Assembly (NCBI RefSeq): GCF_003614185.1
Contig: NZ_KZ987724.1
Location: 4,946,017-4,997,851 of the forward strand
Origin: Paenibacillus aceti
GTDB lineage: Bacteria > Bacillota > Bacilli > Paenibacillales > Paenibacillaceae
Direction of reading: 5' to 3'
DNA length: 51,835 nt
The position numbers were made by a program, and so were the translations under genes. Below the pieces are notes generated by a model. It saw nothing but the letters and a program-made list of their open reading frames with translations. It made no database searches and had not been told where the DNA came from. Shown here one piece after another: positions 1 through 51,835 of this stretch (its first letter is position 1; the number at the start of each line of letters is the position of its first letter).

Positions 1-85
1 TGGCATAAATTCCTGCATAAATGCAGGAATTTTACGAAAAATGAGGATATCCGGCTGAAAAACTGCATTTTTGCAGTTTTTCTTT
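1..85. repeat. Two units of a four-unit intergenic repeat (CTGCA family), cut by the window edge
   Basis: Two short palindromes are visible: CCTGCATAAATGCAGG at 12-27 and AACTGCATTTTTGCAGTT at 61-78, 49 bp apart. The same core and spacing recur at 12322-12505. In that complete copy four units occur, so these are probably the last two of an element that begins before the window. Function unknown. Confidence 0.6.
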
Positions 86-659
86 GTTACAGGGAGGAGG
101 AATCGTTATCGTGATCCAGACATGAGGCAATCGTGGGGCAAGAGCAAGATCTAGCTTACTGTGCATTAATATTGAATGTTTTCTTATAATGCTAAATGCG
201 GTTGATTCTGTCGTTTTATGTCCATTATCTGTGCTAAATCGAGGAAAATTTATGCAGTTTTTTCGTATATTTTGCGGATTCATCCTAGAATTTTTCAATT
301 CTGTTGCAAAGTCTAGTCCAAATCCGATGAATTGAAACTTTTTTCCTACTAATGTGACTTTATGGCCGTGCAAACGTTGTTCTTTTGTCCTATAATGTTA
401 AATAGTTACAGTAACAAACCTTACCAATATTCATCCTTTTTGCCTACTTCATGTCGCATAATTAATATTGTACGACATCATTCCCGTGGTGATCATTTTT
501 TATTCATATCGGCTAAATTGCGGCGTTATTCTACAGCTGAGTGGATGGTAGTTTCTTGAAAACTTGATGATGGGAGCAGGGGTCATACAAGAGGCGGTAC
601 GTGAGTTTCGAGAAATGTAACTGGAGCTTCAGACAGACTAAGGTTTTAGGGGGATAAAC
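86..659. other. Noncoding stretch, no gene recognised
   Basis: About 570 bp without a convincing gene. Short open frames on both strands have no good ribosome binding site and no recognisable protein. A TATAAT hexamer sits at 391-396 but lacks a good -35 partner. I see no riboswitch or terminator here. Confidence 0.5.
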
Positions 660-1280
660 GTGGTCGTATCAGCTGATCTTATAAAACAACTGTATATCGA
701 TAAACATTCGGATATGGCGTCCTGGATCAAGTTATTGTTGTACAAGCATCCCGAGACTTACCATCATTCCGTAAGAGTGGCGATGCTGGCTGAGAAAATA
801 GCGAAACCGCTTGAGCTAAGTAATGCAGATAAGGAACAACTGGTCCGGGGCTGCTTCCTGCATGATATAGGGAAATCGATGATCCCTCGAGAGGTTATTC
901 TGCAGAGTGAATCGTTATCGGAGACCCAGCGGGAGATTATTAAATTGTACCCCATTATCGGGGCTGAGATGATTGAGAGCAATCCAGGCTTCGGATCGGA
1001 AATTAGCAAGATCGTTAAATACCATCAGGAGAGATGGGATGGCAGCGGTTATCCCGAGCCCGACTCACCCCTCCTCTAGGGAATACGCCGGTCTTAAACG
1101 CGCCACTAACTATCGAAACTGGAATACTACCGGTTTTCTTCTATAGTAGTCTTGTCTATGTTCCTTGGGGAGACGAAGATAGAAATATTGAAGCAGTGTG
1201 GGACCAAGTTCGATCCTGATGTGGTGCATGCTTTGATCAAGTTGCCAGATCAGGTGCTGAATATTTTCTCAATAGACTAG
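660..1280 (+). pseudogene. HD-GYP/HD domain phosphohydrolase, disrupted
   Basis: The GTG start at 660 follows AGGGGGATAAAC. The first 132 residues show an HD domain: HHSVRVAMLAEKIA, the metal-binding HDIGK, and the HD-GYP-type YHQERWDGSGYP. The frame then runs into unrelated codons and stops at 1079. About 90 bases later, around 1179-1280, another frame restores a family-like tail (LKQCGTKFDPDVVHAL to a stop). The stretch normally joining the two, with the second half of the HD-GYP core, is replaced by about 110 bases that encode nothing recognisable. Intact members hydrolyse cyclic di-GMP or act as HD phosphohydrolases; this copy should be inactive, although a truncated HD protein could still be made. 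The pseudogene call rests on the two family-like ends lying in different frames. Confidence 0.75.
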
Positions 1281-1299
1281 AAAAAGGAGGGGGACAATA

Positions 1300-1647
1300 A
1301 TGCACAGAGGTCCGCAAATACCTGAGTATCCAGATGTGAGTGACAGGGAGCTTCAAGCTGTCGTAGAGCGAGACAAGAGAGTCATTTCCATGCAGGTTAC
1401 ACTGTCCCTGGATTGTGAGCAGCCTTTGCAGCGGATCTGTATGATCGACGCCAAGCTTAGAGCAGTTTATCAGGTGCTGGACAGTAATCCGAAGGTACCG
1501 ACATGGCTTGGGAAGGAAGCGAGCAGCGAGGTTTACCGTACCTCTTGGCTTATTGCGACAGATACAGAGCCGGAGTACATCAAACGGTGGGTTGAGCTTA
1601 TGCTGGATGTGAACCAGGTAGAAATTGCAGAGTATCCATACCGATAA
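1300..1647 (+). CDS. Hypothetical protein, 115 aa
   Basis: Start ATG 1300 is preceded by AAAAAGGAGGGGGAC, a strong ribosome binding site. The protein is soluble, without signal peptide or membrane segment. It contains one mixed charged region around residues 15-50 (DRELQAVVERDKRVISMQVT) and ends in EIAEYPYR. I do not recognise the family. It lies 19 bases after the HD-GYP remnant, so the two were probably one operon. A bidirectional terminator closes it and the convergent thi operon. Coding status is supported by the ribosome binding site, length and clean stop; function is unknown. Confidence 0.65.
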   Translation: MHRGPQIPEYPDVSDRELQAVVERDKRVISMQVTLSLDCEQPLQRICMIDAKLRAVYQVLDSNPKVPTWLGKEASSEVYRTSWLIATDTEPEYIKRWVELMLDVNQVEIAEYPYR

Positions 1648-1698
1648 AAAAACCAGCCGAAAGTGACGACAGGGGTCATTTCACAGCGGCTGGTTTTT
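1646..1698. terminator. Bidirectional terminator between convergent genes
   Basis: CCAGCCG at 1653-1659 pairs with CGGCTGG at 1687-1693. The stem is flanked by an A run on the left and TTTTT on the right, so it can end transcripts from both sides. The right arm lies inside the last codons of the thiZ-like gene. Confidence 0.85.
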
Positions 1699-2490
1699 GT
1701 GCATTTGTACGCGCATTTGTGCGGTGATATCACGCTTAAGCTCCAGGAAGCGCGGGTCATCAAGGAGTTGCTCTGTACGGGGACGGGTAAAAGGTACATC
1801 AATTCTGTGCAGCACCGTAGCGGGCCTGCTTGAGAATAAATAAATGCTGTCCGACAGCATAAGAGCTTCCTCTACGCTGTGTGTAATCATTAACACGGTA
1901 CGCTGGTTCTCTTCCCAGATATCGAGCAACCAGCGCTGCATATCGCTTCGGGTCAGCGCATCGAGGGCGCTGAACGGTTCATCCAGCAGAAGCACCTCTT
2001 GCGGTGCGAGCAGTCCGCGCAGAAATGAAGCACGCTGCTGCATGCCGCCGGACAGCTTATGCGGATAAGCCTGCGCGAATTCGGCTAATCCCGCTCTGCC
2101 GAGCCAGGCCTGTGCTTCTTCACGCGCCGCCTTGATGGGCATGCCCGCGATCTCCCGGGCCAGTGTGATATTGTCGAGCGTGCTCCGCCAAGGGAACAGC
2201 GCAGGCTTCTGCGGGACATAGCTAATATGTCCGCGTTCACCTGTGACGTCCTTGCCATGCAGCAGTATTTTACCGCTGTCCGGTTTGACCAGGCCTCCGA
2301 TCACGTGGAAGAGCGTGCTCTTGCCACAGCCAGATGGCCCGATGATGGACACAAACTTCCCGTTCGGCACGGTGAGTGAAATTTGATTCAATACCGGAAG
2401 ACTCTGCCTGCGCTCGCGGAAAGCCAGATGGGCTGCTTCAATTTCCAGAGCAGATGAAGTCGTTGCTTGCAAATTCGTATTTGAGTTCAT
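1681..2490 (-). CDS. thiZ: ABC transporter ATP-binding protein, thiamine precursor (HMP/FAMP) uptake
   Basis: A 269-residue nucleotide-binding subunit of the nitrate/sulfonate/taurine-type ABC family. Visible motifs are Walker A GPSGCGKST (residues 51-59), the Q-loop region SYVPQKPALFPW, signature LSGGMQQR, Walker B VLLLDEPFSALD, and the switch histidine in MITHSVEEAL. It powers import through the permease encoded just upstream (22-base gap). The family alone would not fix the substrate. The TPP riboswitch ahead of the operon and the NMT1/THI5-like binding protein point to hydroxymethylpyrimidine or formylaminopyrimidine, the thiamine precursors carried by ThiXYZ. The last codons are part of the terminator stem. 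Confidence 0.88.
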   Translation of the reverse strand: MNSNTNLQATTSSALEIEAAHLAFRERRQSLPVLNQISLTVPNGKFVSIIGPSGCGKSTLFHVIGGLVKPDSGKILLHGKDVTGERGHISYVPQKPALFPWRSTLDNITLAREIAGMPIKAAREEAQAWLGRAGLAEFAQAYPHKLSGGMQQRASFLRGLLAPQEVLLLDEPFSALDALTRSDMQRWLLDIWEENQRTVLMITHSVEEALMLSDSIYLFSSRPATVLHRIDVPFTRPRTEQLLDDPRFLELKRDITAQMRVQMHKNQPL

Positions 2491-2512
2491 GGTTGAAGCC
2501 CCTCTCGTTAGA

Positions 2513-3277
2513 TCATCTTTCGGACGGATGGTAGCGGATAAGCCATTTCTCGAGCAAAGAGATAAGCAGGAACATGGCGAGACTGATCGTTACAATGATG
2601 GCGATGGCAACGAAGATCCGATCTGTACGAAAGGATGATTTCTGCAGCATCATATAGTATCCGATCCCTTTGCTAGCCCCGATCCATTCCGCAATAATCG
2701 CGCCCATCACACTGTAGGTAGCGGCGATCTTCGCGCCGGACATTATGGCTGGCAGTGCATAAGGCACCTCCAGCTTAATGAAGATATCCCACTTGGAAGC
2801 TCCAGCCATCCGCATGTAATCCAGCATAACGTGGTCAGTCCGGCTCAGTCCATCCATTGCGGCTACTGCGATCGGGAAGAAGCAGACCAGCGTAATGACG
2901 ATGATCTTGGGCAGGATTCCGAAGCCGAACCAGATCATAAGCAGCGGTGCCAGGGCAATGATTGGCACGTTCTGGCTAAGAATGATCAGCGGATAGAGCG
3001 CCTTGCGGAGAAAAGGGATATAATGCAGCGTAAAAGCGACCAGTAGACCGACCGCCGTTCCGATAGAGAAGCCCAGCAGCATAAGCTTCAGCGTAGCTTG
3101 GGTATGCGTCCATAATCCCGCTCCTTCGGCCGCGGCTTCGCGCGAGATATCAGTCGGGCTGGGCAGCATCCATTTATCGATTTGGAACAGCGATGTAGCT
3201 ATCTGCCAGATAAAGAGAAACAAGATGACCGCCAGAAGAGGCGGCCATACATTGCTCCAGATGCGCCGGATATTCAT
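2513..3277 (-). CDS. thiX: ABC transporter permease, thiamine precursor uptake
   Basis: A 254-residue membrane subunit of the binding-protein-dependent transport family. Six or so hydrophobic segments are visible, with the first at residues 11-30. The cytoplasmic EAA-type loop reads GLSRTDHVMLDYMRMAGASKWDIFIKLEVPYALP in pieces, with the conserved A-G near residue 160. This loop docks the ATPase. Its start overlaps the stop of the preceding thiamine-binding gene by four bases (ATGA), so the two are translationally coupled. The substrate assignment follows from the TPP riboswitch and the ThiY-like binding protein, not from the permease sequence. Confidence 0.87.
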   Translation of the reverse strand: MNIRRIWSNVWPPLLAVILFLFIWQIATSLFQIDKWMLPSPTDISREAAAEGAGLWTHTQATLKLMLLGFSIGTAVGLLVAFTLHYIPFLRKALYPLIILSQNVPIIALAPLLMIWFGFGILPKIIVITLVCFFPIAVAAMDGLSRTDHVMLDYMRMAGASKWDIFIKLEVPYALPAIMSGAKIAATYSVMGAIIAEWIGASKGIGYYMMLQKSSFRTDRIFVAIAIIVTISLAMFLLISLLEKWLIRYHPSER

Positions 3278-3567
3278 GGACGATACTTCTCCGTGAGCTT
3301 GTCCATGCTGGCGCCTTCCGGGTTATAGTAAATTTTAACCTGAGAGATGACATTTCGGCTGCCAAACTCGATAAGAGCTTCGTTCATTTTTTTAATGATA
3401 TCCAGCAATTGATCCAGCTCGCCTTCCATCGTCGTCTCCAGCGGATTTACCTGATATTTCACGCCAGAGGCTTGAATGACCTCGATCGCCCGGTCCACAT
3501 AGGGAATGGAATCCTCTCCGTTCGGTGTCTTCGGAATAATCTGAACACTAACCAATGCATTTGCCAC
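3274..3567 (-). CDS. Thiamine-binding protein, MTH1187/YkoF-type (DUF77)
   Basis: A short protein of the thiamine-binding MTH1187 family: MANALVSVQIIPKTPNGED at the start, then EVIQASGVKYQVNPLETT, and MEGELDQLLDIIKKM. These give the ferredoxin-like beta-alpha-beta fold that assembles into oligomers and binds thiamine or pyrimidine precursors. I chose GTG at 3567 because homologues begin at this MANALVS point and AGAGAGG lies upstream; an in-frame TTG at 3597 would add 10 unlikely residues. It sits between the binding protein and permease genes. A paralogue of the same family is at 32006-32305. Confidence 0.82.
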   Translation of the reverse strand: MANALVSVQIIPKTPNGEDSIPYVDRAIEVIQASGVKYQVNPLETTMEGELDQLLDIIKKMNEALIEFGSRNVISQVKIYYNPEGASMDKLTEKYRP

Positions 3568-3623
3568 TATCGCACACATCCTCTCTTTACAATTCAATAT
3601 GAAAAAAGGACTTCTCTAACTGC

Positions 3624-4655
3624 TTATTCCGGCAGGAAATCATTCGTATAAGCGGCATCCGTATCGAGCGGTTTCTCGATCAGCTTCTTCTCATACATCC
3701 AGTCGGAGTAATTCTGCCACACTGATTGTTTCTGTTCACCCCAGCGTGCGGCATCGTCCTGATATTTCGGGCTGAGCCATTTCTGGCTGGCCATAATAAG
3801 GTCTTTATCCAGCTCAGGCACGGCCTTCAGCAGAATATCGGCAGCTTCTTCAGGATGCTCAATCGTATATTGATAGCCTTTGGAGGTCGCCCGCAGGAAG
3901 GATTTGATCAGCTCGGGATCATCCTTGATCTGTTGCTCGTTGGTCGTAATGACCGGTGTATAATAGTCCAGCTTATCCGAATAATCCTTCACATAGAGCA
4001 TATCCAGCGGTTCACCGCGCAGCTCGGCCTCAATCCCGGTCCAGGCGTAGAAGATCCAGGCAAAGTCGATATCTCTCTTCACGGCAGTGAAGAAGTCAGC
4101 TTCGCCCATATTGATGATATTCACCTTACTGACATCCGCGCCCTCGATATCCATGATGGAGCTCATTACCGCTTCTTCGACCGGGGAACCCCAGCCTCCA
4201 TAGGTTTTCCCTTCGAAATCTTTAGGGGATTTGATGTTCCGGTCTACAGGCGCTGCGAAGCCGGAAGTATTATGCTGAATCACCGCAGCAATCGAGACGA
4301 GCGGAACCCCTTGAGTTCGTCCTTGGGTGACGCTCTCCTGATAGCTGATACCAAAAGGCACTTCGCCAGAAGCGACCATCGCATCCGCACCTCCGGAGCC
4401 AGGCATCAGGATGTCTACCTTCAAGCCTTCTTCCTCGTAGAAGCCTTTGGCTTGAGCGACATAGAGGCCGGTATGATTCGTATTCGGACTCCAGTCCAGC
4501 ACAAATTTAACGTCGCGTAGTTCCTTGGTTTCCCCGTTACTTGCCGCTTTTCCGTCGGCTGTCGGGGTGGTTTCAGAATTTTTTGCCGTGCCACAGCCTG
4601 CGAGTAAGACTAGCATGCAGGATAGGATCAGCAGGGTCCATTTTGATCGATGCAA
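3624..4655 (-). CDS. thiY: ABC transporter substrate-binding lipoprotein, NMT1/THI5-like
   Basis: A 343-residue extracellular binding protein. The signal peptide ends in a lipobox LLAGC with Cys21 as the lipidated residue. A low-complexity linker follows, then the NMT1/THI5 domain beginning VKFVLDWSPNTNHTGLYVAQ. It also contains KGFYEEEGLKVDILMPGSGG and the pocket-region stretch SYQESVTQ. Family members bind formylaminopyrimidine or hydroxymethylpyrimidine. Translation starts at TTG 4655, the only start well spaced from AAAGGAGGAATAACA. It is the first gene after the TPP riboswitch and terminator, so it is expected to be switched off when TPP is plentiful. A repeat element lies between the terminator and this gene. 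Confidence 0.88.
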   Translation of the reverse strand: MHRSKWTLLILSCMLVLLAGCGTAKNSETTPTADGKAASNGETKELRDVKFVLDWSPNTNHTGLYVAQAKGFYEEEGLKVDILMPGSGGADAMVASGEVPFGISYQESVTQGRTQGVPLVSIAAVIQHNTSGFAAPVDRNIKSPKDFEGKTYGGWGSPVEEAVMSSIMDIEGADVSKVNIINMGEADFFTAVKRDIDFAWIFYAWTGIEAELRGEPLDMLYVKDYSDKLDYYTPVITTNEQQIKDDPELIKSFLRATSKGYQYTIEHPEEAADILLKAVPELDKDLIMASQKWLSPKYQDDAARWGEQKQSVWQNYSDWMYEKKLIEKPLDTDAAYTNDFLPE

Positions 4656-4720
4656 TGTTATTCCTCCTTTAAGTATCTAGATCCGCAGCCTGTTCTTGAG
4701 GAAGTCATAGCAGCAACTTT

Positions 4721-4903
4721 TAACGAAATGTGGTATCGCTATTTGCCCCCAAAGAGGCCTTAGAAAATGGTAACGAAACTGGGTAACGCTATTGGGCGAA
4801 TTTAGTGTTTAAAGTACGGTTTTTTCCCTGAATAACGATATGGTGTTTCGTTAAAATTTTTTTGCCGCTGTGTTTGAGGTCATAGCGCTCTGTAGTTTCG
4901 TTA
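4721..4903. repeat. Four-unit intergenic repeat (AACGAAAC family), copy 1
   Basis: Two forward units, TAACGAAATGTGGTATCGCT at 4721 and TAACGAAACTGGGTAACGCT at 4771, are followed by two reverse-complement units at 4831-4853 and 4881-4903 (ending GTTTCGTTA). Unit spacing is 50-60-50 bp. The element lies inside the leader of the thi operon, after the riboswitch terminator. Related copies are at 7174-7310 and 31714-31896. Confidence 0.8.
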
Positions 4904-4907
4904 GACG

Positions 4908-4933
4908 AAAAAAAGCGCCCCGGATCGGGACGC
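4908..4933 (-). terminator. Riboswitch-controlled terminator of the thi operon
   Basis: On the minus strand, GCGTCCCG (4926-4933) pairs with CGGGGCGC (4915-4922, one G-U pair) across a three-base loop and is followed by seven T. It lies about 40 bases after the TPP aptamer and before the first gene, as expected for transcription control. Confidence 0.88.
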
Positions 4934-4973
4934 ATAGGTGCATGGATAATATGAATAGAGCTTCATATCTGCA

Positions 4974-5066
4974 TTTCTTCCTACGCTGGCATTACCCAGA
5001 TCAGGTTAAAGGGTCAGTATCTTAACGGGATACAATCTCAGCCGGCCTACTCCAGCCCCCCTGAAC
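4974..5066 (-). promoter_or_regulatory. TPP riboswitch (thi box)
   Basis: Read on the minus strand, the conserved elements occur in order: GGCTGAGATTGTATCCC, ACCCTTTAACCTGATCTGGG, and TAATGCCAGCGTAGG. These are the pyrimidine-binding CUGAGA and the pyrophosphate-binding CCUGAUCUGGGUAAUGCCAGCGUAGG segments of the TPP aptamer. It controls thiY and the genes downstream through the terminator at 4908-4933. The CUGAGA side is at 5035-5045 and the P1 start near 5062. Confidence 0.96.
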
Positions 5067-5091
5067 TATTTAACTGCGGATTACAATTGCC

Positions 5092-5120
5092 ATTATAGTT
5101 CCATGCCAAGGATATGTCCA
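5092..5120 (-). promoter_or_regulatory. SigA-type promoter of the thi operon
   Basis: On the minus strand, TGGACA (5115-5120) and TATAAT (5092-5097) are 17 bp apart. The start point would fall near 5085, about 20 bases before the TPP aptamer. Confidence 0.75.
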
Positions 5121-5207
5121 GTTAGAAAAATGCAAGGATGAACTATCACTTCGCTCCGCCGCTACTTGTTCTGGTGGTCAATCTTGTTTAAGATATGGAT
5201 AAATCAG

Positions 5208-5732
5208 TCATGCTTCTGGATTAGCGGTGCTCATGCCAGTCTCTGTGGTCACATCGCGGTATTTCCTCAGCATATAGAGCCGCCAGCGAACAATCATGCC
5301 GAAGGCCAGGATGAAGAATAACGATCCGGTCTGCAGAATAGACACATATTGCTCTATAACCTCATGCAGCAGGAGCCGAATGACGAGCAGGCCGATCAGA
5401 ATGAAGGCGAAACCGCTCGATCTCTTGGCAAACACCTGTCCGTCCTTCATCTCGAAGTGAGTGGTGCGGATTAACGGATAGGAGAATAAGAGCCAGCCAG
5501 CGGCAAAAGCGATGAGTCCATACAGGATAGGAATCCGCATCTGCGGTTCGACGAACATCGCGAAGCCGGTTGCCATACCCAGTGGTGGCATCACAATCTT
5601 CTTGATTGTAACTGGTCGATTACTGGCCTTAAGCCGGATGATGATGACGGATACGGCCATCATGATCATGAATGTCGTTGCCAGAATGCGCATATAAAAA
5701 GGGCTGATGAAGTCCACATTGATGAAATCCAT
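5208..5732 (-). CDS. ccdC: CcdC-type membrane protein
   Basis: A 174-residue protein with about five hydrophobic segments (around residues 13-32, 47-62, 67-85, 107-124, 134-150). It matches the CcdC domain pattern: VTIKKIVMPPLGMATGFAMF, then RIPILYGLIAFAAGWLLFSYPL, then MKDGQVFAKRSSGFAFIL, and RWRLYMLRKY near the end. In Bacillus subtilis the gene lies with ccdA, which acts in cytochrome c maturation, but CcdC itself is not essential there. Here it stands alone with a ribosome binding site GAAGAAGGGA before ATG 5732. The role is inferred from family membership only. Confidence 0.8.
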   Translation of the reverse strand: MDFINVDFISPFYMRILATTFMIMMAVSVIIIRLKASNRPVTIKKIVMPPLGMATGFAMFVEPQMRIPILYGLIAFAAGWLLFSYPLIRTTHFEMKDGQVFAKRSSGFAFILIGLLVIRLLLHEVIEQYVSILQTGSLFFILAFGMIVRWRLYMLRKYRDVTTETGMSTANPEA

Positions 5733-5972
5733 AATAAATTCCCTTCTTCAATAAAATATTTTAGTGTAACCCCTGAAGCTTGAAAATTCACGGAGTTGTT
5801 GCGAGATCATTATATCATAAATACGTAGTGTGATAATAATTATTGACAAAAAGTAGAGGTAATGATCACCTCGGTGGATATTACGTGTTTTTGCCGAATG
5901 CACCAACTGGACCGATCAGCAAGTATCGGACTGGAGAATATACAGAAAATCATAGGGAGAGGAATGAAGAAT

Positions 5973-7028
5973 ATGACGTATTTTGGTCTGAAGGATGAAT
6001 TGCCATTCTATGTAGGTACATACGCGAAAGCAGAGGAGCCGGGAATTTACTTATGTGGCTTGGATCGTCAGACGGGGGCGCTGCGTATTGTCCATCATTT
6101 CGCTGGGATATTGAATCCGTCTTTTGTCAGGGTGAACCCTGAAGCTACACGACTCTATGCGGTGAGCGAGCAGGGGGAAGGGCGCCTGGTTAGCTACAAG
6201 ATCGATCCGGCCAACGGAGAACTGACAGCGCTGGCTTCATTGTCGTCGGAGGGGGCGGACCCATGTCATCTTGACTTGCTGCCATCCGGTGACGTAATCG
6301 TATCGAACTATTCGAGTGGGGTCGTGAGTCGCTACGCCCTTGGGGAGCAAGGGGAAGCGGCCCATATGACGGCAAAGGCGCAGCAGGTTGGCACCGGTCC
6401 GATCGCGGATCGCCAGGAGAAGGCGCATGCCCACAGCGCTGTCGCTGACGGGGAAGGAAAATATGCTTACGCATCAGATTTGGGTGCTGATAAAGTTTTT
6501 GTTTATAGTCTGCAGGAGGGCGGTCTAGCTCCCCATGGCGAGGTGGCGCTTCCGCCGGGAGCAGGGCCAAGGCATTTCGTACTCCATCCGAACGGACGAT
6601 ATGCCTATGGAATTAACGAGCTGAACAATACGATTACGATCTATAGTTATAACCGGGACGCAGGAATCCTGGAGATCATCGATCATTCTGTTACGATCCC
6701 GGAGGATTTCACGGGGGAGAGCTATCCGGCGGATATCCATCTGTCTGAGGATGGACGTTATCTATATGGCTCCAATCGCGGACATGACAGCATTGTGAGA
6801 TTTGCAATCGATGCGGCGACAGGTAAGCTTAGCGACCCGGACTGGACTTCAACGGGAGGCAGCTGGCCGCGGAATTTCGCTGTGCTGAGCGATTATGTAC
6901 TGGTCGCGAACCAATTCAGCGGGAATATTGTATCATTCAAGCGCGATGCTGAGACTGGCAAGCTGGAGACGACTGGACAAGAGCTGGCCGTAAGCCAGGC
7001 TTCATGCATTGCACCAGTGTTAGGCTAA
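5973..7028 (+). CDS. pgl: 6-phosphogluconolactonase, seven-bladed propeller type
   Basis: A lactonase of the YkgB/Pgl beta-propeller family, expected to hydrolyse 6-phosphogluconolactone in the oxidative pentose phosphate pathway. Blade-like repeats recur: YVGTYAKAEEPGIYLCGLD, LNPSFVRVNPEATRLYAVSE, DPCHLDLLPSGDVIVSNYSS, HAHSAVADGEGKYAYASDLG, GAGPRHFVLHPNGRYAYGIN, and YPADIHLSEDGRYLYGSNRG. The PRHF and HAHSA segments are the conserved active-site region. I chose ATG 5973 because AGGGAGAGG (5954-5962) is well placed for it; ATG 5964 is too close, and the open frame reaches back to 5862 without a ribosome binding site. It is monocistronic and ends at a strong terminator. Confidence 0.88.
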   Translation: MTYFGLKDELPFYVGTYAKAEEPGIYLCGLDRQTGALRIVHHFAGILNPSFVRVNPEATRLYAVSEQGEGRLVSYKIDPANGELTALASLSSEGADPCHLDLLPSGDVIVSNYSSGVVSRYALGEQGEAAHMTAKAQQVGTGPIADRQEKAHAHSAVADGEGKYAYASDLGADKVFVYSLQEGGLAPHGEVALPPGAGPRHFVLHPNGRYAYGINELNNTITIYSYNRDAGILEIIDHSVTIPEDFTGESYPADIHLSEDGRYLYGSNRGHDSIVRFAIDAATGKLSDPDWTSTGGSWPRNFAVLSDYVLVANQFSGNIVSFKRDAETGKLETTGQELAVSQASCIAPVLG

Positions 7029-7060
7029 GTGCAGAACTGGACTAATACCATTTGAACCGA

Positions 7061-7108
7061 CAGGCAGGTTGAAGAGCGACTTAGCTCATCTGACCTGCCT
7101 GTTTTTTT
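7061..7108 (+). terminator. Terminator after the lactonase gene
   Basis: CAGGCAGGTT (7061-7070) pairs with GACCTGCCTG (7092-7101), followed by seven T. Confidence 0.88.
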
Positions 7109-7173
7109 GATCGGGGCTGGGCTGGAGCTGCATGTAAGACCTTGAAAATGCAAAACAGGCGGCTGCTTTATTG

Positions 7174-7310
7174 TAACGAAACTAAACTAGGTATCGCTAT
7201 TTGTACCAAAAGGAGCAATTTAAGATTTTAACGAAACTGGGTATCGTTATTGGGGCAAATCAGGGGCTAAATGCGGATTTTTACCGAAATAGCGATATGG
7301 TGTTTCTTTA
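7174..7310. repeat. Intergenic repeat (AACGAAAC family), copy 2
   Basis: Forward units at 7174-7202 and 7229-7251 and one reverse unit at 7287-7310. The first carries a 6-bp internal expansion, but unit ends keep the 49 and 59 bp spacing. A fourth unit is not clear. It lies between the lactonase terminator and the sulfate promoter. Confidence 0.75.
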
Positions 7311-7438
7311 GAGCTCAGGAAGACCTCCATAGCCATAATGCGGGTGGGGCTGCTCGCGAGATGAGACAAAGAGTGGAGCAATCCGGTCGAAAAAATGGGA
7401 CTAAATTCGCAATATTGATTTTCCAACTAAAAAAGTGT

Positions 7439-7467
7439 TTGACAAGAATACCCAGTACATATAAAAT
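7439..7467 (+). promoter_or_regulatory. Promoter of the sulfate uptake operon
   Basis: TTGACA (7439-7444) and TAAAAT (7462-7467) are 17 bp apart. The expected start, near 7474, precedes the folded leader at 7522-7607. TAGGAATAATT at 7491-7501 lies just downstream and could belong to a sulfur regulator site, but I cannot confirm that. Confidence 0.65.
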
Positions 7468-7521
7468 AACACCATAACATACTAAACAGGTAGGAATAAT
7501 TAAAGATGTTCTCACCGTACA

Positions 7522-7607
7522 GACGGAGGAACGCTCTACTTGCCTAGGCAGACACGGGTAGCGGCTCGGTTTGACCGTTTGGGAGCAGGGCGTTTCCTCC
7601 GTCTTTT
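7522..7607 (+). promoter_or_regulatory. Structured leader RNA with terminator-like closing stem
   Basis: GACGGAGGAACGC (7522-7534) pairs with GCGTTTCCTCCGTC (7590-7603), leaving one bulge, and TTTT follows. Inside are two further arms: CTAC/GTAG (7536-7539 with 7558-7561, enclosing the palindrome TGCCTAGGCA) and GCTC/GAGC (7564-7567 with 7583-7586, enclosing CGGT/ACCG). This makes a three-way junction ended by a U run. It matches no riboswitch class I can name. It lies between the promoter and sbp and may control sulfate uptake. Confidence 0.55.
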
Positions 7608-7647
7608 GTTATAAGAAGCTACGCCATTAAATCGCGGTCACTTGTCC

Positions 7648-7767
7648 TTGAACGGAGTGCTGGCGGCGGTCGGATTAGATGAAGCTGATTTGCTTCGTAG
7701 ATTTGAGGCGGACTTTTTGAACAACTATATACGGTCGGGGAAAGGAAAGTTCCTGCTAGCTTGGTAA
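7648..7767 (+). CDS. Possible small protein or gene remnant, 39 aa
   Basis: An open frame between the leader hairpin and sbp, with candidate start TTG 7648 and stop TAA 7765-7767. The product reads LNGVLAAVGLDEADLLRRFE and then ADFLNNYIRSGKGKFLLAW. It is rich in paired charged and hydrophobic residues and looks like real protein, but no ribosome binding site precedes it. The open frame extends upstream to a stop at 7611. It may be the C-terminal remnant of a lost gene or a leader peptide. I do not recognise a family. Confidence 0.3.
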   Translation: MNGVLAAVGLDEADLLRRFEADFLNNYIRSGKGKFLLAW

Positions 7768-7800
7768 GGCAAAATAATACGGGAGATGGGGAGTGATACG

Positions 7801-8868
7801 ATGAGCAAAGTGGTGAAGCAGAGTATTCTGGTCAGTTTGGTTCTGGCCATGTCGGTGGCACTGGCCGCCTGCGGCGGAGACAAAGAGAATGACAAAGCGA
7901 GCGCGAATGCCGATGCAGACGGAGACAAGGGGAAGAGCATCCAGTTACTGAACGTATCCTACGACCCTACTCGCGAGTTGTACGAGAGCTATAATAAGGC
8001 CTTTGCGGTCTACTGGGAGAAGGAAAAAGGACAGCAAGTCAAGATACAGCAATCCCACGGGGGTTCGGGGAAGCAGGCTCGGGCAGTCATCGATGGGTTA
8101 GAAGCGGACGTCGTTACATTGGCGCTCGGCTATGATATCGATTCTGTCCAGGAGAGCGGATTGATTAACGAGGGCTGGCAGCAGAAATACGATCACAACA
8201 GCTCGCCTTATACTTCGACGATCGTGTTCCTGGTACGGAAGGGGAATCCGAAGGGGATCGAGGATTGGGATGATCTGATCAAGGACGGAGTAGAGGTCAT
8301 CACGCCGAATCCGCAAACCTCGGGAGGTGCGCGCTGGAACTATCTTGCGGCCTGGGGATATGCACTGCATCATAATAATAACGATGAAGCTAAGGCTCAG
8401 GAGTTCGTAAAGCAATTATTCGAGCATGTTCCGGTGCTGGATAGCGGCGCACGTGGCGCGACTACGACCTTCGTGGAACGGGGACTGGGCGATGTGCTGC
8501 TCGCCTGGGAGAATGAAGCCTGGTTGGCGGTTAAGGAGCTTGGGCCCGATAAATTCGATATCGTCTATCCGTCGGAGAGTATTCTGGCTGAGCCGCCGGT
8601 CGCGGTCGTCGATAAAATCGCGGACAAGAAGGGAACCCATGAAGTGGCCGAGGCCTATTTGGAATACCTATACTCAGAGGAAGGCCAGACCATAGCGGCC
8701 GAGAATTATTACCGTCCCACGCTAGATAGCGTGAAGACCAAATTTGCGGATCAGTTCCCGGACATCAAGCTGTTTACGATCGACGAAGTATTCGGAGGCT
8801 GGGCTGAGGCGCAGCCGAAGCATTTCAATGATGGCGGAATTTTCAGCCAGATTTACGTGCCTAAGTGA
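7801..8868 (+). CDS. sbp: Sulfate ABC transporter substrate-binding lipoprotein
   Basis: A 355-residue sulfate/thiosulfate-binding protein. The signal peptide ends in the lipobox ALAAC with Cys24 lipidated. The mature protein carries [40 protein letters not shown] and [13 protein letters not shown], all typical of the Sbp/CysP family; [10 protein letters not shown] contributes to the anion site. The [11 protein letters not shown] and [19 protein letters not shown] stretches are also family hallmarks. ATG 7801 is preferred over ATG 7786, because GGGGAG at 7788-7793 is correctly spaced only for the former. First clear gene of the sulfate operon, followed by both permeases. Confidence 0.94.
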
Positions 8869-8949
8869 ACGACCGCATCCAGCGGAGGAGCAAGCCTGCA
8901 CAATTCGTATATGGGTCATAGTAGATGAAAAAATGCAGGCAGAGAAAGG

Positions 8950-9792
8950 ATGAAATTCATGGCAAGCAGGGCGAACACCAAACGCGGCGTGCTGCCCGGA
9001 TTCGGACTGACGATGGGATACAGTATTTTATATCTTAGCCTGATCGTATTGATTCCGTTATCCGCTCTTTTGTTGAATTCTACGGGACTAACCTGGGAGA
9101 AGTTCTGGTCGATTGCGACCGATCCGCGGGTGTTGGCTTCCTACCGGGTGAGCTTCTTGACCGCAGCAGTGGCCGGACTGGTGGATTCAGTTCTTGGATT
9201 GCTACTCGCATGGGTTCTGGTCAGATATGAGTTTCCCGGTAAAAAAATATTCGATGCCATGATCGATCTCCCCTTTGCACTGCCTACGGCAGTCGCCGGG
9301 GTGTCCTTGACGGCGCTCTATTCCTCCAAGGGCTGGCTCGGCTCCTGGCTGGAGCCGCTTGGAATCAAAACGGCGTTCTCCCCGCTCGGCATTACGCTGG
9401 CGCTGATGTTCATCGGCATCCCCTTCGTAGTCCGAACCGTCCAGCCGGTGCTGCAGGACTTGGATGCAGAGGTCGAAGAGGCTGCTGCTACGCTTGGAGC
9501 GAGCCGGTTGCGTACCTTCCGTTCTGTGATTTTGCCGGAGCTGCTTCCACCGCTATTGACGGGCTTTGCCCTTGCTTTCTCGCGCGGGATCGGGGAATAT
9601 GGCTCCGTCGTGTTCATCTCCGGCAATATGCCGATGAAGACGGAAATCGCTCCGCTGCTTATTATGTCGAAGCTGGAGCAGTTCGATTATGCCGGAGCGA
9701 CGGCGGTCGCGCTTATGCTGCTCCTGATTTCCTTTGCACTACTGCTGCTGATCAATTCATTGCAGAGTCGGGTGCGCAGGGCAGCAAGATGA
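8950..9792 (+). CDS. cysT: Sulfate ABC transporter permease CysT
   Basis: A 280-residue inner-membrane subunit. Hydrophobic segments include YSILYLSLIVLIPLSALLL near the start and ALMLLLISFALLLLINSL at the end. The EAA loop reads EVEEAAATLGASRLRTFRSV and is the docking site for the ATPase. DLPFALPTAVAGVSLTALYS and FSRGIGEYGSVVFISGNMP are strongly conserved in CysT/CysU. An AGAGAAAGG ribosome binding site ends one base before ATG 8950; ATG 8959 (MASRANTK) is therefore a real alternative. It pairs with CysW downstream to import sulfate or thiosulfate. Confidence 0.93.
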   Translation: MKFMASRANTKRGVLPGFGLTMGYSILYLSLIVLIPLSALLLNSTGLTWEKFWSIATDPRVLASYRVSFLTAAVAGLVDSVLGLLLAWVLVRYEFPGKKIFDAMIDLPFALPTAVAGVSLTALYSSKGWLGSWLEPLGIKTAFSPLGITLALMFIGIPFVVRTVQPVLQDLDAEVEEAAATLGASRLRTFRSVILPELLPPLLTGFALAFSRGIGEYGSVVFISGNMPMKTEIAPLLIMSKLEQFDYAGATAVALMLLLISFALLLLINSLQSRVRRAAR

Positions 9793-9840
9793 GCACGGCC
9801 GGAACTAATGTATTTGGTAAATCCAAGGGAGGGGCGTAGC

Positions 9841-10704
9841 GTGGCAGGTTCTGTACCTTTAACAGCAGCGGGGACAAATCCTCCGATAAGGAGTCGCAGA
9901 TCGAAGGATTCGGGTGTCGTCAAATGGAGCTTGGTCAGTGCGGCGGTGCTTGTGATTCTGTGGCTGATCGGGCTGCCGCTGATCGTCGTGCTGACCGAAG
10001 CGCTAAAAAAAGGCTGGCATGTCTATGTCCAGGCTATATCCGATCCTGATGCGCTCTCGGCGCTGAGATTGACGCTGCTGGTGGCGGCGATAACGGTGCC
10101 GCTGAATACGATTTTTGGCGTGGCGGCTGCATGGGCGATTACGAAGTTCAAATTCCGGGGCAGGCAGTTTTTGATCACGCTGATCGATTTGCCCTTCGCG
10201 GTATCGCCGGTCATAGGCGGCCTGATTTATGTGCTTGTCTACGGAGCGCATGGCTGGTTCGGACCATGGCTGCAGGAGCATGATCTGAAAATCATATTTG
10301 CTCTACCGGGGATTATATTGGCCACGTTGTTCGTGACTTTTCCATTTGTAGCTCGGGAATTGATTCCGCTTATGGAGGATCAGGGGCAACTGGAGGAAGA
10401 AGCGGCGGTTACGCTGGGAGCCAAGGGCTTCCGGATATTCTGGAAGGTGACATTGCCGAATATTAAATGGGGTCTATTGTACGGAATTATTCTATGTAAT
10501 GCACGTGCTATGGGAGAGTTCGGCGCAGTTTCCGTCGTGTCGGGGCATATCCGCGGTTCAACGAATACGTTGCCGCTGCATATCGAGATCCTGTATAACG
10601 AATATCAGTTCTCCGCGTCGTTCGCAGTCGCCTCTTTATTGCTGCTGCTGGCGCTCGTCACCTTGCTGCTCAAGAGCTGGTTTACGCGAAAAATCAAGAA
10701 CTAA
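9841..10704 (+). CDS. cysW: Sulfate ABC transporter permease CysW
   Basis: A permease of about 287 residues, partner of CysT. After a soluble N-terminal tail, segments such as VLVILWLIGLPLIVVLTEAL begin the membrane part. DLPFAVSPVIGGLIYVLVYG is the CysW form of the conserved motif, and LEEEAAVTLGAKGFRIFWKV is the EAA loop. NARAMGEFGAVSVVSGHIRG follows. GTG 9841 is chosen because AAGGGAGGGG (9825-9834) is ideally spaced for it. ATG 9808 lies in frame but has no ribosome binding site. An ATPase gene would normally follow and does not. Confidence 0.92.
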   Translation: MAGSVPLTAAGTNPPIRSRRSKDSGVVKWSLVSAAVLVILWLIGLPLIVVLTEALKKGWHVYVQAISDPDALSALRLTLLVAAITVPLNTIFGVAAAWAITKFKFRGRQFLITLIDLPFAVSPVIGGLIYVLVYGAHGWFGPWLQEHDLKIIFALPGIILATLFVTFPFVARELIPLMEDQGQLEEEAAVTLGAKGFRIFWKVTLPNIKWGLLYGIILCNARAMGEFGAVSVVSGHIRGSTNTLPLHIEILYNEYQFSASFAVASLLLLLALVTLLLKSWFTRKIKN

Positions 10705-10730
10705 GGATGTTCATCGATAGGAGGTTATAA

Positions 10731-10958
10731 GTGATGGCCAAACCGCTGAAGGTAGACAATGTATGGCTGGAGCGGATTGCAGGGATGCTTGATGAAATGG
10801 AGTTCGGATCACTAAATATCGTTGTTCATGAAGGACAGATTGTACAATTGGAGCGAACAGAGCGGAGACGCTATGAGGCGAACGGTTCGGCGGCTCAGAG
10901 ATCCTCGGGTTCGTCCCGGCAGACGGTGAAGCCTCTGCGGAAGTCGGAATCGCGATAA
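10731..10958 (+). CDS. yezD: YezD family small protein (DUF2292)
   Basis: A 75-residue protein. Its first half matches the DUF2292 pattern: VDNVWLERIAGMLDEMEFGS, then LNIVVHEGQIVQLERTERRR. The tail is polar and basic and probably disordered. TAGGAGGT at 10718-10725 serves either GTG 10731 or ATG 10734. YezD-type genes commonly sit beside sulfate assimilation genes in Firmicutes, and this one follows cysW by 26 bases. Its molecular role is not established. It occupies the place where cysA is found in many sulfate operons. Confidence 0.8.
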   Translation: MMAKPLKVDNVWLERIAGMLDEMEFGSLNIVVHEGQIVQLERTERRRYEANGSAAQRSSGSSRQTVKPLRKSESR

Positions 10959-10974
10959 TCGGGGGTTAAAACGT

Positions 10975-11019
10975 AAAAGACCGTTAAGAGACTCTAAATA
11001 GGCTCTAACGGTCTTTTTT
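10975..11019. terminator. Bidirectional terminator between convergent genes
   Basis: AAAAGACCGTTA (10975-10986) pairs with TAACGGTCTTTT (11006-11017). It ends the sulfate operon and, on the minus strand, the membrane protein gene whose final codons it overlaps. Confidence 0.85.
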
Positions 11020-11982
11020 ATTGCTTAAGAAGCTCTCCGTATTCTCCAAAGGGGATGACTGTGGACTGTTCTCGGTGTTTGTCGGCCCGGCATCTGTCTT
11101 GTCAACGGCCTGAACGGGTTGAACGGATTGTCGGTTCGTCTGGCTGATCTGGTAATGGCCGACAAAGGGGCGAGCTTTGCGTGGCGTACTCCTCGTAAAC
11201 AGAAATCCGCCTAGAAATAATAAAATCTGTGCTGCAGCAATGTAAGGGGCAAGTACCGGGCTTACAAAATGAAGCAGATAGAACGCAGCGACCAGAAAGC
11301 CCCATAATCGCAGCAGGATAGATCCTTCACTTGGCCGGAAGCCGCCCATAAGTGCGGGATACAAGAGCAGCAGTGAGAATAAGGCCGAGCCGATTCGTAC
11401 ATAAAAATAGATCGTATCCAAGGTGCCTGAGGCCTGTAGTTCCGGATTGATTCCGGTCCAGCGCTCCAGCAGCTGACATACTAATATGAATAAAGCTGCG
11501 GCGAATAAAAAAGGAATAGCTGGCTTAAGGCGGAGCCAGAACCGTATTCCCCAACTCGGGCGTTCCAGCCAACCTAACAGCTTGTCCCGTTCTTCGATGA
11601 AGCGTTCATTTTCCCGTTCCAATGATCTAAGGAGCAGCGGTAGCCTGGCATTATCACGGTCATCTATATAGGCACCGATCTGTCCCAGCAGATCGGCAGT
11701 TGCGTAAGGAGCCGCACGACAAGCGAGCAGACGATCGATCAGCTCGTTCTCCAGCTCCGGTATTGGCTTATTGTCAGCCTCACTGCTCAGCAGAGGGGCG
11801 GAGGCGGCTGAGTATAGCTTAATGCTCTTCTCAAGATGCTCCAGCCGGGAGCGAAGGCCAGCCCGTATTCTCCAGTCGGTTACTCCATACAGAGCCAGGA
11901 AAGCAACCAGAACCAGGATTGCGGTCAAGGATAGTGTGGCATGCTGCTGCAGCCCATTTATCCATTCCGACAGTGACATCAA
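11005..11982 (-). CDS. Hypothetical membrane protein, 325 aa
   Basis: I do not recognise the family. One membrane segment lies near the N-terminus (LSLTAILVLVAFLALYGV, residues 16-33). A charged, probably helical soluble region follows at about residues 40-145, rich in Leu, Glu and Arg (RSRLEHLEKS, RSLERENERFIEERDK), compatible with a coiled coil. Four hydrophobic segments follow between residues 155 and 270. The C-terminal 55 residues are polar and low-complexity. It is transcribed alone and converges on the sulfate operon. A membrane-anchored coiled-coil protein of unknown role is the most that can be said. Confidence 0.7.
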   Translation of the reverse strand: MMSLSEWINGLQQHATLSLTAILVLVAFLALYGVTDWRIRAGLRSRLEHLEKSIKLYSAASAPLLSSEADNKPIPELENELIDRLLACRAAPYATADLLGQIGAYIDDRDNARLPLLLRSLERENERFIEERDKLLGWLERPSWGIRFWLRLKPAIPFLFAAALFILVCQLLERWTGINPELQASGTLDTIYFYVRIGSALFSLLLLYPALMGGFRPSEGSILLRLWGFLVAAFYLLHFVSPVLAPYIAAAQILLFLGGFLFTRSTPRKARPFVGHYQISQTNRQSVQPVQAVDKTDAGPTNTENSPQSSPLENTESFLSNKKDR

Positions 11983-12321
11983 ATCACCCTTTCGATATTC
12001 CTCTCTTCACTATTGCACATGAATTTCCTGTTTTCAAGTTCTACATATATGAAGCGATCAAATTTATTATTAACTCTGCTAGACCGCAACTGCATCTTAA
12101 GCCATTAAAATATCAAACGGTATGCCGGGAGCAGCGGGTCCTTGGACTCAATGTTACGTATGAGCTTGAAAGACCTCGTAGGGGCTTGGATGGAGTTGAA
12201 TGACTTCATGTGACTTAGAATGGCCCCCAATACCCCATATAACCTCATCTTACTCATGCGAACCTTGAAACTGACGCGCGTGACGGCACGATTTGTCCTG
12301 TGTGGGTCGTGCGAAGGAAAA

Positions 12322-12505
12322 AGATGCAAAAATGCAGGCTTTCTGGCTCGAACTCACCTATTCTGAGTAAATTCCTGCAAATGTGCAGGCTTTTCCTCCC
12401 TTTTGCGCGTGGCCAGGCCGATTTTGGGAAAATACCTGCATTATTGCAGGTATTGTCCTCTCCGGGGCGGGATTTTTGCGAAATTCCTGCATAATTCAGG
12501 CTTTA
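12322..12505. repeat. Four-unit intergenic repeat (CTGCA family), complete copy
   Basis: Units start near 12322 (ATGCAAAAATGCAGG), 12372 (CCTGCAAATGTGCAGG), 12433 (CCTGCATTATTGCAGG) and 12484 (CCTGCATAATTCAGG), spaced 50-61-51 bp. It occupies part of the gene-free stretch 11983-12682, in which I see nothing else except the ribosome binding site AAGGGGGGAC for the next gene. Confidence 0.8.
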
Positions 12506-12682
12506 CTTCGGATATGGAGGCGATTAGGTGACTCGACTAGGGCAATTCGAATCTAAGGAGACACTATTTCGCGCTTTGGGCTAATACAAGGCTATACGCT
12601 GCTATTTAGGCTAACGCCCAAAAGGGGTATATTATGGAGATAAGAAGGTAGTTCGTGACAGAATCGAAGGGGGGACTTAAGC

Positions 12683-14239
12683 ATGGAGTTCGTAACGGCA
12701 GAGCAGATGCGTGAGGTAGACCGGTATACGATTGAGCAAATTGGCATCCCGGCGGTCGTATTGATGGAGAATGCAGGGAGGGCGATTGCTGAGGAAGTAG
12801 TCCATTGGATTTTGCGTCAGAAGAAGACGCTTAGCGGGGAACATTGGCTTGTGTTGGTGGGAAAAGGGAATAACGGTGGCGATGGATTGGTATGCGCCAG
12901 ACATCTGGCAGATCGGGGCGTTCTTGTGACATTGCTATATGTGACGGCGCCGGACCGTCTGAACGGGGAGGCGGGGGTTCAGCAGCGAATCATTGAGGCG
13001 CTGGATTTGCCGCGAATCGTGTATTCGGATGAAGCGGAGGGTACACCGGATTGGCGCAGCTATACGGGGATTGTGGATGCGCTCCTGGGGACGGGGACCC
13101 AGGGAGCTCCGCGTGGGGTGTACGCTTCGCTTATTGCGGAAGCGAATGCCAGCGGTCTGCCGATTGTGGCGGCAGACATCCCGAGCGGGCTGGATGCCGA
13201 TACGGGCGCGGTGCACGACCCCTGCATTGAGGCCAAGGTGACGGTGTGTCTGGCCTTCATGAAGGCCGGGCTCACCCAGTATCCGGGGGCCAAGGCAGCG
13301 GGGGAAGTGATCGTGCGCTATATCGGCATTCCGCCGCGGCTCCCGGCAGGGCTGGAGGGAGCCGGGGTGATGTTGACCGAGGAGTCGCTGCAGAGCGAAC
13401 TCGGTCCGGACCTAGGGCGGCGCCGCGAACCGGACGGGCACAAGGGCACGTACGGGCATGTGCTGCTGGCGGCAGGCAGCCTGCCGATGAGCGGCGCGGG
13501 CCTGTTGGCCGCCAAGGCGGCGCTGCGCGCCGGGTGCGGCCTCGCGACGTGGGCGCTGCCAGCGTCGCTGCTGCCGCATATGCTCGGGGCTGTGCCCGAG
13601 CTAATGCTGGCGCCGGTCGCCGATGGCGGGACCGGCGGATGGGGCACTGCCGCAGCAGCAGACGAACTGCTGCGGCTGCTCGCGGCGCGCGACGTGCTCG
13701 CCGTCGGCCCGGGGCTGGGCCGCTTCCCGGGCGAGGCGGCGCTTCTGCGCGCCTTGTGGGAGGGCGCCGCGCGTCCCCTCGTCGTGGACGCCGACGCGCT
13801 CAACATCCTGGCCGCGGCCGATGGCCTCGCGGCCTGGAAGCGCCGGGATGCGGCGACGATCCTGACGCCGCATCCCGGCGAAATGGCCCGCTTGGCCGGT
13901 CTGACGACGGCCGAGGTGCAGCGGGACCGCATCGGCCTCGCGCGCCGCTTCGCCACTGAGCACGGCGTAACGCTCGTGCTCAAAGGCGCGCGCTCGGTCA
14001 TCGCGGCCCTGGACGGCCGGGTCTACGTGAACGTGACCGGCCATCCCGGCATGGCGACCGGGGGCTCCGGTGATGTACTCACCGGAATCATCGCCGCCAT
14101 GCTAGCCCAGGGCCTGAACGCCGTGCAAGCCGCGGCGTTCGGTACCTACTTGCACGGCCTGGCCGGAGAGCAGGCCGCGGCCGTGCGCAGCGGTAACCCG
14201 GCCTCGTTGCTCGCCGGAGACATGATCGAAGCGCTGTAG
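12683..14239 (+). CDS. nnrD: Bifunctional NAD(P)HX epimerase / ADP-dependent NAD(P)HX dehydratase
   Basis: A 518-residue repair enzyme that restores hydrated NADH and NADPH. The N-terminal YjeF epimerase domain (about residues 1-215) has GKGNNGGDG at 60-68 and AADIPSGLDADTG. The C-terminal ribokinase-like dehydratase domain (about 225-515) has GHKGTYGHVLL, VVDADALN, LTPHPGEMARL and GGSGDVLTG near 458-466, where the conserved Asp sits. Both active sites look complete. ATG 12683 follows AAGGGGGGACTTAAGC. Base composition changes sharply within the gene: the epimerase half is ordinary, while about 13300-14230 is extremely GC-rich. It stands alone after a long repeat-containing gap. Confidence 0.93.
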   Translation: MEFVTAEQMREVDRYTIEQIGIPAVVLMENAGRAIAEEVVHWILRQKKTLSGEHWLVLVGKGNNGGDGLVCARHLADRGVLVTLLYVTAPDRLNGEAGVQQRIIEALDLPRIVYSDEAEGTPDWRSYTGIVDALLGTGTQGAPRGVYASLIAEANASGLPIVAADIPSGLDADTGAVHDPCIEAKVTVCLAFMKAGLTQYPGAKAAGEVIVRYIGIPPRLPAGLEGAGVMLTEESLQSELGPDLGRRREPDGHKGTYGHVLLAAGSLPMSGAGLLAAKAALRAGCGLATWALPASLLPHMLGAVPELMLAPVADGGTGGWGTAAAADELLRLLAARDVLAVGPGLGRFPGEAALLRALWEGAARPLVVDADALNILAAADGLAAWKRRDAATILTPHPGEMARLAGLTTAEVQRDRIGLARRFATEHGVTLVLKGARSVIAALDGRVYVNVTGHPGMATGGSGDVLTGIIAAMLAQGLNAVQAAAFGTYLHGLAGEQAAAVRSGNPASLLAGDMIEAL

Positions 14240-14372
14240 CATCCCAGCAGCGCCTATCCCAGCCGGACATTTGTTCAAAAATGAGGATTTGATGTAGGTT
14301 TCCATTTTCAGCCTGCTGGCAAATTGACATTCCATTTTTTTATTGATAGCATCGAAGTGAATTACAGCGAAT

Positions 14373-14387
14373 TTGTCAGTTTGACAA
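14373..14387. promoter_or_regulatory. Candidate operator upstream of the FMN reductase gene
   Basis: TTGTCA-GTT-TGACAA is a perfect 6-3-6 inverted repeat, 40 bases before the start codon. TTGACA at 14324-14329 is a possible -35, but no convincing -10 is seen. A repressor of the MarR/HxlR type would fit, but none is encoded next to it. Confidence 0.4.
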
Positions 14388-14426
14388 TAAAACTTACCCA
14401 CTTACAGATAAAGGAGAGGATCCAGC

Positions 14427-14984
14427 ATGGCTAAGGTAACCATTATTAACGGAACGCCGACACCGGGTTCCCGATTGACGGCAATTATCACATTGGCAGA
14501 GGAACTGCTGGAGAAGGAAGGCTTCGAGGTCAAGCATGTCAATGTTGGCGAGCTTCCGCCGGATGATCTGATTCATACCAAATTTGAGTCCGAGCATATT
14601 GTGAAGGCTAACGCGCTCGTGGCTGAGGCGGATGCGATCATTGTAGCTAGCCCGGTCTATAAAGCTTCCTACACAGGCGTCCTCAAAACCTTCCTGGATT
14701 TGATTCCGGAAAAAGGTCTGACCGGCAAAGTGATCCTGCCTATATTCATGGGCGGCACCATCGCCCATCTGTTGACGATGGATTACGCGCTGAAACCGGT
14801 ATTGTCTGTGCTGGGATCACGTCATATTCTGGCTGGCGTATACGCGGCGGATGCGAATGTATCCCGGACTGAGCAGGGCGGATTTACGATCAGCGACGAA
14901 CTTACTTCAAGGCTGGAGGACAACATCAAGGAACTGGCGGTTGAGACGAAGCGCCGCATCCAATATGCTTCCATACAGGATTAA
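14427..14984 (+). CDS. ssuE: NADPH-dependent FMN reductase, SsuE-like
   Basis: A 185-residue flavodoxin-fold reductase. The N-terminus MAKVTIINGTPTPGSRLTAI places the FMN phosphate-binding loop at residues 9-16, and ASPVYKASYTGVLKTFLDL holds the flavin-contact loop of SsuE-type enzymes. FMGGTIAHLLTMDYALKPVL is also typical. SsuE supplies reduced FMN to the alkanesulfonate monooxygenase SsuD, but no ssuD or ssuABC lies nearby. A general NADPH:FMN reductase or azoreductase-like role is therefore equally possible. ATG 14427 follows AAAGGAGAGGA. The gene is monocistronic, with a palindromic operator candidate upstream and a terminator downstream. Confidence 0.82.
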   Translation: MAKVTIINGTPTPGSRLTAIITLAEELLEKEGFEVKHVNVGELPPDDLIHTKFESEHIVKANALVAEADAIIVASPVYKASYTGVLKTFLDLIPEKGLTGKVILPIFMGGTIAHLLTMDYALKPVLSVLGSRHILAGVYAADANVSRTEQGGFTISDELTSRLEDNIKELAVETKRRIQYASIQD

Positions 14985-15055
14985 TCATCTAATGAACCAC
15001 AGCGTATTTTCCAATGGATTGAATGGACTGGATTGAATACGGTGTAGACTGTTTC

Positions 15056-15097
15056 AAGTCGGACTTCTCGGAGCGTTCCGAGAGCCGACTTTTTTAC
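15056..15097 (+). terminator. Terminator after the FMN reductase gene
   Basis: AAGTCGG and CTTCTCGGA pair with CCGAGAG and CCGACTT across the loop GCGTT, followed by TTTTT. Confidence 0.88.
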
Positions 15098-15232
15098 TTC
15101 AAATGCTCTTATCACTAGCCCTTTCTATGGGGGACAGCTTGCTATTGGGCGAGTATTGGAATAAGGCGGTCTGGATAGTATACAATGTTATAAAATATTA
15201 GGAGTCGTACATGATCTTTAGGGGGATTTAGA

Positions 15233-15829
15233 GTGAAGCAGAAATTGGTGTTTTTTGTAGGAGTGGCTGGAACCGGCAAGACGACGGTTGCTAGAAAGTT
15301 AGCTAGACGCATACAAGCAGCGTTCCTGGATCGGGACACGGTTGGCGGACGTTTCGTAGAGAAAATACTAGAGATGAACGGTCTCGACGTAAATGACCGG
15401 GACTCCGAATTTTATAAGAAGCAACTTCGCGATCTTGAATATGATACAACCAAGGACATCTGTATTGAGAATCTTGCTGCCGGGCAGAACGTATTTATGA
15501 TTTCACCTTTCACTGCGGAATTGAAAAATAAAACCTGGATCGATGAGGTTCTCGCGGCTGCTGGCTTGAGTAAACAGGAGGTAGACGTCAAAGTCATCGC
15601 CGTGACCCTGGGGGATATGGAGACGCAAAGAAAACGCATCGAGCAGCGGCAGACGGAACGCGACAACTGGAAGCTGGAGCATTGGGACGACTTCAAGCAG
15701 CGTGTCCAATTCGTTCCCGAAGTGAACTGGGACCTCCCTGCTTCATCGATCCTCGTCTTCGATAACAGCGGCGACCTGACGGACGAGAAGGTAGAGAGCG
15801 CATATCAATTTGTGATGAGTGAATCCTGA
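15233..15829 (+). CDS. P-loop kinase-like AAA family ATPase
   Basis: A 198-residue protein with Walker A GVAGTGKTTVARKLA near residues 10-24, followed by AFLDRDTVGGRFVEKIL. This is the layout of small nucleoside, shikimate and antibiotic-phosphotransferase-like kinases. RQTERDNWKLEHWDDF near residue 142 is a lid-like arginine-rich segment, and ILVFDNSGDL lies near the end. GTG 15233 follows TAGGGGGA. No substrate can be assigned, and the neighbours give no hint. Family members include predicted kinases of small molecules. Confidence 0.75.
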   Translation: MKQKLVFFVGVAGTGKTTVARKLARRIQAAFLDRDTVGGRFVEKILEMNGLDVNDRDSEFYKKQLRDLEYDTTKDICIENLAAGQNVFMISPFTAELKNKTWIDEVLAAAGLSKQEVDVKVIAVTLGDMETQRKRIEQRQTERDNWKLEHWDDFKQRVQFVPEVNWDLPASSILVFDNSGDLTDEKVESAYQFVMSES

Positions 15830-15879
15830 GCATACCGTCATTTAATATAGATGAACAGAGGATAATAGAATGACAGGTC

Positions 15880-15922
15880 AGGCTCTAGCCCGGTGAAATT
15901 CCGGGTTAGGGCCTTTTAATTT
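15880..15922 (+). terminator. Terminator after the kinase gene
   Basis: GGCTCTAGCCCGG pairs with CCGGGTTAGGGCC across the loop TGAAATT, with TTTT following. Confidence 0.85.
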
Positions 15923-15960
15923 TTTTGGATTGACTTATGTGCTTTATCTCGTTAAAGGGC

Positions 15961-16013
15961 TTACACTTCACTTTTATCTGTTCTATAATAAAACAACAAG
16001 GTTTACTGGTAAA
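15961..16013 (+). promoter_or_regulatory. Promoter with palindromic operator, ABC exporter operon
   Basis: TTACAC (15961-15966) and TATAAT (15984-15989) are 17 bp apart. TTTACTGGTAAA at 16002-16013 is an inverted repeat just after the predicted start point, well placed for a repressor. The nearest downstream gene begins at 16554, so the leader would be about 555 bases long and would include two repeat arrays. Confidence 0.6.
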
Positions 16014-16075
16014 TTAGTTGAATATTGTACATGTCAGCGGGGCGCCGATTAATTGGAGATAGCCCTGTCCCATGT

Positions 16076-16152
16076 AAAGCCTGCACATTCGCAGCAATTT
16101 TCTAAGGACAGGCGACTTTGGGCGATAAAGCCTGCAGATTTGCAGGCTTTTC
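16076..16152. repeat. CTGCA-family repeat units (two)
   Basis: Palindromic units begin near 16076 (GCCTGCACATTCGCAGC) and 16129 (GCCTGCAGATTTGCAGGC), 53 bp apart. No further unit is clear on either side, so this is a partial or eroded copy. Confidence 0.65.
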
Positions 16153-16254
16153 CTTCACCGCGGGACAAACAGCGCGTTACATGGGGAACGATTCTGGGAA
16201 AGAGTGAGTTCGTACGAGGAATCCCCTCAATAATAGCTCCCACACCCGGATGAT

Positions 16255-16437
16255 AAGTGCATATTTACAACTATATGCTCCTTCCTGCTTTTCATAGCCG
16301 ATATAGCTGCATTTCTGCAACTATTCGAGTGAAATATCGTCGGACTGGGGCCAAAACAAGAAAATAGTTGTATATGCGCAGTTATTTCAGTATTGCAACG
16401 CTTATTTCGCAAAATAATTGTATTTCTACATCTATTT
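16255..16437. repeat. Four-unit intergenic repeat (TAGTTG/CAACTA family)
   Basis: Units begin near 16255 (TGCATATTTACAACTAT), 16303 (ATAGCTGCATTTCTGCAACT), 16363 (AATAGTTGTATATGCGCAGT) and 16412 (AATAATTGTATTTCTACATC). Core spacing is about 48-59-49 bp, as in the other families, although the core sequence differs. Together with 16076-16152 it fills most of the gap 15923-16553. Confidence 0.7.
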
Positions 16438-16553
16438 ATTCCACGTAGAAGAAACCACGGCTCGGAACTGTATGGAACGGGACTATATAGGGCTGCATAG
16501 GGCTGCATAGAGCTGCCTGAGAAATGCATGACTGGGTACTAGGAGGTGGGCAC

Positions 16554-18305
16554 ATGGTTTTATCATTTATCAAAAAATACCGAGTGGCAGCGACAGCGGC
16601 GTTCTGTATGATGCTGTTTGAGCTAGCAGTGGAGTTGGTGCAGCCGCTCATTATCTCTAAAATTATCGATGACGGTATTGCGCAGCGGCAACTATCGGTC
16701 GCCTGGATCTGGGGCGCGATTCTTGTGGGAAGCGCGGTGTTCGCCTTCGCGGCGGGGATTGCGAGCTCTTTCTTCGCATCTCATGCCAGTCAGGGCTTCG
16801 GCTATGACCTGCGTGACAGATTATATGAGAAGGTAGAGGGATTCTCCTATTCCGTCTTCAATCGCTTCGCAACCTCTTCATTAATTACACGGCTGACCGG
16901 TGACATCACCCAAATGCAGGATATGCTGTTCATGGGCCTGCGCTTTGCTAGCCGCGTACCGCTGGTCGTTACTGGCAGCATGGTAATGGCGCTAGTAGTT
17001 CATGTCAGACTCGGCCTATTCCTAACGATTCTGATTCCGGTTCTGGTGGTGTTCGTATTATGGATGATCCGGCGAATCTCGCAGCAGTTTCGTACGGTCC
17101 AGCAGCGTCTGGACAGGCTGAATGGTGTTATTCAGGAGAATCTGTCAGGCATGCGTCTGATTCGTGTATTCGTGCGGCGGGATCATGAGATTTCACGCTT
17201 TGGACAGCGCAGTAGGGACTTGATGGAGGGGAACGTCAGAGCGCTCAGATTAGCGGAGACGACGATGCCGTTCGTCTTGTTCGTCATGAACCTAGGGATT
17301 CTGGCTGTGCTGTGGTTCGGCAGGATGGATATTGCCGCTGGCGACGCTTCTATAGGACAGGTTGTGGCTGTGGTCAACTACTCCTTGCGGACGATCGGTG
17401 CTCTATCGGCATTATCCTGGATCATGACCTCGTATTCGCGGGCAGCGGCCTCCGCACAGCGGGTCAATGAAGTGTTATTGACCGAGGATTCTTCTGAGGA
17501 GGAGGCTTTGGATCACAAAGTGGCTTCACTCCAACACTCATTGCCATTACAGGGCAGAGTTGAATTCAGCGGGGTTAGCTTCCGCTATCCTGGAAGCGAT
17601 TTGCGAGTGCTTGAGGATATTTCCTTCCAGGTAGAACCGGGCCAGCGCGTCGCTATTATGGGGGCAACCGGATCTGGCAAGTCCTCGCTCGTCCAGTTGA
17701 TCCCGCGGCTCTATGAGCCTACCCGCGGGATAATTCGGATCGATGGCAGGGATATCGCCCATATCGACAGCTCACGCCTCCGCGGCTCGATCGGCTATGT
17801 ACCGCAGGAGATACTGCTGTTCTCTGGCACGATTAGAGATAACATCGCTTGGGGCCGGGAGGACGCAGCGGAGGAAGAGATTCAGACGGCTGCCCAGCAG
17901 GCACAGATCCATGAGACGATTGCTTCCCTATCCCATGGATATGATACGATGATCGGTCAGCGTGGAGTGAATCTATCAGGCGGGCAGAAGCAGCGGCTGT
18001 CGATCGCTCGGGCTTTGGTACGCAGGCCGTACATCCTCATTCTGGACGATAGCACCAGTGCGCTGGATATGCGTACTGAAGCCGCCCTGATGCAGGCACT
18101 CGATGAATTCTCCTGCACGATCTTCCTTATCACCCAGAAGATCAGCACGACGATTACCGCTGATTTGATCTTGCTGTTGGATGACGGCAGGCTGATCGCC
18201 AGCGGGACTCATGAGCAATTAATGAAGGAATCGGATCTGTATCGGAGAATTGTAGAATCCCAGCATAGAGAGGGGGAGGAGCAGCATGTTCAAGGCGCTC
18301 GTTGA
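16554..18305 (+). CDS. ABC exporter half-transporter, degenerate-site subunit
   Basis: A 583-residue fused membrane and ATPase protein. Six membrane segments fill residues 1-310. The nucleotide-binding domain has Walker A GATGSGKSS and a canonical signature LSGGQKQR. Walker B is LILDDSTSALD, with Asp where the catalytic Glu belongs, and the switch His is replaced by Gln (LITQKIST). These changes mark the noncatalytic ATP site of asymmetric heterodimeric exporters such as TM287/288 and BmrCD. ATG 16554 follows AGGAGGTGG; an in-frame ATG at 16524 lacks a site. The stop overlaps the partner gene by 20 bases. Substrate unknown; lipids or drugs are typical for the family. Confidence 0.9.
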   Translation: MVLSFIKKYRVAATAAFCMMLFELAVELVQPLIISKIIDDGIAQRQLSVAWIWGAILVGSAVFAFAAGIASSFFASHASQGFGYDLRDRLYEKVEGFSYSVFNRFATSSLITRLTGDITQMQDMLFMGLRFASRVPLVVTGSMVMALVVHVRLGLFLTILIPVLVVFVLWMIRRISQQFRTVQQRLDRLNGVIQENLSGMRLIRVFVRRDHEISRFGQRSRDLMEGNVRALRLAETTMPFVLFVMNLGILAVLWFGRMDIAAGDASIGQVVAVVNYSLRTIGALSALSWIMTSYSRAAASAQRVNEVLLTEDSSEEEALDHKVASLQHSLPLQGRVEFSGVSFRYPGSDLRVLEDISFQVEPGQRVAIMGATGSGKSSLVQLIPRLYEPTRGIIRIDGRDIAHIDSSRLRGSIGYVPQEILLFSGTIRDNIAWGREDAAEEEIQTAAQQAQIHETIASLSHGYDTMIGQRGVNLSGGQKQRLSIARALVRRPYILILDDSTSALDMRTEAALMQALDEFSCTIFLITQKISTTITADLILLLDDGRLIASGTHEQLMKESDLYRRIVESQHREGEEQHVQGAR

Positions 18306-20145
18306 GCCGTTCCGGCATCCATATCCGAAGGAGGTTATCCAGCGTCAGGAGGGTTCAGGCCGCAAACCGAGAGCCAAGGCCAGAGACTGGTCCGGCACGC
18401 TCGGCCGACTCTGGGGGTATTTGGCGCAAAGAAAGGCGAAGCTGACCCTGGTGCTGGTGATGGTCGTATTCAGTTCGTCCCTAGCTCTACTAGGTCCGTA
18501 TATGCTGGGCGTAGCGGTAGATGATTATTTGGGGGGGAGCGGCGGACAGCCATGGGTCTGGTTCCTGGTAGGGATCGGTCTCGTCTATGCCGGTTCTTCG
18601 CTAACCTCCTGGCTGCAGAACATCTGGATGATCGAGATTGCACAGGAGACGGTTTACCGCATGAGGTCGGATCTTTTTACCAAGCTGCATGCCCTGCCGA
18701 TTTCTTTCTACAGCAAAAGACAGCAAGGCGAGATCATGAGCCGGGTCACGAACGATATAGAGAACGTGAGCTCTACCTTGAATAGCTCGGCCATCCAGAT
18801 ATTCTCTAGCGTCCTGACCCTGACGGGTACGATCGTAGTGATGCTCTATCTCAGCCCTATATTGACCCTACTGACCTTCATCGTCGTTCCTCTGATGATG
18901 TTTGGGATGAGATGGATCACCCGGCGTACAGGACCGCTCTATAAACAGCGCCAGAAGGATCTGGGTAACCTGAACGGTTATATCGAGGAGACCTTGTCCG
19001 GACAACGGATCATCAAAGCCTTCTCCCAGGAGGAAAGAGTGCTGCGTGAATTTCGCACCCGTAATGCTGCGATTCGCAAATCCGGCTTCTGGGCGCAGAC
19101 GATCTCCGGCTTCATTCCGAAGCTGATGAATTTCCTCAACAATTTCAGTTTTGCCCTCGTGGCGGGAATTGGCGGTGTACTGGCGATCTATGGTCAGGTA
19201 ACGGTCGGCGTCATTATCGTCTTCGTCGAGTATGCACGGCAGTTTACACGCCCGCTCAATGATCTGGCCAACCAGTGGAATACGCTGCTGTCTGCGATCG
19301 CTGGTGCGGAGCGGGTATTCGAAGTGATGGACGAGGATGAGGAAGCAGCGGATGAGAGCGGCGCGCAGCCGATTGAACAGGTTGCTGGCAAGGTCTCCTT
19401 TTCGCAAGTGTACTTCTCTTATGAGCAGGACGGGGATACGCTGGAGGATATCAGCTTTACGGCAGAGCCCGGGGAGATGATCGCACTCGTCGGGCCGACT
19501 GGAGCCGGGAAAACGACGCTGATCCAGCTTCTGTCACGCTTTTATGAGCATGATAACGGGATCATTGCGATTGATGATAAGGACATTAACTCGATTCGTC
19601 GTGACAGTCTGCGTTCTCATATGGCATTTGTGCTGCAGGACTCATTCCTGTTCCAGGGCTCCATCCGCGACAATATTGCGTTTGGACGTCTGGAAGCGAC
19701 AGATGCAGAGATTGAGGCAGCGGCCCGGCTGGCTAATGCCCATTCATTTATTATGCGTTTGCCCCATGGATACGATGAGAGGCTCGGGATCGGTGGGGAC
19801 GGGATCAGCCAAGGTCAGAAGCAGCTTCTGGCGATCGCCCGGGCGATGCTGGCCAATCCTTCGATCCTCGTGCTGGATGAAGCGACCAGCAGCATCGATA
19901 CGGTAACGGAGCTGAAGATCCAGGAAGGTCTGCAGCGTCTGATGAAGGGGAGGACGAGCTTCGTGATCGCCCATCGCTTGAATACGATCCGTCAGGCTGA
20001 TAAGATTCTTGTCTTGAAGGACGGACAACTGATCGAGCAAGGGGATCATAGGGATCTACTGAAACGGGACGGCTTCTATAGCAAGCTGTATTATGGACAG
20101 CTTCAGGAGCAAGAAGAAGAGAGCAGGAGGTCAGATGAATCATGA
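18286..20145 (+). CDS. ABC exporter half-transporter, catalytic subunit
   Basis: A 619-residue partner of the previous protein. A basic N-terminal extension of about 50 residues precedes six membrane segments. The ATPase domain has Walker A GPTGAGKTT, Walker B LVLDEATSSID with the catalytic Glu, and the switch His in VIAHRLNTIRQADKI. Its signature is degenerate, ISQGQKQLLAIARA instead of LSGGQ. The degenerate signature faces the partner's degenerate Walker B, and the partner's good LSGGQ faces this subunit's good Walker B. One working and one dead ATP site are therefore predicted. ATG 18286 follows GAGGGGGAGGAGC. Its stop overlaps the next gene (ATGA). Confidence 0.9.
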   Translation: MFKALVEPFRHPYPKEVIQRQEGSGRKPRAKARDWSGTLGRLWGYLAQRKAKLTLVLVMVVFSSSLALLGPYMLGVAVDDYLGGSGGQPWVWFLVGIGLVYAGSSLTSWLQNIWMIEIAQETVYRMRSDLFTKLHALPISFYSKRQQGEIMSRVTNDIENVSSTLNSSAIQIFSSVLTLTGTIVVMLYLSPILTLLTFIVVPLMMFGMRWITRRTGPLYKQRQKDLGNLNGYIEETLSGQRIIKAFSQEERVLREFRTRNAAIRKSGFWAQTISGFIPKLMNFLNNFSFALVAGIGGVLAIYGQVTVGVIIVFVEYARQFTRPLNDLANQWNTLLSAIAGAERVFEVMDEDEEAADESGAQPIEQVAGKVSFSQVYFSYEQDGDTLEDISFTAEPGEMIALVGPTGAGKTTLIQLLSRFYEHDNGIIAIDDKDINSIRRDSLRSHMAFVLQDSFLFQGSIRDNIAFGRLEATDAEIEAAARLANAHSFIMRLPHGYDERLGIGGDGISQGQKQLLAIARAMLANPSILVLDEATSSIDTVTELKIQEGLQRLMKGRTSFVIAHRLNTIRQADKILVLKDGQLIEQGDHRDLLKRDGFYSKLYYGQLQEQEEESRRSDES

Positions 20146-20906
20146 GTATATATGAACGAGGGGCATATTTGCGCAGTATGACGCTGCTCAGGGAGGAGGT
20201 ACCGTCTTTTCAGCGGTACCCGTTCCATCTGCCGGCAGTCGCTGAGCTGGAACGCCTTGATTTTCATCCGAAGGTGACCTATATCGTCGGTGAGAACGGG
20301 ATGGGGAAATCTACGCTATTGGAAGCCATAGCGGTAGCCCTCGGCTTCAATGCCGAGGGGGGGACGCTTAATTTCAACTTTGCGACGGCGGAGACGCATT
20401 CGGAGCTGTACCGTTATTTACGTCCGGTTCGGAGCGCGAACAAGGCGCGAGACGGCTTCTTTTTCCGTGCGGAGAGCTATTATAATCTGGCCACGCAAAT
20501 CGATGAACTTGATCGGATAACCTCCAGTGCTCCGCGGATTATTGAGTCCTATGGTGGCAAATCACTACATATGATGTCGCATGGTGAATCTTTCTTCGCC
20601 ACGTTTATGAACCGGTTTAGCGGTAGGGGGCTCTATATATTGGACGAGCCGGAGGCGGCGCTGTCTCCTTTCCGGCAGATGGCGATGCTGTCGCGGATTC
20701 ATGAGCTGGTGAACAAGCACTCTCAGTTTATCATTTCCACGCATTCTCCGATTCTGATGGCCTACCCGGACAGTGTGATTTATCAATTAACACCGGATGG
20801 ACTGCGGACGGTTACGCTTGAAGAGACCGACCATTATGTCATTATGAAGGAGTTTCTGAACAACCGCGAACGGATGTTAAATGAATTATTTGACTCGCCT
20901 AAATAG
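20142..20906 (+). CDS. AAA family ATPase (ABC-type, RecF/SMC-like head), third gene of exporter operon
   Basis: A 254-residue soluble ATPase. Walker A is VGENGMGKSTLLEAIAVALG near residues 49-68, and Walker B is GLYILDEPEAALSPFRQ near 165-181. MSHGESFFATFMNRF holds a weakened signature, and FIISTHSPILMAYP carries the switch His. This is the layout of stand-alone AAA_15/AAA_21 ATPases, not of transporters, since it has no membrane domain. The start overlaps the exporter stop by four bases, which suggests coupled expression. Members of this group occur alone or in defence and repair contexts. Here no nuclease partner is present, and its role with the exporter is unknown. Confidence 0.85.
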   Translation: MSIYERGAYLRSMTLLREEVPSFQRYPFHLPAVAELERLDFHPKVTYIVGENGMGKSTLLEAIAVALGFNAEGGTLNFNFATAETHSELYRYLRPVRSANKARDGFFFRAESYYNLATQIDELDRITSSAPRIIESYGGKSLHMMSHGESFFATFMNRFSGRGLYILDEPEAALSPFRQMAMLSRIHELVNKHSQFIISTHSPILMAYPDSVIYQLTPDGLRTVTLEETDHYVIMKEFLNNRERMLNELFDSPK

Positions 20907-20923
20907 CATCCAACCGAGCGTAT

Positions 20924-21832
20924 CTAGCCCAGTCCTCTCGTTCTCAACCGTCTGGCGTCCTCCATCAGCTGCTGCAAGAAGCGCTCGATCGCCATGGAGG
21001 GGGAATGATCCACGGTTTGAATCGTGGAGAAATCGCGGGTGAATTTTATCCCTTTGAGAGGGATGCTCTGTAGTGAGCCTGATTCCAGCTCCTTACGGAC
21101 GACCCAGCGGGACAGAATCGCGAGGCCCAGTCCGGCAGCAACGGCCTCTTTGACGCCTTGGCTGCTGTTGAATACATATGTACGTTTGATTTCAAGCTTA
21201 TGCTCCTGCAGGAAACGATCGCTGAATGCTCTCGTACCCGAGCCGCTCTCACGCAGAATCCAGCTCCAATGATGCAGCTTGCTGACATCAGCTTGTCGCA
21301 TTTCACAGAGCGGGTGATCGGGCGCGGCAACGAGTAGCAGTTCATCCTTCATATAGGGAGTGATGGTCAATCCCGGCTCTGTTACAGTTCCTTCGACCAG
21401 CCCCAGATGAAGCTCCTGCTTGCGTACCTTTTGCACGATTTCCCAAGTATTTCCGATTGTAACCTGCAGTTCAACCTGCGGGTATTGAGCGACGAATTCA
21501 GCAAGCAGGCGGGGAAGCAGGTATTCACCGATCGTGAAGCTGGCGCCTACATGAATGGACCCCGTTACCGTATCCTGCAGTAATTGGATGTCACGGCGGG
21601 CCTCGTCGTACAGGGCGAGAATTTTTTTGGCCTTCTGATATAGAATATGTCCGGCTTCGGTCAGCTTCACCTGCTTGGGGGAACGATGCATCAGCTTGGC
21701 ACCGAGCTCGTTCTCCAGGTTGCGGATGTGCAGACTGACACCCGGCTGAGATAGGTTTAGCAGCTCGGCGGCTCGGGAGAAATTCTTTTGCTCAGACACG
21801 GTTACGAATACTTTAAGATTCTCGACAATCAT
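20924..21832 (-). CDS. LysR family transcriptional regulator, CysL/YeiE-like
   Basis: A 303-residue regulator. The N-terminal winged helix reads MIVENLKVFVTVSEQKNFSR, then AAELLNLSQPGVSLHIRNLE. The substrate-binding domain (about 90-295) follows with GASFTIGEYLLPRLLAEF. ATG 21832 is preferred over 21862 because AAAGGAGA is 8 bases before it. The gene diverges from the YeiH-type transporter, the same arrangement as yeiE and yeiH in Escherichia coli. It therefore probably controls the neighbour in response to a sulfur compound. A specific effector cannot be read from the sequence. Confidence 0.88.
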   Translation of the reverse strand: MIVENLKVFVTVSEQKNFSRAAELLNLSQPGVSLHIRNLENELGAKLMHRSPKQVKLTEAGHILYQKAKKILALYDEARRDIQLLQDTVTGSIHVGASFTIGEYLLPRLLAEFVAQYPQVELQVTIGNTWEIVQKVRKQELHLGLVEGTVTEPGLTITPYMKDELLLVAAPDHPLCEMRQADVSKLHHWSWILRESGSGTRAFSDRFLQEHKLEIKRTYVFNSSQGVKEAVAAGLGLAILSRWVVRKELESGSLQSIPLKGIKFTRDFSTIQTVDHSPSMAIERFLQQLMEDARRLRTRGLG

Positions 21833-22041
21833 ATATAAGTCTCCTTTGTTTGCTACCTCCATTTTACCCTGCCCCCGAAAAGATCAACAACCGTTTTTAT
21901 CTCCATTCTGGGTTAACCATAAGTATTCCTCATGATCAAGATAGCAGATCTTTATTTCCGCTTTCCTGTAAACCGCCGTATAGTTGTAACCGAAAAAGAA
22001 CTCTTATTCATTACTTACAACGGTTAGGAAGTGGGAAGGTC

Positions 22042-23091
22042 ATGCGCAACAAGATCCATTTATGGAGGCAAAATAAAGGATTTGGCTTCACCGAAGGAAT
22101 CGCCATTACACTGATTCTGGCCATTATCGCCAAATTTATAGCCGGTTTTCCATTCTTGAGTATAATGGGCCAGCTTGTGATTGCTATCTTACTCGGGATC
22201 ATCTGGCGGGCTGTGCTCGGAGTGCCGCAGGAGTCGATGCAGGGCATTCAATTTTCAAGCAAAAAGCTGCTTCGCTTCGGCATCATACTGCTCGGCATGC
22301 GGCTTAATTTAATGGATATTATTCATGCCGGGCCGAAGGTACTGGCGATCGCTGTCATCAATATTGTATTCGCTATCTTTGTCGTGTATGGGTTCACCAG
22401 ACTGTTCAAGGTTGAGCAGCGGCTGGGTATTCTGACTGCCTGTGGTACCGCTATTTGCGGAGCGGCCGCCGTGGTGGCTATTGCCCCGCAGATCAAAGCG
22501 GATGACGATGAGACCGCAGTAGGCGCGGCAACAATTGCTATTCTGGGCACGGTGTTCACCCTGGCTTATACGCTGTTATACCCGGTGCTAGGATTAACAG
22601 CGGCTGGGTATGGTATTTTCTCAGGAGCTACGCTGCATGAAATCGCCCATGTAATCGCTGCGGCGGCACCAGGTGGTAAGGAGGCGGTCGATCTGGCCGT
22701 CATCGTGAAGCTGACGCGTGTGGCCTTGCTTGTGCCGGTCGCAATTATTATTGGCATCTGGGCGAGTAGAGTGGAGCGCAAGAGCAATGCAACGGCAACT
22801 GCAACTATGGAAAAAAAAGGATGGAAGGATATTCCGATTCCATGGTTTATCCTCGGCTTTCTGCTGATGAGCGGAGTGAATACGCTGGAGATCATCCCTC
22901 CTGGAGTAACGGAGCAGCTGATCGTCGCCGCTTATTTATTGATCGCAATGGCCATGGCTGCACTCGGTCTGAACGTGGATATCGCGACCTTCCGCAGAAT
23001 GGGCCTCAAATCTTTTGCCGCCGGATTTCTCGGTTCGATTCTGCTGTCGGGCCTTGGTTTCGGCCTGGTGCATTGGTTCGGATTGGCGTGA
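22042..23091 (+). CDS. YeiH family putative sulfate exporter (UPF0324)
   Basis: A 349-residue membrane protein with roughly ten hydrophobic segments. Family signatures are GITLI-type N-terminal helices, SSKKLLRFGIILLGMRLN, ILTACGTAICGAAAVVAIAP (the broken helix with C-G-T-A-I-C-G), and GATLHEIAHVIAAAAPGG. The C-terminal part has AMAALGLNVDIATFRRMG. I chose ATG 22042, since homologues begin near there and AGGAAG lies 10 bases before it; the open frame runs back to 21850 without support. The 5' leader contains 7-bp inverted repeats, GTTGTAA at 21983 and TTACAAC at 22015. Sulfate or sulfite export is a family annotation, not proven here. Confidence 0.85.
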   Translation: MRNKIHLWRQNKGFGFTEGIAITLILAIIAKFIAGFPFLSIMGQLVIAILLGIIWRAVLGVPQESMQGIQFSSKKLLRFGIILLGMRLNLMDIIHAGPKVLAIAVINIVFAIFVVYGFTRLFKVEQRLGILTACGTAICGAAAVVAIAPQIKADDDETAVGAATIAILGTVFTLAYTLLYPVLGLTAAGYGIFSGATLHEIAHVIAAAAPGGKEAVDLAVIVKLTRVALLVPVAIIIGIWASRVERKSNATATATMEKKGWKDIPIPWFILGFLLMSGVNTLEIIPPGVTEQLIVAAYLLIAMAMAALGLNVDIATFRRMGLKSFAAGFLGSILLSGLGFGLVHWFGLA

Positions 23092-23204
23092 GATGGATGG
23101 CGGCTAAGCCAGTTGACACCCATTGGCGCCCTATGGAGGCTCTAACGAAACTATGGATCTGATCGATCTTGCACGCCTACATTTCACGAATTGGAAATAA
23201 ATAG

Positions 23205-23220
23205 AGTGAGTGCAATCACA
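23205..23220. promoter_or_regulatory. Fnr/CRP-type site upstream of hcp
   Basis: AGTGA-GTGCAA-TCACA matches the Fnr consensus TGTGA-N6-TCACA at 9 of 10 defined bases. It lies 68 bases before the hcp start, suitable for anaerobic activation. Confidence 0.65.
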
Positions 23221-23287
23221 AATGGCTTTTTGGGGTTTTGTTACGTTGAGGATAACGATCAATCATCTCATTTATGGGGGGAACGAT

Positions 23288-24580
23288 ATGTTTTGTTATC
23301 AGTGTGAACAGACACCGAATGGCGGATGTAAAGTTGTTGGGGTATGCGGCAAGAACGAAACAATAGCAAGTTTGCAAGATACGATGATTTTTGCATTAAA
23401 AGGTATTGCCGCCTATGCGACGCACGCTAGGCAGCTAGGGTATAGCGATCCCGAGGTGGATCGAATTACCCGCGAAGCCTTGTACATGACCTTGACCAAT
23501 TCCAACTTTAATACACAGGAGCACCTGGAGATGGCTATGAAGGTCGGAAATGCGGCGGTGCGGATCATGGACGTGCTGGATCAAGCGCATACAGATCGCT
23601 TTGGCATCCCGCAGCCGGTAACAGTCAGTCAGAATAAAATTGAAGGTCAATGCATTGTGGTGACAGGACATAATTTGTACGCGCTGGAGGAACTGCTGCG
23701 ACAAACCGAAGGGAAGGGCATCAATATATATACCCACTCGGAAATGCTGCCCGCTCACGGTTATCCGCAGCTTAAGAAGTATGGACATTTAAAAGGCAAT
23801 ATAGGCAAGGCCTGGTACGATCAGCGTAGGCTGTTCGAGCAGTTCCCAGGTGCAATTCTCGCTACTACGAACTGTGTAATGCCGATTAAAGGCACCTATG
23901 CGGACCGCTTCTTCTCTTATGAAGTAGCGGGGCTGGAAGGTGTCACGAAGATTATGAATGATGATTTCTCTCCGCTAATTGAGCGTGCTTTATCGCTGCC
24001 TGCGGCAAATATAGAATCCGAGCAGGTGCTCACGACGGGATACCATCACGAAACCGTGATCGGACTCGCTCCTGAGATTATTCAAGCCGTCAAAGACGGA
24101 CATATCCGCCGCTTTTTCGTCATTGCAGGCTGTGATGCACCGGGGACGGGCGGGAATTATTACCGCGAGTTGGCGACTTCCTTGCCGAATGATACTGTTA
24201 TCTTAACTACTTCTTGTGGAAAATTCCGCTTTAATGATGTAGATTATGGGACCGTAGGAGACACAGGCATTCCGCGTTATATTGACCTTGGGCAATGTAA
24301 TAATTCGGGCTCGACCGTGAAAATTGCTTTGGCCCTGGCCGATGCTTTTGGCTGTACGGTAAATGAGCTGCCCGTTAGCATCGTGCTGTCCTGGTTTGAG
24401 CAAAAAGCGGTCGCCATTCTGCTGGGTCTGTTCAGCCTTGGCATTCAGGACATTCGCATCGGACCAAAGCCGCCCGAATTTATTTCGCCGGGAGTGCTTG
24501 ATGTGCTCGTAGAGATGTTTGGATTGAAATTGATTACTACCGCCGAAGAGGACATGAAAGCGATGTTGGCACTGTCGTAG
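23288..24580 (+). CDS. hcp: Hybrid cluster protein / hydroxylamine reductase
   Basis: A 430-residue hybrid cluster protein. The N-terminal MFCYQCEQTPNGGCKVVGVC carries four Cys for the proximal iron-sulfur cluster. Hybrid-cluster ligands appear in TGHNLYALEELL (His), ATTNCVMP (Cys), AGCDAPGTG (Cys), TSCGKFRFN (Cys) and DLGQCNNSGS (Cys). At about 430 residues it is shorter than the enterobacterial form and fits the compact class III type. Hcp reduces nitric oxide or hydroxylamine under low oxygen. ATG 23288 is chosen because the family begins at this MFCYQC and GGGGGGAAC precedes it. The Fnr-like site upstream agrees with anaerobic induction. Confidence 0.95.
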   Translation: MFCYQCEQTPNGGCKVVGVCGKNETIASLQDTMIFALKGIAAYATHARQLGYSDPEVDRITREALYMTLTNSNFNTQEHLEMAMKVGNAAVRIMDVLDQAHTDRFGIPQPVTVSQNKIEGQCIVVTGHNLYALEELLRQTEGKGINIYTHSEMLPAHGYPQLKKYGHLKGNIGKAWYDQRRLFEQFPGAILATTNCVMPIKGTYADRFFSYEVAGLEGVTKIMNDDFSPLIERALSLPAANIESEQVLTTGYHHETVIGLAPEIIQAVKDGHIRRFFVIAGCDAPGTGGNYYRELATSLPNDTVILTTSCGKFRFNDVDYGTVGDTGIPRYIDLGQCNNSGSTVKIALALADAFGCTVNELPVSIVLSWFEQKAVAILLGLFSLGIQDIRIGPKPPEFISPGVLDVLVEMFGLKLITTAEEDMKAMLALS

Positions 24581-24591
24581 GAAAATATATC

Positions 24592-24641
24592 AAGGGCGGC
24601 CCAGAAGTCCGTTTTCACGGACTTTCTGGGCCGCCCCTTTT
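24592..24641 (+). terminator. Strong terminator after hcp
   Basis: GGGCGGCCCAGAAGTCCG pairs with CGGACTTTCTGGGCCGCCC, followed by CTTTT. It lies against the 3' end of the opposite-strand tRNA-Arg. Confidence 0.9.
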
Positions 24642-24643
24642 GA

Positions 24644-24718
24644 CGCGCCACGGCGGGATTCGAACCCGCGACGCACAGTTTAGGAAACTGTCGCTCTATC
24701 CTGCTGAGCTACGGGCGC
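24644..24718 (-). tRNA. tRNA-Arg (anticodon CCT)
   Basis: On the minus strand the cloverleaf reads GCGCCCG TA GCTC...GAGC, then anticodon stem ACAGT with loop TTCCTAA (anticodon CCT), then T arm GCGGG-TTCGAAT-CCCGC. The acceptor 3' strand is CGTGGCGC, one base longer than the seven needed: a T bulges between CG and GGCGC. CCA is not encoded (TCA follows). Identity is clear; the bulge is odd. Confidence 0.9.
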
Positions 24719-24805
24719 ATAGTAAGAAATTCACTGAGTCATTAAAAATCGACATAAAGATATTATAGAATATTATTTGCAAAAAGTGAATCGATAATTG
24801 GAATA

Positions 24806-24853
24806 AAAGGCACGGAAGCAGCAGGAGGTCCTGTCGCTTCTGTGCCTTTTTAC
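24806..24853. terminator. Terminator at the end of nrdAB
   Basis: AAAAGGCACGGAAGC pairs with GCTTCTGTGCCTTTTT. It can act in both directions and lies 45 bases after the nrdB stop. Confidence 0.85.
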
Positions 24854-24897
24854 TGCTCGATGCTCTTGTTTTCGAGTGAATCAGCTCATATCAGAGC

Positions 24898-25935
24898 TTA
24901 CAGATCATCAAACCCATTATCGTCGCCGACTTTGCCGTAGTTGCGGGATTTGGCCTCGAAGAAGTCGGTCTTCGTCGCATTGAGCGCCTCATCCGAGAAT
25001 GGCTTGATCCAAGGCATGCAGTTCACATCGACGCCTTCGTACGCTTTATCCATCCCCATCAATTTCAGCCGCTTGTTGGCGATGTACTTGATGTAGTCGG
25101 ACAGCTCATTCAGATCGATGCCCTGCACCTCTTTGAGCGTATAGTGGGCCCAATTCGTCTCCAGCTCGACCGCACGGTGGATCGTACGATATACGTAGTC
25201 CATATTTTCCGGCGTGTTCAGTTCAGGGTAATCGATCAGCAATTGCTTGAATATTTCGGCGAAGAAGTAGCAGTGCTGGTTCTCGTCCCGCTGGATGTAG
25301 GAGATCATCTGACTGGTGCCCATCATTTTCTGATCGCGTGCCAGGTTATAGAAGAAGGCGAAGGTGCTGTAGAAAAAGATCCCTTCCAGAATCAAATCAG
25401 CCACGAGTGATTCAAAGAACGTCTGCGGTGACTGCTCATTGCGGAAGTTCTGATAAATCTCGGAAATGAATGTGTTGCGCTCGAGCAGCACCGGGTCATG
25501 CTTCCAGTATTCGAAGATTTCCTTCTGCTCCTGATCGGATACGAGCGAGGATAGCACATAGGAATAGGATTGGTTATGCACGACCTCCTGCTGAGCGATG
25601 ATTGCGGCGATCGCCTCCAGTGAGGAATCGGTTAAATAGCGCTTCACATCGCCGACGAACATCGTTTGCATCGAATCCAGCACGGCCAACAGGCCGATAT
25701 TGATCTTGAAGGTACGCTGTTCCTCCGCATCCAGCAGCGGGAATTGCTGAGCGTCCTTATTCATCGGGATTTCGTCAGCGATCCAGTAGTTGAGCAGCAG
25801 GACCTTGTACAGCTTATACATATGCGGCATACGGATATCATCCCAGTTCAGGATACCGGAGCATTCGCCGTTAATGATGCGGGTTGATTTATTGGGAGCC
25901 TTAGTATTGAAGATCTCCTGTAATTGCAGTGTCAT
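24898..25935 (-). CDS. nrdB: Ribonucleoside-diphosphate reductase, beta subunit (class I)
   Basis: A 345-residue radical-generating subunit. Metal ligands and the radical tyrosine are visible: the first Asp in GLLAVLDSMQ, EVVHNQSY giving Glu, His and the tyrosyl-radical Tyr in standard spacing, Glu in LILEGIFFYS, and RDENQH giving Glu and His. The C-terminal tail (GDDNGFDDL) is acidic and aromatic, as needed to dock on NrdA. With the tyrosine present this is a conventional oxygen-dependent class I enzyme. It is the second gene of nrdAB, 59 bases after nrdA. The start ATG 25935 has GGAGATGGG upstream. Confidence 0.94.
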   Translation of the reverse strand: MTLQLQEIFNTKAPNKSTRIINGECSGILNWDDIRMPHMYKLYKVLLLNYWIADEIPMNKDAQQFPLLDAEEQRTFKINIGLLAVLDSMQTMFVGDVKRYLTDSSLEAIAAIIAQQEVVHNQSYSYVLSSLVSDQEQKEIFEYWKHDPVLLERNTFISEIYQNFRNEQSPQTFFESLVADLILEGIFFYSTFAFFYNLARDQKMMGTSQMISYIQRDENQHCYFFAEIFKQLLIDYPELNTPENMDYVYRTIHRAVELETNWAHYTLKEVQGIDLNELSDYIKYIANKRLKLMGMDKAYEGVDVNCMPWIKPFSDEALNATKTDFFEAKSRNYGKVGDDNGFDDL

Positions 25936-25994
25936 TTGAACCCATCTCCTAAATTTATAATCTTACTATTCTATTCAGAGCACTCTTTAAAAGA

Positions 25995-28328
25995 TTATGA
26001 TGCGCAGGATTCGCACTCCTCGATGGTTAATGCGCGGCTGCGGACATAGTAGGTAGATTTGATGCCAGCCTTCCAGGCGTGTAGATGCAGATCCAGGAAC
26101 TCGGACGCGCGGATGTCAGGGCGCACATACAAGTTGAAGCTTTGCGCTTGGTCGATATGGCGCTGACGTGCGCTGGCCATCTGAATCGACCAGTGCTGAT
26201 CGATCATGAACGCCGTCTTGTAATACCAAATCGTCTTCTCGGACAGGTCCGGGGCCGGGTTAGCCACTTTATATGTCGTCTTCTCTTCATAGGAGAGAAG
26301 TTCATAGAGTGGATCGATGCTGGCGGTAGAGCCGGCGATGATCGAGGTCGATCCGTTCGGAGCGATGGCGAACATCCAGGCGTTGCGCACACCATGCTCA
26401 TGAACCTGATCCATCAGCTCGCGCCACTGCTCGGTGGTCACATATTGGCCTTCACGTGAGCCGTCGGTATAGCCGCGGGAAGTGAAGTAATGACCGGTAT
26501 CCCAATCCGAGCCTGCGAATTTCGGGTAGCGTCCTTTTTCAATCGCCAATTCCATGCTGGATTTGATCAACAGATAATTGATTCGCTCGTAGAGCGCGTC
26601 GTTATATTGTACAGCCTCTTCGGATTCCCAACGGATGCCTTCCAGCGCAAGCAGGTGATGCAGCCCGAAGGTTCCAAGCCCGATGGCGCGGTACTGTCTG
26701 TTCGTGTACTGGGCTTGAAGCACTTCGATGTTGTTGATGTCGATGACATTATCCAGCATGCGCGCCTGAATCGGGACAAGCCGATCCAGCACTCCGGCAG
26801 GTACAGCACGTGCCAGGTGAATAGAGTTCAGGTTGCAGACGACGAAATCGCCAGGAATTTTGGAAATGACAATCCGGGTCTGTCCGTCCTTCGTCACCAG
26901 TTCTTCTTGTTCAACCACGGTCGGCGATTGGTTCTGCATAATCTCTGTACAGAGGTTGGAGGAATAGACCATACCGTGATTGCGGTTCGGATTCGAACGG
27001 TTCACCGTATCGCGGTAGAACATGTAAGGCGTGCCGGTCTCAAGCTGCGATTTCATGATCCGCTTCATGATGTCGATGGCTGGCATGGTGATGCGGGATA
27101 GAGTAGGATGATCCACCGCTTCTTGGTATTTCTCACGGAACTGACCCTTGCCCACTTCCTCGTCATAGAAGTCCTCTAGTCCAAGCGCCCGGCCGTTCTC
27201 ATCCTTCCAGCCCATCGTCTTCTTCACCTCATGCGGGCAGAACAGGTTCCACTCGCCACGCGACTCCACTGCTTCCATGAACAGATCAGGTACACATACG
27301 CCATGGAAAATATCATGGGCACGCATCCGCTCATCCCCGTTATTCAGCTTCAAATCGAGGAAGGAGAGGATATCCTTATGGAACACGTCCAGATAGACGG
27401 CGATGGCTCCTTTGCGGGTACCGAGCTGGTCTACGCTGACCGCAGTATTGTTAAGCTGGCGAATCCAGGGGATAACGCCGGAGCTGGTATTCTTGTGACC
27501 GCGGATATCTGAGCCGCGAGCCCGGACTTTGCCGAGGTAGACGCCGATACCGCCGCCCATCTTGCTGAGTCGGGCCACATCGGTATTGGAGTCGAAGATG
27601 CCCTCGAGCGAATCATCGACCGTATCGATGAAGCAGCTGGACAACTGTCCGGCCACCTTCTTGCCGGCATTGGACATGGTAGGTGTCGCTGCAGTCATGT
27701 AGATATTGCTCATCGCCCAGTAGGCTTCCTTGACGAGCTCCATTCTTTTGTCAGCGGGTTCCTTATGCATCAGGTACATTGCGATCACCATATAGCGCTC
27801 TTGCGGCAGCTCCATCGTGCGGCCTTCAAAGTCAGTAGCCAGATAACGCTCTGACAGCGTAAGCAGCCCGATATAGTCGAACAGCAAATCGCAGGTGGGG
27901 TCGATCATCTCGCCAAGCTCTTCAATTTGCTCCTTGCTGTAATACTCCAGCAGTTCCTCGCGGTAAATGCCAGTCTTGCACAGTTCGGAGATCAATGGAT
28001 AGAACGAGCCGTAAGGCTGCTCCGGATAGGATTTATAGCGGCGATTGACCGCCGCTTTCTTATAGAGGGAAGTCAGAAGCGCGCGCGCAGCCGCAAACTT
28101 CCATTCCGGTTCCTCCTTGGTGACCAGCTCTAATGCGGACATGGTGAAGGCGTTGCTGATTTCCTCTCCGGTTACGACATCGCGTCTTAATTTGGAATTG
28201 ACGCCGCGCAGCAGTCGTTCCTTATCGATCTTGTCCAGCCCCTCCAGGATTCGGTCGGCGTAGATGCCCAGGCGCTCGCTATCGAAGGCAAGCTGACGAT
28301 TATTAGGTTTGGTTACGAATGATGGCAT
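25995..28328 (-). CDS. nrdA: Ribonucleoside-diphosphate reductase, alpha subunit (class I)
   Basis: A 777-residue catalytic subunit. Active-site features are GQLSSCFIDT (first reductant Cys), SSNLCTEIM with the Asn-Cys-Glu triad that carries the thiyl radical, and VVCNLNSIHLARA (second reductant Cys). IAPNGSTSIIAGSTASIDP and the C-terminal shuttle CESCAS complete the set. The N-terminal 100 residues form an ATP-cone-like region (LLRGVNSKLRRDVVTGEEIS). It reduces ribonucleoside diphosphates with NrdB. A terminator at 28421-28451 separates it from nrdG, so nrdAB probably has its own promoter. I see no clear NrdR box directly upstream. Confidence 0.95.
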   Translation of the reverse strand: MPSFVTKPNNRQLAFDSERLGIYADRILEGLDKIDKERLLRGVNSKLRRDVVTGEEISNAFTMSALELVTKEEPEWKFAAARALLTSLYKKAAVNRRYKSYPEQPYGSFYPLISELCKTGIYREELLEYYSKEQIEELGEMIDPTCDLLFDYIGLLTLSERYLATDFEGRTMELPQERYMVIAMYLMHKEPADKRMELVKEAYWAMSNIYMTAATPTMSNAGKKVAGQLSSCFIDTVDDSLEGIFDSNTDVARLSKMGGGIGVYLGKVRARGSDIRGHKNTSSGVIPWIRQLNNTAVSVDQLGTRKGAIAVYLDVFHKDILSFLDLKLNNGDERMRAHDIFHGVCVPDLFMEAVESRGEWNLFCPHEVKKTMGWKDENGRALGLEDFYDEEVGKGQFREKYQEAVDHPTLSRITMPAIDIMKRIMKSQLETGTPYMFYRDTVNRSNPNRNHGMVYSSNLCTEIMQNQSPTVVEQEELVTKDGQTRIVISKIPGDFVVCNLNSIHLARAVPAGVLDRLVPIQARMLDNVIDINNIEVLQAQYTNRQYRAIGLGTFGLHHLLALEGIRWESEEAVQYNDALYERINYLLIKSSMELAIEKGRYPKFAGSDWDTGHYFTSRGYTDGSREGQYVTTEQWRELMDQVHEHGVRNAWMFAIAPNGSTSIIAGSTASIDPLYELLSYEEKTTYKVANPAPDLSEKTIWYYKTAFMIDQHWSIQMASARQRHIDQAQSFNLYVRPDIRASEFLDLHLHAWKAGIKSTYYVRSRALTIEECESCAS

Positions 28329-28420
28329 GGAATATCCTCGCTTTCATGATATAAGTTGCAGCAGCAGCTAAGCTGTGTAAATCTACGAATTTGGTTATTT
28401 AAAATTGCAGATAAGCGGCG

Positions 28421-28451
28421 AAAAAAAGGGCGCAGAGGATACACTTGCGCC
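28421..28451 (-). terminator. Terminator after nrdG
   Basis: On the minus strand GGCGCA (28446-28451) pairs with TGCGCC (28429-28434) and is followed by a C and seven T. It separates nrdDG from nrdAB. Confidence 0.8.
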
Positions 28452-28527
28452 GGTAAAATTAAATTCCGCTCAAAGAATCACTATGAGAAACATCACAGGT
28501 TATCAATTATACTAGAAACGAAGCTTG

Positions 28528-29046
28528 CTAGAAAGAGTACATGGGTTCCCAATCTATTACTTTTTGGGCGGCCAGACTCTCTTGAATCCTGATGATCCGT
28601 TGGTTGGAGCTGCCCCGATAGAGAAGGGCAGGGTCTCGTAAATTTTCTATAAATTTTCCGTCGACGAGCACTTGGCAGCGTCCCAGCAGATGATATTCCG
28701 GGCTATCTGGCCTAGCTAGCAATTCTTCGAATGTGTATCCGGTATAGATCCAGATTGGAACCGGTCCAGCCTCTGCCCGCATCCGGTCAATAAAAGCACT
28801 GACCTCATCCGCGGAGAAGAAGGGATCACCGCCAAGCAGAGAGACGCCGCTTAGTAGTGGGTTATTTTTGATATCCGAGATAATCTCGTCTTGCCGTTGT
28901 TCAGTAAAGGGTTCACCATATTTGAAGTTCCAGGTAGCTGGGCTGAAGCAGCCCTTGCAGCGATGGCGGCATCCGCTGATGAAGATGGCGGCGCGCAGGC
29001 CTTCACCTTCATTAATGGATTCTGGGTAGTATCCGCAAATATTCAT
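28528..29046 (-). CDS. nrdG: Anaerobic ribonucleotide reductase activating protein (radical SAM)
   Basis: A 172-residue radical SAM activase. Cys26, Cys30 and Cys33 in SGCRHRCKGC form the CX3CX2C motif for the 4Fe-4S cluster. SLLGGDPFF is the GGE-type SAM-binding segment. It installs the glycyl radical in NrdD. Its start overlaps the nrdD stop by four bases, so the two are coupled. It ends 77 bases before a terminator. Confidence 0.95.
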   Translation of the reverse strand: MNICGYYPESINEGEGLRAAIFISGCRHRCKGCFSPATWNFKYGEPFTEQRQDEIISDIKNNPLLSGVSLLGGDPFFSADEVSAFIDRMRAEAGPVPIWIYTGYTFEELLARPDSPEYHLLGRCQVLVDGKFIENLRDPALLYRGSSNQRIIRIQESLAAQKVIDWEPMYSF

Positions 29047-31019
29047 ACTCCGTGCTTCACCCGATCACGCACCTCAGCCTGCTTGGCAGCATTGAACCGT
29101 GTCTGATAGTCCCCGGTTAAATAGCCGGTAACCCGGCGCAGACGGCGGATATGCACTTCATTCTCATGCTTGCCGCAGGAAGGGCAGGTCGCTCCGATAA
29201 TTCCTTCATAGCCACAGGAAGTACAGCGGTCAATCGGATGATTGATGCTGAAATAGCTAACCTGCTTGGACAGGGCATATTTCACAATATTAATAAAGGC
29301 GGCCGGATTGTTACGAGCATTGCCGTCCAGCTCGATATAAGAGATCGCTCCCGCATTGCAAAGATCATGGAAGGGTGCTTCCAATTCGATTTTCTTCGAT
29401 GCACTCAAAGAATAGTACACCGGAATATGGAAGGAGTTCGTATAATATTCACGATCCACCACCTCAGGAACCTTTCCGTAGACAGTGCGGTCGCGCTTGG
29501 TGAACTTGCCGGACAATCCTTCCGCAGGTGTGGCGAACAGGGTGATATTCAATTTATGGCGTTCGCTCTGCTCATCACAATATTGACGCATATAGGAGAT
29601 CAGCTCATAGGCTTTGCGATAGACCTCTTCATCCTCGCCATGATGCTTGCCGTACATCGCCTTCATGCATTCGGCTAGTCCGATGAAGCCGATGGACAGG
29701 CTGCCATGCTTGAGCAGTTCCCCGACCTGATCGTCGGGAGCAAGCTCTTCGCCGCCTTCCCATACGCCCTCGCGCATCATGAAGTCAGAGGCCTTGGCCT
29801 TCTGGCGAGACTGGATCTTGAAGCGGTGCAAGAGGCCGTCCGCTGCGATGTCCATGTAATGCTTCAGTTCGCGATAGAAGCCGCGTTCATCAGCCTTTGT
29901 GCGCCGTCCCAGGGCGATACCATGCTCTAGCCCGAGCTTGACGAGATTAATCGTGTTAAAAGACAGATTCCCTTTGCCAGACAGATGGTTGCGTCCGAAG
30001 CGATCGCTTAGCACCCGGGTACGGCAGCCCATCGTCGCGAACTCGGTATCCGGATCAGTCGGGTCATAGTATTGCAGGTTCAGCGGTGCATCCAGATTGG
30101 CGAAGTTCGGGTACAGCCGTTTGGCAGAGCATTCTGCCGCCATCAGAAACAGATGATAGTTAGGATCGCCTTGCTCTTGGTTGACGCCTTGCTTGCATTT
30201 GAATATTTGAATTGGAAAAATCGGTGTCTCACCGCTCCCTAAACCGCGCATCGTCGCCTTAAGCAGGGATTGAATGACCAATTGTCCTTCTGGAGAGGTG
30301 CAGGTGCCGTAGTTAATGCTGGTGAAAGGGATTTGCCCGCCAGCCCGGCTCGACATCGTATTTAAATTATGAATCAGGCTCTCTGCGCCCTGTAAAGTCT
30401 CGGATTCGGTTTCCCTGAGAGCATATTTATAGGTTCTTGGATATTGCTCCTGCAGGTCGCTGCGCCCCATCGTAATGTCACCTAGATCTGCAGTCTCGTC
30501 ACCTTCTTCGAAATAACCGAGTCCCTTGCGGAAATACTTGGCGAAGGACTTGTTTACATAAGGCGCCAGATCATGATCCAGCTTGTTCGCGGAGACGCCG
30601 CCGTACTGGGCATTTTGCTGGGATTGGAAAATAATCGCCACCAGCGCCATCGCTGTCATAATCGAATTAGGCGGACGGACGCTGCCATTGCCGGTGTTGA
30701 AGCCCCCAGCGAGCAATTTATCAAAAGGAATGAAGATACAATTCGTCGTGCCGATCGCATATTGATCGAGATCATGAACATAGACGATATTATCCTGAAT
30801 GGCCTGTACCAGATGCATCGGCATAACGAAATGATTCGCATACCATTTGGCGTACTCACTGCCGAACTTGCTCATTTTGCCGGAGAAGCTCTCTCCGTTC
30901 AGGTTCGCATTCTCGCGCAGATTCTCCAGGTTGGAGCTGGCTACGATCTCCTCCCCTAAGTGAATAACCTCATCCAGCATTTGCTCCTGATCCGTATAAA
31001 TCCGATTTAATAAAGCCAT
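29043..31019 (-). CDS. nrdD: Anaerobic ribonucleoside-triphosphate reductase (class III)
   Basis: A 658-residue glycyl radical enzyme. The zinc site near the C-terminus is CTSCGYEGIIGATCPSCG (two CX2C pairs). The glycyl radical loop RRVTGYLTGDY follows, with the conserved Gly in VTGYL. PFTSINYGTCTSPEGQLV holds an active-site Cys, and QSQQNAQYGGVSANKLDHDL is typical of this class. It lacks the long N-terminal ATP-cone of the enterobacterial enzyme. ATG 31019 follows GAGGGGAGAACTGTATT. Transcription is expected to be controlled by tandem NrdR boxes and a cobalamin riboswitch with terminator in the 450-base leader region. Confidence 0.95.
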   Translation of the reverse strand: MALLNRIYTDQEQMLDEVIHLGEEIVASSNLENLRENANLNGESFSGKMSKFGSEYAKWYANHFVMPMHLVQAIQDNIVYVHDLDQYAIGTTNCIFIPFDKLLAGGFNTGNGSVRPPNSIMTAMALVAIIFQSQQNAQYGGVSANKLDHDLAPYVNKSFAKYFRKGLGYFEEGDETADLGDITMGRSDLQEQYPRTYKYALRETESETLQGAESLIHNLNTMSSRAGGQIPFTSINYGTCTSPEGQLVIQSLLKATMRGLGSGETPIFPIQIFKCKQGVNQEQGDPNYHLFLMAAECSAKRLYPNFANLDAPLNLQYYDPTDPDTEFATMGCRTRVLSDRFGRNHLSGKGNLSFNTINLVKLGLEHGIALGRRTKADERGFYRELKHYMDIAADGLLHRFKIQSRQKAKASDFMMREGVWEGGEELAPDDQVGELLKHGSLSIGFIGLAECMKAMYGKHHGEDEEVYRKAYELISYMRQYCDEQSERHKLNITLFATPAEGLSGKFTKRDRTVYGKVPEVVDREYYTNSFHIPVYYSLSASKKIELEAPFHDLCNAGAISYIELDGNARNNPAAFINIVKYALSKQVSYFSINHPIDRCTSCGYEGIIGATCPSCGKHENEVHIRRLRRVTGYLTGDYQTRFNAAKQAEVRDRVKHGV

Positions 31020-31061
31020 AATACAGTTCTCCCCTCGAATTACTCCACATTATTTCCATAT

Positions 31062-31098
31062 AAAAAGCATTTCCAACCTGCTTCGAGGTCGAAAATGC
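31062..31098 (-). terminator. Riboswitch-linked terminator before nrdD
   Basis: On the minus strand GCATTTTCGACCT pairs with AGGTTGGAAATGC around CGAAGC, followed by TTTTT. It lies between the cobalamin aptamer and nrdD. A second hairpin (AACACAG/CTGTGTT, around 31115-31136) may be part of the switch. Confidence 0.85.
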
Positions 31099-31217
31099 CC
31101 GATTGCGCTTCAATAAACACAGTACTCCTGTGTTCAGATGATAGATAGCTTGGCTAGTATGTAGCAGCTGCAAGCGGACACCTACCTGATTCCTCGCAGG
31201 TCAATAGCGGTGTCATT

Positions 31218-31476
31218 GAAACAGGCAGGTCTCCTGGCTTCCGGGCCATCACCGGCGCCTTCCCACAGGCTTGCTTAGCTGCAGTGGCATAATGCCGACG
31301 AATCGCTGATAGAGTTTGCGTTCAAAAAGGTCTGGAAATCGACCTGTTGAACACGCTCTGACAGGGCGAATTATCCGCCCTTAAGCTCCCGGTCACAGTG
31401 GCGGGACCGCAGCGGATTTACACCGCGTTTCCCTTTTAAGATCCGGCAGTACAAATTACTCCGAACCACCTGTTCA
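31218..31476 (-). promoter_or_regulatory. Cobalamin (AdoCbl) riboswitch of nrdDG
   Basis: On the minus strand the class I cobalamin aptamer elements occur in order: AACAGGTG, AAAAGGGAAACGCGGTG, AATCCGCTGCGGTCCCGCCA, CTGTGA, GCCACTGCAG, GTGGGAAGG, GATGGCCCGGAAGCCAGGAG and ACCTGCCTG. It is a full-length form with a large peripheral domain. Similar riboswitches are known to shut off B12-independent ribonucleotide reductases when coenzyme B12 can support a class II enzyme. Confidence 0.95.
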
Positions 31477-31523
31477 TACTATATTTGGTTGTCTTTTATC
31501 GATCATAGCCCAATATGTAGTGT
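31476..31523. promoter_or_regulatory. Tandem NrdR boxes
   Basis: Compared with the NrdR consensus ACACWATATATWGTGT, 31508-31523 (GCCCAATATGTAGTGT) matches at 13 of 16 and 31476-31491 (ATACTATATTTGGTTG) at 11 of 16. Their starts are 32 bp apart, the usual three-helical-turn spacing. TATAGT on the minus strand at 31478-31483 is a plausible -10 within the first box. Confidence 0.7.
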
Positions 31524-31713
31524 TTGTAAACAGGCCAGAAGTCGGGTTAACAAGTGAAAAATAATTGAAAAACAGTAGAAAGCAGACCTGATGCGGCGAG
31601 TCGGGGATGAAAATAAATGTGAACTTTTATGGACGGGACAGCTGACATAAATCTGATAATATTTAGCGGCCAGATAGAAGTGAAATTCGGACTGCTGTCT
31701 TTGAAGCCTGGTC

Positions 31714-31896
31714 TAATGAAACGTGGTATCGCTATTTGAGCGAAAGAGGCTTGTTGGGAATTGGAACGAAACTGGGTATCGCTATCGGGGGGAATAAAGG
31801 GCAAAATGGTGAATTTCCGCTCATATAACGATATGTAGCTTCGTTAGATTTAATATTCTCTGGTTTTCATGACAATAGCGTTCTGTAGATTCGTTA
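31714..31896. repeat. Four-unit intergenic repeat (AACGAAAC family), copy 3
   Basis: Forward units at 31714-31737 and 31763-31785, reverse units at 31824-31846 and 31873-31896; spacing 49-61-49 bp. Order and spacing match copy 1 almost exactly. It lies in the gene-free stretch between the nrd control region and the gene at 32006. Confidence 0.8.
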
Positions 31897-32005
31897 GAAA
31901 TCACTGAGCAACTTGCCGAGCAACTTAAGGTGATTCAGAGTTTGAAATTCAGCTGATGTTGTGGTTACAATAGGATTATCATGGTATGGAAGAGGAGTCT
32001 TGAAG

Positions 32006-32305
32006 ATGGCGATAGTAGAAGTGACAGTCATTCCAGTAGGGACAGGGAGTACCAGTCTTAGCTCTTATGTAGCCGAGCTGCAGCGTGTGTTGGAGAAACA
32101 GCAGGGGATTAAATACACGTTGACTTCCATGAGCACCATCATCGAGGGCCAGCTTGACGACATATTCACCGCGATCCGGGCGATTCATGAAGCGCCATTC
32201 CAATCGGGGGCGATGCGGGTCTCGACCTCAATCAAGATTGATGATCGCCGCGACAAAGACAGCTCCTCCGAACAGAAGCTTCGCTCCGTTCGCGAGAAGC
32301 TATAA
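32006..32305 (+). CDS. Thiamine-binding protein, MTH1187/YqgV family
   Basis: A 99-residue protein: MAIVEVTVIPVGTGSTSLSS, then LQRVLEKQQGIKYTLTSMST, then IIEGQLDDIFTAIRAIHEAP. This is the same ferredoxin-like family as the protein at 3274-3567, with the T-x-M-x-T-x-I-E-G motif in place. Family members bind thiamine in oligomers, and the physiological role is unsettled. ATG 32006 is chosen because GAGGAG at 31992-31997 is well spaced; the open frame extends to 31961 without support. It stands alone just upstream of tRNA-Thr, with no TPP riboswitch. Confidence 0.82.
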   Translation: MAIVEVTVIPVGTGSTSLSSYVAELQRVLEKQQGIKYTLTSMSTIIEGQLDDIFTAIRAIHEAPFQSGAMRVSTSIKIDDRRDKDSSSEQKLRSVREKL

Positions 32306-32327
32306 ACCGACTTCTGCAATTTAGGGG

Positions 32328-32355
32328 TTGCATTTTTCCGAAAAAGCGGTATAAT
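32328..32355 (+). promoter_or_regulatory. Promoter of tRNA-Thr
   Basis: TTGCAT (32328-32333) and TATAAT (32350-32355) are 16 bp apart, about 30 bases before the tRNA. Confidence 0.75.
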
Positions 32356-32384
32356 ATTTTTTGTTTCTAATTATAAATGGATAT

Positions 32385-32457
32385 GCTGATGTAGCTCAGT
32401 AGGTAGAGCAACGCACTCGTAATGCGTAGGTCGGTGGTTCGAATCCTCTCATCAGCA
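32385..32457 (+). tRNA. tRNA-Thr (anticodon CGT)
   Basis: Acceptor GCTGATG/CATCAGC pairs perfectly, and the D arm is GCTC...GAGC. The anticodon stem ACGCA with loop CTCGTAA gives anticodon CGT. The T arm is GGTGG-TTCGAAT-CCTCT, with a T-T mismatch at its middle pair. Bases 32410-32457 lie inside the attachment repeat, so the 3' half is now supplied by the integrated element. CCA is not encoded. Confidence 0.92.
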
Positions 32458-32461
32458 TCCT
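32410..32461 (+). repeat. attL, 52-bp direct repeat
   Basis: Identical to 49232-49283 over 52 bp; flanks differ immediately outside (C versus A on the left, A versus T on the right). It covers the anticodon arm through the 3' end of tRNA-Thr plus four bases. Confidence 0.95.
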
Positions 32462-32566
32462 ACCGCATGAATCACGGTGTTACAGCGTTAAATGCTTCGG
32501 TAAGGCTAGCGTAAGGGCTACGCACTCCCGGTCAGAAAACGGATGTACGTCGGTGTAAATACGAAG

Positions 32567-32595
32567 CCCCCTGCAAACAATCGTAGGGGGTTTTT
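32567..32595 (+). terminator. Terminator hairpin overlapping the integrase ribosome binding site
   Basis: CCCCCT (32567-32572) pairs with AGGGGG (32585-32590), then TTTTT. It ends four bases before the integrase start. The stem's right arm is also the only ribosome binding site for the integrase. It probably ends the tRNA-Thr transcript, which lost its own terminator to the far side of the element. Confidence 0.65.
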
Positions 32596-32598
32596 ACT

Positions 32599-33654
32599 AT
32601 GTCCATTGATCCGCGCAAGGGTAAAAAGAGGATTGACTTTAAACCAAGACCGTCCGCGAAAAAGAACGAGCCTATTCCGCTTGATCTCGCGTTCAACCTT
32701 TTCTATAGCGCAAAGAGAGCGGAGAAGGTTCGTGAAAGAACGCTCGCGGACTATAGGAGTTACTGGCGGTATTTCTGCGAGTGGTTAGACGAATATCATC
32801 CGGATATTGACGATGTTAGTTACATTAATACGGAGTTGCTTCGCGGATACCTTGATTACATGTCGTTCGAGCATACGCGGTATAAGGACGATCCGTACCG
32901 CAAAAAGGACGACAGAAAACTATCGGCCGCGACCGTAAAGTCAAGGCTCCGCGCATTACAAACGATGTGTAAGTTTTGGAGTACTGAGGGAATAATCGCG
33001 GACAACCCAACCGAGAAGATCAAGCCGCCTCGAGTGGATGAAACGGATAAAAACATATTTACAGACGATCAGCTATCCGCCTTATTGAACGCGCCTGATA
33101 CGAGTACATACGTCGGGTTCCGCGATATTACTTTGATGATGCTTCTCGCGGATACTGGGCTTAGGATCAACGAGGCGCTACGCTTGGTGACATCGCATTT
33201 TGACTTTGCGGCCCGCTGTATACGGCTTCCTGCATCACTTAACAAGAACCGTAAGCCGCGCATAGTTCCGATGTCTGCGCCAGTTGTCCGCGAAATAATA
33301 AGGCTAATAGAAGAAACGCAATCCTATTTTGATACCGATTGTATATTTGTTTCGGTGTATGGCGACCCGCTAAAAGCCGACCATTTTAGAAAGCAACTCA
33401 TTAAGTACGCGAAAATAGCCGGGATAGATACGGAAACGACGAAAGTAACCCCGCACCGGTTCCGCGACTACTTTATAACGAACTACTTAGTAAACGGTGG
33501 AGACTTGTTCACCTTGCAGCGCATCGTCGCGCACGCAGACATTAAGACCACGCAGGGATATGTCAGAGTTAACGAGGAAGTGATGCGCGATAGTCATTCG
33601 CAATACTCCCAGCTTGCTAACTTAAAGGTATCTAAAAAAGTGAGGCGTAAATAG
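32599..33654 (+). CDS. int: Tyrosine recombinase integrase
   Basis: A 351-residue phage integrase. The SAM-like core-binding domain covers about residues 25-145 (RTLADYRSYWRYFCEWLDEY), and the catalytic domain about 155-335. The catalytic set is visible: Arg189 in DTGLRINEAL, His286 and Arg289 in PHRFRD, His312 in VAHADIK and Tyr321 in TQGY, with His and Tyr nine apart as usual. The basic N-terminus (RKGKKRIDFKPRPSAKK) could bind arm sites. It lies 137 bases from attL and reads into the element. The ribosome binding site is inside a hairpin, so translation may be restrained. Confidence 0.93.
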   Translation: MSIDPRKGKKRIDFKPRPSAKKNEPIPLDLAFNLFYSAKRAEKVRERTLADYRSYWRYFCEWLDEYHPDIDDVSYINTELLRGYLDYMSFEHTRYKDDPYRKKDDRKLSAATVKSRLRALQTMCKFWSTEGIIADNPTEKIKPPRVDETDKNIFTDDQLSALLNAPDTSTYVGFRDITLMMLLADTGLRINEALRLVTSHFDFAARCIRLPASLNKNRKPRIVPMSAPVVREIIRLIEETQSYFDTDCIFVSVYGDPLKADHFRKQLIKYAKIAGIDTETTKVTPHRFRDYFITNYLVNGGDLFTLQRIVAHADIKTTQGYVRVNEEVMRDSHSQYSQLANLKVSKKVRRK

Positions 33655-33677
33655 AACCGTTAGTATAACTCGATAGG

Positions 33678-33706
33678 TTGACTACTCATGTATAGTTTGG
33701 TAATAT
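33678..33706 (+). promoter_or_regulatory. Promoter for the element's riboswitch transcript
   Basis: TTGACT (33678-33683) and TAATAT (33701-33706) are 17 bp apart. The transcript would start near 33713, about 20 bases before the cobalamin aptamer. Confidence 0.6.
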
Positions 33707-33730
33707 TATCATAGAAAATTTTATAGTTTG

Positions 33731-33857
33731 TATTAGGTGCTTTGGTCTGTATAGACTAGGGCTTAAAAGGGAAACGCGGTGAAACTCCGCTGCGGTTATT
33801 ATAACCACTGTATTCGAATATGTTTGAATTTTCGATAGCCAGGAGACCTGCCTAACA
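33731..33857 (+). promoter_or_regulatory. Short cobalamin riboswitch inside the phage-like element
   Basis: Core elements occur in order: TTAGGTGC, AAAAGGGAAACGCGGTGAAA, CTCCGCTGCGG, AACCACTGTA, then AGCCAGGAGACCTGCC. The core is nearly identical to that of the nrdDG riboswitch. The usual CCCGCC is replaced by a small hairpin (GGTTA/TAACC), and the large peripheral arm with GGGAAGG is missing, with only TTCGAATATGTTTGAA in its place. It resembles compact cobalamin riboswitches lacking the peripheral domain. It controls the 32-residue gene at 33974 through the terminator at 33835-33910. Confidence 0.85.
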
Positions 33858-33910
33858 CTTACCGGACCCGTAAGGGGTAGGTTTTGTGTTGGCGTCTCTT
33901 GGCTATTTTT
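33835..33910 (+). terminator. Riboswitch terminator that uses the aptamer's own 3' strand
   Basis: ATAGCCAGGAGAC (33835-33847) pairs with GTCTCTTGGCTAT (33894-33906), with one G-U pair, and TTTT follows. Inner pairs GCC/GGC and AACAC/GTGTT extend the stem. The left arm is the conserved AGCCAGGAGAC of the aptamer, so aptamer and terminator cannot form together. Confidence 0.75.
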
Positions 33911-33973
33911 GTCGTCTCACACCACCCTCTTTCTGGCGTCTGGAATCTTATTTTGACGCGGGAGGTGTGAACA

Positions 33974-34072
33974 ATGGAGAACAGACAGTTGGAAATTGTA
34001 TTAAAAGTAGTTGAAGTGACGGCCTTAATTATTTTTGGCATCATCGGAATTGTTATTAGTTTAATTCAATAA
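33974..34072 (+). CDS. Small membrane protein, 32 aa, under cobalamin riboswitch
   Basis: The peptide is MENRQLEIVLKVVEVTALII followed by FGIIGIVISLIQ. It has a short charged start and one hydrophobic segment covering about residues 9-31. A strong ribosome binding site, GGGAGGTG, lies 6 bases before ATG 33974. A terminator follows at 34096, so it forms its own transcription unit with the riboswitch. Size and layout recall holin-like type I toxins or small membrane regulators, but it does not match the toxin at 50134. Too short for most gene finders. Function unknown. Confidence 0.7.
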   Translation: MENRQLEIVLKVVEVTALIIFGIIGIVISLIQ

Positions 34073-34095
34073 TAAGTAGATGAGTGCTTTCGAAC

Positions 34096-34150
34096 AAAAA
34101 AGAGCGCAGGTCTGCGGATTAAGTTCCGTTGGGCCTGCGCTCTTTTTTCG
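34096..34150. terminator. Terminator after the small membrane protein gene
   Basis: AAAAAAGAGCGCAGGTC pairs with GGCCTGCGCTCTTTTTT. It can act for both strands and also lies downstream of the reverse-strand repressor gene. Confidence 0.88.
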
Positions 34151-34255
34151 TTTAAATAGACGTCCGTATATCGTACCCTAGCATTTATATTCCTCCGCTG
34201 TTAGAGCCGCTAATTTCCCGCCTAGATTCGCTAAAACCACGTCATAGATTCCTCA

Positions 34256-34477
34256 TTACTCCGTATCATCAGGAACGAAGTCTATTAATAGGCGGATGTC
34301 CATGATTTCTAATGCGTCAGCAATCTTCTCTAACATTTCTAAGTTGACTTCTTGTCGTTTAGGACTGCATAACTTGGAAATCCTCGCCTGTGCAACTCCG
34401 CTAAGCCCTGATAACTCGTTTTGCGTGACTCCCCGCTCTTTAAGTAGTTCCTTGAGTTTAACCTTAATTCTAAGCAC
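34256..34477 (-). CDS. XRE family repressor of the element
   Basis: A 73-residue helix-turn-helix protein: MLRIKVKLKELLKERGVTQN, then ELSGLSGVAQARISKLCSPK, the recognition helix region being VAQARISKLC. RQEVNLEMLEKIADALEIMD completes the HTH_3-like fold. GTG 34477 is preferred because AAGGGGGAA lies just upstream; an ATG 93 bases further up would run through the operator region. It is transcribed leftward, opposite to the early genes, with two long repeats between. This is the usual arrangement for a lysogeny repressor, although the protein is very short. Confidence 0.82.
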   Translation of the reverse strand: MLRIKVKLKELLKERGVTQNELSGLSGVAQARISKLCSPKRQEVNLEMLEKIADALEIMDIRLLIDFVPDDTE

Positions 34478-34489
34478 AAAAATTCCCCC

Positions 34490-34551
34490 TTGACATAATA
34501 TGACCATAAGCGTATATTTAGGATAAGAAATATGACCATAAGCGTATATTT
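34490..34551. promoter_or_regulatory. Rightward early promoter with twin operators
   Basis: TTGACA (34490-34495) and TATATT (34513-34518) are 17 bp apart on the plus strand. Two exact 22-bp repeats, 34498-34519 and 34530-34551, begin ATATGACCATAAGCG and end TATATTT; their starts are 32 bp apart. The first covers the spacer and -10, so the repressor encoded next door probably shuts this promoter. Confidence 0.82.
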
Positions 34552-34641
34552 TCTGAGATAAGCATATCACTATTTTACAGAAAAAGCCACAACTTTCTGC
34601 TTATTTAGTCATGCCTATTTTTTTGACAAGGGGGCCGGAGC

Positions 34642-34734
34642 ATGTACCGCGGAGGTAGACAAATCGATGGAAGGCTCTATGTAAGGACTCGCGGCGGAAA
34701 TTGGATCGCGCTGCAGTTACTAATTCATAACTAA
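34642..34734 (+). CDS. Small hypothetical protein, 30 aa
   Basis: First frame after the early promoter: MYRGGRQIDGRLYVRTRGGN then WIALQLLIHN. GGGGGCCGGAGC precedes ATG 34642. It is basic and glycine-rich. Only 14 bases separate it from the next gene, consistent with an operon. No family recognised; coding status is moderately supported by position and ribosome binding site. Confidence 0.45.
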   Translation: MYRGGRQIDGRLYVRTRGGNWIALQLLIHN

Positions 34735-34748
34735 GGGGGATATTCGAT

Positions 34749-34976
34749 ATGGTAAAAAAAATTAAGCTCGATGGATGTGACGCATTTTTGATTAAGGATG
34801 ATTTGTACGTGCTTATTAACCTTGAGGATGAATGTGCGGTTATAGCGAGGATGTCCGAGATTGGTGGTAAGCCAAAGGGTATGTGCTTAGAAAGCCCGAT
34901 CAGTTTGAAGGCACTTCACAAAATCCTTACCGCGGACAATGAACTAGACATATTAATCGCGGCATTGGAGGGGTGA
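34749..34976 (+). CDS. Hypothetical early protein, 75 aa
   Basis: A small acidic, soluble protein, MVKKIKLDGCDAFLIKDDLY then VLINLEDECAVIARMSEIGG, which looks like a compact alpha/beta fold. AAGGGGGATATTCG precedes ATG 34749. It is followed after four bases by the next gene. No family recognised. Its place in the rightward early operon suggests a regulatory or takeover role, but nothing in the sequence shows one. Confidence 0.65.
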   Translation: MVKKIKLDGCDAFLIKDDLYVLINLEDECAVIARMSEIGGKPKGMCLESPISLKALHKILTADNELDILIAALEG

Positions 34977-34980
34977 GACT

Positions 34981-35292
34981 ATGAACTTCGTGAAAGTATT
35001 GGACGAGTACGAAGATCCTAATGTATTCGGAGCGCCTGGCTTTATCGTCCGTGACGGTATCATGTTAAGTCGATCAGTTGCTGTATCCGTTGATCATACT
35101 GGACACGGTACATATTTGATGGTTGAGCGTGTTAAAGAAGTTGACGACGAGGTACACGTGGATATCGAAACTGGACACTTGTTTTTTGATACGGAGTTAC
35201 CGGGTAAGATTTCAGTCCAAAAGCTCGCTTCTATGACCGCGCTTGAGTTCTTGGCAGTCGTTGCAGGAATAGATGGGGAGGCCGCATTATGA
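34981..35292 (+). CDS. Hypothetical early protein, 103 aa
   Basis: An acidic soluble protein containing VFGAPGFIVRDGIMLSRSVA, DHTGHGTYLMVERVKEVDDE and LASMTALEFLAVVAGIDGEA. No catalytic motif is recognised. GGAGGGGTGAGACT precedes ATG 34981, and its stop overlaps the next start by four bases. The last segment (ALEFL) resembles one in the protein at 35669 (SALDFLIDCV), which hints at related C-terminal modules in neighbouring genes. Function unknown. Confidence 0.68.
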   Translation: MNFVKVLDEYEDPNVFGAPGFIVRDGIMLSRSVAVSVDHTGHGTYLMVERVKEVDDEVHVDIETGHLFFDTELPGKISVQKLASMTALEFLAVVAGIDGEAAL

Positions 35293-35504
35293 GAACCGAA
35301 GAACATCGTTATACGTGCGTTCTGGATCGCGCAGGTTGGCGCATCACACTCGATGTATACACGCCGCGACCGGTAACTAGCGAGGAACTGCTACCGCTTG
35401 CTGTCGCAGAGGCAATCGAGGACTTGAAGCTTGTCGGCATCGACGCAGCCCCGGACGAGTTCACGCCAGTTGGTTGGAAGGAGGCGCCGGTTCATGATTT
35501 CTAA
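35289..35504 (+). CDS. Hypothetical early protein, 71 aa
   Basis: MRTEEHRYTCVLDRAGWRIT then LDVYTPRPVTSEELLPLAVA, ending DEFTPVGWKEAPVHDF. Its ATG overlaps the previous TGA, and the end overlaps the next start by 11 bases. The protein is small, soluble and mildly acidic. No family recognised. Tight packing supports genuine translation in the early operon. Confidence 0.62.
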   Translation: MRTEEHRYTCVLDRAGWRITLDVYTPRPVTSEELLPLAVAEAIEDLKLVGIDAAPDEFTPVGWKEAPVHDF

Positions 35505-35685
35505 GCGCATATCATTTTTCACGCGCAAGGCTAACGAATACGGCGACCTCAGATACGATTATTTGCGTGGCCGCTCCGCCAAGAGACCGCCCGCACTTCG
35601 CTATAAACGATTACTTGCTTATAAAGCTGCGGTCACGCAGCAGATCATATCCGAAAGGGGAAATTTACGTGAAGATCAATCTTGA
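35494..35685 (+). CDS. Small basic hypothetical protein, 63 aa
   Basis: MISKRISFFTRKANEYGDLR then YDYLRGRSAKRPPALRYKRL; strongly basic, so nucleic-acid binding is possible. GGAGGCG at 35480-35486 is well spaced for ATG 35494. The open frame extends further back inside the preceding gene without support. The end overlaps the next gene by 17 bases. No family recognised. Confidence 0.5.
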   Translation: MISKRISFFTRKANEYGDLRYDYLRGRSAKRPPALRYKRLLAYKAAVTQQIISERGNLREDQS

Positions 35686-36022
35686 ACGTGTCCTCGTTGT
35701 TGACGGTTGTTTCGGAGACGGTCCGCTAGATTATGAACTCCGGGAGTCTTGGCTCATTCGCAGCGACCTCGCACTATATTTTGTTGGTGACGAACTAGTT
35801 TTACGGTGTGTCGTGCGTCATACTGACGTGGTTAACCATCCGCGACTCTACATAGCAAAGGAACTGAAAGACTCGGTTAGGGTCGCGAAAGGTATCGACC
35901 AAACTGACGAGCTTGTTGCGGAGGTTGCGGCCTGCCTAATACGAATGTCAGCGCTCGACTTTCTTATTGACTGCGTAATGTCCGACCCAATGGCTGGCGA
36001 GGAGTTTCGAGTCGTTAGATAA
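35669..36022 (+). CDS. Hypothetical early protein, 117 aa
   Basis: Starts at GTG 35669 behind GAAAGGGG: MKINLERVLVVDGCFGDGPL. It contains YFVGDELVLRCVVRHTDVVN and ELVAEVAACLIRMSALDFLI. Soluble and acidic, with no recognised domain. The C-terminal SALDFL segment recalls the TALEFL of the protein at 34981. Last gene of the early cluster before the long noncoding region. Confidence 0.62.
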   Translation: MKINLERVLVVDGCFGDGPLDYELRESWLIRSDLALYFVGDELVLRCVVRHTDVVNHPRLYIAKELKDSVRVAKGIDQTDELVAEVAACLIRMSALDFLIDCVMSDPMAGEEFRVVR

Positions 36023-36027
36023 CCCCA

Positions 36028-36385
36028 CGTCTCCGATGAACCTAACCTAAAGGTGCGCTAACACCGTAAAGGGGAGGAGACGCCAGGTCATTGTTTCAAG
36101 CCCCGCAGTATCTCGCGGCGCCAAACGTGGGATACAGGACCATGCGGGACTCTTTAAACGTCGAGGAGCGCCAACTGCTCGGCAAATCGTGCCATGAGGC
36201 ACGGTTCTAATCCGGCCGGTAGTGATTCGCGCCAACGTTTCGACTATCGACCGGCGTACGCTAATTCCTGCGGCTCGGGCGCGGCAACGCCCGGATCGTG
36301 AGGCCGCATTTATCGATATATCATAGGTTACAAGCAAGCGGGCGGCCGGGTCAAACCGGTTCAGGCACCGCTCGTTTGCGTTTAT
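36028..36385 (+). ncRNA. Candidate structured noncoding RNA region
   Basis: No gene fits here, but strong hairpins follow one another. They are CGTCTCC/GGAGACG (36028-36034 with 36076-36082), GGTG/CACC inside it, CGTGCC-ATGA-GGCACG (36188-36203), GCCGGT/ACCGGC (36215-36220 with 36250-36255), CGGGCG/CGCCCG (36276-36293), and GCAAGCG/CGTTTGC (36334-36340 with 36373-36379) enclosing CCGG/CCGG. Large structured RNAs occur in phages, and this region has that character. The class and the transcribed strand are not known; replication or packaging DNA structure is an alternative. Confidence 0.4.
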
Positions 36386-36555
36386 ATAGAGTAATACGCA
36401 GGAACATACGTTTGGTTTCGCTAATTTAAAAAATAATTTTCGCTGATAAAATATTATTGTTCACAAATTAGACACAAAAACAGAGAATTACCAAATAATG
36501 GGCGTACCTTTTTTTAAAAGTAGTGTCCGTATTAATTATGTAGAGGAAATTTCCT

Positions 36556-36755
36556 CGAAAAGTGTGCGAGGCTAAAATTTCTCGGAAATAATACTTTAAC
36601 TGTGCGAAACGATAACAAGCGTCGTTTATTTGTTTGAAAGGTGTGCAAATGCGCGTCGTGGCGTGGATGTATAAATAGAGGTCACGAAAAAAAGTATCGT
36701 AAATCTGTGCGAAAACGAATCGACCGGCAACATAGTACATGAAAGGTGTGCGACG
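36556..36755. repeat. Iteron-like repeats before the replication-type gene
   Basis: TGTGCG or TGTGCA cores recur at 36563, 36601, 36642, 36706 and 36747, several inside a longer GAAAGGTGTGCGA-like unit (36556, 36636, 36741). They sit in AT-rich DNA directly upstream of the winged-helix gene at 36845. This is the layout of a replication origin beside its initiator, or of an operator array. Confidence 0.5.
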
Positions 36756-36844
36756 GAGGTGTAAAGGTTTGTATATTACATTAGGCGAGATAGAATAGCG
36801 GTCATTCCGCTTACTATAAAAACTAATCAAAGGGAGGCGCGGCA

Positions 36845-37264
36845 ATGAATGAGCTTCAACGTCTGGCGCAAATTGCGATACAGCAGAAAGAGGGCGTATT
36901 AGGGAGTGAACGAGGCGGATACTCTCCGTCCCTTCACGACTTGTTCCGTGTTCAGTTACGTGAATTAGGCGAGAAATATGATAGAAGGTCGGCGCGCGAT
37001 GCAATTTTCCTTCTCCTTTATCTTCACGCGTACGTAAACGGGACGGAGTCGAACGATTATTACATGTGGGCGTTCCCGACTGTTGAACAGATTCGCGCGG
37101 ACACAGGTATTCACGGGGATCGAATTAAGCCGCTTTGTAGCTTGCTAGAGTCAGAGGGACTATTGATTACGAAAATGATTGCTTGGCACGGGAACCCCAA
37201 GAAGATGTATTTACCACTTTTCTACCCATTTGATGGTGCAATTCCCGTAAACGGAGCAGCTTAA
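36845..37264 (+). CDS. Winged-helix replication-type protein
   Basis: A 139-residue protein. The segment LHAYVNGTESNDYYMWAFPT, then VEQIRADTGIHGDRIKPLCS, then LLESEGLLITKMIAWHGNPK, is an HTH_36-like winged helix. Its recognition helix is near TGIHGDRIKPLCSLLESEGLL and its wing follows. Proteins with this domain serve as replication initiators or DnaD-like helpers in Firmicute phages and islands. ATG 36845 follows AAAGGGAGGCGCGGCA. The iteron-like repeats lie immediately upstream. No helicase or helicase loader follows, so replication would depend on the host. Assignment is by domain and context. Confidence 0.55.
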   Translation: MNELQRLAQIAIQQKEGVLGSERGGYSPSLHDLFRVQLRELGEKYDRRSARDAIFLLLYLHAYVNGTESNDYYMWAFPTVEQIRADTGIHGDRIKPLCSLLESEGLLITKMIAWHGNPKKMYLPLFYPFDGAIPVNGAA

Positions 37265-37503
37265 TCCTGTATTCGGGAGCCGACTAAATCCCGTATTCAG
37301 GAAGGTAATAATAACGAACTTAACAAAAACGAATTAACAAGAATAAATATACCGCTTCGGTTTCTATCGAAACCTTACGGGACTGTTAGATGATATATTA
37401 ATACATCTTTTACCGCGGAATAGAGTACTTGAGATAAAAGATAACAAGATACAGCTCGATCCCGGTTGCGGGAATCGCTGCTTATTATGGGGAGGTTAAC
37501 CGC
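37265..37503. other. Intergenic region with short direct repeat
   Basis: AATCCTGTATTCGGGAG (37264-37280) and AATCCCGTATTCAGGAA (37287-37303) are two near-identical 17-bp copies just after the winged-helix gene. Poly-purine DNA follows (AACGAACTTAAC type). GGGGAGGT at 37488-37495 is the ribosome binding site of the next gene. Confidence 0.4.
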
Positions 37504-38334
37504 TTGGACAAATCTTGCGAAATGTATCCGAATATGAAACGCTCCGACTACCGCCGCCACGCCGCCCATCCGTTAAGTATACGTTTAAAAGTTTCCGAAG
37601 AGTCCGCAGACCACGCAATGAAATATTTTCACGATACACACGTTCCCTATACAGGCCATTTGCCGACTTACTCTGAATGGAGACGCGTAGAACGGTTGAA
37701 TGACTATGTTCTCGCGGAAGACCACAAGAAAGGCTTATCACTCCGGGATCGCGCGAAACCTGAGCCGGAAAAGGACGAGATATACCCGCAAGTTGGGAGT
37801 TGCGCCCGCCAGCTTATGGATTATCAATACTATCTCGAGTGTGTAGGGCGAGAGCTTTCCGAAATTGAGCGGCGGAGGGTCAAGGTTTGCGCCGTTTGTG
37901 GTTGCGAATTTATGGATCGATCTCGCCGGAATAATGCGTTAGTGTGCCGCTATCCTTGTCTAAAAACATACGGAAATATTAAAAAGCGTCGGCAACGAAA
38001 CGACGGTGATCCACGTTTAATGCGTTATCGTGAACGCCAGGAATTGGAGTATCCGTTCTATTCTCCTGCCGAGTTGTTTGAAATATCTCAACGCGGGGAA
38101 ACAGCATCCGAAGATATTGGAGACGCAATAACAATAGTGAAGCTGCGGCAGGAGCTAGGGAGACGCGTTCCGACCGAAATCACAATGGACGACGAATTTG
38201 GATACTTTCCAAACTCTCATAAGAGATGGCGTTCGGAAGAAGAGGCGAAAGAGCTGGCTGGGCCGGTCGTCATTTATAATCTGCAGCAAGAGCGGGAGGA
38301 AGAGACAGACTTTTACCTGGGACATGTATCCTAA
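37504..38334 (+). CDS. Hypothetical protein with Cys-rich zinc-binding segment, 276 aa
   Basis: The start is TTG 37504, eight bases after GGGGAGGT; the next in-frame ATG is too far. A central segment, VCAVCGCEFMDRSRRNNALV followed by CRYPCLKTYGN and the basic IKKRRQR, has the CX2C...CX3C pattern of a small zinc ribbon or finger. It resembles those that recognise nucleic acid near methyltransferase or replication genes. The flanks are charged and soluble. No enzymatic motif is seen. It follows the replication-type gene and may act with it. Confidence 0.6.
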   Translation: MDKSCEMYPNMKRSDYRRHAAHPLSIRLKVSEESADHAMKYFHDTHVPYTGHLPTYSEWRRVERLNDYVLAEDHKKGLSLRDRAKPEPEKDEIYPQVGSCARQLMDYQYYLECVGRELSEIERRRVKVCAVCGCEFMDRSRRNNALVCRYPCLKTYGNIKKRRQRNDGDPRLMRYRERQELEYPFYSPAELFEISQRGETASEDIGDAITIVKLRQELGRRVPTEITMDDEFGYFPNSHKRWRSEEEAKELAGPVVIYNLQQEREEETDFYLGHVS

Positions 38335-38409
38335 TAGGTGGGGAGAGAACTGACGTTCTTTTATTTGCCCCGATAGTAACGATTATGACATTAAAGGGGG
38401 TTTGTAACA

Positions 38410-38634
38410 GTGAACGGGGTGGCCGTAAGAGCGGTAAGAATAAGTAAAGGAATGACGCAGGAGGGTTTCGCCAAGATTTTAAATGTATCGCGATCATGTA
38501 TTGCCGCAGTGGAGAGCGGGTTCAGGCCCGTATCTCCTGCATTGCGAATTAAGATCGCGCAGGCATTCGGGACTGGCGAAGATATTACCGAAGCTATCAC
38601 GCGGGCCCGAGAGTCCGAAAAACTAGCGCTGTAA
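38410..38634 (+). CDS. XRE family helix-turn-helix protein, 74 aa
   Basis: GTG 38410 follows AAAGGGGG. MNGVAVRAVRISKGMTQEGF then AKILNVSRSCIAAVESGFRP is a clear HTH_3 domain (residues 4-58) with recognition helix around SRSCIAAVES. The C-terminal part is a short acidic tail. It lies mid-element in the forward direction, before the structural genes, and could be the switch to their expression. A second regulator distinct from the repressor at 34256. Confidence 0.78.
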   Translation: MNGVAVRAVRISKGMTQEGFAKILNVSRSCIAAVESGFRPVSPALRIKIAQAFGTGEDITEAITRARESEKLAL

Positions 38635-38722
38635 TAGGCGCTTTTTATTTTGCAATATCACTCTATTATATTACCGTGTTAATTAATTATAGTTTAATAA
38701 CTTTAAGGAAGGATGATGTCTA

Positions 38723-39079
38723 GTGTTAACGGAGCAGTTTACTCCATCAAACATTGACTTCACAAACAAGGAAACAATCATAACCAGCGTGGAAGCTCGC
38801 GTAGCTGGCTGGAACAAGTATCTTAAGCAAGTGAGGCAAACAGATGTTGACCCACTTCTTCAACAGATGAAGAAATCCAAGCAGGCATATTTCGCCGCCC
38901 TTAACGGGCTAAAAGAGAAGGCGCACGAAATTGCAACTGAGTCCGTCAAACTACAGGATCATATTATCGAGAAATATGCATCTGGCGCGCCTGTTGGCAG
39001 TTTGGACATTAGCTATTCAGCAAACCGCAGCGCTTATATTAGTCAAAACGAAGTAACCAGCCAGAAAGTAATTTATTAA
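38723..39079 (+). CDS. Hypothetical helical protein, 118 aa
   Basis: GTG 38723 behind AAGGAAGG. It has a mostly helical, Lys- and Gln-rich middle (VEARVAGWNKYLKQVRQTDV, then KKSKQAYFAALNGLKEKAHE) compatible with a coiled coil. The C-terminal part is polar (SYSANRSAYISQNEV). Unlike its neighbours its codons are A-rich. No family recognised. It precedes the coiled-coil protein at 39100 and may be structural. Confidence 0.6.
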   Translation: MLTEQFTPSNIDFTNKETIITSVEARVAGWNKYLKQVRQTDVDPLLQQMKKSKQAYFAALNGLKEKAHEIATESVKLQDHIIEKYASGAPVGSLDISYSANRSAYISQNEVTSQKVIY

Positions 39080-39099
39080 AACAATTGGGGGGGATCAGG

Positions 39100-39981
39100 A
39101 TGAGTTATCAAAAAGCAAAAGCAAGCCTTAAGAGAGCGCGTGAAATTGAACAATCATCTAGTAGCATGATGTTGGAATACAAGCGAAAGCTAGCAGATGA
39201 ATTGGCTAAAATTGACGCAGACCGTCGATTCACGGCCGAAGGAAAGGAAGAAGCAAAAGCCGAGATTAAGCAAAAATATGCAATTGAGTTTTTGAAAAAA
39301 TCCCACACAATGAAACAGGAATATGTTGCAAACGTTAAGAAATCGATTCGAGAAGCAGAAAAGGTTATTTACACACCACCTAAAAAGCCGGACGCGGTAA
39401 GACTAGGTAGATTTGAGGATACTTTCAAATCACTTAAGACGGAGCTCATGTTCATAATGTCGAAAAGAGCAGCTTTTGAAAAGTTGCGCGGGTTTACCGA
39501 GGGGCTGGACGATCCGTATCTTGCCAATCGTGTCCGCGAGGATTTTGCGGAGATTGCTTCGAAAATCCTATCGGCACCGGGAGACGATAATATCTCGAAG
39601 GGCGTAGGCGCTGGGGAAATCAAGGTTTCCGCCCGTGCAGAACTCGGCGAGCTGTATGAAGGCTTGCTCAAACCATATCAGAGTGAAGATTTCCGCGGGG
39701 CCAATGAGATCATAGAGGTTGCGAAAATGATCGACGAAGACCCGCGCATCCACCGCAGTCCAATCGTTAATAACGCGGCAAAAGAGGCGTTTGGATCGGA
39801 GTACGCTCGGTATATCAACGATACGGAATCCTTCTTCGCCGCGCATCCGGAGCACATGCCGGAACCATTTGTCGATGAGGAGGGCGACCGCATCCGTCAG
39901 ACTGCGGAGGATGTCGCTTGGGTATACCGGGACGCTGTAAATCCGACGTTGAGTTTAGACGGAAAGGGTGAGGACGAGTGA
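39100..39981 (+). CDS. Coiled-coil protein, scaffold-like position, 293 aa
   Basis: ATG 39100 follows a G-rich site (GGGGGGATCAGG); TTG 39085 in frame is less likely. Residues about 1-95 are strongly helical and charged (KASLKRAREIEQSSSSMMLE, then EAKAEIKQKYAIEFLKKSHT). A globular middle follows, and then an acidic C-terminus ending GKGEDE. Its last codons overlap the start of the scaffold-like gene by four bases. The pair may be a split internal scaffold or a virion-internal protein. No domain is firmly recognised. Confidence 0.55.
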   Translation: MSYQKAKASLKRAREIEQSSSSMMLEYKRKLADELAKIDADRRFTAEGKEEAKAEIKQKYAIEFLKKSHTMKQEYVANVKKSIREAEKVIYTPPKKPDAVRLGRFEDTFKSLKTELMFIMSKRAAFEKLRGFTEGLDDPYLANRVREDFAEIASKILSAPGDDNISKGVGAGEIKVSARAELGELYEGLLKPYQSEDFRGANEIIEVAKMIDEDPRIHRSPIVNNAAKEAFGSEYARYINDTESFFAAHPEHMPEPFVDEEGDRIRQTAEDVAWVYRDAVNPTLSLDGKGEDE

Positions 39982-40226
39982 GCGATGATGTTTTAGAGAT
40001 TGCAAATAAACGCTTGATCCGCGCAGAGTTTTTGATTGCGTCAAGAAATGCCGGAGTCCGGACGGATGCGCTAGATGCTGCGTATAAATTAGCCGATTTG
40101 TCCGGCGTGTCTATCGATGATAGCGGCAAGGTATGGGGAGTTGATGACGCGATTCAAGAACTAAACGCAGAAAGTAAATGGTTATTCGCACCAATTGAGA
40201 AACCAAAGGCGCGGACAATTGGCTGA
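39978..40226 (+). CDS. Phage scaffold GP20-like protein, C-terminal part only
   Basis: GTG 39978 overlaps the previous stop (GTGA). The 82 residues run RAEFLIASRNAGVRTDALDA, then AYKLADLSGVSIDDSGKVWG, then VDDAIQELNAESKWLF. This follows the C-terminal pattern of phage scaffold proteins of the GP20 type (helix, short D-x-x-G-K-V-x-G turn, then Q/I-x-x-L ending in a W/Y-L-F motif). Family members are about 180-200 residues with a long N-terminal coiled coil; here the coiled coil may be supplied by the protein just upstream. No capsid gene follows. Resemblance judged by eye. Confidence 0.5.
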   Translation: MSDDVLEIANKRLIRAEFLIASRNAGVRTDALDAAYKLADLSGVSIDDSGKVWGVDDAIQELNAESKWLFAPIEKPKARTIG

Positions 40227-40276
40227 CCGACAGGAGTGGGCTGGCGTCTTAACAATCGGAAATAGTAAGCAGCAGG

Positions 40277-40298
40277 GCGGGCCTTCGGGTTCGCTTTT
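40277..40298 (+). terminator. UUCG-capped terminator between scaffold-like and tail genes
   Basis: GCGGGCC pairs with GGTTCGC across a TTCG tetraloop, followed by TTTT. It marks the junction where head and tail-tube genes are missing. Confidence 0.7.
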
Positions 40299-40321
40299 AC
40301 TTTTAATCTAGGGGGATAACT

Positions 40322-40687
40322 ATGAGATTTATAAAACCAAAAACGAAAAAATTGACCATCGCTGGGAAGCAAGTCACCGCCTCAAAAATTAAACTTATGC
40401 AGTGGAGCGAGTTGTCGAGGGAACTGCATGTAATTCCCAGGGCTTTGTTAAGCGCGCTCACTGCCGAAAAGGAGGATATTCCTGCGTTTATCTTGGTCGC
40501 GTTAGATCAATCATTAAGTGAGATAGCTAGAATTGTATCCATTCTGACAGGAATTGAACCGGAAGACATAGAGAAGAACGCAACAGCAAGTGAGCTTATC
40601 GAATACTTAAGCGAACTCATTGAGATCAACGAGATAAGATCACTGGCGAAAAAGGTCCGCGCTCTATTTGAAGGGAGTATCTCCTAA
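40322..40687 (+). CDS. Tail assembly chaperone-like protein
   Basis: A 121-residue, mainly helical protein: MRFIKPKTKKLTIAGKQVTA, then MQWSELSRELHVIPRALLSA, then LVALDQSLSEIARIVSILTG. Its position directly before the tape measure gene, with a one-base overlap, is that of tail assembly chaperones (gpG-like) in siphophages. The size also fits. ATG 40322 follows TAGGGGGATAACT. I see no slippery site for a gpG/gpGT-type frameshift, and no second chaperone frame follows. Assignment is by synteny. Confidence 0.55.
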   Translation: MRFIKPKTKKLTIAGKQVTASKIKLMQWSELSRELHVIPRALLSALTAEKEDIPAFILVALDQSLSEIARIVSILTGIEPEDIEKNATASELIEYLSELIEINEIRSLAKKVRALFEGSIS

Positions 40688-43600
40688 TGTCAGAAATGGT
40701 AGATGTCGGGGGCGTTAGGGCTCGTGTTACGGCAGATATTTCAAACTACGCGAGCGCGATGGATCAGGCAAAAGCCAAAGCGCGCGAACTCGGCGAGCAG
40801 AGTAAGAAGGCTGCGGCTGACATCAAAACGATGGGGGATTCGGGCGAGAAAATCGCCCACCTCTCGGCGTCCCTTGAGAATGTTAACGCAAAGATTGAGC
40901 TGCAGCGACGTAAGCTTGCAGAACTAAAGAAACAATACGCAGAGACGTTTAATGCCGCGGATAGGACTAAGCTTGAGCAGCAAATTCTTAATGTCGAAGC
41001 TAACCTTCTCCGGCTAATCAAAGTATCAGATAGTACCGCGGCCCGTCTTAATGCGCTCGATGATGCTGCGGAGAATGCCGGAAAGGGTCTTTCAAGTTTC
41101 GACGATAATTTGAAAGCGATCGGCCTTTCTACGGAGCAGATATCGAAAGTAAGTAAAGCGCTAGGCACAGTTAACGCACGACCGACAGAGGCGCAACTCC
41201 GGGCCGTCCGGGACGAGTTAGTACGCGTCGGTGCCAGCGCCGATCAGATCGAGAAGGTTGAGCGGGAGCTTAAAGGTGTAACGGAGGAAGCTGAGAAGAC
41301 AAAGGCCGGAATTAATGGTCTAAGCGCCGGTTTGTCAGCGTTAGGGGCCGGTGCAGCCGCGTCTAAGATCGTGGATACTATTAAGACGTTAGCCGAGGAA
41401 GCCAACCAACTTAACATGTCGTATCGTGGCGTGTATGCGGTAGCTAAATCGACGAATAATAGCGTCGAGGATTCCGTTGGTTTAGTCGAGGAGTTATCGG
41501 AACGTTGGAGTTTGAACCGCGCAACGGTTGCGGATACGGTTAAGACGTATTTATCCGCGGGGCTGACGCTCGAGGAAACAAAAAACATGATGATCGCAAC
41601 GGCGGACGCCGCTGCCTATAACCGCGAGGCACATTACACGCTAGAACAAGCAATGTTACAGACCGCACGCGGGATTAAACAAGGTAACTCGAACCTGACG
41701 GACGCGGCCGGGATCACGACGAATTTATCAGTTATGTACGATCGTTTCGCGAAGACTCTCGGCACAACTGCCGGAAAGCTTACGGAAACGGGCAAAATTC
41801 AAGCGGCCTATAACGGAATGATGGCGGAAGCCGCAATGTTTGCCGGTAATGCCGACGAAGCTATGGCGGGCTATGCGGGCACTCAAGCAACATTTAACAG
41901 CACGATTGAACAGGCGCGGACAGAAATAGGCGGCGCTTTTTTGCCGATACTACAGGACCTTCTCGACGGTATAACTCCGCTTATCAAAGGAACGGCTGAA
42001 TGGGCGACGGAGAACAAGGACATCGCGGTAGGGATTGGAGCAGCTTCTCTCGCATTTACATCGTTTATTGCAGTAGTTGGCGCGCTGTCAGCGGCCTTTA
42101 TCGTACTTAAATCCGCGATGGGAGGCGTTGGCCTCTTACTTACACTTGTCGGCGCAGTTGCTGCCGGGGTAACGGCGTATGGTGTGGCCGCAGATAAAGC
42201 AGCAGGTCAGGTTTTGCGACTCGCTCAAAGTCAGGAAGAGCTTAACGCGAAGATGGCCGATTCTCTTTCTTGGACATCTAACGATTTAAAAAACGCACGC
42301 GCTGACATCGAAGAACTTAGGGACATACTTTCAGAACGCGAAAAGTTGCAGAAGAAAATGGAAGAGCTGCAGGCCAAGCTGCCGGATTACTCAAAGGTAA
42401 AGGCCGGTTCCGCTGTAACGATCGATCAAGAACTCGCGAAAGAGATAAACAAAGTGCAGCAGGAAATCGACGCGCTCGATAAATCCCTTCGTAAAATGGA
42501 CTTTGAAACGCCGGAGGAAGCGGCGAAAGCAATCGAACATTTACGTGAGGCGAGCGAGGGCGCCGTTAACGCTATTCTCCAAGAGCAGGACGCGACATTC
42601 CAGCTCGCAGCGACGAACAACGAACGTTTGAAGACGTTGGAAGCGTCGTTGGAAACGTATAAAAGCCTAACCGCACAACAAGAACTGGACGCCGCGCAAA
42701 AGGCAGAGCTGCGCACCGCCACACAATCGTTAACATCAGCCTACCCCGGTCTTCATGCGATGATGGACGAAGAGGGAAACTTGCGGATTGAGAATATCGA
42801 TCTTGCAGAGACGCAGATGGGTGCAGAACGCGACATGCTGGACGCGACCCTCGACTATGAGAATCAACGACTAGAGTCGTTAAGACGAACTACCGAGGAG
42901 CAAAAGAAATCCGTAGAGGCGCAGATCGAGAACTACAAGGCGCTGATGCAGACAATGCTTGACGTTATTAACGCGGATAATGCAACGTCGAATATCGATT
43001 CTTTGAACGCGGAAAAGTTGAGTATCCGAAATGGAAAAAATCTAGACGAGCTTTACGTCGATCAGAATCGGATACAATCCGCCCTTAACGAAATCAACGA
43101 GAGACAAGCGAAGCTAAAAGGCGGAAATATTCCGGGGTCTGGCTCCGGCGGTGGCTCTGCTCTATTCGATCCAGGCAAAGAGAAAGAAAAGAAGCCCAAG
43201 AAGGAAAAGAAGACGAAGTCGGCCGCAGAACTCGCCGCCGAAGCTCGTAAGAAGGCATATGATGCTGATCTTGCGACGATCCGTTTCCAGGCGGAAATGT
43301 TTGATTGGTCAACGGACAAGCAGATTAAGGCTTACGAGAGATTGCGTAAGACTCACGAACGGCATCTCAAGGATACCGTCGACGATCGGCGCACACTCGA
43401 CCTTCAAGTTAAGCGCTTGAACGAGGACACCGTTAAGTCTCAGTTTGATTTCTCTGCGGAATGGATTAAGCAGGAAGAGCGCCGAATGGAGTTATCGGGT
43501 AAATCCGAGAATGAGATTGCGAACATGAAACTTAAGGCGTGGACTCGCGTGAGAGACCGTTATGCCGCAGATTCCGAGTTTTATAAGCGGGCGGATGACC

Positions 43601-44685
43601 AAGTTTACCAGGCGCGTAAGGCGTTGATGGACAAGACCGTGAAGCTCGCGGAGGACAGCGTTAAGGTGCAGAAAGCCTCGATCGAATCCGTCAAAAAAGC
43701 GGAACTTGACGCAATTAAGAAGCGGAAAGAGGCGGCGCTTGCCGATTATGATGCGCGGATCAAAGCTATTGATGAGTTGATCGCGAAGGAAGCGGAATAT
43801 AACTCGGATGTCGATCACGAGACGGCATTGCGTGAGAAGAATGCGCGAATTGACGAACTCGCTTCCGCAGTCGGTCCCGAAGGTATTGCCGAGCGTGAGC
43901 AAGCGATTAAGGACCGCGACCGGATGATTCTCGAACACGAACGGGAACTCCGCAAGCGTGAGCTCGAGTCGCAAAAGGGCGCGATACAGGACGAGAAGAA
44001 TGCGCGATCTGACGCCTTTGATACGGAGATCGCGGAAACCGAAGCGCAGTTTGATAAGTTGATCGACGCTTTTAATTCGTATTCTGGCGATATCAAAATG
44101 ATCGAAGCGGTTCTTGCGGAATTCCGCGTAAGTGAAGCGGGCAAAGCTAACGCGGCTATTCTCGAGGAACTTGATTCGTTTGTTTCGCAGTACAACGCAA
44201 AGATGGCGCAGGTCGAGACACTTCGGACAGCGGACGAACTGGCGGAGTATAACGCGAATAAGGACGCATGGGCGGCCGCTAAAGCACGTGGAGATACGGC
44301 GGAAATGGCACGGCTGAATGTGCGGAACCAAGCGATCCGGGATAAGTACGGCATATTAGAAGATTCCGGACAAAAGTTACAGTCTTTCGCGGTCGGTGGT
44401 ATCGTTCGGGGCGCTAACGGTGAGCCGGTTATCGCGCAGGTACACGCGGGAGAAATGGTACTTAATGCACGGCAGCAGGCCGTATTATTTGACGCGTTAC
44501 AGGGCGCTGCATCGCGGACAGTATCGCAGCCAGGCGGGGCAGTTACGACAACGACAATCACGAACCACTATGATCTTGGCGTGGACGAGGTTGTTCTCGA
44601 AGACAGGGCCGATATAAGGGGATTTTTCGATGAACGGGCACGGTTCGCGCAACGGACACAAAATAGAGGTGATAAGGCAATATGA
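40687..44685 (+). CDS. Phage tail tape measure protein
   Basis: A protein of 1332 residues, the longest in the element. Residues 1-210 are coiled coil. About 215-430 form the TP901-type tape measure core (GINGLSAGLSALGAGAAASK, SYRGVYAVAKSTNNSVEDSV, RGIKQGNSNLTDAAGITTNL). A hydrophobic stretch around 445-500 (GIGAASLAFTSFIAVVGALS) is the usual membrane-insertion region. Long Lys/Glu-rich coiled coils follow to about 1230, with a Gly-rich break near 820. The tail contains SFAVGGIVRGANGEPVIAQV, then HAGEMVLNARQQAVL, the typical C-terminal motif. It sets tail length: 1332 residues at about 0.15 nm each predicts roughly 200 nm. Frame intact. Confidence 0.94.
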   Translation: MSEMVDVGGVRARVTADISNYASAMDQAKAKARELGEQSKKAAADIKTMGDSGEKIAHLSASLENVNAKIELQRRKLAELKKQYAETFNAADRTKLEQQILNVEANLLRLIKVSDSTAARLNALDDAAENAGKGLSSFDDNLKAIGLSTEQISKVSKALGTVNARPTEAQLRAVRDELVRVGASADQIEKVERELKGVTEEAEKTKAGINGLSAGLSALGAGAAASKIVDTIKTLAEEANQLNMSYRGVYAVAKSTNNSVEDSVGLVEELSERWSLNRATVADTVKTYLSAGLTLEETKNMMIATADAAAYNREAHYTLEQAMLQTARGIKQGNSNLTDAAGITTNLSVMYDRFAKTLGTTAGKLTETGKIQAAYNGMMAEAAMFAGNADEAMAGYAGTQATFNSTIEQARTEIGGAFLPILQDLLDGITPLIKGTAEWATENKDIAVGIGAASLAFTSFIAVVGALSAAFIVLKSAMGGVGLLLTLVGAVAAGVTAYGVAADKAAGQVLRLAQSQEELNAKMADSLSWTSNDLKNARADIEELRDILSEREKLQKKMEELQAKLPDYSKVKAGSAVTIDQELAKEINKVQQEIDALDKSLRKMDFETPEEAAKAIEHLREASEGAVNAILQEQDATFQLAATNNERLKTLEASLETYKSLTAQQELDAAQKAELRTATQSLTSAYPGLHAMMDEEGNLRIENIDLAETQMGAERDMLDATLDYENQRLESLRRTTEEQKKSVEAQIENYKALMQTMLDVINADNATSNIDSLNAEKLSIRNGKNLDELYVDQNRIQSALNEINERQAKLKGGNIPGSGSGGGSALFDPGKEKEKKPKKEKKTKSAAELAAEARKKAYDADLATIRFQAEMFDWSTDKQIKAYERLRKTHERHLKDTVDDRRTLDLQVKRLNEDTVKSQFDFSAEWIKQEERRMELSGKSENEIANMKLKAWTRVRDRYAADSEFYKRADDQVYQARKALMDKTVKLAEDSVKVQKASIESVKKAELDAIKKRKEAALADYDARIKAIDELIAKEAEYNSDVDHETALREKNARIDELASAVGPEGIAEREQAIKDRDRMILEHERELRKRELESQKGAIQDEKNARSDAFDTEIAETEAQFDKLIDAFNSYSGDIKMIEAVLAEFRVSEAGKANAAILEELDSFVSQYNAKMAQVETLRTADELAEYNANKDAWAAAKARGDTAEMARLNVRNQAIRDKYGILEDSGQKLQSFAVGGIVRGANGEPVIAQVHAGEMVLNARQQAVLFDALQGAASRTVSQPGGAVTTTTITNHYDLGVDEVVLEDRADIRGFFDERARFAQRTQNRGDKAI

Positions 44686-46775
44686 TGCAATATTTGCAGT
44701 CATACGATAGAAGTCGTAAGCGTATCGGCATATTAGTCGATGCTTACGATGTTACGCGGCTAAGACGGATAAACTCCGACGATGAGATGGCCTTTTTTGT
44801 ACCGATGAACTCTGAGGATTTTCGCAGCAAGATACAGCTTAAAGGGCAAATAAAGGACGAGCGCGGCCAGTTCTACACGGTGAACAGCATAGAGCGCGTC
44901 AGGGATGGGCAGAAACTAACGGCGGCGGTAAAGTGTAAGCACGTTATGTTCAACCTTCGCGAATATAAAATCCCTTACGCGTCCTATATTAAGGAGCTTT
45001 ATGGCGCGCACATATCGCAATTAACCGACAGAATAGCGGCTGCTACCGGCGGCCGTTTTTCGTTTGTCATTCACGACACCTTCGATCTGTACGACATTAA
45101 GGATTGGGGCCGCACGAACTGTCTGGCCGCGTTAAATGACGTTCTCAAAATGTATAATGCCGAGATTGAAGCGGACAATTACACGCTTCATATTCGAAAG
45201 AAGATCGGCGCGGATCACGGACACCAATACCGACTCCAAAAGAATATAGTTTCCTCAAAATTCTCGGACACTACTGAAAGCCTTGTAACGCGGCTATATG
45301 TTCAGATGAAAGACGGCCGCACGTGGATCGGACAACCGGCGACGATCTTGACCGCGGAAGAACGGGCGCGGCTCCAAGCGATACCTGGCGCGATTGTAAA
45401 CGGGATATTACAGTCTAACTATTTAGTGTCACAGTATGCGGACGTGTGGGCGTCCCCGGATATTCCCTACTATGACGGCGAATTGATCGAACAGGACATT
45501 ACCGACGTAGCCGAGTTATTGCGATCAGCACGCAAAACGCTCACTGATAATGAAATCCCATCGTTTGAAGTAGACGTGTCCGCGGCTGATTTGCACAAGC
45601 TGGATAGGACGGAGACACAGCCCGGCCTCGGCGATACCGTTCATTGCCTCGATCCGGCTCTCGGACTGGATAACGTAACGGCGCGTGTTGTCGAGATTAC
45701 CGAATACCCGTTCGCGATGGATAAGCATTCACAAGTCAAAGTAGCGAATGTGATGCGTAAGGACTTCGCGGAGATAATGGCCGACCTAGAGCGCGCAAAA
45801 GGTATCGTCAATAATATGACCTCTGGCGGCCTTATCCGTACGGAACTATTCGAGGCCTTCGCGAAGGAAGCGGTCATCGACGTAAACAATTCGAAAACGG
45901 AAGTTAAGTACGACACGCGCGGAATTGTGCTACAGGACAAAACAGACGCGCGCAATCAGGTTATTATGACGTCGAACGGCATCATATTAACGACTGATGG
46001 CGGTGCCACTGCGAGGACCGCGATTACGCCGAAATATATTAACGCGGAAGTAATAAGCGGACAACTCGGCAGTTTCGTGTCTTTGTTAATCGGTGACGGA
46101 AATAATGTTACACAGATTAATACAAATGGGATCGCGGCCGGGAACACGACTTTTAGTTCCGCGCCGTTCCGCGTTGATATGCAGGGAAACGTTACCGCGA
46201 ACAAACTAACCGCGAACTCTGCACAAATCAATACGTCTAACTTAAATTCATCTACGTGGAAGGACGGGTACTTCTCAGGGAATATTACGGCCCAGGGGAC
46301 GATAACCGGCGCGAACCTAATCGGTGGTAGTATTACGTCTAATACAGATATTAATGTTACGAGAGACGCGCGTATCGGAAACGTTTTATATATGGGGCTA
46401 ACCGGGCAGACAAATGACCGTCGAATTGAGTTTGTAGACGGTGGAGTATACCGTTCATATATCGGATTTACAAACTCGACAAAGCAACTAGAGGTATACG
46501 GAGCGAATGACGTCCGGATTAGTAGTGGGCTAGATATAACGCTATCAGCTATGAGCGCGACATTACCGGCTTATTCCTATATCGGATCACCTACGGAAAG
46601 CAATCGAATAGTTGTCACTTCACAATTAGCGGGTAAGGCGGATACATCCGCACTAAACAATAAAGCTGAGGTTAGCGAGGCAGGGTACAGTTTAGCGTTC
46701 GATGCTACGACTCGAAATTTGAAGATGTACAGCCGTACCGGGCAAACACTAGCTACGGTAAATATACCAAAATAG
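44682..46775 (+). CDS. Tail-tip/baseplate hub protein with receptor-binding-like C-terminus
   Basis: A 697-residue protein overlapping the tape measure stop by four bases. The first 370 residues follow the Prophage_tail/endopeptidase-type hub fold: GILVDAYDVTRLRRINSDDE, AFFVPMNSEDF, KCKHVMFNLREYKIPY, then DKHSQVKVANVMRKDFAEIM. A repetitive beta region follows (NAEVISGQLGSF, NTNGIAAGNTTFSSAPFRVD, GNITAQGTITGANLIGGSIT), typical of tail-tip fibres. The end (SLAFDATTRNLKMYSRTGQT) looks like a fibre tip. No distal tail (Dit) gene lies between tape measure and hub, where it is usually found. It probably determines host recognition. Confidence 0.85.
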   Translation: MMQYLQSYDRSRKRIGILVDAYDVTRLRRINSDDEMAFFVPMNSEDFRSKIQLKGQIKDERGQFYTVNSIERVRDGQKLTAAVKCKHVMFNLREYKIPYASYIKELYGAHISQLTDRIAAATGGRFSFVIHDTFDLYDIKDWGRTNCLAALNDVLKMYNAEIEADNYTLHIRKKIGADHGHQYRLQKNIVSSKFSDTTESLVTRLYVQMKDGRTWIGQPATILTAEERARLQAIPGAIVNGILQSNYLVSQYADVWASPDIPYYDGELIEQDITDVAELLRSARKTLTDNEIPSFEVDVSAADLHKLDRTETQPGLGDTVHCLDPALGLDNVTARVVEITEYPFAMDKHSQVKVANVMRKDFAEIMADLERAKGIVNNMTSGGLIRTELFEAFAKEAVIDVNNSKTEVKYDTRGIVLQDKTDARNQVIMTSNGIILTTDGGATARTAITPKYINAEVISGQLGSFVSLLIGDGNNVTQINTNGIAAGNTTFSSAPFRVDMQGNVTANKLTANSAQINTSNLNSSTWKDGYFSGNITAQGTITGANLIGGSITSNTDINVTRDARIGNVLYMGLTGQTNDRRIEFVDGGVYRSYIGFTNSTKQLEVYGANDVRISSGLDITLSAMSATLPAYSYIGSPTESNRIVVTSQLAGKADTSALNNKAEVSEAGYSLAFDATTRNLKMYSRTGQTLATVNIPK

Positions 46776-46786
46776 TATTTAATAGT

Positions 46787-46829
46787 GCCTCCACGTTGGG
46801 TATAATTAACAAAAAGGAACAGTGGAGGC
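46787..46829 (+). promoter_or_regulatory. Ribosome-site-masking hairpin with internal promoter
   Basis: GCCTCCAC (46787-46794) is perfectly complementary to GTGGAGGC (46822-46829), which contains the ribosome binding site of the next gene. TATAAT at 46801-46806 lies in the loop. Transcripts reading through from the tail genes would hide the site, whereas a transcript started at the internal promoter would lack the left arm and be free. Confidence 0.55.
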
Positions 46830-46836
46830 GTGACAG

Positions 46837-47298
46837 ATGAAAAAACTAGTTATTACAGCGGTTGCAGCAACCTTTCTACTTTGTGGAACAGTCGTCGGCG
46901 CGGCTGGAAATAGTCTAATCGGTAAGAAAGTAGACGGGATTGCCCAAGTAAATAATAATGGAGAATTGACGGAGGCGAGGGCGATAATCGTTGATGGATC
47001 GGCTTATGTATCCGTGAGAGACGTCGGAAATCTAGCAAATAAAAAGGTAGGATACTCACAGGGGGTTGTATCTTTGGACGATATTTCAAGTTCATCAAGA
47101 GAAAGCATTGAACAGAAGATAAAAAGTAACGAGCAGAGGATAAGTGAGTTAAAGAAGATTCAAGAAGAAGGTTATGAGGTAGAAAAGAACTCGGAATATT
47201 TTAAATATGACCAAAGCGAATCGTATAAAAGAACGAGCCAAGAAATAGAAAATCTTGAGAAAGAAAACGAGGCACTTAAAGAACAACTAAACAAATAA
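46837..47298 (+). CDS. Secreted protein with copper amine oxidase N-like domain; probable cargo gene
   Basis: A 153-residue secreted protein. The signal peptide MKKLVITAVAATFLLCGTVV ends near GAAG. A short stalk-like domain follows, with VDGIAQVNNNGELTEARAII and VDGSAYVSVRDVGNLANKKV, matching copper amine oxidase N-type domains common in Paenibacillus surface and phage proteins. The C-terminal half is a charged coiled coil (residues about 88-152). It has its own -10 region, a ribosome site and a terminator, and sits after the tail operon. This is the pattern of a lysogenic conversion gene. Codons are A-rich compared with the tail genes. Function unknown. Confidence 0.68.
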   Translation: MKKLVITAVAATFLLCGTVVGAAGNSLIGKKVDGIAQVNNNGELTEARAIIVDGSAYVSVRDVGNLANKKVGYSQGVVSLDDISSSSRESIEQKIKSNEQRISELKKIQEEGYEVEKNSEYFKYDQSESYKRTSQEIENLEKENEALKEQLNK

Positions 47299-47300
47299 TT

Positions 47301-47331
47301 AAAGGCCGTCCTTTCGGGGGCGGCTTTACTA
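47301..47331 (+). terminator. Terminator after the cargo gene
   Basis: GCCGTCC pairs with GGGCGGC (one G-T pair) around TTTCGG, followed by TTTACTATTT. Confidence 0.75.
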
Positions 47332-47351
47332 TTTCATTCGGAGGGGATCGC

Positions 47352-47543
47352 ATGATTCAACGTAATCTAATCGAATGTACGATCGATATATCGCAGCCGT
47401 TGCCGGAGCTTGCCGCAGTTATTTCCGCGGTACTAGCGACGCGGCCGGACGTTGATGCACGGATAGAGCTACTTCACGCGCTCGAGGATCAGATAACTAC
47501 CGCTCTGCTTGCGTTAGAGGGAGGTGAAGAGGATGACGAATGA
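47352..47543 (+). CDS. Small acidic protein, 63 aa
   Basis: MIQRNLIECTIDISQPLPEL then AAVISAVLATRPDVDARIEL, ending in an acidic run (GGEEDDE). CGGAGGGGATCGC precedes ATG 47352. It is helical, soluble, and overlaps the next gene by 11 bases. No family recognised. It opens the last small operon of the element, which ends with the TerS-like gene. Confidence 0.6.
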   Translation: MIQRNLIECTIDISQPLPELAAVISAVLATRPDVDARIELLHALEDQITTALLALEGGEEDDE

Positions 47544-48111
47544 TGAGCTTCGTGTTGACATCGCGGCATTAACGGAGCGCCTGCGTCAAATCCGTATCGA
47601 ACAGGGACTTACGCCCGATCCGCCGGAGCGAGAAGATTTCGTAGATATTCCGTTATCGCTTGCGCTAGTCGAACGCCTGCAGCCGTTCCGAGCAATCGCG
47701 GTCAAATATGCGTCGATCCTAGCGGCTGGACAGGTTACGCGGATTGATATGGACAAGCTTGTGGAGTATGAGGAGATTGCGCATATGCTCATGCGCTCGG
47801 TCGGATTCTGGTGCGGACTTCACGGATTCAGCGCGGGAGCAACGCTTCAAATGATGAAGCACATTAACGAAATGATCGACGCGGGCAAGACTGACGAAAT
47901 TAATACGAGCGACGAAATGCGTAAGATTCGCATCTACATCGGATGGATGACGAAAGATGACGGCCTGGGTCACGACCTATTCGACCAACACGGCAAATAC
48001 GATATGGACGCGCGGGAGGAAGCCAAGCGCCTATTAGCCGATCCGGATGCGCTACAGGCTGCGATTGATGCCGCGAATAAGATAATAGAGGAGGACGATA
48101 CTGATGAGTAG
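47533..48111 (+). CDS. Hypothetical protein, 192 aa
   Basis: ATG 47533 is six bases after GGAGGTG; GTG 47524 in frame would use a worse site. The protein is helical and acidic: MTNDELRVDIAALTERLRQI, then LALVERLQPFRAIAVKYASI, then DMDKLVEYEEIAHMLMRSVG. It also has EEAKRLLADPDALQAAIDAA and ends EEDDTDE. No catalytic motif seen. Overlap of eight bases with the TerS-like gene suggests the two products are made together, perhaps for packaging or its redirection. Function unknown. Confidence 0.65.
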   Translation: MTNDELRVDIAALTERLRQIRIEQGLTPDPPEREDFVDIPLSLALVERLQPFRAIAVKYASILAAGQVTRIDMDKLVEYEEIAHMLMRSVGFWCGLHGFSAGATLQMMKHINEMIDAGKTDEINTSDEMRKIRIYIGWMTKDDGLGHDLFDQHGKYDMDAREEAKRLLADPDALQAAIDAANKIIEEDDTDE

Positions 48112-48568
48112 ACAACGGAAGGTATTAGAGGCGCAGCTCACACCGCAGCAACAGAAGGCCGCGCAGTTATATGTTCAGAACGAATGGGGCGAGTTATTGG
48201 GCGAGGGTGGGAAGAAGAAGACAATGCAGGAGCTCGCGGATGAGTTGGGAATCGCTCGCTCGACTTTATTCGAATGGAAATCGCAAGAGCATTTCGCAGC
48301 TTACATTAACTACTTGTCTGAGCGTAATCTCGACGCAATGCGTTCGGAAGCCTACGTTCAATTAATGAAATTGATTCGCGGAGGAGCAAACGGAGTTCCT
48401 TCCGTTAAAGCGCTTGACCTGTTCTTCCGTCGCTACGGATTGCTTACCGATCGTACTGTCGTTGAGGATATGCGTGATACCGTTCAGACGCGAGTTAAGA
48501 CTGACGAAGAGATTCGCGCGGAGATCAGCGAATTAGATGCGATGATTAACGGGAAAGAAGCGAGCTAA
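48104..48568 (+). CDS. Terminase small subunit-like helix-turn-helix protein
   Basis: A 154-residue protein. LTPQQQKAAQLYVQNEWGEL starts a region like phage TerS, and KTMQELADELGIARSTLFEW is a clear helix-turn-helix (about residues 40-59). YLSERNLDAMRSEAYVQLMK and KALDLFFRRYGLLTDRTVVE follow. This is the phBC6A51-type HTH family, annotated as small terminase or phage transcription factor. It would mark the pac site, but no TerL accompanies it. If it acts in packaging it must use another phage's large subunit. Confidence 0.68.
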   Translation: MSRQRKVLEAQLTPQQQKAAQLYVQNEWGELLGEGGKKKTMQELADELGIARSTLFEWKSQEHFAAYINYLSERNLDAMRSEAYVQLMKLIRGGANGVPSVKALDLFFRRYGLLTDRTVVEDMRDTVQTRVKTDEEIRAEISELDAMINGKEAS

Positions 48569-48592
48569 GACGTAGGGAGTCCGATAGATGTG

Positions 48593-48640
48593 CGCCTGTG
48601 ATAACGTGTAATCATGCGTGTTACAGGCGCTTTATTTTCG
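48593..48640 (+). terminator. Terminator after the TerS-like gene
   Basis: GCGCCTGT pairs with ACAGGCGC, with further pairing between AACGTG-like and CATGCGTGTT inside, followed by TTTATTTT. Confidence 0.75.
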
Positions 48641-49231
48641 GATTTATTCGGACTAATACCGCGATTCACCTGCACGCAGCTCCTGGCAGACACGCGCCTA
48701 CAAACTCGGGGGTCAAACGGCTGGGTGCGGCCTTTTCGGCTTTTTCTCGTTGCATAAACGATGTATAAACGTCTCGATCCGCGGTGAATAATTTACCAGT
48801 GGGAATCGTGTTAAGCCGCGCCATTATGCGAAAGGTACTGGAAATGTATATGCGGTGTATAACGCGGAATTATGCATATACGGTACAAACCGCGTAGTGG
48901 TGCGGGTTTACAGCGAGTCGGAGGGGCAACGTTTATACTGTGCGTTGGGGGTATCGGTTGCATACGAGTGCATATCGTAAACCCTACGATTATTCAATGC
49001 TTTAGTGCGGTAACGCATTACCCCAAGGCACCCACGCGAAGGGGCGACAGCAGGCCCCCGTACAATGCGCGCAGCTTCCAAATCTCATAGGTAAAAAATG
49101 TGAATATTAGAGTTGTGTTTATCGCGGACATGGGTTATAGTGGAAGTACGTAGGGCTTCGTATTATGCGTAGGTCATCGGATAAATGCACGTTTAAGGCT
49201 ACGTGCAGAATACGAGAGGTAACGCCCCTTA
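48641..49231. other. Noncoding right end of the element
   Basis: About 590 bp without a convincing gene. TGCATA or its relatives recur (48752, 48872, 48958, 48970), as do GCGGTGTATAACGCGG-type runs, which could be integrase arm sites or a packaging site. At 49157-49175 TCGTATTATGCGTAGGTC resembles the attachment core TCGTAATGCGTAGGTCGG, about 75 bp before attR. A 72-codon frame at 48872 has no ribosome binding site. Confidence 0.4.
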
Positions 49232-49283
49232 AACGCACTCGTAATGCGTAGGTCGGTGGTTCGAATCCTCTCATCAGCATCCT
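49232..49283 (+). repeat. attR, 52-bp direct repeat
   Basis: Exact copy of 32410-32461, the original 3' half of tRNA-Thr left at the far end of the element. Confidence 0.95.
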
Positions 49284-49295
49284 TACTTATTCAAG

Positions 49296-49340
49296 CGCAG
49301 CGCGGTTCCCGAGAATTCCGGGGGGTCGCGCTTTTTTTGT
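49296..49340 (+). terminator. Original terminator of tRNA-Thr
   Basis: AGCGCGG-type and CCCGAG pair with CCGGGGGG and TCGCGCT, followed by TTTTTTT. It lies just beyond attR, now 16.8 kb from the tRNA it served. Confidence 0.75.
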
Positions 49341-49469
49341 GCAAAAAGCAGATCTTCTACCATTCTTCTAACCTTTCTTGCTTTAAAGTATAAAGTAAAG
49401 CAGGATATTATTTCTACTAGTCGAACTTAAAATTTGAAAAGTCCAATCTAGAAGAAGGTGGTGAATGAA

Positions 49470-50000
49470 TTGTCAATCAAACAAATCGGTTATCTCTCAG
49501 TGCGGTTGTTGGCTATCTATATATTTTCTCTTGGAATCATCCAATTGGGAAATACGATAAATGTGTGGTTGCAATTGAGAAGCTTGAACAATGGTCCGAA
49601 TGCGGATCATTCCATATTTTTTGTGAATACTTTAGGACCCTTTGTTCTGTTAACGCTGATCAGTGTGATCATATGGTTCAGTGCAAATAAATTAACAAAG
49701 TATCTGGTTCATATGGATGAAAAAGCTGAGACCAAAGTCACCAACTTGGGCTTGAAAGAAGTTCAGTCATTATTGTTTTCAACGGTTGGTTTAGTTTTGC
49801 TTGCACGATCCATACCGCAATTATTTCAAATTATCCCTGAAATAAAAATGATCAATAGTAACTTACTATCAGATCCCGCTATTAATAAATCCTATTTTTT
49901 CATTGTACAAAGGATATTTGAATTTATTTTAGGTCTTTCTCTTTTTTTAGGATCAAAAGGACTGGTTACGATTTTAAACAAACTCAGAGGTAACCACTGA
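49470..50000 (+). CDS. Hypothetical membrane protein, about 177 aa
   Basis: Four hydrophobic segments: LLAIYIFSLGIIQLGN, FVLLTLISVIIWFSAN, SLLFSTVGLVLLARSI and FEFILGLSLFLGSKGLV. The linker between the second and third is charged. I do not recognise the family. TTG 49470 is eight bases after GAAGGTGG; GTG 49458 or 49461 in frame are alternatives that overlap that site. It is the first host gene after the element, AT-rich like its neighbours and unlike the element. Function unknown. Confidence 0.65.
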   Translation: MSIKQIGYLSVRLLAIYIFSLGIIQLGNTINVWLQLRSLNNGPNADHSIFFVNTLGPFVLLTLISVIIWFSANKLTKYLVHMDEKAETKVTNLGLKEVQSLLFSTVGLVLLARSIPQLFQIIPEIKMINSNLLSDPAINKSYFFIVQRIFEFILGLSLFLGSKGLVTILNKLRGNH

Positions 50001-50064
50001 ACCTTCTATAACCAAACCAAATGTGCTAGAGCGCCCAGGAAGGCGTTTTCTATTTTGGCCATTT

Positions 50065-50260
50065 TGCTATAATAGGACTTGTACATGAAACGGGCTTAAA
50101 AGGGCGGTCGGCTAATCTCCCGGAAGGGAGGTGATGCCTGTGGAGATTAAAGACGCTTTGACGATCATGATCAGTTTTGGTGGGCTAATTATAGCGCTGC
50201 TGACGCTGGTTGTAACCATCGTCGTAGCGATTAATCAAAACACAAAGAAATAGACCGCCC
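50065..50260 (+). promoter_or_regulatory. Control region of the type I toxin: extended -10 and 5'/3' pairing arms
   Basis: TGCTATAAT (50065-50073) is an extended -10 promoter. GGGCGGTC (50102-50109) is exactly complementary to GACCGCCC (50253-50260), which would join the two ends of the toxin mRNA. This is a known way to mask translation in type I systems. The 3' arm overlaps the toxin stop codon. Confidence 0.6.
50134..50253 (+). CDS. Holin-like type I toxin, 39 aa
   Basis: MPVEIKDALTIMISFGGLII then ALLTLVVTIVVAINQNTKK. This is the Hol_Tox pattern of Firmicutes: short N-terminus, MISFGGLIIALLTLVV membrane helix, and Asn/Lys-rich tail. GGAAGGGAGGTG immediately precedes ATG 50134. Such peptides depolarise the membrane when overproduced and are silenced by an antisense RNA. 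The antitoxin RNA should overlap the 3' side, where the IS element begins within about 20 bases of the stop codon. Its antitoxin may therefore be damaged. It was not in the supplied reading frames because of its size. Confidence 0.8.
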   Translation: MPVEIKDALTIMISFGGLIIALLTLVVTIVVAINQNTKK

Positions 50261-50340
50261 TACCTATGATATGCTCCCATCATAGTAGACAGTAGAAAAA
50301 AACAAAAACTTCTACTTCTATAATGATGGGAGTTTTTCTA

Positions 50341-51030
50341 ATGTCCAAAAAGAGTCCAATTTCTTTTGAGATCAAGTTACATGTCGTAGAACGTTGTCTT
50401 CAGAATGAAACTAACCCAACTCATGAAGCGAAACGGCTTGGGGTAGATAGGCACACCGTCACAGAATGGGTTAGAAAATATAAAGCAGATGGTTTTGAGG
50501 GATTAAAGAAGTCTAGAGGGTGGAAAGCCTATTCAAAGGATCTGAGGCTTACTGCAATCATGGATGTCCTATCCGGTAATCATTCCATACGGGAGGCGAC
50601 GAAGAAATATCATATTTCGAGTAAAAGTGTTTTGACGAGATGGATTTCCAAGTATACTAGTGGGGAAGAAATGAAACCTACTCGTAAAGGAAAAGGACTA
50701 TCTCATATGAATAAAGGACGTAAAACCACTCTCCAAGAACGTATTGAAATTGCTCAATATACGATCGCTAATGATTTCGATTATCAGAAGTCGATTGAGA
50801 AATACAAAGTTTCTTATCAACAGGTGTATGCATGGGTTCGTAAATATCAATCTGGCGGTGAGGATGCGCTTCATGATCATCGGGGACGTAATAAGCCTGT
50901 AGAAGAGCTAAATGATCATGAACGGCTCAAGCTTCGGATCAAAGAACTAGAGGCGCGAAATGAGTACCTGGAAATGGAGAACGCCCTTGCAAAAAAGTTG
51001 GCAGAGATCCGGCGACGAAATACACGTTAA
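50341..51030 (+). CDS. IS3 family transposase OrfA (IS150 type)
   Basis: A 229-residue DNA-binding subunit. Two or three helix-turn-helix units are visible: KLHVVERCLQNETNPTHEAK with RLGVDRHTVTEWVRKYKADG, then NHSIREATKKYHISSKSVLT, then KSIEKYKVSYQQVYAWVRKY. A leucine-zipper-like helix ends it (RLKLRIKELEARNEYLEMEN). This tandem HTH layout is typical of IS150-type OrfA. ATG 50341 follows GATGGGAG; the in-frame ATG 50323 overlaps it. Near the end A-AAA-AAG (50991-50997) in the proper frame allows -1 shifting into OrfB. Confidence 0.92.
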   Translation: MSKKSPISFEIKLHVVERCLQNETNPTHEAKRLGVDRHTVTEWVRKYKADGFEGLKKSRGWKAYSKDLRLTAIMDVLSGNHSIREATKKYHISSKSVLTRWISKYTSGEEMKPTRKGKGLSHMNKGRKTTLQERIEIAQYTIANDFDYQKSIEKYKVSYQQVYAWVRKYQSGGEDALHDHRGRNKPVEELNDHERLKLRIKELEARNEYLEMENALAKKLAEIRRRNTR

Positions 51031-51835
51031 CCTTAGTTCGACATGTAGACTTGTATCAAGCCATCCAAGAACTGCACTCGGAGAAAGGCTACGCCATCAC
51101 AAAGCTGTGTAAGCTAGCTGGAGTCGCTAGGTCTGCCTATTATAAATGGCTGAAATGGAAGCCATCCACCAGAGAACTTGAAATGATTTCACTCGCTAAG
51201 GAAGTAAAGCTGCGCTATGACAAGAGAAAAGGAGCACTCGGATACCGTCAAATCCGCACCCAATTAAACCGAAAACTCAAGAAAAATTACAACAAAAAGC
51301 GTTACTATCGAATCATGTGTGCTCTTGGATTGAAAGCAGTCATTCGCAGGAAACGACCCAACTATGTGAAAGCTTCAGAAATTCATGTAGCGGAAAATGT
51401 AATGAACCGTGAATTTCAAGCAGATGCTCCTAATATGAAGTGGTGTACCGACGTTACAGAATTGAAGTACGGGAACGGTCGTAAAGCCTATCTGAGTGCT
51501 ATTCTCGATGTATACGATAACTCTATCGTCTCATGGGTGTTAAGCCCCTCCAACAACAATAAACTCGTCATGGATACGGTGAAGAAAGCCTACTGTAAGA
51601 ATTCGGGGGTCACTCCACTTCTTCATAGCGATAGAGGCTTCCAATATACCTCACATGAGTATAATTGGCTCCATATAAAATACGGATTTATGAAAAGCAT
51701 GTCTCGTGTAAGCCGATGCTTGGACAACCAACCTATTGAACGATTCTGGGGCACTTACAAATCAGAAAGCTATTATCTTACAAAGCACGATACCTATGAA
51801 GACGTCCTCAAAGACGTTAAGGAATATATTCATTA
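50997..51835 (+). CDS. IS3 family transposase OrfB, partial at window end
   Basis: This is the -1 frame after the slippery site, open to the last base of the window. The HTH_21 region has SEKGYAITKLCKLAGVARSA, and GALGYRQIRTQLNRKL follows. The rve catalytic core shows WCTDVTELKY (first Asp), LLHSDRGFQYTS (second Asp) and DNQPIERFWGTYKSE (Glu), so the DDE triad is complete. The fusion OrfAB is the active transposase. Only the final few dozen codons are missing, through the window edge, not through damage. Confidence 0.9.

Follow-up and report, generated by a model that had tools for sequence, protein, structure and literature searches.

Corrinoid riboswitches are mostly described as repressors. 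According to the part of PMC10653944 available to us, the first activating one is that of Alkalihalobacillus halodurans cobT, in which P13 is the antiterminator and the kissing loop is required, and all those known earlier repress. Riboswitches have been called rare in phages in the accessible part of PMC9004378, which describes one for glutamine at the tmRNA gene carried by methylophage Melnitz. Mobile elements and cobalamin riboswitches do meet elsewhere, as the V. cholerae island GI-23 is inserted in the btuB cobalamin riboswitch (PMC12409358, excerpt), and the available portion of PMC5644110 holds nothing on phage riboswitches. Among the matches listed, no open-licence paper has a title or abstract opening that reports a cobalamin riboswitch carried by a phage and controlling a micropeptide.

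Such an arrangement seems to be present in Paenibacillus aceti, in a stretch of 51,835 nt that was analysed as a whole (the window). The explanation that we put forward, tentatively and at close to an even chance, is that a prophage captured an aptamer of the nrdDG type, which would now work as a kinetic ON switch for the membrane peptide of a lysogeny cassette. It builds on the match of the aptamer to RF00174, the stability of the terminator and the strands it shares with the aptamer, the conserved and nrdDG-like core, the presence of NrdJ in the genome and a comparable pair in viral contigs.

The element in question is bounded by exact 52-bp repeats, attL (32410..32461, +), overlapping the tRNA-Thr (CGT) gene that is its integration site (32384..32460, +, by ARAGORN), and attR (49232..49283, +) at the right end, and these bear out as a prophage the phage-like element of the original prediction. 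They enclose about 16.8 kb (32410-49283) opening with a tyrosine integrase (32599..33654, +; Pfam PF00589, 9.4e-31; PHROG integrase), and the riboswitch-peptide unit, lying between this gene and an XRE/Cro-C1 type repressor-like gene (34256..34570, -; PF13443, 1.4e-10; PHROG regulator), would be a lysogeny cassette, or moron. Prophage morons have their own promoter and terminator inside the prophage. The corresponding features here, recognized by sequence only, are a promoter-like site, a terminator-like repeat and the att sites around the unit. The prophage encodes a tape-measure protein, a tail endopeptidase and a small terminase, a scaffold match (PF06810) falls below the cut-off (30.8 versus 35 bits), and portal, capsid and large terminase genes were not found among the prophage ORFs tested. 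It therefore looks like a degraded prophage, which counts against a working switch; a tail-bearing satellite is the alternative view of 32410-49283. The tRNA site may be used repeatedly, as another genome carries beside a tRNA a broken integrase with stops, 66% identical (L108 / L137, G017:C7:5016-5896) and about 6-7 kb from the nrdDG riboswitch of that genome. The window also holds a TPP riboswitch (4961-5072, -; 69.2 bits).

The cobalamin aptamer that had been read from the letters alone stands up to a search with Rfam models. Positions 33718..33869 (+) match RF00174 at 62.5 bits (E 3.5e-13, gathering threshold 31.5, model positions 1-189), the weakest and shortest of the four RF00174 matches in its own genome, and an identity as the AdoCbl variant RF01482 was rejected, the leader scoring 19.4 of the 50 bits needed. 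The aptamer is compact, without the P8-P12 domain, and agrees with the RF00174 consensus in 42/43 strongly conserved columns, B12 box included, in a comparison that omits the P5-loop and P6-P12 columns. Judged in this way it is a real, divergent member of a known riboswitch family, for which corrinoid binding is predicted. Its helices, all on the + strand and placed by hand from the covariance model alignment with their pairs checked, are P1 (33730-33738/33850-33858, with one A.C mismatch), P2 (33739-33762), P3 (33768-33770/33847-33849), P4 (33776-33790), P5 (33794-33806) and P6 (33811-33817/33832-33837); the B12 box AGCCAGGAGACCUGCC occupies 33837..33852 (+), and a P13-like hairpin, UUAC-CGGACCC-GUAA, can be drawn by hand at 33859..33873 (+), exclusive with the terminator described below.

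The canonical L5-L13 kissing loop (L5 consensus UCCCG) is absent. The CCCG of L5 has been replaced, the host having GGU-CCCGCC and the phage GGU-UAUUAUAACC, and P5 is closed by the self-pairing GGUUAUUAUAACC. The L5-L13 contact is a feature of the studied switches and, being unpaired in the covariance model, is not used for Rfam membership. Its loss counts against a working switch, since the two dissected transcriptional switches need the loop (PMC10653944, in the part available). A GGUU x GACC contact between the prophage P5 loop and the P13-like loop is possible on paper only.

The likely parent type is represented in the host by a cobalamin riboswitch upstream of nrdD-nrdG and class I nrd genes (31207..31488, -; RF00174, 86.1 bits). 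In local alignments to the prophage aptamer, 23 distinct nrdD-linked loci score 45-65 against 32-42 for 31 other cobalamin loci (L001, L002, L045-L073), the former having been drawn by BLAST with the prophage leader and the latter by RF00174 score, with the RF00174 matches of the genus covered in part. Two loci, G020 (55) and G021 (44), fall inside the nrd range or slightly under it, and the stretch fetched for each has a transport-type gene (by eye) and lacks nrdD; this overlap and the unlike sampling of the two sets count against the comparison. Prophage and host switches agree in 42/43 strongly conserved but in only 30/70 variable RF00174 columns, a pattern that selection on the binding core would produce. 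Among the types compared nrdDG leaders come nearest in the core, and the host switch differs from that of the prophage in its length (282 versus 152 nt), its outer domain, its canonical L5, its platform and its position ahead of ribonucleotide reductases (RNRs). These sequence comparisons agree best with capture of an nrdDG-type aptamer whose core was preserved while the remainder changed, an origin that appears well supported and is in line with what had been suspected. The nrdD, nrdG and class I nrd genes need no B12. The genome also encodes the B12-dependent NrdJ (573.6 bits, over the cut-off), so cobalamin would report which RNR is usable.

Upstream of the aptamer is a promoter-like site, TTGACT-17-TAATAT with TG ahead of the -10 (33678..33706, +; 9/12 positions matching), which is weak on its own because five such sites occur in 33600-34750 where shuffles lead one to expect 2.5. 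Downstream, folding predicts an intrinsic terminator (33835..33910, +, with its U-tract reaching 33910) whose left arm is the B12 box plus the 3' strand of P1 and whose basal right arm lies at 33894-33906. Its stem has 13 consecutive pairs (12 Watson-Crick and one G-U, 33835-33847 with 33894-33906), followed by UUUUGU, and the hairpin 33835-33906 has a minimum free energy of -40.7 kcal/mol (z -6.66), equalled by 0/200 shuffles; a simple terminator scan whose rules require a loop of 3-8 leaves it unlisted. Between the B12 box and the 150 nt that follow, the longest uninterrupted complementary run is 11 here against 4-10 in 70 other riboswitch rows, of which two are the same switch (L026 and L083) and both with runs of 10 are loci selected by an anti-B12-box pattern. 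These rows come from 78 loci, eight having been dropped for want of a regex match, including two fetched for their terminator match (L014 and L029). Runs of at least 11 arose in 20/5000 mononucleotide shuffles of the downstream sequence.

Left free to fold, the modelled transcript forms the terminator with a probability of 0.98 when it ends at 33900 and of 1.0 from 33905 on. In the same model, which contains neither ligand nor tertiary contacts, forcing the aptamer fold costs 6-8 kcal/mol relative to the free ensemble at 33860-33880, ahead of the basal terminator arm, and 28-30 kcal/mol relative to the terminator/free ensemble at 33905-33915. That the forced fold is worse at all lengths given counts against the proposed switch, and the later difference means that switching could only be kinetic. 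The terminator uses the strands of P1, P3 and the B12 box, so that on folding grounds it and the ligand-bound fold are mutually exclusive, and cobalamin should for this reason prevent termination. Termination would be the default, the ligand acting only kinetically, because the terminator dominates the free folds and no competing antiterminator shows up in them. By predicted structure, then, the prophage switch should be ON. The original prediction had claimed both the shared strand, which the 13-pair stem bears out, and the ON wiring, which survives as the most direct reading of the mutual exclusion and is weakened by the energetic lead of the terminator and by a second hairpin that stays closed.

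This second hairpin (33914..33972, +) would sequester the Shine-Dalgarno (SD) sequence GGGAGG (33960-33965) of a 32-codon ORF at 33974..34072 (+), whose predicted product is a 32-aa single-helix membrane peptide (MENRQLEIVLKVVEVTALIIFGIIGIVISLIQ; one segment of transmembrane (TM) character). A terminator-like inverted repeat with flanking A6/T6 follows (34096..34148, +, by direct reading), and the single membrane ORF with its own terminator is thus found where it had been reported. It is the sole ATG ORF of 25-45 codons on either strand of the window with both a strong SD and a TM-like segment, two such ORFs having a strong SD at all, and it matches nothing in Pfam (E up to 5) or NCBIfam. A 42-codon GTG-start frame (33886-34014) overlaps the right arm of the terminator and the start of the peptide, and its translation would melt the SD hairpin; as a gene it was judged weak. 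The hairpin has a z of -3.22 (1/200 shuffles) and is also indicated by the SD unpaired probabilities, while the wider stretch of 93 nt over it gives only -1.26 (24/200). In the model the SD is paired in free and aptamer-forced folds alike, folding of the aptamer leaving the hairpin closed; antitermination alone may therefore not give peptide, and read-through RNA would be poorly translated unless the hairpin were opened. Nothing else speaks as strongly against a simple ON switch for the peptide as this modelled hairpin, and the peptide is less certain to work than the RNA switch is. The original prediction had overlooked this hairpin, the loss of the canonical L5 sequence and the failure of relatives of the cassette to turn up.

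Under the explanation that we favour, these parts would act as follows. Stripped of its outer domain and canonical kissing loop, the captured nrdDG-type aptamer would have acquired a new platform. Without cobalamin, the strand of the B12 box and P1 would pair with a complementary strand, the basal part of it about 46 nt downstream, and the transcript would end at about 195 nt (assuming a start near 33714). Cobalamin bound during transcription would hold P1, P3 and J6/3 and so delay the branch migration of the terminator invading from its top, and the polymerase would then read into the gene for the 32-residue membrane peptide with its own terminator. The second hairpin would keep translation low until opened by some further factor.

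Relatives of the cassette were sought widely. No relatives were found by blastn of 33600-34200 against phages and plasmids, and tblastn of the peptide gave no credible relative in 50,697 phage or 72,556 plasmid records. In 296 family genomes the peptide matched itself and ten other genomes at E 0.05-0.86, read as chance, and in 292 family genomes the leader DNA gave its own match plus matches of only 21-32 nt in 9 of 291 others. The B12-box/anti-box pattern occurred in 0 viral contigs and, among 398 phylum genomes, in its own only; three genome-contig stretches with the anti-box pattern turned out to be ordinary RF00174 matches (two without a U-run directly after), and BLAST matches in the genus to the 3' end of the query (L014, L029) to be merely similar terminators. 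The host nrdDG leader had no match in phages, and a scan of viral contigs for the nrd-type core found none. A compact-core pattern matched 47 of 292 family genomes, mostly in unrelated sequence by eye. True compact cobalamin switches without an outer domain occur in three genomes of one genus of the family (G258, G222 and G081; L290, L291, L292), where they keep CCCG in L5 and precede a cob-like operon (by eye), so compactness alone is not new in the family. Near related integrases, no cobalamin riboswitch was found in 20 loci (of 29 non-own) within about 1.5 kb either side of the gene, nor in 8 of the 10 longer stretches fetched (L137 and L138 lie outside that scan). A search for the same pair beside other integrases, as had been proposed, thus gave nothing at the sites scanned; an analogous, non-homologous pair was found in two viral contigs.

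That peptide and leader are without credible relatives counts against the proposed switch and would suit a relic, that is, a fragment of a captured nrdDG leader in a decaying prophage, whose terminator always fires and whose peptide is silent or no gene at all. The loss of CCCG from L5, the occluded SD and the failure to find head genes in the tested ORFs of the prophage point the same way. We nevertheless think a relic unlikely, if far from negligible, as the core is nearly perfect (42/43 conserved columns, while variable columns stand at 30/70), the terminator matches the B12-box strand over 13 pairs and the peptide ORF is the only SD-led membrane mini-ORF of the window.

Type I toxin-antitoxin mRNAs encode a short hydrophobic peptide, have their SD occluded in a structured 5' UTR and are controlled by an antisense RNA antitoxin. 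The first two of these features are present in the prophage unit, the second by folding, and it could accordingly be read as a toxin-like mRNA, translation-inert and controlled by antisense RNA or processing, with cobalamin as an extra gate on a small membrane toxin. The hydrophobicity of the 32-aa peptide (GRAVY 1.47), the SD-sequestering hairpin and a weak antisense promoter-like site (34056-34028, 9/12 positions) would agree with this, but promoter-like sites are not much more numerous than in shuffles (5 versus 2.5) and the peptide is without a family match, and we consider such a toxin improbable. About as improbable is the usual OFF switch, in which cobalamin would reduce expression, perhaps because contacts outside secondary-structure models favour termination or the SD hairpin. 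The corrinoid riboswitches known before that of PMC10653944 do all repress (in the part of it available), and the SD hairpin could be the real platform. In the free fold, however, the terminator has no rival antiterminator through which an OFF switch could work, and the ligand-bound aptamer and the terminator use the same strand.

The pairing of a cobalamin aptamer with a phage peptide, as in our preferred explanation, has a counterpart in the viral contigs L090 (35.6 kb) and L092 (33.7 kb). Both carry full cobalamin riboswitches (112.0 and 103.9 bits), directly followed by an ORF, MSYSEFSEAISAFFAHPF[VI]LALVPVL[LI]GWYLNREKAKD[EK], for a conserved 39-residue membrane peptide. They are two of at least 8 loci retained by a core-plus-box screen of 245 viral loci among the matches listed, 5 of the 8 being confirmed by Rfam and three (L098, L195, L342) lying outside that scan. 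A collection of 5.8 billion proteins holds two more 39-aa relatives, the L090 peptide and these two being 92, 87 and 85% identical to that of L092; a protein-pattern scan of the viral contigs found no others. The L090 and L092 codons differ by eight single-base changes, five of them silent and three not (V-I, L-I and, in the final residue, E-K), a pattern suggestive of a real gene. Terminase large subunit genes are present on both contigs, and neighbours of the cassette are a SIR2-HerA pair in L090 (7572-10813) and an AlbA_2/Schlafen-like gene in L092 (7190-7884); the surroundings are perhaps a defence hotspot of these phages. In a search limited to plasmids, the L092 aptamer matched 133 rhizobial-plasmid records; eight of the 20 listed were fetched (identity 72-79% across some 45% of the 441-base query, with 14 records in identity bands above 80% outside those 20), and 8/8 lead into nrdI and nrdE, the peptide being absent. 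Folding with P1 forced or the strand blocked favoured neither ON nor OFF for L090 and L092.

Like the prophage unit, these cassettes are phage-borne and have a single-helix micropeptide after an RNR-type aptamer, in their case nearest to nrdI-nrdE leaders among the fetched plasmid relatives, but the peptide is non-homologous, the aptamer is of full length and the start codon lies about 60 nt past the box. A second phage group thus seems to have coupled a membrane micropeptide to a cobalamin aptamer of the RNR type, and on two or more occasions phages apparently recruited RNR cobalamin riboswitches for gating such peptides.

Other viral contigs bear cobalamin riboswitches in other settings. The last 160 bases of IMGVR_UViG_3300006051_000038 (L408) resemble, by eye and pattern, a switch of the L090/L092 type, inside which this third contig ends, so that whatever it controls is cut off. 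IMGVR_UViG_2524614537_000001 (L089) has a full cobalamin riboswitch (11299-11488, -; 125.5 bits); a tyrosine recombinase follows some 200 nt downstream, at the edge of the contig, which looks like a prophage insertion just behind a host riboswitch. One contig (L085:11181-13725) has a cobalamin riboswitch ahead of a TonB-dependent receptor and another (L098, - strand, ORF 228-3146), by regex only, ahead of a 972-aa ribonucleotide reductase.

It is conceivable, if doubtful, that temperate phages of unrelated bacteria have repeatedly captured cobalamin riboswitches of RNR operons and given them new platforms (with the sign inverted in the case of P. aceti), coupling a membrane micropeptide to the coenzyme B12 state and hence to which RNR supplies dNTPs, and that the prophage switch is a second natural activating corrinoid riboswitch, one working without the canonical kissing loop. 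Were this so, a mobile element would be reading the B12 status of its host through a stolen host sensor with its logic reversed, prophage gene expression would be linked to nucleotide metabolism, and the switch would offer a compact, natural platform of the activating corrinoid kind, its terminator invading the aptamer itself. With the second, non-homologous phage pair the arrangement becomes a class open to testing rather than a single oddity, and the prophage switch bears on how far a cobalamin switch can dispense with the L5-L13 kissing loop.

Within the open-licence matches listed, the platform and target of the prophage switch were not found in print, and the systems described share some of its features. 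The Melnitz switch is phage-encoded too, but has another class of ligand and no micropeptide (PMC9004378, accessible part). GI-23 is likewise a mobile element that meets a cobalamin riboswitch, but there a host riboswitch was invaded and none is carried for a gene of the island itself (PMC12409358, excerpt). The novelty suggested in the original prediction has to be narrowed, as ON wiring alone is not new, an activating corrinoid riboswitch having been published (PMC10653944, in the part available). In that cobT switch of A. halodurans, as is predicted for P. aceti, a ligand-stabilised fold and a terminator exclude each other and control is transcriptional and activating. The two differ in that P13 overlaps the terminator and L5-L13 is needed in the cobT switch, whereas in the prophage the terminator takes the B12 box and the 3' strand of P1, with no canonical L5, and the target would be a prophage micropeptide instead of cobT. 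Since no canonical L5 kissing loop stabilises its P13, we do not file the prophage switch as a cobT type and say only that it would work like one.
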